A stretch of DNA of 33,844 nt from a virus, in IMG/VR virus record IMGVR_UViG_3300002514_000121, positions 1 to 33,844 of that record; one strand, given 5' to 3'. Below the pieces are notes generated by a model. That model was not told the DNA's origin, did not search any database, and was given only the letters and a program-made list of their open reading frames with translations. This document shows, in pieces, positions 1 to 33,844 of this stretch. Numbering within the stretch: position 1 is the first letter of the stretch; each line of letters begins with the position of its first letter. The translations under genes and the position numbers were made by a program.

Positions 1-1146
1 GTGTCTGGTGGGCTGTTTGTCGATAATGGCAACACCACATACGCCACTATTGGATCGTATGATTCCCCAGTCCTGCTAAGGGCCGACTATAATGCCGCAG
101 CTACAGATCGCCAGCTTTATCTTGGGACAGACGGGACTGTGGGCATTAACTCTGCCGATGCCGCAGCCAACCTGGGCGGTAACGCCGCAGCCGGCGGAAC
201 CTACATATACAGCACCGGATACCCACAGCTAAAAATAGAGGGCGACGACCACTGCATACTTCAGATGACCGGCGACGACGGTGATGAAGTGTCGATCAAT
301 TTTTATAATACGGTGGTGAACTGGAAGGTGGGAATGGACAATACTCCGTCTGATTGGGATGACCTATTCTCTATTAAGACGGTGAATGGCACCAGTCCGG
401 AGGTCACCATCCGCCCTATTGACCAGTATCCTGTCCTCCTGGCCAGTGGCACCAGCGCCGCCTACGCAGCCGCTACAGTTTCATCCTGCGCCCTGTCAGT
501 CTCCCAGTATGGTGCCGCCATAGGTGATGATTACTCAGCCGGTATTAAGATTATGCAGGGAAACGAGCCGAACAGTCGCAATCGATACGTTACGCTTAAC
601 TGTGTGGCAGATACAGCCGCCGGTGCGCAGGGAAGTGCCTTTACAATTCAGGCCAGGGACGGCACCTCAGGTAACTGTGCTGAGCGACTTAGGATAGACG
701 GTGCCGGCGACACTGAATTTTTTGGCAGCATATCTAAGGCTGGTGGGTCGTTTAAGATTGTCCATCCTGATCCGAGTAAGGCTGAGACCCATACCCTTTG
801 GCACTCATTTGTTGAGTCGCCTACTGCTGGGGACAATATTTATAGGTGGCAGGTCGATATTAAGGGTGATAGTTTAGAGGTTGATCTCCCGGATTATTAC
901 TCATTTTTAAATTGTGATGATATGGCCTGGGTCACCCCTGTGGGCCACTTTGGTATTGGATATGCAGAGGTCAGTGAGGATCAAAAGGTGTTGACTGTCA
1001 GGTGTAATACCGCAGGTAAGTACAACGTGCTTTTAATAGGGACTAGAAAGGATAAGAGCGCTGCTAATTATTGGTCAGGGACTGAGCGGGAAATATCCAG
1101 TCCAGTTGGTGACAATAGTTTACTGTTCAATGACAACACGGATTAA
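1..1146 (+). CDS. Tail fibre / adhesin-like virion protein, 5'-truncated
   Basis: The frame is open from the first base, so the GTG at position 1 is probably internal and the true start lies upstream. The visible 381 residues carry a fibre-type motif near residues 39-50 (LYLGTDGTVGIN), which resembles the 'G-x-VGI' turns of phage tail fibres, in a beta-rich Gly/Ala/Thr/Ser sequence. From about residue 250 the C-terminus (HPDPSKAETHTLWHSFVESP, then LPDYYSFLN, then GTRKD) resembles a domain I know from the ends of phage fibres and bacterial surface proteins (typical form 'FKIDHPLDP...YHSFVESP...LPDYFEALN...VTGIRKD'). The likely role is host recognition at the virion surface. It is followed after 19 bases by another virion gene. 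Fibre-like nature is fairly secure; receptor and exact position are unknown. Confidence 0.72.
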   Translation: MSGGLFVDNGNTTYATIGSYDSPVLLRADYNAAATDRQLYLGTDGTVGINSADAAANLGGNAAAGGTYIYSTGYPQLKIEGDDHCILQMTGDDGDEVSINFYNTVVNWKVGMDNTPSDWDDLFSIKTVNGTSPEVTIRPIDQYPVLLASGTSAAYAAATVSSCALSVSQYGAAIGDDYSAGIKIMQGNEPNSRNRYVTLNCVADTAAGAQGSAFTIQARDGTSGNCAERLRIDGAGDTEFFGSISKAGGSFKIVHPDPSKAETHTLWHSFVESPTAGDNIYRWQVDIKGDSLEVDLPDYYSFLNCDDMAWVTPVGHFGIGYAEVSEDQKVLTVRCNTAGKYNVLLIGTRKDKSAANYWSGTEREISSPVGDNSLLFNDNTD

Positions 1147-1165
1147 TAGTTAACGGATAAATGGC

Positions 1166-2101
1166 ATGGCTGGAATACTCAATAATAAGACACGAATAAT
1201 GGATACCATCCTGACCCTAGAGGGTCGTCGACAGATGGCAGAGGGTGAGCTGCGCATTGAGTTTGCTACATTTAGCGATGCATCAAGTTTCTATCAGGCA
1301 TCCAGTTCGATGGGTGAGGCTGATGATGCAAGTAAGCGTATCTATTTTGAGGCATGTCACCTACCACAGGATTCCATTACATTTGAAGCTGATGACTCTG
1401 GGCGGCTAATGCCATTTCCTGCCGGCGATCTTGGTATTCTATCCGGCAAGATCCTATCAGGCAGCACTTCAAAGTATTTACAGGTCGTGACTGGTACTCA
1501 ATTTGCGAGCCTGACCTCTAATCTCCTTATTTCTTCATTAGACAACTTTAAGAACCTTTATTCTATTGGTACTACTGACATATTTAGTGATACTAATACT
1601 TTTGAGATAAGCCAGAATCAGATAGCGTTTGAATTAACCGATAATGCTCCAATTGAAAGAGCAGGTGTTAAGAATATCGATATAGATGATGCAGAGGCAT
1701 TTTATCAGGATAAGAGGCTGGCGCACTTGCCTAACTATCAACACTTACCTCCAGTGAATATGCCCCCACCTAGCAATCCAGATCTTATGCATCCAATTGG
1801 TGATTATCCGAGACTGGGCCAACATCCATTCTTTTCATATGACGACCTGCAGGCTGACCTTGTCGGAAAGCCCAGTAAAATTATTCGATTCGGCCCCACC
1901 TCTAAATCTAATTCTATGTTTGTTCAGTTTTTTGAACAGGGTCCAGATAGTTTAAAAAAATTGGATGTTATTGATTTTGGAAGTTTCTTAACTGACGATG
2001 CTGATTTTCCAGAGAAGCGTATTTTTTTTGTTGGAAAAATATTTATGGATGATCAACAAAGTCCTACCTTCGTTAACCTCTTTACGTTGGTGTTTGAATA
2101 A
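1166..2101 (+). CDS. Virion structural protein with N-terminal 'ILT-GR' module
   Basis: A 311-residue protein of unknown function. The first ~40 residues (TRIMDTILTLEGRRQMAEGE, then IEFATFSD) match in pattern the N-terminus of the 235-residue protein at 10646-11353: a hydrophobic-Asp-x-hydrophobic-Leu-Thr stretch, then x-Gly-Arg, a short acidic or polar gap, and 'I-x-F-A-x-x-x-D'. The rest is acidic and mixed alpha/beta, with a Pro-rich stretch around residues 195-220. No signal peptide or membrane segment is visible. Its stop overlaps the next start by one base (TAATG), so the two are probably translated together. The start is the ATG at 1166; the ATG at 1161 is out of frame, and only a weak GGATAA lies upstream. 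Position among fibre and FN3 proteins suggests a baseplate or tail-tip component; that is inference. Confidence 0.6.
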   Translation: MAGILNNKTRIMDTILTLEGRRQMAEGELRIEFATFSDASSFYQASSSMGEADDASKRIYFEACHLPQDSITFEADDSGRLMPFPAGDLGILSGKILSGSTSKYLQVVTGTQFASLTSNLLISSLDNFKNLYSIGTTDIFSDTNTFEISQNQIAFELTDNAPIERAGVKNIDIDDAEAFYQDKRLAHLPNYQHLPPVNMPPPSNPDLMHPIGDYPRLGQHPFFSYDDLQADLVGKPSKIIRFGPTSKSNSMFVQFFEQGPDSLKKLDVIDFGSFLTDDADFPEKRIFFVGKIFMDDQQSPTFVNLFTLVFE

Positions 2102-4650
2102 TGCCTAGAGTAGTCAAAAGATTTAATCCTAATATTATTAGAGTAAAGAGGGATTTTGCCTCTTTGCGAAAGTTTAGTTACAGCTCCGGGGGTACTGAGT
2201 GGTATCGATATGAGATCAATGTAGACATTGACCAGATCACGGCCATGAAGAATGATGTCATCTATGCCGACATCTCCATCTACTTGGAGCGACCGCCTAG
2301 GGAGCCGAGTCTTTTAATGCAATCTGCCGGCCGTGATAATTCAACCAAGGTCAGGTCGATGCTAAAGGGTTCACAGCGAGTCGGGCAGTCCGCGTCAAAA
2401 AAAGTACGACGTCCTAGGAAAAATAAGCCGCAACAGCTGATAAGAAATCTTCAGATGCGAAGTTCATTTAGAAAGGACATGAGGAGAAAAAGGAAAAGGA
2501 GCTCTGTCTATCGGACGAAGCTTGACTTTACGGCATATTACGATAATGAGCTGGCCAAGAAGATCAAGGATCTTAATCGTGTCAGGGCCATGTTGCTAAT
2601 GAGGGCCCGCCGACGAGTGGTGCTTATGTCCCTTCGTGATATTAAGCGATCTAACCAGCGAGTTCCGCTGCTTAAGGTTCAAAAGAAGGGATATAGGGCA
2701 CCGACTAAGAGGACATCTCGTGCCGCGTCTGTCAGCCTCGTTATGAATGCAGGTATAGATCCCGCGTCCGTCTATAGGAAAAGAAAGAGGATTCAGTCAA
2801 CACAGAAGGCTATTGGCGGTATTACTATGCGGGCCCATCCCAGAATTAAGGCGTCGTCGGCAGCAATTAAGCCGCTCCTAGTTGGTGGTGAGTTTCAGAG
2901 AAATAGCGTTATAAGGAATCCAAGGTTTTCTGAAGATAGCCTCATACCTGTCGTGAGAATACTCCCGGTGCCCGATGTCAACGCCAGGAAAAGGTTCTGG
3001 ATAAGCAGTAAGCGGCTCAAGGGAAAGTCTAGATTTTACATAAAGATAGACGTTAGAAATAATCGAAAAAAGATCCTATACAGCACCGTCAGGAGAGTGG
3101 ATCACGCGCGTCAGATGGCTGCTCTTAACACCCCCCGTAGGTCTCCAAGGATACTTTTCTCTCCCTATCGAAGGCATGGCAGGAATGTCTTAGAGGTTCG
3201 CCAACGAGACCCTGTGGCTACACATATGGCACTCTATAGGAAGAAGATCGATCGCGCCGTGGAAAATCTCAAATATGCGCGATATGAGAGAATAGGCTTG
3301 CTAAAGATATCCAAGAGCGATAATGTTAAGAAGTTTATAGACAGGATTGATAATTCCAAGACTTATATTTACAGGGCGGTTCCTATCGGGCCTACCGGGG
3401 AAATTGGCATTAAATTTCGCTCTGCCGTAGCCCGAGGCATTCCAATTAAAAATGCAAAGGTCGCAAGGCGAATAAATAACCTCTCTTTGACAACAACTAT
3501 AGGTCGTACAGGGATTGATGTCCGTGTTAGCGATATGCCAGTCGAGCCTGTTGCTGTAAAGGTGCTTAGAAGGGACATGACACTACGTGAACAGGCTTAT
3601 GTAATTATAAATGACCCGGATCCTGTGCGACTTATTGGAGATCCTGATGGTATCATAGAGTTCGTTTCTACAGATACCAAGGAGGATCACATTTATGAGT
3701 TCGCGGCAGTTCTAATCTATGAGGACGGTGATGAAGACTACGCGACATCTAATTCCCTTATAGAGTATAACGCTATTAAGGTAGATGTGGTGGAGTCCAA
3801 GGCATCAGCTGTAACGCTAGAGACGGGTTCAGGTGGCGCTTATGATATTACTTTTAATATAAAGACTAGAATAGTACCAGGTGAGGAGGACATTATAAAG
3901 AGTGCCCTGGAGGAGCAGGATTTACTGGGTCAGTACAGTGATCTTGTGACTGCTAATCGGGAGGAACTTGAGCAGCTTGTGACTCACACTATACTGAGGA
4001 CTGACCTTACTACCGGTCACTTGAGTAACCTTGGCCTCTTCGTGGCAGGTGCTTTTTCAGACTCCCATGCCGCACAATTAGTTGGCGCCCCTCCTCTTAG
4101 TAGGGGGCACAGTTATCGCTATACGATAATTCCACAACTAAGAAGCCCAGAGACACTATACCAAAATTATGAGACTACAAAGACAGACCCACTGACCGGA
4201 AAACAGTACACATTTCGACCAAGCAAGTTTAAGAGCCCGATGGTGCTTTCCACTGGAACCCTCCCCGGCCGCGGAAGGTCAAGTCGTATTACTGCAAAGA
4301 ACGCCTTCGAGCAGGGTGCTGTCGGCTCACCTATCTATTTAAAAGTTGATGTGCCTCCGGCAAAGCCGACAGTGACCACACTCAAGGCCAGCAAGCTAGA
4401 TCGGGACACCGTGGAGATAAGGTGGAAGGTGTCCGGTGATGCCGATCTGATAGATTTTTTCATAGTCCAGGCTGTTAAAATGGACGGCGTGGAATTTATT
4501 GGTGTGGCCCACAACGATCCCAATATTAACAGTTTTAAGTTTTATGACGAGCTGGACGATCACGATCAGCAGATATATTACAGGGTCAGGATGGTGTACT
4601 GTAACTATTCGGCATCTAGGACATTCAATTCTAATAGGGTGGTGGTTTAA
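2101..4650 (+). CDS. Large basic virion protein with C-terminal fibronectin-III-like domain
   Basis: An 849-residue protein. Residues ~1-70 form a small ordered segment. Residues ~85-210 are extremely Arg/Lys-rich (for example DMRRKRKRSS and MRARRRVV), and basic character continues to about residue 460. Residues ~490-570 look beta-rich. The last ~100 residues have a fibronectin-III-like pattern: a Pro-rich linker (PPAKPTVTTL), 'TVEIRWKVSGD', 'DFFIVQAVK' and 'IYYRVRMVY'. FN3 domains are common in tail and baseplate proteins that contact cell surfaces. The start codon shares a base with the upstream stop. The next gene begins one base after this stop. Likely a tail or baseplate protein; the basic half could contact DNA or anionic envelope polymers, which is inference. 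I do not recognise an orthologue in T4. Confidence 0.62.
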   Translation: MPRVVKRFNPNIIRVKRDFASLRKFSYSSGGTEWYRYEINVDIDQITAMKNDVIYADISIYLERPPREPSLLMQSAGRDNSTKVRSMLKGSQRVGQSASKKVRRPRKNKPQQLIRNLQMRSSFRKDMRRKRKRSSVYRTKLDFTAYYDNELAKKIKDLNRVRAMLLMRARRRVVLMSLRDIKRSNQRVPLLKVQKKGYRAPTKRTSRAASVSLVMNAGIDPASVYRKRKRIQSTQKAIGGITMRAHPRIKASSAAIKPLLVGGEFQRNSVIRNPRFSEDSLIPVVRILPVPDVNARKRFWISSKRLKGKSRFYIKIDVRNNRKKILYSTVRRVDHARQMAALNTPRRSPRILFSPYRRHGRNVLEVRQRDPVATHMALYRKKIDRAVENLKYARYERIGLLKISKSDNVKKFIDRIDNSKTYIYRAVPIGPTGEIGIKFRSAVARGIPIKNAKVARRINNLSLTTTIGRTGIDVRVSDMPVEPVAVKVLRRDMTLREQAYVIINDPDPVRLIGDPDGIIEFVSTDTKEDHIYEFAAVLIYEDGDEDYATSNSLIEYNAIKVDVVESKASAVTLETGSGGAYDITFNIKTRIVPGEEDIIKSALEEQDLLGQYSDLVTANREELEQLVTHTILRTDLTTGHLSNLGLFVAGAFSDSHAAQLVGAPPLSRGHSYRYTIIPQLRSPETLYQNYETTKTDPLTGKQYTFRPSKFKSPMVLSTGTLPGRGRSSRITAKNAFEQGAVGSPIYLKVDVPPAKPTVTTLKASKLDRDTVEIRWKVSGDADLIDFFIVQAVKMDGVEFIGVAHNDPNINSFKFYDELDDHDQQIYYRVRMVYCNYSASRTFNSNRVVV

Positions 4651-4651
4651 A

Positions 4652-7600
4652 ATGGCACGTGGAAAGTCTCCCGGCGGTCGTAATTTTAGCGGCCTCTCAC
4701 AACAGCCTACAGGTAAGTCGCGACGAGGTAGGCAAAAACAGAACCAGAAGCAGTCGAAGAAAAAGCAGTACAAAACCTCAGGAAAGCTGCAGCGGAAAAG
4801 ACAGCCTGATCCGCCACCGCGATATAAGCCTCCTGTTGAGAAGACTAAGAAGTATCCGTCTCCCAAGCCACCGCCACCGCCTGCTTTTAAGGCACCACCC
4901 AAACCTCCAGTTCCGACATCTGAGCAGTTTGATGAGAAGATGCCAGTCTCCACCCAGACACTGCCATCAAATTACAACCCCGTCAAGCTTCGAGGTTTTG
5001 CTGATAATCGACCTGAAATACTGTGTGTTACTGATTTTCTTCCGGCCTATAAGCGTCAGGCTAGTACCAGGGACTGGTCAAGAACAAGAAAGATACTGCC
5101 AGTAGGTGAAAAACTTATGGTTATGTTTGACTTGGCAAGGCTGAGGGATTCAAACCTTAAAAAGCTTATTAGCGCCCTTCGAGATGACGAAGATGCAGCT
5201 AAGATAGTCGATAAGATTGAGGCTGATTATGATGTCAAGATAAAAGACGCCATTGCTGACATCAGGGCCCTTTCATCATTGTTTGTTAATCTCGAGACTG
5301 CAAAGGACGCCCTTAACCTGCGAAAGAGCCAAAATAAGATTATGGCTGCACTCGCTACAAAGACAGGTGACTCGTTCGAGGTTAACACATATCAGGATAT
5401 TTTGGAGGAACTGGGATTTAGTCGTGATAATATAAACCAGTTCTCGAACACCAAGGTGCTAATGCAGATAGTGCAAGACCTGTCGGTAATTTTAGGCAAC
5501 TATTCTCCGTCGCTTCTGGGAATTATTAATCCTGACAGGGTCGACGACGACGACCAGTTCGAGCTGTCTAAGACTATCTTTGATCCCAAGCAAGAGCCGA
5601 TGATTATGGATAATCTAAGAAAACTTGGAGGAGACTCACAGCTGAGCGGCGTTCAATATCATCGAATTGCCCTTCGCTTCTTTCAGGATATTGCTAGCGA
5701 GAATGTCTTCGATAGTGTACCTAATAAGATTAAATTTTTATTGAACCTCATTTCCAAGGAGATGATTATATCATCAGGCTTAGGCAACGTTCGAACGAGG
5801 GGCATGCTGAGCCATTGGGGTTCGAAAAATCAAGGTAATATTTTTGATAATATTTGTGGTGTTTCTGGTGATACTGTTACGGATGCGCCGCTAGGTAGCG
5901 TTCGTGCGCTAATGTCATTGATGAATATTTCAGACCGTGCAGGTAATACAGTCCTTCCTTTTGAGTCACCGCTAACAACAGACATCGACGATGGTTTCGT
6001 ATCAGGCACTGAATTTTTTATTGATGCCATACTCCAGGGCCAGACTGAGTTTAATCCCGCTCCATTTATTGCGTTTATTAAGAATGTGGCCTTTTCGGGA
6101 AGACAAGCTGAAGCCGTAATTGCAGATAATATATTATCATTACGGGGGACCTGGAGTACCAGGGCCCGACGGCCCTCATCACATAATTTGTTTGATGAAA
6201 TAGCTGAAGATTTTAAGGTGTTTTTGACATCTAACCAGGGAAAGTCAGCATGGAAGTGCAATAAGGAAGAGGCACAGCTGGCACTCATGGCGCTTGGCGA
6301 GACAAATATTGAGCTAAAAATGCTCCTTTACCAGTACACTATTCTGGCAGGCATCTATGCCAACACCAGCGGTATTCGAACAAAGAATACATCAGTCGCA
6401 TACTCGAATATTACCCTGGTCAATGTCAGGCATGTCAGTGATCTTCCAGCACTTAAGATAAAAAAATACAAAGGCTCAGGCATAAATAATAGCTTCTCCT
6501 TTACTGATCACGTTGATCCTGGTGCTATTGCTGACATAATAGATGCCATTGTCGGAAGTGTCGCCGCTCTTCTCGGCACCGGTAAAATGTCAGAGATGAC
6601 TACAACTGATTTTGTCAGCGGACATTTTGGAGGTGTGGATGTCATTAGTGAGGCTGAGCTTAGGGCATCGCTGGAGGACATAGGAAATTCGGAACTGCCA
6701 CTCCAGTCAATAAACTCATTTTTAAATAAGCAGGTCGCTGCAGCGAATATAGGATTTAGTGGACAACCGGCTGAGAATTATTATATAGATTCAAATCGCA
6801 GGACAAGGTTTAGCCTTATCCCACCCGCTGTCCTGGTCGCAATTGTCTATGAGGCTTATTCATCTTTCGCTATGCTGACAGGCATATCGCTGCAGTCAAT
6901 GGAAACAATCACCACAAAGACAACGGAACAAGTCCCTGATCCGACCGACCTACGCTCGGCCGGGGGCAGGTACATAACGCAGACAGTTATTAATACAAAC
7001 AGGAGATTTCGGGTTAAATATGATGGAACTTTAGGCTCAGCAATGACCTCCGGCCTCCTAGTCACGAGCGGCCATGCTGCGTCCGATGTGGCGACCCTCC
7101 TAGAGAAGGATTTTAATAGCCTTGTGCAGCGGCCTGGTATTAAAATTGGTGAAGAACAGCAGGATGCTTTAGATAAGCTAGCGGAAGGGGCAAACACCGG
7201 CGCAACAGCAATTAATAGAAGGATACACGAAATACAGGCAATACGAAGCGCCCTCGAGGCCGAGGAAAACCTGATAGTATCTATGATAAACTTCATATTC
7301 ACATATTTTAGTTTTGTTGTGAGTGAGGCGAAACCGCTGCAGGAGTTATTGGCTTTACAAAGAGACGAGAAAGGGCGCGCAAAACGTAACGCTAGTGGAG
7401 GATTTGCAAGTAATATGGACAGAATTAGAGGCTTTCAAAGAAGGGTGGACTCAAGGGATATTTTTGCAACATTAAATCCAGCACAGATTGCCCTATCAAT
7501 CCGGGAGGGCCTGGAGGTTCAAAAGACGCTTCAGGGAAAACGACGTAATGTGTCGGCTTTTAGCGATCAAAATCTAATATCCTCTGCATCTAAGAATATG

Positions 7601-8779
7601 TTGATGGCCATGTTAAGGGAGCCTAGGTTTAAGGGGGGTGATGCAGCATCTAATCTTAAGCTAGTTACTGTTGGAATTCCTAGCGGAATGAAGGCATCAC
7701 TAAAGAGTCTTGAAATTTTAGGTGAGGACTCACCAGGTCCCGAGAAAGAGGTGGATATAATAAACATCAATGTCTTTAGGCGGGACGTGGAATTTGACGA
7801 TATAGTCTTTAAGCCAATGAGCTTTTTATTTGAGCTGTCTAGGTTTACTGACGTTAAGAGAAACAGGCTCAGGAGAAGGACGCGGTTGTATGGCACCTCT
7901 AACAGCTACAGTGCGGCTGGCGATGTTAGAACTATCGATATTCAGGTCGATGAGGATTTTAAGTGGGGCGGAGGAAACAACCTCGGAATTAGCGGCGATG
8001 CCTATGACACCATTCACACGATTGGTGAGGGCCCTGAGTATGACATGCTTACCACGACAGAAAAACATCAGATGTTTAACAATCACATCACTAGTTATTT
8101 TTTAGGAGTTTACCTGAGGCTTTTAACTGATATGGACTTTAGGGAGTCTTCGTTTTTAATAAATAATACGATGGCGGAGATGAAGGCAGACGAGAAGGAC
8201 AGGGCTCAATTTATGAAGCTGCTCCTGACAAGGGTTAAAAATGTCGCCGGCCGGCCCATTACAGTAGACCAGCTCAAGCAGTCGAGCGACGAGATCGCTA
8301 AGGCATTTAATAAGATGGGAAATAAGGACTCCTGGATCGCCAGCGCTGCTGAAAAGAATGTGTCATCCGGCCTGGGCTCACTAACCCGCAATGCAAATTT
8401 AGAGATAGCAGATGACACACTGGCATTTGTGAAGACATTTAGTCCTGATTCACTCCTTACAGGTGCTGGCGTGACTGCAAAGAGACTAGTCACACCCAAA
8501 CTGTTTGAGAGAATATTTCATCTTCCGGTTGACTTGGATGAGTTTGAAATTGATGTCGAGGCTACCCGGGCAACGCAGAGCGGATCAAAAATGCTTGACT
8601 CTGCTGGATTTAAGACACATTTAAAGGAAATGCCTGACGGTGCCCTAATGATGAAGTCACGTCCTACTAATAATGGGTATCATATTTTGAGCGAAATTTT
8701 TGTTAATATTGACACTAAATTTGAAAGCAATAAGGACGGTGAGCTGGTCAGCACTGTACCTCGAGGAGGAGCCGATTAA
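4652..8779 (+). CDS. Very large virion protein with basic, proline-rich N-terminus
   Basis: The best start is the ATG at 4652, one base after the preceding stop, giving 1375 residues. The frame is open further upstream, but those 51 codons lie inside the FN3 region of the previous gene and are rejected. Residues 1-50 are Lys/Arg/Gln-rich and probably disordered. Residues 51-90 are Pro-rich (PKPPPPPAFK, APPKPPVPT). The remaining ~1280 residues look folded and largely helical, with several Lys/Glu-rich stretches and no membrane segments or enzyme motif that I recognise. An SD-like AGGGTGG lies before the start. Size and position between two FN3-bearing genes suggest a tail, baseplate or internal virion protein. 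A tape-measure role is possible, but the sequence lacks the long uninterrupted coiled coils usual in that class. Confidence 0.6.
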   Translation: MARGKSPGGRNFSGLSQQPTGKSRRGRQKQNQKQSKKKQYKTSGKLQRKRQPDPPPRYKPPVEKTKKYPSPKPPPPPAFKAPPKPPVPTSEQFDEKMPVSTQTLPSNYNPVKLRGFADNRPEILCVTDFLPAYKRQASTRDWSRTRKILPVGEKLMVMFDLARLRDSNLKKLISALRDDEDAAKIVDKIEADYDVKIKDAIADIRALSSLFVNLETAKDALNLRKSQNKIMAALATKTGDSFEVNTYQDILEELGFSRDNINQFSNTKVLMQIVQDLSVILGNYSPSLLGIINPDRVDDDDQFELSKTIFDPKQEPMIMDNLRKLGGDSQLSGVQYHRIALRFFQDIASENVFDSVPNKIKFLLNLISKEMIISSGLGNVRTRGMLSHWGSKNQGNIFDNICGVSGDTVTDAPLGSVRALMSLMNISDRAGNTVLPFESPLTTDIDDGFVSGTEFFIDAILQGQTEFNPAPFIAFIKNVAFSGRQAEAVIADNILSLRGTWSTRARRPSSHNLFDEIAEDFKVFLTSNQGKSAWKCNKEEAQLALMALGETNIELKMLLYQYTILAGIYANTSGIRTKNTSVAYSNITLVNVRHVSDLPALKIKKYKGSGINNSFSFTDHVDPGAIADIIDAIVGSVAALLGTGKMSEMTTTDFVSGHFGGVDVISEAELRASLEDIGNSELPLQSINSFLNKQVAAANIGFSGQPAENYYIDSNRRTRFSLIPPAVLVAIVYEAYSSFAMLTGISLQSMETITTKTTEQVPDPTDLRSAGGRYITQTVINTNRRFRVKYDGTLGSAMTSGLLVTSGHAASDVATLLEKDFNSLVQRPGIKIGEEQQDALDKLAEGANTGATAINRRIHEIQAIRSALEAEENLIVSMINFIFTYFSFVVSEAKPLQELLALQRDEKGRAKRNASGGFASNMDRIRGFQRRVDSRDIFATLNPAQIALSIREGLEVQKTLQGKRRNVSAFSDQNLISSASKNMLMAMLREPRFKGGDAASNLKLVTVGIPSGMKASLKSLEILGEDSPGPEKEVDIININVFRRDVEFDDIVFKPMSFLFELSRFTDVKRNRLRRRTRLYGTSNSYSAAGDVRTIDIQVDEDFKWGGGNNLGISGDAYDTIHTIGEGPEYDMLTTTEKHQMFNNHITSYFLGVYLRLLTDMDFRESSFLINNTMAEMKADEKDRAQFMKLLLTRVKNVAGRPITVDQLKQSSDEIAKAFNKMGNKDSWIASAAEKNVSSGLGSLTRNANLEIADDTLAFVKTFSPDSLLTGAGVTAKRLVTPKLFERIFHLPVDLDEFEIDVEATRATQSGSKMLDSAGFKTHLKEMPDGALMMKSRPTNNGYHILSEIFVNIDTKFESNKDGELVSTVPRGGAD

Positions 8780-10645
8780 ATGCCAATGTCATATCCATCC
8801 CCTGCTGCTGTCTTTGTTGATATTGGTGAGGTAACCACATTTGATGCTGATTTTCACTATAATTTTTTCACGACTGATGAGCAGACCAATGATAGTGGTG
8901 AGGTACCTGATTTTTTGAGGCTTAAGAAGTCAGAGTCAATTGATGCTCGATACATCGATAACGTCAGTCGCGTCACTCCGCGATTTATTAGACTGACTTT
9001 CAAGCCGGTAAAATCCAATGAGTATTCTAAGCCACCTAATGAGTTCTTGCACCAGGACAGTCTAAGTTCCTTTTCCCGAAATTTTTCTATTAAAAAATAT
9101 TACAGTAGCATGATGTTTGAGGGAGATTTTACGGCAAATGATTACATCAACGTAGAGTTTTATGACAGTCAGATTGACAATAAGCTGTTCACGGCCGTAT
9201 CAGGCTCAGTCACAAGAATTGCTAATGTTCAAAATAGAAGAAGAAAGAAGCAGATTCGAGCCGAAATAAGCACGCTCAAAAAGCGGGCATCATCGGCAGT
9301 CGGATCGCTATTGGATGGTGCGCGTTCTCTTAATGATGTGACCCCAGATGATATTAATTCCGAGTTTATTGTCAAGTCGCTAGTTAGGTTAGATAAACTA
9401 GGTGCCAGTATCGTTGATGAGGAGAAGCAAAAGCTCCGCCGTCGAAGAAAATTTGACAGGATTAAGAATATTAAGATGAATGCCCGTGTTAACAGTGCTG
9501 TCATGGGGGATGTGGTAAGGGGCATCGTTAACTCTCCAATAGGCCTACTAGCAGATGATTTTGCTCCTCACCTTAAAACCGCCGAGAGTCTCCAGGCCCG
9601 CGCTATTGCTGGTCGCGATGGTGGTGCCCTGAGACTTTCTGATTATGAGTCAGCGGCAACGCCTATTATGGAGACAGAACTGGAGACAGACGACTTTAAT
9701 GGGCGATTTGAGCTGGTAGGATATGCTATTGAGAAGTTTGAGGTGACAGAGGCTGGTCAATTACACCAGATGGAAACTATTTTTGTTAACGATATTTCCG
9801 TGGGCTCGGTGCTGGACACAAAGGTTGCCTACGGCTCCAGGTATTTTTACTCCATTCGGACGGTGTCACTGGTCACGCTTGCATCAACTGCAGATGACTC
9901 AGAAGAGATTACCGCCTCCACTTTCATGGTGGCTTCGTCGCCTCGGACAGCAGTCACTAACTGTATTGAGGAGGTTCCGCCGCCCCCACCGGTTGACTTT
10001 AACGTGATATACGATTATCAGAACCGCCTACCTCGCTTATTTTGGAATTTTCCCGTAAACACACAACAGGATATAAAACAGTTTCAAATATTTAGAAGGA
10101 AGACCGTTAAAGATCCATTTATGCTATTGAGGGTTTATAATTTTGACGACAGTGAAATTATTACTCCCCCCGCGGAGGACATATTTGAATTTTTGGTCGA
10201 CGAGATGAAGTCTCCTAAGACTTTTTATGATGATTCGGAGTTCACGAAGGAGAGCAAGTTTATCTACGCTGTCTGCTGTATAGACGCTCACGGATACACC
10301 TCAAATTTATCTGCACAGTTTGAGATTTCGTTCGATACTTATAAAAACAGGCTCAATAAAAGGCTTATTTCTAGGTCAGGAGCCCCAAAAGCATATCCTA
10401 ACTTATACTTATTGGAAGACACGTTTGTTGACGTTATTAAAGATTCGGGTCACGATAGGATGACTGTGTATTTCGATCCGGAATTTTTGGACGTCTTTAA
10501 CGATGATGGAGAAAACTTGGGACTACTTGCAACTGACAAGAGAGACGGCAGGTATAAGGTCCAGTTTATAAATACAGATTTACAGCAATCGCAAAATTTA
10601 GATATTATTATTAACGATCTGCGAATGTCTGAGGAGAACAATTAA
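8780..10645 (+). CDS. Virion protein with FN3-like C-terminal region, baseplate/tail candidate
   Basis: A 621-residue protein starting directly after the upstream TAA, with a strong GAGGAGG at 8764-8770 inside the previous gene. The central part (residues ~150-240) is helical and basic (RRRKKQIRAE, KLRRRRKFDR). Residues ~300-400 and ~405-515 each look like beta-sandwich repeats. The second starts with a poly-Pro linker (EEVPPPPPVDF) and has the FN3-type pattern 'PRLFWNFPV', 'IKQFQIFRRK' and 'KFIYAVCCIDAHGYTS'. The layout (helical basic core, then FN3-like C-terminus) parallels the 849-residue protein two genes upstream, which suggests related jobs in the same substructure. The next gene starts directly after this stop. 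Its exact place in the virion is not determinable here. Confidence 0.62.
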   Translation: MPMSYPSPAAVFVDIGEVTTFDADFHYNFFTTDEQTNDSGEVPDFLRLKKSESIDARYIDNVSRVTPRFIRLTFKPVKSNEYSKPPNEFLHQDSLSSFSRNFSIKKYYSSMMFEGDFTANDYINVEFYDSQIDNKLFTAVSGSVTRIANVQNRRRKKQIRAEISTLKKRASSAVGSLLDGARSLNDVTPDDINSEFIVKSLVRLDKLGASIVDEEKQKLRRRRKFDRIKNIKMNARVNSAVMGDVVRGIVNSPIGLLADDFAPHLKTAESLQARAIAGRDGGALRLSDYESAATPIMETELETDDFNGRFELVGYAIEKFEVTEAGQLHQMETIFVNDISVGSVLDTKVAYGSRYFYSIRTVSLVTLASTADDSEEITASTFMVASSPRTAVTNCIEEVPPPPPVDFNVIYDYQNRLPRLFWNFPVNTQQDIKQFQIFRRKTVKDPFMLLRVYNFDDSEIITPPAEDIFEFLVDEMKSPKTFYDDSEFTKESKFIYAVCCIDAHGYTSNLSAQFEISFDTYKNRLNKRLISRSGAPKAYPNLYLLEDTFVDVIKDSGHDRMTVYFDPEFLDVFNDDGENLGLLATDKRDGRYKVQFINTDLQQSQNLDIIINDLRMSEENN

Positions 10646-11353
10646 ATGGGGTGGTTGCAGGGAGATACTAATAACATTATCGTGGACGCCGTTTTGACCG
10701 ATCTCGGTCGACAGTTCCTTTCTAGGAATGATGGCTCTTTTTCTATCGTTAAGTTTGCGCTTGGCGATGATGAGGTGGACTACCTCACAATCCAGAAGTA
10801 CGGCCGGACGGTCGGAAAGGAAAAGATTGAGAAGAACACGCCCGTCCTCGAGGCACAGACAAACGGTAACCTGGGGCAGAAGTTTAGACTGGTAAGTCTC
10901 TCTAATCCAAACCTGCTTAGGCTGCCAACACTGGAGCTTACAGGACCAAGCCTCACTAGTAATGTGCTGTCGCTGGGTCGTAACACGTCCAAGTCGTCCA
11001 CGCTGACCCTGACCCAGACCATACAGAACGAGGAGTCGATTGACGTCGAGCTTCGAGACCAGGCGTTTATCGTGGAGCTCAGCAACCTGTTCCTACAGGT
11101 GGAAGGTAACACTCCCGATACGGTGGATGCCAGCCAGCGTGCCACCTATCTCCTCACTAGGGACGCCGGCGAGACAGATGCCGGAGGCTCTATCCTGACA
11201 TTTACAACACAGGTCAAGGCGATTACCAACGCACAGTTCACAACATTTGGGACAACACAGGACAAGAATATAATCCGGACATTTGTCAAGATTACAGGCA
11301 TCCAAAGCGGTGCTGTCAAGGAGTTCCAGGTTAACGTGAGCAAGGCTCTGTAG
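10646..11353 (+). CDS. Virion structural protein sharing an N-terminal module with the 1166-2101 product
   Basis: A 235-residue protein. The ATG follows the upstream TAA directly, with GAGGAG at 10631-10636 as ribosome-binding site. The N-terminus (NNIIVDAVLTDLGRQFLSRN, then SIVKFALGDDEVDY) is of a type I recall from predicted structural proteins of large environmental phages, and it matches in pattern the start of the protein at 1166-2101. The middle (residues ~95-165) is Ser/Thr/Leu-rich and beta-like, and the C-terminus ends in short beta strands (VKITGIQSGAVKEFQVNVSK). There are no catalytic motifs, signal peptide or membrane segments. Codon choice is richer in C- and G-ending codons than in the neighbouring large genes, consistent with a highly expressed structural protein. 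A baseplate, tail-tube or connector role is plausible but unproven. Confidence 0.6.
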   Translation: MGWLQGDTNNIIVDAVLTDLGRQFLSRNDGSFSIVKFALGDDEVDYLTIQKYGRTVGKEKIEKNTPVLEAQTNGNLGQKFRLVSLSNPNLLRLPTLELTGPSLTSNVLSLGRNTSKSSTLTLTQTIQNEESIDVELRDQAFIVELSNLFLQVEGNTPDTVDASQRATYLLTRDAGETDAGGSILTFTTQVKAITNAQFTTFGTTQDKNIIRTFVKITGIQSGAVKEFQVNVSKAL

Positions 11354-11375
11354 CGATTAACCGGAGAGATATTAG

Positions 11376-12683
11376 ATGGCCACATTTAAAGAAATTAGCG
11401 CGAATGACATTAAGACTGCCAGGTCATTCCTAAACCAGCTCGTCGATGTTATTCAGGAGGATATCTCCGGTTCTAACACTCGTAGAAAGTATCAGGTCTT
11501 TGTCACCGGCGGTGTTGGTCCCGGAGTGACCTCATCACTCTACCAGACGGTCTACGACCAGAACTTCTCCCTCCAGACGGCCAATCCAATTATGGATATC
11601 AGTGTCGGCCTGTATGTCTCAGGTAATACAGTCCAGGTTATTAAGACAGGTGAGGACACGTCCGGCAAATTACTGTTTCCTTCCACATCGCTGATGATGC
11701 GCGAGAAGATTGACATCTATCGACAGTTCGCGCAGGTGCTGCTTGGCGATGCCGGAGCTCAGTTCGTGGCGCCGTTTAACTCTACAGACACCGGCACCGC
11801 CTCCTCAGACCTCAATGATTCAATTAATGAGGCAATGTTCCTGAATGTCAAGCGCCTCTTCTCCCGTGACCAGATCAAGCGTGAGACTTTCGCCATGAAG
11901 TTCTACCAGTCAGCATCCAAGGGTGATTCGTTCAACTGCGGATATCGTCTTGATAAGTCGGAGAATGGTAAAAATCTAACTGAGACTTCCTTATCCGGAT
12001 CTGTTATTTACACTGATGTCGGCTCTGCAGCTAATAAGTTGACGACTTATGGGGGCAATGTCTCCAACATTGTCGACTCTGCCAACACGGCAAGGACAGT
12101 CGGTTTGATGTTTAATGACTACGGTGCCGTTGTTTTAGACATGGCGAAAATAATATCCGGCTCACAGCATGTTTCTGGGATTATTAATGCGATGAACGCT
12201 AATGCACCCATCGCGGGAGTGTCTGCAGGTAAAACATTGATAGGAAATCCAGGCGGCACCCCAGCAACCGGTGAGACAGTATCCGGCTTATCAGGAAATC
12301 CAAATGCAAAATTCATTCCTGATTTTATGACATCGGGTTCCATAGATGATATCGTGGATCACATGGCATCATGTCGATTCCAGTCAGGAACACTGACGGC
12401 GATGACCTTCCAGAATATTACTAACATAAACTCTAGCCTGATATTCTGTCGGGCGACAGCTGACGAGTTTAACTACTCCAGCAATAACACATTTACCGAT
12501 ACGAACAATAGGATCGTGGTCATTGACGAGGGGCAAGAGGAGACGCAGCGGGCATTCTCCTTCGTGACGTCTGTCGGACTCTACGATGCCAACGATAACC
12601 TATTGGCGGTTGCAAAGCTTTCGAGGCCTGTCGAGAAGAACGATGAGAAGGATATTACGTTCCGAATTCGACTTGATTTCTAA
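11376..12683 (+). CDS. Abundant-type virion structural protein, unknown class
   Basis: A 435-residue protein with a good ribosome-binding site (GGAGAG, 11363-11368). The N-terminus (FKEISANDIKTARSFLNQLV) looks helical. Long Gly/Ser/Thr/Asn-rich beta regions follow, and the protein ends with a conserved-looking strand pair (SFVTSVGLYDANDNLLAVAK, then ITFRIRLDF). The same final '-[RK]LDF' tail is found at the end of the next gene product. No nucleotide-binding or hydrolase motif is visible. Codon use is biased like that of the capsid gene, suggesting high expression. A sheath-like or tail-surface role was considered, but I cannot match the sheath fold by eye. The next gene starts six bases after the stop. 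Confidence 0.6.
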   Translation: MATFKEISANDIKTARSFLNQLVDVIQEDISGSNTRRKYQVFVTGGVGPGVTSSLYQTVYDQNFSLQTANPIMDISVGLYVSGNTVQVIKTGEDTSGKLLFPSTSLMMREKIDIYRQFAQVLLGDAGAQFVAPFNSTDTGTASSDLNDSINEAMFLNVKRLFSRDQIKRETFAMKFYQSASKGDSFNCGYRLDKSENGKNLTETSLSGSVIYTDVGSAANKLTTYGGNVSNIVDSANTARTVGLMFNDYGAVVLDMAKIISGSQHVSGIINAMNANAPIAGVSAGKTLIGNPGGTPATGETVSGLSGNPNAKFIPDFMTSGSIDDIVDHMASCRFQSGTLTAMTFQNITNINSSLIFCRATADEFNYSSNNTFTDTNNRIVVIDEGQEETQRAFSFVTSVGLYDANDNLLAVAKLSRPVEKNDEKDITFRIRLDF

Positions 12684-12689
12684 AATGTC

Positions 12690-15146
12690 ATGGCTATATT
12701 TAAGGTCTTCAAGCATGATAGCGAGCAGTTTACACTAGAGACGAATCCGACACGGACATTCTCCTCTAGCTCTGCTGGGGCTACAGGCTCAGTCTACGTC
12801 TTCCCTCGCCGGTCTCCGGCTGAGCGGGAAACGTCCCGACTTTCTCCTTTTAATGCTAACGACTTCGAGGAGAATAGCCTCGATGCCATGTTGCAGAATG
12901 CCGTTAGTGGCGCCCGAGCAGGAACTGATATTTCTGCCCAGATGAGCCAGTACCTCGACACTGCAGGCTCTCAGTCGTTGTCCTCCAGAAAGTACAAGAC
13001 ACAGACAATATACAGGTTTGAGCCGTCATTCACGTTTACCGCCGACACCCTGAGGAAAAATGTCACCCGGCAGATTCTGTTCCCGTTTTATAGGGCACAG
13101 TACGACGACCTGCAGTACGCCTACACCAATTATCACTGCCTCAACTTCTTTACGGCATCCACAGTCCCTAGCGACTCTGCTCTCTTGTACCCCAATACAG
13201 CATCCTACAGCTCCGAGGCCACCTACGCAAGTGGAAACTACTCCCTGACCGGTGCTTTTACTTTCGACTTCTACATTAACCCAAAGTACACATGTGACAA
13301 GAACGAGACGGAGTTCAAGGCTGGAACTATTTTTCACCTTTCCTCGACATATGCAGTATCACTAGTCACAGGCTCCATGAAGCATCCCGACGGCCGGCCG
13401 AGCAGTTTCAGGATAATGCTACAGCTAAGTCACTCAGCGGACCAGCCACCGTCGACAGTGGACACCAGCGTCTTAAATAATGACAGGACCTATCCAGACG
13501 ACCTTATTTTCCTGTCTGACAATAACACTCTCCTGCAGAATAACTGGCATCACATTGGTATTAGGTGGGGAACCAATAGTATCAGTGAAGGATCTGGGTC
13601 ATTTTTTATTGATGGCGTTCGCCGCGGTAAGTTTAATGTGCCTTCTGCTAGTATTGCTCCTGCATCATTTGGGGGCATCCAGGGCGATCCTGATGCACTC
13701 ATCGTCGGTAACTACTATAATTCCCCTAATGTGGTCGGAAAGTTACAGGCGGGCTATTTTGCCTATCTTAATACATCGGCAGGATTTCCAGATCAGGGCC
13801 CATCATTTAGGGACGGCGTGTCTACACTGTTTACCGAGGCTGCGGCTGGATCTGCATACCAGTACGGTCCATCGGCATCGCTTGATCACCCGTTAAATGC
13901 AGAATTACACGAGCTAAAGATATATAATACGTTTAGGTCTGTGGCACAGATTAAGGCTTCGATGACAGCAGGCCCGACAAACTTAAGGGACCTTGTTTTT
14001 TATGCACCTCCATTCTTTACGCGGGAGTCGCCCACAAGGAGCGTCCAGGCAGGCTTCACGGGAAACGAGGGAGGTGTCCCGCAGACGCCTTTCTTTGGAA
14101 TTGATTCATCTACAGATGATCCGTTTAATGTCGCGCTTTCATTTGGAGTTGGAGGCCATGACATTAACGTGGAGAACTTTGGTCGTGACTTTGCCAACAA
14201 TGTCTATCCTAGGTGGCTGGGCCTTACAGGCTCTACTATCACAACCACCAGCGAACTGCTGACATGCAACCAGTTTCTTTTTGCCACTGGAACTGTCAGG
14301 AAGCGAAATCTAACCGTCCTACCTTGTGATAATGGACTATTCAAGCCTAACTTTGGCCTGCTGCTGACCGGCGCTTACACGTTACATCCTAAGCCTGGTC
14401 ATGTTATGGACAAATATGTTAATGACCTCGGGGTCCTAGACCTAAGTCTTATCACGCTGACCGAGCTGATCCCCACCTCGACTCTCCGGCCAGGTCTTAT
14501 TCCTGAGTCTGGATCTATTTTTGACAGTATCGTTGGGGCTGCACCTGATAACTTGGGAGTGGATCCCGGTGAGGTCCTGACAATATTCCAGCGAACGAGG
14601 GACAACTCCTCCAATGAGGTGGCATTTTTTGATATTAGTAACCTGTATTACGGAAATGCTATAAAGTCGGGCACGTTTTCGATTACAGATTCTTCCATGA
14701 CAGGCTCAGGTGGAAAAATCTCAATGAGGCTTCGGGACAATGGTCGCGGTGGCCTGTACCGAGCTGATTCGTTGACGCCACACGCACAGTGGAATAATGT
14801 CGGAAGCCTGTTGTATGATGAAGGCCTGGCTGTCATCAAGAGTCCTAATATTCCATTCTTTGGACGTGATCAGTTTTCAATAACACTTCGAGGTACTGAG
14901 AATATTCATACTCTTAAGTTCTCTGTGCTAGCACCACCAGGGCAGCTTAACTCGTCTTCTAACCCACAGTACACGCCGCTGTCAGCATCACTGAACGCAA
15001 ATGATGCAAATTCTGAATTTGTCTATATTGATGGAATTAATTTCCATGATGAAAACTTAAATGTTATTATGAAAACCAAGTTTGCCCAGCCAATACTTAA
15101 GCGGTTTGGCGATAAGATTTTATTCAAGTCGAAATTAGATTTTTAA
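12690..15146 (+). CDS. LamG/concanavalin-A-like domain virion protein
   Basis: An 818-residue protein. Residues ~180-430 fit a laminin-G / concanavalin-A-like jelly roll: 'YSLTGAFTFDFYINPKY', then 'AGTIFHLSS', then 'NNWHHIGIRWG', then 'GSFFIDGVRRGKF', then 'ELHELKIYNTFRS'. This is the usual order of strands in LamG-type lectin domains, which bind carbohydrates or surface proteins. Residues 1-150 form a separate N-terminal module, possibly for virion attachment, and residues ~430-818 are beta-rich. The protein ends in 'DKILFKSKLDF', echoing the C-terminus of the upstream 435-residue protein. The ATG at 12690 has no clear SD; the ATG at 12685 is out of frame. Likely a tail- or capsid-surface adhesion protein. 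It is the last gene of the tail block; a nuclease gene follows after 29 bases. Confidence 0.7.
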   Translation: MAIFKVFKHDSEQFTLETNPTRTFSSSSAGATGSVYVFPRRSPAERETSRLSPFNANDFEENSLDAMLQNAVSGARAGTDISAQMSQYLDTAGSQSLSSRKYKTQTIYRFEPSFTFTADTLRKNVTRQILFPFYRAQYDDLQYAYTNYHCLNFFTASTVPSDSALLYPNTASYSSEATYASGNYSLTGAFTFDFYINPKYTCDKNETEFKAGTIFHLSSTYAVSLVTGSMKHPDGRPSSFRIMLQLSHSADQPPSTVDTSVLNNDRTYPDDLIFLSDNNTLLQNNWHHIGIRWGTNSISEGSGSFFIDGVRRGKFNVPSASIAPASFGGIQGDPDALIVGNYYNSPNVVGKLQAGYFAYLNTSAGFPDQGPSFRDGVSTLFTEAAAGSAYQYGPSASLDHPLNAELHELKIYNTFRSVAQIKASMTAGPTNLRDLVFYAPPFFTRESPTRSVQAGFTGNEGGVPQTPFFGIDSSTDDPFNVALSFGVGGHDINVENFGRDFANNVYPRWLGLTGSTITTTSELLTCNQFLFATGTVRKRNLTVLPCDNGLFKPNFGLLLTGAYTLHPKPGHVMDKYVNDLGVLDLSLITLTELIPTSTLRPGLIPESGSIFDSIVGAAPDNLGVDPGEVLTIFQRTRDNSSNEVAFFDISNLYYGNAIKSGTFSITDSSMTGSGGKISMRLRDNGRGGLYRADSLTPHAQWNNVGSLLYDEGLAVIKSPNIPFFGRDQFSITLRGTENIHTLKFSVLAPPGQLNSSSNPQYTPLSASLNANDANSEFVYIDGINFHDENLNVIMKTKFAQPILKRFGDKILFKSKLDF

Positions 15147-15162
15147 TTGATCGCTGGTTAAT

Positions 15163-15171
15163 AGTATTATA
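15163..15171 (+). promoter_or_regulatory. AGTATTATA box upstream of the resolvase start
   Basis: An AGTATTATA box begins 13 bases before the ATG at 15176, where no Shine-Dalgarno sequence can be seen. Similar boxes precede the next two starts (15747 and 16714). It could be a promoter element giving a leaderless or short-leader transcript, or an A/U-rich translation-initiation signal. The sequence alone does not decide. Confidence 0.35.
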
Positions 15172-15175
15172 GTCT

Positions 15176-15748
15176 ATGCACTTAGGCCTCGATATTAGCA
15201 CTTCCTGCACTGGAGCGTGCCTTATGGATAATAATGGAAGCATTATTGATATAGATTACATCGACCTTAAAAAATTATCTACCCTGTGGGAAAAGGCAGA
15301 TGCCGTTGCCTCAGCCGTGAATGACCTTGTGGCTGGCAACGGGGGCCACGTGGATGCTGTTTTTGTGGAGGAAAACTTACAGGTCTTTCGTCGAGGACTC
15401 TCATCTGCTAGGACACTGATGACATTAGCTAAATTTAATGGAATTATTTGTTATGTGATGCGTCAAAATTTTAATGTTGATCCGGTTAGTATTAACGTTA
15501 ATGAGGCCAGAAAATCAGTTGGCCTTAAGATCATTTCTAAAAAGAACGGCGGTGCGCCCACTAAGGAGCAGGTGATCCAGTGGACGACTGCTGAACTCAG
15601 TGGGACAAAATTTAGCTGGCCAACAAAAACATTAAAGTCAGGTCCTAGGCAGGGCCAGACTATCCTACTACCAGAGTGTGCCGACATGGCAGATGCCTAT
15701 GTAGTGTGCCGGGCAGCCTTGGTCTTGTACACAGGACATGGTGTGTAG
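15176..15748 (+). CDS. RuvC-like Holliday-junction resolvase / RNase H-fold nuclease
   Basis: A 190-residue protein with the acidic triad layout of the RuvC family. D6 lies in the first strand (LGLDISTSCTGA), E65/E66 end a later strand (VFVEEN), and D170 and D173 lie in the C-terminal helix (ECADMADAYVVC). Family members cleave branched DNA, such as Holliday junctions, using two metal ions. In phages this clears recombination intermediates before packaging. The length is close to bacterial RuvC (about 170-190 residues). The gene opens the replication/recombination block, 29 bases after the LamG gene. The start has no SD, but no better in-frame start exists nearby. It could equally be a debranching nuclease equivalent in role to T4 endonuclease VII, which has an unrelated fold. 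Confidence 0.82.
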   Translation: MHLGLDISTSCTGACLMDNNGSIIDIDYIDLKKLSTLWEKADAVASAVNDLVAGNGGHVDAVFVEENLQVFRRGLSSARTLMTLAKFNGIICYVMRQNFNVDPVSINVNEARKSVGLKIISKKNGGAPTKEQVIQWTTAELSGTKFSWPTKTLKSGPRQGQTILLPECADMADAYVVCRAALVLYTGHGV

Positions 15749-15755
15749 TATTATA
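15747..15755 (+). promoter_or_regulatory. AGTATTATA box upstream of the primase start
   Basis: An exact copy of the AGTATTATA box at 15163, here overlapping the TAG stop of the resolvase gene and starting 16 bases before the primase ATG at 15763. No SD is present. See the matching entries at 15163 and 16714. Confidence 0.35.
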
Positions 15756-15762
15756 TGTTATA

Positions 15763-16725
15763 ATGAAGTCTATCACTGAAAAATTAAATTTTATTAGGTC
15801 GATTTTTGGTGAATATTCTCTTTCACGTGGAGGGACCGACGCAGCGGTCAGGTGTCCCAGCTGTAAAGCAGCCCCAGGAAAGAGAAAGCTGTCCATTAGG
15901 CTGGACAATGACTTTTATCACTGCTGGGTGTGCGGTATTAAAGGCAGGAATTTAGCGAGTCTTCTTAGGAAATTTGCTCGACCTGAAACTGTGACAGCTT
16001 ATGAGAGGGATTTTTTAGGAGTTGAATCGACAGGCACCTCCAGTGACGAGGTGGAAAAGATTTTTCTTCCAAAAGATTTTATGCTGATAATGAATGCCGT
16101 TGAGAAAACTGACGATCCAGATTTTATTGCATGCTTAAACTATCTAAAAAGAAGAGGTCTATCGGAGAGAGACATTTGGTTTTTTAAGGTCGGGGTTTCG
16201 AATCAGATGAATTACCGTCGACGTGTTATAATTCCCTCTTTCGATGCAGATGGTAATTTAAACTTTTTAGTGTCGCGTTCTGTGGATGATCACGTTATTC
16301 CAAAATATTTAAACTGTAATGTTGATAGGAACTCTATCATCTTTAATGAACTTAATGTAGACTGGAGAAAGCCGATTATTATTGTTGAGGGCCCATTTGA
16401 TATGATAAAGGCAGGCCATAATGCCGTGCCATTATTAGGCAGTGGATTAGCTTACGAGTCACGACTGTTTAAAGCCATAGCTAAAAAACAGCCCACAGTT
16501 TATCTTGCGCTCGATAAGGATGCTTCTAGGAAGTCTCAAATTATTGCTAAGAATATTGCAGCGTTTGGATGCCCAGTATTTAAGGTATCCATTGGTGACT
16601 ATAACGATGTGGGAGAGATGACACACGCTGAATTTACCGCCCGACTCCAGGATGCTATTCCATGGAGCGGATGGTCGCAGGTGTCGGAGAAGATAAGCTC
16701 CGTCACCAGCAACAGTATATTGTAA
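15763..16725 (+). CDS. DNA primase (zinc finger + Toprim)
   Basis: Start chosen at the ATG at 15763, giving 320 residues. The frame runs 29 codons further upstream but would overlap the resolvase gene and encodes nothing primase-like there. A zinc-binding module uses C31-x2-C34 and C54-x2-C57 (CPSCK and YHCWVCG), matching the CHC2-type finger of DnaG-like primases, with Cys at the position usually held by His. A Toprim domain follows: E209 in 'IIIVEGPFDMIKAG', and D251 and D253 in 'YLALDKDA', the acidic residues that bind catalytic metal. It makes RNA primers at the replication fork. It corresponds in role to T4 gp61; it is shorter than bacterial DnaG and has no helicase domain attached. The next gene follows after four bases. 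Confidence 0.85.
   Translation: MKSITEKLNFIRSIFGEYSLSRGGTDAAVRCPSCKAAPGKRKLSIRLDNDFYHCWVCGIKGRNLASLLRKFARPETVTAYERDFLGVESTGTSSDEVEKIFLPKDFMLIMNAVEKTDDPDFIACLNYLKRRGLSERDIWFFKVGVSNQMNYRRRVIIPSFDADGNLNFLVSRSVDDHVIPKYLNCNVDRNSIIFNELNVDWRKPIIIVEGPFDMIKAGHNAVPLLGSGLAYESRLFKAIAKKQPTVYLALDKDASRKSQIIAKNIAAFGCPVFKVSIGDYNDVGEMTHAEFTARLQDAIPWSGWSQVSEKISSVTSNSIL
16714..16724 (+). promoter_or_regulatory. AGTATATTGTA box upstream of the SbcD-SbcC fusion start
   Basis: A variant of the AGTATTATA box, covering the last codons and stop of the primase gene and starting 16 bases before the ATG at 16730. This start also lacks an SD sequence. Confidence 0.3.
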
Positions 16726-16729
16726 TTTT

Positions 16730-19700
16730 ATGAGAAAAGAACTAAGCGTTATTCACGTCGCCGATATCCATTGGCGAGGACTAACAAGGCATGAGGAGTA
16801 TCGCCAGGCCTTCCAGGATTTATTCAAAAAGGCGTCGGCTTTAAATCCAGATATTATATATGTGGGCGGTGATATCGTGCACAATAAGACACAGGGTATT
16901 TCGCCTGAGCTTATCGATAGCTTAAATTGGTGGTTTTCATCGCTGGCCAAGATTTGTGATGTTCATGTTATCCTAGGAAATCATGATGGTATTCTCCATA
17001 ATAAGCGTCGCCAGGACGCCATTTCTCCTATCCTGTCGGCTTTAAATAACGACAGGATTCACCTCTATAAAAAGAGTGGTATCTACCCTACGGGAATACC
17101 TGGATTTAACTGGGCTGTCTTTTCTTGTTTCGACGAAGAGGGCTGGGAGGATGTTGCGCCTATTCGAGGAGATATTAATATTGCCCTGTATCATGGTGCA
17201 GTTCGCGGGTCTTTGACCGACATCAACTGGGAGGTAGAGGGAGAGGCAGATATTAGCTTCTTTGACGACTACGAATTCGCCCTTCTTGGTGATATTCATA
17301 AGCCACAATTTCTAAACGAAGAAAAGACAGTTGCGTACTGTGGCAGCACGGTCCAGCAGAACTACGGTGAGGACATGGAGAAGGGCTTCATGTTTTGGAA
17401 GATAAGGACAGCTAGCGATTTCGATGTAAGTTTTCATCCGCTAGAACCGGTTCATCCATTCGTTACAATAGAGTGGCAAGGAAATGTCGCAGAGACACTC
17501 AAGTTGTGCCGAGCATTTCCGGTCGGATCTAGGTTTCGAATAAAGGCATCCGATCCAATACCCCAGGTCGAAGTACTACAGCTTCAGAATGAACTTAAGG
17601 ATTCCCATAAGGCGAATGAGGTCGTCTTTAAGTACGATGATAATTTTGACACCAATGTGATCAGTACTGAGTCTGTTTCACTTTTTAAGAAGGACCTGCG
17701 TGACCCGGCCACACACCTATCCCTATTTAAGGAGTTCCTGGGAGACGACTATCACACTGACAAGGAATGGAATAAAATATCTGACATGTTGGTGGAGTAC
17801 ATTAGGGCCGCGTCCAGGGAGGACGATGTTGCAAGAAATGTCAAGTGGTCTATTAACAAGATTGAGTTTGACAATATTTTCTCTTTCGGCGCGGGCAATG
17901 TGGTTGACTTTACTAAGAATAGTGGCATTACCGGTATATTCGCCCCTAACGCCTCTGGCAAGTCATCAATAGTGGGGGCGATCATGTATAACCTGTTCAA
18001 CACAACAGATCGCGGCTCTATTAAGAATCTTTATGTTATTAATGGAAGGAAAAATTTTTGTAAGGTCTGTTCCCATATAACTGTCAATACAGAAAGATTT
18101 AGGATCGAGAGGCAGACGGTTAGGAACGAGAATCGCCGTGGACAACAGCACGGCATCACCCATCTTAACCTTTATAATATTAAGGATGAGGACAATATTA
18201 TTGATAAGACAGGTGAACAGCGGACAATGACTGAGAAGACAATTCGAAAGATGATCGGAACGGCCGATGACTTTCTGCTGACATCATTCGCCTCTCAGGG
18301 CGAGATGAATAGGTTTATCCAGGAGGGAGCTACACATCGCAAGAGAACGCTGGCTAAGTTTTTGGATCTTACTATATTTGAGAAGCTTTTTGAATATGCC
18401 AAGAATGACTCTGCGACAATTAAGCTTCAGCTAGAGTCTGCACCAGATCGTGATTGGGATAGTATTCTTACGGAGAAGCGAAACGAGAGAAAGCGAGTCA
18501 ATGCTAAAATAAAGAAACTCCAGGACGAGCTGATTAAAAATCGAGCCTCATTGTTTGACCTCAAGACAAGGCTGAAGTCGATGGACAACAATGATATTAT
18601 AACACAGGCTGATGTCGACCGGATGAATGTCCTTGTGGCGAATATTGACAAGTTATTACTTGAAAAGGGTAATGTGCTGCAGGACAACAAGGACACCATT
18701 GTGCAGATGCAGGTAAAATTATTAAAGATAAGGGATGTCAAGAAGCAGTTCCCTATTGACACGTTACGGGAGGAGCTTGAGGAGCAAGTCCTTTTAAGGG
18801 AGTCCATTGTCAAGGTGAAGCACTCCTATGAGAAGGAGGCTTTAACTTTTAACAGTCGCAAGAAGTCAATTAAGATACTCCAGGATGTTCCGTGTGGCGA
18901 TAGTTTTCCAAGCTGCAAGTTTATAAAGAACTCCCATGAGAATAAGTCCCTGGTCGAGAAGCAGGAGCATGTCATAGGCGATATGATGGAGAAGCTGGAG
19001 ACTCTTGAGGCCAATTTAGGTGACTTTATTTCCAGGGGAATCGAGGAAAAGATTTCCAAGTATGATGTTATGCTCAAAAAGGAGGGCGAATACCTCAACT
19101 TAATTTCCCTCAACGAGCTCGAGTGTAAGTCGCTGGAAATTGAAAAGGAAGGCCTCCACGTCAGGTCTAAAAAAATGCATGACGACCTTGCAGAGATAAA
19201 GTCGAAGGTCTGCGACTCTAACGTTGATTCTGAGATTGTAAATCTCAGGTCACGTATCGACTCCCTTAATGACCAGATCAACACTATGGATGCAAACAGG
19301 ATATCGCTGGCATCTCTACTGGGAGAGAACAAGGTATATGTGGAGAAGATTAAAAAGGAGAAGACACTGTATGCAGGCCTACGATCCCAGTGGAATACCT
19401 ACCAGAGTTTTATGAAGGCAGTCTCTAAGAAGGGAATACCGGCGCAGATAATTCACTCTCAGCTTCCTATTATTAACACTGAGATCTCTAAGATTTTAAA
19501 CGGTGTAGTCGACTTTACGGTTGAGTTTGATGCCACCGCATCAAACAGCATGGACATCTTTATCGACTACGGGGACACTAGGCGGATTATTGAGCTTGCC
19601 AGCGGCATGGAAAAGATGATAAGCTCACTTGCTATTCGAGTTGCGCTTCTTAATGTGTCATCACTTCCCAAACCTGACATGCTGATTATCGATGAGGGGT

Positions 19701-19873
19701 TTGGCGTTCTTGATGAAAACAAGGTGACAGCCTGCAACCAGCTACTGGTTACTCTTAAGAAGTTTTTCAGGAACATACTAGTAATCACCCACGTGGATGC
19801 CATTAAGGATGTGGCTGATAACATACTGGAGATTAATAAGAACGGAATGGACTCACATGTCACAACAGACTGA
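16730..19873 (+). CDS. Single-chain Mre11-Rad50 (SbcD-SbcC; gp47-gp46) fusion
   Basis: A 1047-residue protein joining two normally separate subunits. Residues 1 to ~350 are an Mre11/SbcD metallophosphoesterase: D12 and H14 (ADIHWRG), D48 (VGGDIVHNK), N84-H85-D86 (GNHDG), H155 (YHGAVRG) and H190 (LGDIHKPQ). From about residue 374 a Rad50/SbcC ATPase begins, with Walker A near 402-412 (GIFAPNASGKSS), a long Lys/Glu-rich coiled coil (~560-900) broken near 722-729 by a hook-like CGDSFPSC, a signature-like 'ASGMEKMISSLA' near 955, and Walker B near 982-990 (DMLIIDEGFGVLDE). The complex processes DNA ends for recombination-dependent replication; in T4, genes 47 and 46 are separate. No SD precedes the start. 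The 3' end overlaps the next gene by 17 bases. I see no frameshift or stop between the halves. Confidence 0.9.
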   Translation: MRKELSVIHVADIHWRGLTRHEEYRQAFQDLFKKASALNPDIIYVGGDIVHNKTQGISPELIDSLNWWFSSLAKICDVHVILGNHDGILHNKRRQDAISPILSALNNDRIHLYKKSGIYPTGIPGFNWAVFSCFDEEGWEDVAPIRGDINIALYHGAVRGSLTDINWEVEGEADISFFDDYEFALLGDIHKPQFLNEEKTVAYCGSTVQQNYGEDMEKGFMFWKIRTASDFDVSFHPLEPVHPFVTIEWQGNVAETLKLCRAFPVGSRFRIKASDPIPQVEVLQLQNELKDSHKANEVVFKYDDNFDTNVISTESVSLFKKDLRDPATHLSLFKEFLGDDYHTDKEWNKISDMLVEYIRAASREDDVARNVKWSINKIEFDNIFSFGAGNVVDFTKNSGITGIFAPNASGKSSIVGAIMYNLFNTTDRGSIKNLYVINGRKNFCKVCSHITVNTERFRIERQTVRNENRRGQQHGITHLNLYNIKDEDNIIDKTGEQRTMTEKTIRKMIGTADDFLLTSFASQGEMNRFIQEGATHRKRTLAKFLDLTIFEKLFEYAKNDSATIKLQLESAPDRDWDSILTEKRNERKRVNAKIKKLQDELIKNRASLFDLKTRLKSMDNNDIITQADVDRMNVLVANIDKLLLEKGNVLQDNKDTIVQMQVKLLKIRDVKKQFPIDTLREELEEQVLLRESIVKVKHSYEKEALTFNSRKKSIKILQDVPCGDSFPSCKFIKNSHENKSLVEKQEHVIGDMMEKLETLEANLGDFISRGIEEKISKYDVMLKKEGEYLNLISLNELECKSLEIEKEGLHVRSKKMHDDLAEIKSKVCDSNVDSEIVNLRSRIDSLNDQINTMDANRISLASLLGENKVYVEKIKKEKTLYAGLRSQWNTYQSFMKAVSKKGIPAQIIHSQLPIINTEISKILNGVVDFTVEFDATASNSMDIFIDYGDTRRIIELASGMEKMISSLAIRVALLNVSSLPKPDMLIIDEGFGVLDENKVTACNQLLVTLKKFFRNILVITHVDAIKDVADNILEINKNGMDSHVTTD

Positions 19874-20171
19874 GTGGACTGAATTTGATGACGATCGCCA
19901 GTTCAAGAGGATTCGTGAGCACGTTTATGCCTTAAGGCCGAATGTCGTCGCCGATCACATTCCTATGTTTTGTCCTGCATGCGATTTTGTAATGACTAGC
20001 AGGGGTGATATGTTCACATACAAAAAATTTACATGCTGTGAGTGGTGCGCTAATAATTGGGCATATCCCCTTGCAGCAGCCTGGGCCCAGGGCTGGCGAC
20101 CTACGGCTGACGACATTAATGACGCTTTAAATAGAAGAAATAGAGCCCCTTTGGGATTCAACGATAAGTAA
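19857..20171 (+). CDS. Small zinc-binding protein
   Basis: A 104-residue protein starting at the ATG at 19857, inside the end of the SbcD-SbcC fusion gene. Twenty further open codons upstream are rejected because they deepen the overlap. The Cys pattern C39-x2-C42 ... C60-C61-x2-C64 (MFCPACDF and TCCEWCAN) looks like a zinc ribbon or treble-clef finger. An aromatic C-terminal stretch (NNWAYPLAAAWAQGWRPTAD) follows. Proteins of this general form recur in large environmental T4-like phages without known function. Coupling to the recombination gene suggests a DNA- or protein-binding accessory factor, which is inference. Confidence 0.65.
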   Translation: MSQQTEWTEFDDDRQFKRIREHVYALRPNVVADHIPMFCPACDFVMTSRGDMFTYKKFTCCEWCANNWAYPLAAAWAQGWRPTADDINDALNRRNRAPLGFNDK

Positions 20172-20172
20172 A

Positions 20173-20186
20173 GTGATATATATCAC
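20173..20186. promoter_or_regulatory. 14-base perfect palindrome before an SD, operator or hairpin candidate
   Basis: GTGATATATATCAC is a perfect 7+7 inverted repeat with no spacer, starting one base after the TAA of the zinc-protein gene. It ends directly before the AGGAG ribosome-binding site (20187-20191) of the gene at 20199. It sits at the boundary between the replication and packaging modules, so it could be a dimeric repressor or activator site. A hairpin is less likely because no loop bases are spare. Confidence 0.4.
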
Positions 20187-20198
20187 AGGAGACATGCT

Positions 20199-20582
20199 AT
20201 GCTTTCTATAAGACAAACAGACGCGCTTGGACAAATTATTAACGATACGTGGGGTAAGTCGTCAACGCCGCAGACGGCCTCTACCAGCCTCGGATGTAAG
20301 ATAACATCGGCTGAAACATTAACTTTAACGTATACCACTATTGTGACATTTGCCAGCGAACAGTCGCTGCATGACCAGCGCAGGAAGCTTGACGGTGAGT
20401 CTGCCGAGGTCTGCAATAAGCGCGCCGCAGATATTAAGAAGCTGTTTAAGGAGGCAACTGGCGGCGCTATCAAGCTGACAGAGCTTACATCGGATGATTC
20501 TTTGGAGATGATATATTTCAACCAGTACACTCCTATGCGTCGCGCTTACTATCGTCGTCGAACTGTTTACGAGATAGGATAG
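20199..20582 (+). CDS. Conserved-looking small phage protein preceding terminase
   Basis: A 127-residue protein with a good SD (AGGAG, 20187-20191). The ATG at 20194 is out of frame. The N-terminal half is Thr/Ser-rich and beta-like (SAETLTLTYTTIVTFASEQS). The second half is a charged helix (DQRRKLDGESAEVCNKRAAD) ending in 'DDSLEMIYFNQYTPMRRAYY' and a basic tail. From memory, proteins with this 'SLEMI-F..Y.P.R.AYYRR.T.' ending precede terminase genes in large environmental phages, but no function is known to me. It ends three bases before the terminase start, so translational coupling is likely. A small-terminase role fits the position but lacks direct motif support. Confidence 0.6.
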   Translation: MLSIRQTDALGQIINDTWGKSSTPQTASTSLGCKITSAETLTLTYTTIVTFASEQSLHDQRRKLDGESAEVCNKRAADIKKLFKEATGGAIKLTELTSDDSLEMIYFNQYTPMRRAYYRRRTVYEIG

Positions 20583-20585
20583 GCT

Positions 20586-22184
20586 GTGGCCGTCAATAAG
20601 GAGCGGCAGGTAAAGGAGATAATTCGGTGCGGCAAGGACCCTCTCTATTTTATTAATCAGTACGCCAAGATAGTCCACACTTCGAGGGGCACAATTCCGT
20701 TTAAGACGTATCCCTTTCAAGACGAGTGTATTCGCCAGTTTTTAGATCACCGATTTAATGTTGTCCTGAAGGGGCGACAGCTTGGGATGTCAACGCTGAC
20801 CGCATCATACGCTGTCTGGCTGGCACTCTTTCACAAGGATAAGAAGATCCTTATTATTGCCAACAAGCTGGATATTGCCGTTAACTTTATGAAGAAGGTC
20901 AAGGGAATTCTCCGGGGCCTTCCAAAGTGGCTTGTCCTTCCTGACGTTGTCTCCAATAATCGCCAGTCGGTTGAGTTTAGTCACGGGTCTTCCATCAAGG
21001 CCATTCCCACATCCGACGACGCCGGTCGATCGGAGGCCCTAAGCCTGCTGATCGTGGACGAGGCAGCTTTCGTCAGGAATTTTGATGAGCTGTGGACAGG
21101 CTTGTACCCCACCCTATCGACCGGTGGTCGTGCCATATTAATATCTACCCCCAACGGTGTGGGAGGCATGTACCACCAGATCTATACTGACGGCGAGGCT
21201 GGAATTAATGAGTTCAATGCCATTCGGCTCCCGTGGGATGTCCATCCAGACTATGATGATGTGTGGTTCGAGCAGCAGTCGAAGAATTTGGGCTCTAATC
21301 GAAGGGTCGCTCAGGAGCTCCTGTGTGACTTCGTGACCTCCGGAGATACGTTCCTATCTACTAATGAGGTCGAGTACCTTAGAACCATGGTCAGGCCTCC
21401 CATAGATAGGCTGGGGACTGACCGTAACGTGTGGGTGTGGAAACATCCGCTGTCATCCCATCAGTATGTCATCTCTGCCGACATCGCCCGTGGTGACGGC
21501 AAGGACTTCTCGGCATTTCATGTTATTGATACGACTGAGGACGAGGTGGTGGCTGAGTACAAGGGAAAAATACCTCCAGACAGGTTTGGTGAGCTTTTGG
21601 TGGAGATGGGCATGCTTTATAATGAGGCGCTTCTTTGTCCGGAGAATAACTCCTTTGGATATGCGACTCTAGTCAAGATACGTGACATGAACTATCCTCG
21701 TATCTACCATCCTAAATCTAGGGGACTTCACCTCTTTGGATATAGTCCGGTTGGCGACGAGCAGAAGGCAGGGTTTAACACCAACGGCAAGAATAGGATG
21801 CAGATACTGGCAAAGTTAGAGGAGGTTCTACGCAACAAGCAGATAGCGATATACTCTAGTCGATTCTACGAAGAGGTCAAGTCATTCATATACCACGGCG
21901 GTAAGGCACAGGCAATGAAGGGCAAGAATGACGATCTAGTTATGAGCCTTGCTATCGGCCTCTGGCTATTTGACACCTCAGCTGATGCTTCAAAATACGG
22001 TGCCCAACTGAATAATGCAATGCTCGCCGGAATGTCGACGCAGTCAAATACTTTTGATAATGTTAAAAATAGCGGTAATGAGGTCAAGCCGACGCTTAAC
22101 CCATTTTCAGCACCAAAGGATTATAGTCAGCCACAGTTTGCAACTGAGGAAGAGTTAAAGAAAAAGTTTAAGTGGCTATTTTGA
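20586..22184 (+). CDS. Terminase large subunit (T4 gp17-like)
   Basis: A 532-residue packaging motor and nuclease. The start is GTG at 20586, three bases after the preceding stop. The ATPase domain has an adenine-motif-like 'TYPFQDE' (41-47), a Walker A 'LKGRQLGMST' (61-70), a Walker B 'LLIVDEA' (154-160, with the catalytic Glu) and a coupling motif 'LISTPNG' (~185-191). The C-terminal RNase H-fold nuclease shows acidic residues in 'ISADIARGDGKD' (~297-308), 'CPENNSFGY' (~353) and 'KNDDLVMSLA' (~448-456), matching the D-E-D layout of gp17. It translocates DNA through the portal and cuts the concatemer after a headful. The length is slightly below T4 gp17 (610 residues). I see no intron or intein. 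The portal gene follows after 73 bases. Confidence 0.93.
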   Translation: MAVNKERQVKEIIRCGKDPLYFINQYAKIVHTSRGTIPFKTYPFQDECIRQFLDHRFNVVLKGRQLGMSTLTASYAVWLALFHKDKKILIIANKLDIAVNFMKKVKGILRGLPKWLVLPDVVSNNRQSVEFSHGSSIKAIPTSDDAGRSEALSLLIVDEAAFVRNFDELWTGLYPTLSTGGRAILISTPNGVGGMYHQIYTDGEAGINEFNAIRLPWDVHPDYDDVWFEQQSKNLGSNRRVAQELLCDFVTSGDTFLSTNEVEYLRTMVRPPIDRLGTDRNVWVWKHPLSSHQYVISADIARGDGKDFSAFHVIDTTEDEVVAEYKGKIPPDRFGELLVEMGMLYNEALLCPENNSFGYATLVKIRDMNYPRIYHPKSRGLHLFGYSPVGDEQKAGFNTNGKNRMQILAKLEEVLRNKQIAIYSSRFYEEVKSFIYHGGKAQAMKGKNDDLVMSLAIGLWLFDTSADASKYGAQLNNAMLAGMSTQSNTFDNVKNSGNEVKPTLNPFSAPKDYSQPQFATEEELKKKFKWLF

Positions 22185-22207
22185 CTTTAACTATTGCACC
22201 AGAATAA

Positions 22208-22220
22208 TTAAATTTATACT
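22208..22220 (+). promoter_or_regulatory. AT-rich promoter-like box before the portal gene
   Basis: TTAAATTTATACT lies in the 73-base gap between terminase and portal genes, 38 bases before the portal ATG. It shares an 'ATTTATA' core with boxes at 26530 and 32679. Possible phage (late-type) promoter element; no -35 sequence is evident. Confidence 0.3.
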
Positions 22221-22257
22221 AGTAAGAAAGAGCTCGATGCTAATTTGAGAGCGAGAT

Positions 22258-24216
22258 ATGGCAGAAAAGAACCCAGGATTATTTAAAAGACTGACCCGCC
22301 TTTTTAGGAGTGGACCGGTCGTTAAGCACAAAATTAAGGCCAGGCAGTCGGTGAATGCATCGACAGCTTTGGACCTGTTCAAGAAGTCGCAGAGCGCTAT
22401 ATACAGCAATGCACTTAACGCATATGGCCAGTATGATCGAATGGCGCGGTACGCTGATTTCTCTGAGATGGAGTACACGCCAGAGATTGCGAGCGCCTTG
22501 GACATCTACTCTCATGAGATCGCCTCACAGGATGATAAGGGTCGTGTCCTTCACATTACATCAGATAATAGTAAACTTCAAGGTATTTTAGAGGAACTAT
22601 TTTATGATACCCTTAATATAGATTTCAATATTACTTCTTGGGCTAGAAACCTTTGCAAGTACGGTGACTTTTTTCTCTTTAACGATGTCTCTCCAGATTA
22701 TGGTGTTGTCAATGCATTTCCAATACCAGTTAATGAGATTGAGCGCGAGGAGGGATTCGATCCTGAGGACCCGCTTGCTGTCCGCTTTCGCTGGGTGACC
22801 CAGGGTAATCAGCCCCTTGAAAATTGGCAGATCTCACACTTTAGGATCTTGGGAAATGATGCCTTCCTACCGTATGGTGCGTCCATATTGGAGGCGGCCA
22901 GGAGAATTTGGCGTCAGTTAATTCTCATTGAGGACGCTATGCTGGTATATCGTGTCGTCAGGTCACCTGAGAGAAGGGTCTTCTATATTGATGTGGGCAA
23001 TGTCAGCCCTGAGGACATACCAGCATATATGGAGCAGGCAAAAGCCGCTCTTCGTAGTAACCAGGTCCTCGATCGCACCTCCGGCCGTGTCGACCTTAGG
23101 TATAATCCGCTTTCGGTAGACGAGGATTACTTCTTGCCAGTGAGGGGAGATACCTCAGGCACCAAGATTGATACGCTGGCTGGAGGTACTAACGTTACGG
23201 CTATTGAGGATGTTGAGTACATTCAAAAGAAGCTTTTTGCAGCTTTAAAGATTCCGCGTGCTTATCTCGGATATGATGAGATGCTGTCATCCAAGGCAAC
23301 ATTGGCCCAGGAGGATATTAGGTTTTCGCGCACCATTAATAGCATCCAGCGTGTTTTAATATCGGAGCTTAATAAGCTGGCTATTGTCCATTTATTCTCC
23401 CATGGCTATGAGGGTGATGACCTGCTTAATTTTGACATTCAGCTCTCTAACCCATCCACAATAGCCCAGCAGCAGAAGCTCGAGCTATATCGAACTAGGT
23501 TTGAGATCAGCGGACAGGCACCTGAGGGAATGCTCTCGCGTGATTATATTCGACGTAATATTCTGGGGCTCACTAAAAAGGAGATTCACATCATTGAGGT
23601 GGAGAAGGAGGCTGACAAGCAGCGCGACTTGGAAATTGAGTCTGTTGCTCTACCGGCCGATGCGGGTGATGATCCCGAATCCGATACAGGTGCTCCTCCG
23701 GAGGAAGAGTCACCTCCAGCAGATGAGCCTGAGGGTGATGCTGGTGAAGACGCGGGTGGAGGCTTATTCGCCACACACGATCGGGAATCAGGCCCGCAGC
23801 TTATGGAGGATGATGATGATATTATTGATGATTCATCCACGAATGGCTCACCAATTACTCCTACCGCCAGGGTAAGAAAGAATTCAAAGAAGCGACATCA
23901 GAGAAATAAGCGCCGAGACACTCACATGCCTGATTTTGCGTCCATGCTGTCTCACGACGACGTTTCATTCACCGATCCTTTTGGAAAGATTAGGGATGAT
24001 AGCAGCAATCCACTTAGGAATCCGTTTAATGAGGCTGGGACTTCTGGCACCCTGCTCGACGCGTTTTATGACGGGAAGATTAAAGAGCACGGTAGAATGA
24101 CACAGGAAATACAGACTACGCTTAAAACGCTTGAGAAATCAATAGGTATAAAAAGACGGCAGCACTCAGGGGTGCTCGTTGAGGAAAGTGATAAACTAGG
24201 GGACAATAATGAGTAG
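22258..24216 (+). CDS. Portal protein (T4 gp20-like)
   Basis: A 652-residue protein forming the dodecameric ring at the capsid vertex, through which DNA passes and to which terminase and neck bind. Family features: an N-terminal segment then 'YTPEIASALDIYSHEI' (~79-94), 'NITSWARNLCKYGDFFLFND' (~123-142), 'LPYGASILEAARRIWRQLIL' (~204-223), 'YRVVRSPERRVFYIDVGNV' (~231-249), and 'AALKIPRAYLGYDEMLSSKA' (~332-351). These are the conserved blocks of gp20. T4 gp20 is 524 residues; the extra length here is mainly at the C-terminus (~455 onward), an acidic Pro/Glu/Asp/Gly-rich, probably disordered tail, then a basic patch (RKNSKKRHQRNKRRD). The gene overlaps the following start by eight bases. Confidence 0.9.
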   Translation: MAEKNPGLFKRLTRLFRSGPVVKHKIKARQSVNASTALDLFKKSQSAIYSNALNAYGQYDRMARYADFSEMEYTPEIASALDIYSHEIASQDDKGRVLHITSDNSKLQGILEELFYDTLNIDFNITSWARNLCKYGDFFLFNDVSPDYGVVNAFPIPVNEIEREEGFDPEDPLAVRFRWVTQGNQPLENWQISHFRILGNDAFLPYGASILEAARRIWRQLILIEDAMLVYRVVRSPERRVFYIDVGNVSPEDIPAYMEQAKAALRSNQVLDRTSGRVDLRYNPLSVDEDYFLPVRGDTSGTKIDTLAGGTNVTAIEDVEYIQKKLFAALKIPRAYLGYDEMLSSKATLAQEDIRFSRTINSIQRVLISELNKLAIVHLFSHGYEGDDLLNFDIQLSNPSTIAQQQKLELYRTRFEISGQAPEGMLSRDYIRRNILGLTKKEIHIIEVEKEADKQRDLEIESVALPADAGDDPESDTGAPPEEESPPADEPEGDAGEDAGGGLFATHDRESGPQLMEDDDDIIDDSSTNGSPITPTARVRKNSKKRHQRNKRRDTHMPDFASMLSHDDVSFTDPFGKIRDDSSNPLRNPFNEAGTSGTLLDAFYDGKIKEHGRMTQEIQTTLKTLEKSIGIKRRQHSGVLVEESDKLGDNNE

Positions 24217-25057
24217 GTCACACAATAAAAAGAGAAATGTGGGACTGGTGTATGAGTTTTTAGTAAGATATATTTCTCGTGCCCTGGTCGAAAATAGGCA
24301 GGATTCTGCATCCGATGCTGTAGCTATTTTGAATAGACACTTTAAGGTGGACTCTGAGCTTTATAAGGAGTTCAGGTTATTTAATTCGCTTCTAACCACG
24401 ACTGTTTCTTCTACTAACGTCGTTAGTTCAATAATTAGTGAGGCACGACTTGGTGCTAAGCGGTGTGATATCAAAAAGCTGGATAGTGAAAAGTCGATGC
24501 TGATTCGAGAGATTAATCACGCGTTGAAGGATCCCACATTTTTTAATCAGTCGATAGACAACTATAAGGTCTACGCCACAATTCAGACATTGTTGAATGA
24601 CTGGCGAACTGGTGGCGACGTTAATATTGCCAAGATGGCGTCCTATGAGGACACACTGTCACAGTGGATACTTTGTGAAAAGGCTCCTCTTCCTGATATT
24701 GAGAGTCACAAGGATACAGATGTCAATGACATACTCGTGAACGTGATGATAGAAAGAATAGAGCAGAAGTACAGCAGCATTCTCACTGAGGGTCAGCAGG
24801 AGCTCATAAGGGCATACGCCATTTCTTCTCATCACGGTGAGAATAGTGAGATTGTTAAAATGATGGAGTCGATCAGGAATGAAACTCGACGCTCTATTGA
24901 TAATTTCCTCTATGTCGGTGATCCCGATGAAACGTTAATCCAGAAGCTGCAGTCAGCAGCCTCTATAATTGATACCCCAGGAATCACTGAGATCAATGAT
25001 GAAAATATGGAAAATCATCTTAAATTTATTAAACTCTCTGAGGAGCTACAGTCATGA
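24209..25057 (+). CDS. Unassigned helical head-module protein between portal and protease
   Basis: A 282-residue, largely helical protein starting inside the end of the portal gene (AGGGG SD at 24198-24202) and ending with an ATGA overlap onto the protease gene. The N-terminus is basic (MSRSHNKKRN) and followed by 'GLVYEFLVRYISRALVENRQ'. The rest has a charged helical pattern without enzyme motifs. In T4 this interval holds the small prohead core genes 67 and 68; this product is much larger and I see no similarity, so it may replace them or be a different assembly factor. The tight coupling on both sides argues that it acts in prohead formation. Function unknown. Confidence 0.6.
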   Translation: MSRSHNKKRNVGLVYEFLVRYISRALVENRQDSASDAVAILNRHFKVDSELYKEFRLFNSLLTTTVSSTNVVSSIISEARLGAKRCDIKKLDSEKSMLIREINHALKDPTFFNQSIDNYKVYATIQTLLNDWRTGGDVNIAKMASYEDTLSQWILCEKAPLPDIESHKDTDVNDILVNVMIERIEQKYSSILTEGQQELIRAYAISSHHGENSEIVKMMESIRNETRRSIDNFLYVGDPDETLIQKLQSAASIIDTPGITEINDENMENHLKFIKLSEELQS

Positions 25058-25650
25058 AGCTTTTAACCGAATACAACATATTTGAATATACTCCGGAGAT
25101 GATCACGGAGTCAGTCGACATGAACGGCGGTAAGATTATAATGACCGGCGTGCTCCAAAAGGCTAACACTCTCAACCAGAATGGCAGAGTCTATCCCCTT
25201 CCTATTCTGCAGCGTGAAATAATGAACTACCAGAAATTTATCAGGGAGGGCAGGTCGCTAGGGGAACTTGATCATCCCGACTCGTCAGTCGTTGAGCTTA
25301 AGAATGTCTCCCATATTGTAAGAGATGCCCAGATGGACGGCGATGTGGTTGTTGGAACCGTTGAGATACTCAACACGCCCTCTGGCAAGATTTTACGCAG
25401 TCTTATCGAGTCTGGCATTAAGTTGGGAATATCTTCTAGGGGCGTCGGAACCACCAAGCGCCAGGGAGACACCCAGGTTGTTCAGGATGACTTCCAGCTT
25501 ATCTGCTGGGATTTCGTCTCTGAGCCATCGACACCAGGTGCTTTCATGGTGTCGGAGGGCCGCGACCTCAGTGAGGCTGAGATTAAAAATATATTCACAA
25601 AGTCTGACAGGATTGATAGAATTCTTAATGATATTATAGGAGATGAGTGA
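25054..25650 (+). CDS. Prohead maturation protease (T4 gp21-like)
   Basis: A 198-residue serine protease of the gp21/herpesvirus-assemblin-like fold. Visible active-site blocks are 'GELDHPDSS' with H74 and 'LGISSRGVG' with S127/S128 as nucleophile candidates. Further family features are the N-terminal 'NQNGRVYP' (41-48) and 'WDFVSEPSTPGAF' (152-164) near the C-terminus. In T4 the enzyme is packaged in the prohead core and cleaves scaffold, capsid and core proteins after (L/I)-x-Glu before DNA packaging. Length is close to T4 gp21 (212 residues). The ATG overlaps the upstream TGA (ATGA), with GAGGAG upstream; its own TGA overlaps the next ATG (TGATG). The identification is strong. Confidence 0.9.
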   Translation: MKLLTEYNIFEYTPEMITESVDMNGGKIIMTGVLQKANTLNQNGRVYPLPILQREIMNYQKFIREGRSLGELDHPDSSVVELKNVSHIVRDAQMDGDVVVGTVEILNTPSGKILRSLIESGIKLGISSRGVGTTKRQGDTQVVQDDFQLICWDFVSEPSTPGAFMVSEGRDLSEAEIKNIFTKSDRIDRILNDIIGDE

Positions 25651-26096
25651 TGGCATATTATAATAATGACGCGTCCAGCAGTCTTAGGTGGCCGACACCG
25701 GGAGTCATGGACGTCCCATCATACCAGGTCTCTGCATTGCCGTGGGTGACATCGTCGATTGCAACGACATCTGCACTACAGGTTAATTTTCCATCTGTTA
25801 CTCGATGGGTCGAGGTGCGTAATATGGGCAACAACAACCTGCGTATTGGGTTCACCGCCAACGGCGTAACAGCTAATCCGGCTAATCAGGCACACTATTT
25901 TGTCCTGTCAGGATCTAGCGCAGCACAACCCTCAGCTGCGACTGCCAGGTGGGAGCTTCGCTGCTCTAGGATGTACTTCGCCGCCGAAGCTGGGACAGCC
26001 TCATTCTCGCTGGCTGCGGGAATAACAGGAATACCCGAGCGGTACCTGAACGATATGTCTGGTTCTCTTGGCGGCGTCTACGGCGGGGTAGGCTAA
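25650..26096 (+). CDS. Small beta-rich virion protein, capsid decoration candidate
   Basis: A 148-residue protein from the ATG at 25650, which overlaps the protease TGA and has AGGAG seven bases upstream; the GTG codon just before it is not needed. The sequence is beta-rich and small-residue-rich. 'WVEVRNMGNNNLRIGFTANG', 'HYFVLSGSSA', 'WELRCSRMYFAAEAGTASFS' and 'LAAGITGIP' look like a jelly-roll-type fold seen in small phage surface proteins. No charges are clustered and there is no membrane segment or signal. Position directly after the protease suggests a head component made with the capsid, such as a decoration or head-fibre protein; this is inference. It ends with a TAATG overlap. Confidence 0.6.
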   Translation: MAYYNNDASSSLRWPTPGVMDVPSYQVSALPWVTSSIATTSALQVNFPSVTRWVEVRNMGNNNLRIGFTANGVTANPANQAHYFVLSGSSAAQPSAATARWELRCSRMYFAAEAGTASFSLAAGITGIPERYLNDMSGSLGGVYGGVG

Positions 26097-26515
26097 TGAA
26101 GAGGGGCGAGCTCAAGGCACTTATTAAAGAGTGCGTTGTTGAAGTACTTCAGGACGGGCTTGGCACCAGCTATGCCGCGAAACCAGTCAGCAGGACCGGC
26201 TCAGCATCAGCTAGGCGATCTCCACAGCAGGAACGAAATCACCCGATGGATAACGTCAGCTATAGGATGAATGAGTCCCGTGCTCCCGCCCCTCCTCCTG
26301 TCAGCGTCAACACCAATCTCACCCAGGATCCAGTGTTGCAGTCGATATTTCAGGATACCGCTTCTAGCACCCTTCAGGAGCAGGTGGCGTCTGAGCGTCG
26401 AGGAGCTCCGATCACTGCCGGTTCCGATCGTGCTGCCAAGTTTATGGCGGAGCATGAGCCTGATGAGATTTTCGACGGTGCTAGTAATTGGGAGAAGCTC
26501 GCATTTGATATTTAA
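26096..26515 (+). CDS. Unassigned head-module protein with 'LKALIKE' N-terminus
   Basis: A 139-residue protein whose ATG overlaps the upstream TAA by one base. The N-terminal helix (MKRGELKALIKECVVEVLQD) is a type often seen at the start of environmental-phage head proteins. It is followed by ~80 Ser/Pro/Arg/Gln-rich, probably disordered residues. The C-terminal end is acidic with aromatic anchors (AEHEPDEIFDGASNWEKLAF). I do not recognise a function. A possible gp21-type cleavage site (I-K-E, residues 10-12) would release the N-terminal peptide. The block of four small genes from here to 27788 may encode prohead core or minor capsid proteins. Confidence 0.55.
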   Translation: MKRGELKALIKECVVEVLQDGLGTSYAAKPVSRTGSASARRSPQQERNHPMDNVSYRMNESRAPAPPPVSVNTNLTQDPVLQSIFQDTASSTLQEQVASERRGAPITAGSDRAAKFMAEHEPDEIFDGASNWEKLAFDI

Positions 26516-26529
26516 TTTCTATCGAGCCG

Positions 26530-26539
26530 TATATTTATA
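26530..26539 (+). promoter_or_regulatory. TATATTTATA promoter-like box
   Basis: This box lies 50 bases before the ATG at 26580, in a 64-base gap, and is preceded by CCG, as is the box at 32679. The related box at 31433 is preceded by ACG. It shares the 'ATATTT-AT' core with both. A phage-specific promoter element is the simplest reading. Confidence 0.33.
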
Positions 26540-26579
26540 GTTGAGAAAGACATCATGCTTTCATTCCTAGGAGTTTAAA

Positions 26580-27122
26580 ATGTCAGGATTTAATCAGACC
26601 ATCGTAGAGACAGTGGCCTCCAGCCGCGGACTCGGACATCGTAGTAAGTCTACCATGCAGGAGATGTTTCCATCATCGCCAATTCACAGTGGTGACATCG
26701 ACGACGACAGTGTCAGGGAGCTCGCGCAGACACTCCTCCTAGGAGATGACCCCGGCCTTGCCGACGGCGATGCGTACTACGGATTCAATCCGCCGTTTAG
26801 TAGGAACTTCACTTCTGGTGAGGCTCCAATGGGCCCCGGTGCTCCGAACATTCTGGACGTTGACGTCGGCGGTGAGGGCCTTCCCGGAACTCCGTACTCG
26901 CCAAACACTGCATCCCCGGGTGAGGGTAACGGTGTTGATGCCACAGCCATTCCCGATATTTCGGGTGACATGACAGGTCTTCCGGCCAATAATTCTTTCC
27001 CGTCGTCTGGTGGCGGACACGATTCGAATCCCACCGACACATCAGCAGCCATCGCTGCCCAGAATGATTCGGCCACTACTATCGGTGCTTACATTATGGG
27101 TGAGGCGTATCCGTCTCCGTAA
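26580..27122 (+). CDS. Disordered Gly/Pro/Ser-rich protein of the head module
   Basis: A 180-residue protein with a clear SD (TAGGAG, 26568-26573). Residues 1-55 are a mixed polar segment (with 'TIVETVASSRGLGHRSKSTM' and 'VRELAQTLLLGDD'). From residue ~60 it is Gly/Pro/Asn/Ser/Asp-rich and likely disordered (NPPFSRNFTSGEAPMGPGAP), ending in 'IGAYIMGEAYPSP'. No known domain. An early I-V-E (8-10) could be a gp21-type cleavage site. Placement between protease and scaffold genes suggests a prohead-interior or minor virion protein. The next gene starts nine bases after the stop. Confidence 0.55.
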   Translation: MSGFNQTIVETVASSRGLGHRSKSTMQEMFPSSPIHSGDIDDDSVRELAQTLLLGDDPGLADGDAYYGFNPPFSRNFTSGEAPMGPGAPNILDVDVGGEGLPGTPYSPNTASPGEGNGVDATAIPDISGDMTGLPANNSFPSSGGGHDSNPTDTSAAIAAQNDSATTIGAYIMGEAYPSP

Positions 27123-27131
27123 GGAATTTTG

Positions 27132-27788
27132 ATGAGGTCGCTGTGGGAAGTAATTGACCTCCAGTTAGATGAGGGTCCCGAGCCTGCCTTGACATACGGT
27201 AAGTTCGATGCTCGAACTGGTCACGGCTACGGCGCCGTTCCCGGTGGTAAGTTTTCTGCCACTGGAAGTCCAATACCCGTAAACACCGCTAACCAGGCAA
27301 ATGCCCAGTACCCCTATGCGGATCCTGACACCCACGAGGATGAGGATGAGGACGACGACGACTGGACTAGATTTTTAAACGATCCCGACTTTCGACCGAA
27401 GTTTCTCACTAAGATGGGAATGCCGACTCATGCCGATGACCCATCGCCGTCCTTTGATAAGCGCTCATTTGTCGGGAATGACCTCTTCGCCATCTCTGAG
27501 GGTCCGGGTGCATCGGAGCCTTACCCGGCACAGATGCCGATAGACACACCCTCGAAGTCAACTAGGATGTACAAGAACAGGGGCCCGGTCGCCGGCGGTA
27601 CAGCTCCGCTAATGGGCCGGCAGTCAGCGGGTGCTCACACCATCGGCTCAAAGGCCGGCTGGTCGTCCAGTCCTCCTGTTAGGTTTGACCTCGATAATTT
27701 TATTGTTTATAGACTACAGGACATGCCGAGCAATGACCAGAGAGCCGTCATGAGAGCCGCACAATCGCCAGAAATTGTGGAAAAGTAG
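27132..27788 (+). CDS. Acidic/disordered protein upstream of the scaffold gene
   Basis: Start chosen at the ATG at 27132 (AGGA at 27122-27125); the TTG at 27129 is less likely. The 218-residue product starts with a short helix (MRSLWEVIDLQLDEGPEPAL) that holds two (L)-x-E sequences (L4-W-E6 and L12-D-E14). A Gly-rich stretch follows, then an acidic run (THEDEDEDDDDW, ~70-81), then a disordered Ser/Gly/Pro region, and a more ordered end (RFDLDNFIVYRLQDMPSNDQ). No catalytic motif. Probably a prohead core or internal head protein by location; unassigned. Confidence 0.55.
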   Translation: MRSLWEVIDLQLDEGPEPALTYGKFDARTGHGYGAVPGGKFSATGSPIPVNTANQANAQYPYADPDTHEDEDEDDDDWTRFLNDPDFRPKFLTKMGMPTHADDPSPSFDKRSFVGNDLFAISEGPGASEPYPAQMPIDTPSKSTRMYKNRGPVAGGTAPLMGRQSAGAHTIGSKAGWSSSPPVRFDLDNFIVYRLQDMPSNDQRAVMRAAQSPEIVEK

Positions 27789-27823
27789 CGGAAAAAGTAA
27801 GGTTTTTTTCTGGTAATCTGATG

Positions 27824-27832
27824 TATTATTAT
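27824..27832 (+). promoter_or_regulatory. AT-rich promoter-like box before the scaffold gene
   Basis: TATTATTAT lies in the 94-base gap (27789-27882) ahead of the scaffold gene, about 50 bases before its ATG. A T-run at 27803-27809 lies just upstream but has only a weak A/T stem, so I do not call a terminator. A promoter boosting scaffold and capsid transcription is plausible. Confidence 0.28.
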
Positions 27833-27882
27833 CTTGTGAAATATAGTTATTGTTTGAAGTGACTCTTAATGGAGGTTTGTCT

Positions 27883-29379
27883 ATGTCGTCCTCAATATAC
27901 GAAGAGGCCCTGGCTGATGTGAAGAAGCTAAAGGAAGTTGCCGAGCAGAATGCCAAGAATGCTATTATTGATGCTGTTACGCCAAAAATTCGAGAAATGA
28001 TTGAAAAGCAGCTGATAGGAGATGATTCCGTCGATGAGGGCGATGTCCTCAACGATCTGGCTGAGAGCCTGTTTGATGAGGATGCAGAGGACGTGCAGTT
28101 GACGTCCGAGTCCCTGAAGGCGCTCTCTGGTCTGGTTAATTCTGGTGGACCGTCTTCTGTCAAGGACGCCGAGCTTAACTCGCTGCTGGTGCAGGAGCGC
28201 CTCCTTATTATAATGGATGAGACGGGCGTGAATGCCCCGGATATTAATTCTCTCGTTGAAATGAAGAACGAGATTGTCAGCACGTATGCCACTCTGGTTG
28301 AGAATCGTGCAGATATTACTAACGCTGACTTTGAGCGGATTCAGAAGAGGCTCGCGTCGCTTGACCACTTTTTAAACGAAGCAATTGGAGAAAATGAGAT
28401 GAACGAGAGAGACCTTCGAAGTATTCTCGACGAGGAGGCCCTGCGCCTTGTCCTCGACCTCGGTGATGAGGTTGAGTTTAACCCAGAGGACGTTGCAGTC
28501 AGCGTTGAAGCCGCCGAGGAGGAGGAGGTCGCCGCTGAAGACGACGACGCCCTTGATGTCGAGTCCGAGGAACTGTCAGCCGAGGAGGTCGTCAGTGACA
28601 CCCCCGCCGGAGAAGATGATGATGCCACGCTGGGCGAGTCCGACGATGAGGACCTGCTTGAGATTAACGAGGACCAGCTTGCCAGCATGATCCGCTCCAT
28701 CCTTAATGAGGATGACGGTGAGGACCTGGACGAGACCTCGGAAATTACTGAGGGCGACGACGACGTTGATGAGAGCCTGGAAATGTCGGATGAACAGGAC
28801 CTGGACGAGGATCGAGTCGATCCGGCAAGTGAGGAGTCACCCGTTCCTGCGCAGAATGAGTCGGCATTGTCCGACGACACCGTCGTTGAGATCTCCGAGT
28901 CCATGCTCCGAGACGAGCTCAGTAGGATGCGACGACTCCGCGAGTCATCCGCACCCGCAACAACTACAGAATCAAATAATGGTAAGGGCACCTCAGGCGA
29001 GGTTGCCCAGCTTAAAGCACAGCTGCAGGAGTATCAGAAGGCTGTTTCTTCACTCCGCGGCCAGTTGGACGAATCAAATCTGTTCAACGCCAAGCTTCTC
29101 TACGCCAATAAGCTCTTGCAGAGCCGCGACCTGTCCGACAGGCAGCGGGTCAATATTGTCGAGTCACTCGACAGTGCAAAGAGTTTGAGGGAGGTACGGC
29201 TCCTCTATAAGAGCCTCACAGAGTCGGTGGATACCAATAAGGGTAATCTCACTGAGTCCAAGAGGCGTCGGGCCGCGGGATCAGCCTCGCGACCAACTCG
29301 CACCGGATCAGTCTCCAAGACCAGTGAGTCTTATCCTGAGAATGACCGGTGGGCCTTACTTGCAGGTTTAAACAAGTAA
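27883..29379 (+). CDS. Prohead core scaffold protein (T4 gp22-like)
   Basis: Start set at the ATG at 27883, preceded by a strong GGAGG (27871-27875); open codons back to 27850 are rejected. The product is 498 residues, larger than T4 gp22 (269). It begins with a helix (SSIYEEALADVKKLKEVAEQ, NAKNAIIDAVTPKIREMIEK). An extended highly acidic region covers ~200-330, and a C-terminal coiled coil includes 'LFNAKLLYANKLLQ' (~397-410), a block I associate with scaffolds of T4-like environmental phages. Scaffold proteins form the transient prohead core and are degraded by the gp21 protease. The position between protease and capsid genes, directly before the gp23-like gene, matches T4 order. Acidic and coiled-coil composition supports the call. 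Confidence 0.85.
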   Translation: MSSSIYEEALADVKKLKEVAEQNAKNAIIDAVTPKIREMIEKQLIGDDSVDEGDVLNDLAESLFDEDAEDVQLTSESLKALSGLVNSGGPSSVKDAELNSLLVQERLLIIMDETGVNAPDINSLVEMKNEIVSTYATLVENRADITNADFERIQKRLASLDHFLNEAIGENEMNERDLRSILDEEALRLVLDLGDEVEFNPEDVAVSVEAAEEEEVAAEDDDALDVESEELSAEEVVSDTPAGEDDDATLGESDDEDLLEINEDQLASMIRSILNEDDGEDLDETSEITEGDDDVDESLEMSDEQDLDEDRVDPASEESPVPAQNESALSDDTVVEISESMLRDELSRMRRLRESSAPATTTESNNGKGTSGEVAQLKAQLQEYQKAVSSLRGQLDESNLFNAKLLYANKLLQSRDLSDRQRVNIVESLDSAKSLREVRLLYKSLTESVDTNKGNLTESKRRRAAGSASRPTRTGSVSKTSESYPENDRWALLAGLNK

Positions 29380-29400
29380 TTTTTTTGGAGAAAATTTAAT

Positions 29401-31302
29401 ATGAAAAAGTTTACGCTTGAACAACTCACTGAGGGAATTCGCTCGCGAAACCTCGGTGGTGAGAGCAAGAGGCTTGTCGAGAAGTGGAGCCGTACTGGAC
29501 TCCTGCGTGGCCTCGAGGGCACAGGACGTGAGAACATGTCCCGTCTTCTTGAGAACCAGGCAGCTGAACTCCTTCGAGAGTTCAACTCTGTCTCGACTGG
29601 TGGAGCGGCTAACACTGCTTCGGGTGACCTCAGGGGTTTCACCAACATCGCATTCCCGATCGTTCGTCGGGTCTTCGGTGGTCTGGTGGCCAATGAGCTG
29701 ATCTCGGTGCAGCCGATGAGCCTCCCTTCCGGCCTCCTGTTCTATCTTGATTACACATATGGCAACGCTGTTGGTGGTGATACCACCGACGCCGGTGTCG
29801 CTGGTTCCGCCGCTGTTTACAGCAAGGGCCAGTCAATCTACAACAACCCAGCTGGCGCAGGCGTCCGCTCCGGTTCGTTGGCTGCCGGTGGTATGTACGA
29901 CCTGGTCGGTGCGGGATTCTCCCGTGTCCAGTCCGGTTCTACAGCCGTCGCCGTCACCAACGTTACTTCCGGTGCGTTCGTTAGCAATGCTACCACACTG
30001 ACAGCAGGACAGACCATCGGGACTCTCGCAGAGATGTCCGGTACAAACGGTCGTTATCTTAGCTTCGACCCGCAGCTCGCTGCCGCGCTCGATGCCAACG
30101 ATTTTGACCTGGCCTTTATCTCGGTCCCAACTGCTAACATTACAGCCGCTCCCGGACTCGGCCTTGGCTCCGCTGTCGACCTCACGCAGGTCGACCAGAT
30201 TGCCCTTTACGGCGGTCTAACAGGTGCCACGGCTTGGGGCGCTGCCTATCAGGCAGGCGCGGTCTTTAACCTGCGTCGTCATAATCAGCGTGTCACAGAT
30301 TCCTCTGGTGTCATTACCGATGCTCCGCTGAATGGTAACTCCATTCTTATGGTTGTTAAGATGGCTAACGGTGGTGGAATTGCCGCTCCGTCGGCACTGT
30401 CGATTTCGGCAGTCATCGGTGACTCCCTGAATGCTGACGCATCAGGCGCTGGTGAGGCTTCCACGTTGGTGATTCCTTCCTTTGAGTCGAACTTCGGGAC
30501 TAACCCGAAGCCGGTCATCCCCGAGATCGACATTAAGGTTGAGTCCATTGCGGTTACCGCACAGACCCGTAAGCTCCGTGCTCGCTGGTCGCCAGAACTC
30601 GCCCAGGACTTGAACGCTTATCACAGCCTTGACGCTGAGGTGGAGCTGACACAGATCCTGTCCGAGCAGGTTGCGCTTGAGATTGACCGTGAGATCCTTA
30701 ACGATCTCCTGAGTCAGGCTAACGGTGCTAACCTGTACTGGTCGCGTGCTCCTGGTAAGTTTGTCCGCAAGGAGAGTGGTGCTGAGGTCTCGAAGAGCTC
30801 GAGCACTGCTCCCGGTCCGGCATTTACCGGTACCGTCCGCGAGTGGTATGAGACGTTGGTCGAGACTATTATCGACTGCGCCAACACCATTCACCGCAAG
30901 ACCCTTCGAGGTTCGGCGAACTTTATCGTCGTCTCCCCGGATGTCGCTACCCTGTTGGAGGCCTCGGTCTATTACCGTCCGAGCTACAGCGTGGACGGTG
31001 ACGGTCAGGTCAGCTCCCCGTTCAACCTGGGAGCCGAGAAGGTCGGTACTCTGAGCAACCGCTTTACGGTCTACAAGGATCCTTACTTCCCAAGGAATAA
31101 GATCCTGGTCGGCTACAAGGGCGGCAGCTACCTGGAGACAGGATACATCTACGCTCCGTACGTGCCACTCATCGTCACTCCGACGATATTCGCCCCCGAG
31201 GACTTCACACCTCGTAAGGGTGTGATGACACGCTACGGTAAGAAGATGGTTCGTTCCGACTTCTACGGTACTGTGACCTGCATGGACATGGATATTATCT
31301 AA
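29401..31302 (+). CDS. Major capsid protein (T4 gp23-like)
   Basis: A 633-residue HK97-fold capsid subunit with a good SD (TTGGAG, 29385-29390). Family blocks: the N-terminal pro-region, then 'NIAFPIVRRVFGGLVANELI' (~82-101), 'SLPSGLLFYLDYTYG' (~106-120), 'VTAQTRKLRARWSPE' (~385-399), 'DLNAYHSLDAEVEL', and the C-terminal 'GVMTRYGKKMVRSDFYGTV'. A candidate maturation site is L-R-E60 (also L-L-E51), comparable to T4 cleavage after Glu65. It is longer than T4 gp23 (521 residues), with extra Gly/Ala/Ser-rich beta sequence in the middle (~120-370). Codon use is strongly biased towards C-ending codons, as expected for the most abundant protein. A strong terminator follows. Confidence 0.95.
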   Translation: MKKFTLEQLTEGIRSRNLGGESKRLVEKWSRTGLLRGLEGTGRENMSRLLENQAAELLREFNSVSTGGAANTASGDLRGFTNIAFPIVRRVFGGLVANELISVQPMSLPSGLLFYLDYTYGNAVGGDTTDAGVAGSAAVYSKGQSIYNNPAGAGVRSGSLAAGGMYDLVGAGFSRVQSGSTAVAVTNVTSGAFVSNATTLTAGQTIGTLAEMSGTNGRYLSFDPQLAAALDANDFDLAFISVPTANITAAPGLGLGSAVDLTQVDQIALYGGLTGATAWGAAYQAGAVFNLRRHNQRVTDSSGVITDAPLNGNSILMVVKMANGGGIAAPSALSISAVIGDSLNADASGAGEASTLVIPSFESNFGTNPKPVIPEIDIKVESIAVTAQTRKLRARWSPELAQDLNAYHSLDAEVELTQILSEQVALEIDREILNDLLSQANGANLYWSRAPGKFVRKESGAEVSKSSSTAPGPAFTGTVREWYETLVETIIDCANTIHRKTLRGSANFIVVSPDVATLLEASVYYRPSYSVDGDGQVSSPFNLGAEKVGTLSNRFTVYKDPYFPRNKILVGYKGGSYLETGYIYAPYVPLIVTPTIFAPEDFTPRKGVMTRYGKKMVRSDFYGTVTCMDMDII

Positions 31303-31328
31303 GTCCTGCTGTAGGATAAAAACTAGAG

Positions 31329-31364
31329 ACGGGTCGTCCTTCGGGGCGGCCCGTTTTTATTTTT
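31329..31364 (+). terminator. Rho-independent terminator after the capsid gene
   Basis: An 11-base-pair stem (ACGGGTCGTCC at 31329-31339 with GGGCGGCCCGT at 31344-31354, two G-U pairs) is closed by a C(UUCG)G tetraloop and followed by TTTTTATTTTT. It starts 26 bases after the capsid stop and separates the head operon from the FtsZ-like gene. Confidence 0.93.
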
Positions 31365-31383
31365 GTGGTGAAATACCATCAAA

Positions 31384-31402
31384 ATAGCAATAGTTATGCT
31401 AT
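31384..31402. repeat. Inverted repeat ATAGCA-N7-TGCTAT
   Basis: Six-base perfect arms (31384-31389 and 31397-31402) flank seven bases, just downstream of the terminator and upstream of the FtsZ-like gene. The right arm merges with an extended -10-like TGCTATGAT (31397-31405). This could be an operator overlapping a promoter; no convincing -35 sequence is seen. Confidence 0.35.
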
Positions 31403-31432
31403 GATCAGTTTTACGTTAGAAATTAATTCACG

Positions 31433-31444
31433 TATATTTTATGA
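31433..31444 (+). promoter_or_regulatory. TATATTTTATGA promoter-like box before the FtsZ-like gene
   Basis: This box lies in the 287-base gap between the capsid stop and the preferred FtsZ-like start, after the terminator. It resembles the boxes at 26530 and 32679. Transcription from here would give a long leader to 31590, or about 40 bases to the alternative start at 31482. The remainder of the gap holds the terminator and the inverted repeat described separately. Confidence 0.33.
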
Positions 31445-31589
31445 CTACAGTGCATACCTTTTGTGTAAAAAATAATGAACTATGGCCTCGACAGTTAAAA
31501 ATTTATTTCATGATAACAAGAGACCGACAGCTGCACCCGTAAAAGGTGATGATCAATCCCAAAAGGGAGAGAACCAGGAGAAAATAATA

Positions 31590-32654
31590 ATGACGACAGA
31601 AGATGAAATTTTGACCGCTGACGATGATTTTGATTTTGTAAGCCATTACGGCGATACGGTCGAAGAACAAGGTGATGATTTACTTCCTGATAATACTGCT
31701 GGTAGCGCTATCTCCTGCGGATTTATTGGCGTCGGCGGCGGCGGCGGCAAGATGGCCAAGGCCTTTATCGATGTCGGGTTTAATAAGTCCGTACTTGTGA
31801 ACACCACAGAGAAGGACCAGCCTAATGGTGTTGATGCTAACCACTTTCTCCTAATTCCAGGAGCTGACGGTGTTGGCAAGGATGTTGTCCTAGGCCAGAA
31901 GGTGCTCACTGAAAACAGCACGGTGGTTGAAGACGCCCTTAAGAATCGAATTGGAAACATTGACTGGCTATTCGTCCTGGCCGGCGGCGGCGGAGGAACT
32001 GGGTCAGCCTGCACGGCACTTCACGGGTCTTTTGAGAGGTACATGAAGTCATCCGGGGCAGCTGGTAATGTTGTCTATATAGTGTCAGCTCCAAGCGCAC
32101 AGGAGCTGCTCAACCCTACAATAAAGAAGAACTATAAGGCGCTTGTCAAGGACATTGCCGATCATCCTCACATAATCTTGGACAATGAGAGGCAACTGCA
32201 GCTTCTTCGTGGCAAGGTCGGCGTTCTTAATATGTTCCCGCTAGCTAACAAGTCCTTTGCTAAGATGTTGGCACAGGTGTTTAGGTTGGCCGGTGCCAGC
32301 TCACCCATCCAGGCATTTGACACCAAGGACCTCGAGCGATGCCTTCGAGAGCCAGGTCGAATCTTTCTTGGGACCACAGTGGTTACTGATCCAACAACCA
32401 CTGGGCTCGGCAGTAAGATATATCAGCAGAGCATTAAAAATTCTCCATGTCCAACGCCGCCCAATTCAGTTAGCGTGGGCTCTCTCTTACTGTGCGTTAC
32501 CGAAGAGATGGCCTCAGATCCAGCGATCTCCAATCACATGGAGTCGGCTGTCGCCTACGTTGGCGGCCGCTCCGACGCCCTATTTTCAGGAATTTATATT
32601 AGAAACGGCCTCCCAGGCCTCGTGGCAATCGTTCTTTTAGGAGGATTGAACTGA
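31590..32654 (+). CDS. FtsZ/tubulin-family GTPase, phage-encoded
   Basis: A tubulin-superfamily GTPase closer to FtsZ than to eukaryotic tubulin. Start preferred at the ATG at 31590 (AGGAG at 31576-31580), giving 354 residues; an in-frame ATG at 31482 without SD would add 36. Residues in the short form: nucleotide loop 'CGFIGVGGGGGKMAKAF' (~43-59), 'VLVNTTEKDQ' (~68-77), the tubulin signature as 'AGGGGGTGSA' (131-140), 'DNERQLQLL' (~198-206) matching FtsZ 'NDKLL', a central helix 'LNMFPLANKSFAKML', and a T7 loop 'AFDTKDL' (242-248), whose D244 and D247 match the catalytic pair in FtsZ 'NVDFADV'. The C-terminal domain ends at 'GLVAIVLLGGLN', where FtsZ has 'RVTVIATGF'. The FtsZ linker and C-terminal anchor peptide are absent. 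The N-terminus is acidic. Likely forms filaments; its role in infection is unknown. Confidence 0.87.
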   Translation: MTTEDEILTADDDFDFVSHYGDTVEEQGDDLLPDNTAGSAISCGFIGVGGGGGKMAKAFIDVGFNKSVLVNTTEKDQPNGVDANHFLLIPGADGVGKDVVLGQKVLTENSTVVEDALKNRIGNIDWLFVLAGGGGGTGSACTALHGSFERYMKSSGAAGNVVYIVSAPSAQELLNPTIKKNYKALVKDIADHPHIILDNERQLQLLRGKVGVLNMFPLANKSFAKMLAQVFRLAGASSPIQAFDTKDLERCLREPGRIFLGTTVVTDPTTTGLGSKIYQQSIKNSPCPTPPNSVSVGSLLLCVTEEMASDPAISNHMESAVAYVGGRSDALFSGIYIRNGLPGLVAIVLLGGLN

Positions 32655-32678
32655 CCGCCTGATTAAAGCTCCTTTCCG

Positions 32679-32690
32679 CATATTTATGAT
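32679..32690 (+). promoter_or_regulatory. CATATTTATGAT promoter-like box
   Basis: This box lies in the 55-base gap before the gene at 32710, 31 bases upstream of its ATG, preceded by CCG like the box at 26530. It shares the 'ATATTTAT' core and is a candidate phage promoter. Confidence 0.33.
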
Positions 32691-32709
32691 GTAGAAGAAG
32701 GGGCTTAAA

Positions 32710-33844
32710 ATGCCAGATTTTCAAAATACTCTGAATCCGACTCCCTTTGGTTTTTTTAACCAGGAGTCGGATTTTCAGTCTGAAGCAGACAACATGATTA
32801 CCTTTGTCAAGCGAAAGCTTGGCGATGATGTGCTCTCTGTCGAGCTGACAAAAAAGCAGATCTGGGCCTGTTTTGAGGAGTCATTTTTAGAGTACGGCTC
32901 GATTATAAATCAGTATCAGGCGAAGTCACAGATGCTGGACTTTTTAGGGACGCCATCTGGATCGCTACTGTCAGGTTCAGAGCAGAAGTATCCACGTCAA
33001 ACACTTGAATTTTTAAAGCGTCAAGCTGAGCCCTACTCATCTGAAGGTGGTGTCGGAGGTTCGCAAAATCCTGTTTCCGGTGCTATCGCACTTACTAATG
33101 GTAAGCAGGATTATGACATCTACAATGATCTCATGACAACGCCTGGAGGCTCTACCACGTTGGTCAGCACGCAGACATCAGGTCGACGGACTAAGATGAA
33201 GATTCAGGAGATTTATCACTTCTCACCTTCCGCCGCTTATCGATTTTTTGACTCTACGTCAGCGATCAATTACCTTAACAATGAATTTTCTTTTGAGTCA
33301 TTCACGCCAGAGAGCATCTTTTATGTGCTTCCTGTATTTGAGGATATATTAAGGGCCGGACAGATGGATGTCTCGCAGCGTGTCCGTAGATCTAATTACA
33401 GTTATAGGATCGAGGGCACCAAGCTGAGGATTTTTCCGGCTCCAACCACTCCGCCAAATGCTCCTAACACTCGTTATCTGTGGGTCAGGGTTGTTTTAAA
33501 CGCACCGGATCCACTTAATCCGCCTTACACAGATGACACCATTTATGGAGTCTCAAACCTCTCTAACATTCCTTTTGGAAATCTTCAGTATGATCGAGTT
33601 AATAGTGTAGGTAGGCAGTGGGTTAGACAGTTTGGGCTGGCACTAGCAAAGGAATTGCTTGGACTGATCAGGTCAAAGTTTGGAAATGTGCCCATTCCTA
33701 ATTCTGAGCTGACGCTGAATGGTGACAATCTTGTGACGCAGGGCCGAGAGGATCAGGAGAAATTAAGGACGCAGCTTTCCGAGATGCTTGAGTCAATGAC
33801 ATATGATAAGCTCTTGGAGATTCAGGCAGCTACATCTGAAAATA
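32710..33844 (+). CDS. Conserved virion/neck-type protein, cut by window end
   Basis: An open frame of 378 codons running off the end of the window, so the 3' end is missing. The ATG at 32710 has AAGGGG upstream (32699-32704). The N-terminal segment (NMITFVKRKLGDDVLSVELT, KKQIWACFEESFLEYGSIIN) is a helical module I associate with neck or head-completion proteins of T4-like environmental phages. Further conserved-looking blocks are 'YPRQTLEFLKRQAEPYSSEG', 'KIQEIYHFSPSAAYRFFDST', 'INYLNNEFSFESFTPES' and 'FYVLPVFEDILRAGQ'. Placed after the capsid and FtsZ-like genes, it plausibly continues the head/neck module. The neck assignment is inference; virion nature is likelier than any enzymatic role. 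Confidence 0.68.
   Translation, partial: MPDFQNTLNPTPFGFFNQESDFQSEADNMITFVKRKLGDDVLSVELTKKQIWACFEESFLEYGSIINQYQAKSQMLDFLGTPSGSLLSGSEQKYPRQTLEFLKRQAEPYSSEGGVGGSQNPVSGAIALTNGKQDYDIYNDLMTTPGGSTTLVSTQTSGRRTKMKIQEIYHFSPSAAYRFFDSTSAINYLNNEFSFESFTPESIFYVLPVFEDILRAGQMDVSQRVRRSNYSYRIEGTKLRIFPAPTTPPNAPNTRYLWVRVVLNAPDPLNPPYTDDTIYGVSNLSNIPFGNLQYDRVNSVGRQWVRQFGLALAKELLGLIRSKFGNVPIPNSELTLNGDNLVTQGREDQEKLRTQLSEMLESMTYDKLLEIQAATSEN

Follow-up and report, generated by a model that had tools for sequence, protein, structure and literature searches.

Predicted tubulin/FtsZ-type GTPases form a separate family in large T4-type phages

The window, meaning the whole stretch of DNA analysed here, is a 33.8-kb virus record from IMG/VR (33,844 nucleotides). 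Near its end, a gene for a putative tubulin/FtsZ-like GTPase lies on the + strand between a gp23-type major capsid gene and a neck-protein gene, with the following features.

29401-31302, + strand: gp23-type major capsid protein, the upstream neighbour (PF07068 E 1.1e-76, phrog_138 E 2e-71)
31324-31359, + strand: terminator hairpin in the interval between the capsid and tubulin genes (-31.9 kcal/mol for the folded stretch, z -5.2)
31482-32654, + strand: tubulin/FtsZ-like GTPase by predicted fold, long form (390 aa, ATG at 31482, open frame throughout)
31576-31580, + strand: AGGAG, a ribosome-binding-like site for the internal start
31590-32654, + strand: probable short form (354 aa) from an internal ATG, with AGGAG ahead of the start
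31623-31655, + strand: conserved N-terminal tail motif DDFDFVSHYGD, residues 48-58 (F50 nearly invariant, FDF consensus)
31728-31751, + strand: T1 glycine loop GVGGGGGK, residues 83-90 (K90 in 81/81)
31983-32006, + strand: T4 loop with the tubulin signature GGGGGTGS, residues 168-175 (G170-S175 invariant)
32316-32336, + strand: T7 catalytic loop FDTKDLE, residues 279-285 (D280 and D283 both 81/81)
32710-33843, + strand, running off the window: neck/head-tail adaptor-like protein (Ad2), the downstream neighbour (phrog_211 E 4e-11)

These flanks agree with a sequence-only reading of the same DNA, which had put the gene between a gp23-like capsid gene and a virion gene, here that of the neck protein. 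The same reading had begun the gene at 31590; that position is a conserved internal in-frame ATG with AGGAG ahead of it, but the frame opens earlier, at the ATG at 31482. The terminator hairpin at 31324-31359 recurs in L001 and L017, and a shorter hairpin is found in L033. Other T4-type genes in the window encode a RuvC-like resolvase, a primase, an SbcCD-like nuclease, a terminase, a portal protein (phrog_213) and a prohead protease (phrog_207). T4 late-promoter-like TATAAATA occurs at ~1.7 times the chance frequency in the window, and none was found just upstream of the tubulin gene. Positions 16730-19873 hold a single 1047-aa ORF that appears to be a fusion of an SbcD-like part (N-terminal phosphoesterase) and an SbcC-like part (C-terminal), a layout also seen in relatives, e.g. 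L238:2286-5420. Several large ORFs (849, 1426, 621, 435 and 818 aa) in positions 1-15146 gave no PHROG match or a negligible one.

Phmmer with the single window protein retrieved FtsZ from the PDB at E 4.7e-6, a profile of 60 homologues retrieved it at E 4e-10, and Pfam Tubulin was matched at E 1e-4, under its curated cut-off. An AlphaFold model built with 79 homologues (pLDDT 88.3, pTM 0.82) predicted the full two-domain tubulin fold, with GTPase domain, H7 and C-terminal domain; confidence was mostly >95 for residues ~70 to 390, and residues 1-60 were poorly ordered. This model superseded an earlier job with 10 close homologues, in which the N-terminal domain alone was modelled (pLDDT 53). 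The top PDB structure matches were all TubZ, CetZ or FtsZ, aligned over residues 74-390. VIA-align Z was 32.5 for TubZ 4ei7 (309 residues, rmsd 2.3), 31.9 for CetZ2, 31.4 for TubZ-Bt, 28.9 for c-st TubZ and about 28 for FtsZ, and Foldseek with the predicted structure gave E 2.7e-19. Structure prediction, proposed as a check by the sequence-only reading, thus returned a tubulin-like fold and not one of another kind. Given the FtsZ matches by PDB phmmer and profile, the Pfam Tubulin match and the full predicted tubulin fold, the loop and T7 motifs are not chance matches. As judged from sequence and model, the window ORF encodes a complete tubulin/FtsZ-superfamily GTPase, its activity being predicted.

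The loops GVGGGGGK (83-90) and AGGGGGTGS (167-175) and the pair D280/D283 align with FtsZ G20-N24, G103-T110 and D209/D212, respectively. The GGGTG[ST] signature and the T7 acidic residues were present in 81/81 non-redundant homologues, and the T1, T3 and T4 glycines, N107, E208 (FtsZ E138), N235 (FtsZ N165), D280 and D283 were invariant or nearly so across the 81 sequences. The glycine-rich loop, tubulin signature and two T7 aspartates picked out by the sequence-only reading are therefore present, aligned with FtsZ and invariant in homologues. Family-specific swaps include K90 for FtsZ N24 (81/81) and T/S/A for FtsZ N207. The window protein stops at the last core strand and has no C-terminal tail. 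The core is under purifying selection, with a median dN/dS of 0.038 (25 pairs).

The flexible tail is instead N-terminal, and its portion before the DFDF motif was predicted by AlphaFold to be disordered. A long N-terminus, opening with M-A/G/P-S-S/T or close to it, was found in 43/81 non-redundant members, and in 42/43 of these long forms an internal in-frame ATG stands ahead of the DFDF motif. A 4-base Shine-Dalgarno match preceded 38/42 internal ATGs versus 15/43 first ATGs; for comparison, the counts were 55/463 for core ATGs and 163/400 for neighbouring gene starts. The contrast is somewhat inflated, because any one internal ATG was accepted where several existed and K/E-rich codons favour Shine-Dalgarno matches. 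Since the leader motif and the internal methionine are both recurrent, the two starts probably give two isoforms, of which one has a basic 'MASxxK' leader and the other lacks it, and the ATG at 31590 may be a genuine second start.

In one scan of IMG/VR, relatives were encoded by 363 stretches, of which the best 80 were listed, and ~263 homologous ORFs were taken from IMG/VR. The full-length proteins among them form 157 clusters at 99% identity and 100 at 95%, so that the family comprises >150 distinct proteins, on contigs of uncultured phages. Identity within the family is about 50% or more (lowest pairs ~47-50%), phage G aside. When the window protein was searched against 50,697 phage records, no match was found at E 1, and the only cultured-phage relative detected was Bacillus phage G gp138 (hhalign E 2e-12).

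A gp23-type capsid gene was found in 21 of the 22 tubulin-carrying contigs examined (45-293 kb), several of which are 200-293 kb long. The capsid proteins of the compared contigs are 42-79% identical to that of the window and therefore form one capsid clade. Where checked, the family belongs to large T4-type (gp23) phages; family, fold and gp23 context thus bear out that a T4-type phage genome here encodes a GTPase of the tubulin/FtsZ type. In the reverse direction, only 1 of the 17 other contigs (30-273 kb, many of them short fragments) retrieved by a capsid search carries a tubulin gene, and a 273-kb contig is among those without it. A universal gene of the gp23 phage clade was accordingly rejected, and this patchy distribution indicates that the tubulin is accessory rather than essential. 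Each carrier contig has one tubulin copy; a second was looked for in these contigs and not found. Chimallin, the nuclear shell protein, was detected in 0/22 contigs with a positive phiKZ control, the contigs being possibly incomplete and the window just 34 kb. RNA polymerase beta' was uninformative as a phiKZ-type marker, because the phiKZ control itself had no score. Three of the homologous contigs fell into bins of Flavobacteriales MAGs, which carry an FtsZ of their own; this is a hint of Flavobacteriales as hosts, but a weak one because MAG binning can take in viral contigs.

The tubulin gene follows gp23 in the window type, lies between the portal and protease genes in L043 and stands between SbcCD and terminase in L121. 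Three lineages therefore have it amid genes for the head or for packaging: after gp23 in the window, in L043, and before terminase in L121. Elsewhere it lies between two small genes (L013) or near PhoH (L009 and L055). The capsid-tubulin distance ranges from tens of kb to >100 kb in several contigs and is ~100 kb in G015 and G017. A universal capsid neighbourhood was rejected, as many relatives carry the tubulin gene tens of kb from the capsid gene; this also weakens the argument that the sequence-only reading drew from capsid adjacency. No direct link to capsids holds for the family as a whole, because other lineages place the tubulin gene far from head genes. Eight context classes require 8 changes on both the tubulin and the capsid tree (minimum 7), and tubulin and capsid distances are correlated (Mantel r 0.67, 0 of 2000 permutations). 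These results suggest that the tubulin gene descended mainly vertically, with relocation. Capsid adjacency is lineage-specific, and the gene has been relocated repeatedly.

Other arrangements of head and tail genes were seen in the same contigs. At L012:8280-9170 and in relatives, one sub-lineage has a sulfotransferase-like gene between the capsid and tubulin genes. At L001:10109-16291, and also in L002, L003 and L012, the neck genes are followed by two adjacent tail-sheath genes of ~1,030 and 1,010 aa. L292 and L294, in the jumbo contigs G015 and G017, each have two differing gp23-type capsid genes side by side.

In a tree built without CetZ, BtubAB and eukaryotic tubulins, the window family formed one clade with 100/100 support and a stem length of 1.75 changes per site. 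The FtsZ clade (100/100) included the FtsZ of two Flavobacteriales MAGs and left the window family out, and PhuZ formed a separate 100/100 clade. Host FtsZ on a misassembled contig, the outcome against which the sequence-only reading had proposed a phylogeny, is thus ruled out: there are >150 distinct proteins on many contigs, in a clade of their own, with the MAG FtsZ apart. The best tree put the family beside TubZ with weak support (83/59), and AU tests rejected none of FtsZ (p 0.30), PhuZ (p 0.11) and phage G (p 0.13) as sister group, so that a firm placement beside FtsZ, PhuZ, TubZ or phage G is supported by neither tree nor AU tests. The proposed greater closeness to FtsZ, over TubZ or PhuZ, found no support: FtsZ has the best raw sequence scores, but by structure TubZ and CetZ come out no lower than FtsZ, and the AU tests reject neither FtsZ nor PhuZ.

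We consider it somewhat probable that the protein assembles into filaments driven by GTP, which would organise the replication or assembly of the phage in the manner of PhuZ but with no protein nucleus involved. PhuZ centres the phage nucleus and carries capsids (PMC7950403, PMC13282480), and is itself accessory, being missing from a third of chimalliviruses (PMC10299810). In the proposed mechanism, the 310-residue core would bind GTP in the T1-T6 pocket, and the two T7-loop aspartates of the neighbouring subunit would trigger its hydrolysis; with these aspartates supplied between subunits, GTP-dependent, turning-over protofilaments would be expected in the infected cell. A likely adaptor would be the N-terminal tail, which is predicted to be disordered and carries the DFDF motif; it would couple the filament to cargo or lateral partners and stand in for the C-terminal tails of FtsZ, TubZ and PhuZ. 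Such filaments might place genomes in position, or help heads and DNA to meet. We infer GTP hydrolysis and dynamic filaments from the behaviour of the superfamily, and the isoforms, cargo and role are inferred as well. In three lineages the neighbouring head genes are in keeping with late use alongside capsids, although other lineages differ. The patchy distribution counts against this reading, as do K90 in place of FtsZ N24 and T/S/A in place of FtsZ N207.

The same fold could instead serve interference with host division, with the phage tubulin co-assembling with, capping or competing with FtsZ, or titrating its partners, so that division is blocked and the infected cell enlarges. Phage proteins that target FtsZ are known, and the shared superfamily, the intact longitudinal-interface loops, the best sequence matches to FtsZ and the three homologous contigs in Flavobacteriales MAG bins with their own FtsZ would all be in keeping with such a role. 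We regard it as unlikely, however: identity to FtsZ is only ~20%, too low for ready co-polymerisation, the protein lacks the C-terminal conserved peptide through which FtsZ binds FtsA, ZipA and further partners in division, and the catalytic site is under a strong constraint that a simple poison would not need.

A TubZ-type partition motor, segregating phage genomes in a plasmid-like or pseudolysogenic state, would agree with the highest structural scores, which are those of TubZ, with the weakly supported (83/59) position beside TubZ, and with phage G gp138, the sole detectable cultured-phage relative, having plasmid TubZ-like relatives. This is quite improbable in view of the gene's surroundings: directly upstream in the window stands the capsid gene and no TubR-like small gene, iteron-like tubC repeats flanking the gene were not found, and a partner conserved across contexts, upstream or elsewhere, was sought without success. 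As a structural part of the virion or prohead, or a factor in its assembly, the protein would use GTP binding as an assembly switch and not for dynamic filaments. The head and packaging genes that surround it in three lineages speak for this, but we hold it to be highly improbable, as other lineages place the gene apart from head genes, no tubulin is present in a 273-kb contig whose capsid gene is related, and the catalytic T7 residues are invariant.

Filaments that organise replication or assembly are thus the reading preferred here. A fuller version is tentative and, in our judgement, possible at less than even chance: gp23 phages with no recognisable nucleus would have their own tubulin cytoskeleton, with an N-terminal adaptor tail and two isoforms, whose filaments position genomes or join heads and DNA. 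Our results suggest that many large, mostly uncultured T4-related phages build internal filaments of their own and do so with no 'phage nucleus', the structure to which viral tubulins have been linked until now. A separate, strongly constrained family of this kind would show that phage cytoskeletons need no nuclear shell. With it the tubulin tree gains a deep branch, and whether a T4-like phage positions replication or assembly with filaments becomes a testable question.

Phage tubulins as such are already known, from nucleus-forming phiKZ relatives and TubZ partition systems, and databases already apply the label FtsZ to further proteins of uncultured phages. Among marine jumbo phages, one survey described tubulin as unique to the phiKZ-like cluster (PMC9123017), and two distinct representatives of jumbo-phage tubulins have been spoken of (PMC7824862). 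As far as we searched the open-access literature, a gp23-phage tubulin family without chimallin is apparently undescribed.

FtsZ gave the best sequence matches (PDB E 4e-10, TIGR00065 E 2e-6) and shares the catalytic loops, with Z ~28, but the TIGR00065 (FtsZ) cut-off was not reached (27.3 bits versus 295.2), the FtsZ C-terminal linker and conserved peptide are missing from the window protein, and K90 replaces FtsZ N24. CetZ (Haloferax CetZ2, 4b45) reached Z 31.9 with 24% identity over 291 residues, a kinship judged by structure alone because the tree contained no CetZ sequence. The closest viral predicted structures were BFVD A0A6J5RW92 (Foldseek E 4e-23) and A0A8S5UFG9 (7e-17), from uncultured phages and annotated as FtsZ or cell division protein; at 16-17% identity they represent other phage tubulin branches and not close members by sequence.

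Structural similarity was highest to TubZ of the TubZRC system (PDB 4ei7, 2xka, 3v3t; Z 28.4-32.5), whereas identity is 16-19% and the window protein has no TubZ C-terminal extension. Several plasmid TubZ genes and phage G gp138 have a small gene directly upstream, unlike the window gene. Bacillus phage G gp138 ('putative FtsZ-like cell division protein') shares the DNE and FDxxDL motifs with the window protein at ~20% identity, but has a C-terminal extension and no N-tail, and it groups weakly (89/76) with a plasmid TubZ-like protein. At L090:3683-5110 (phage G gp137-gp138), a 99-aa gene directly precedes FtsZ-like gp138; because of this upstream gene and the plasmid TubZ-like relatives, gp138 looks like part of a TubRZ partition pair.

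PhuZ (phiKZ/201phi2-1 group, phrog_4733) is likewise a phage-encoded tubulin/FtsZ-superfamily protein of large phages that keeps both T7 aspartates. A comparison of phrog_4733 with the window protein gave no hit at E 0.1, and phiKZ PhuZ finds 179 matches in the 50,697 phage records whereas the window protein finds none. Chimallin occurs in PhuZ phages and was not detected in the 22 window-family contigs, and the tail, C-terminal in PhuZ, is N-terminal in the window family.
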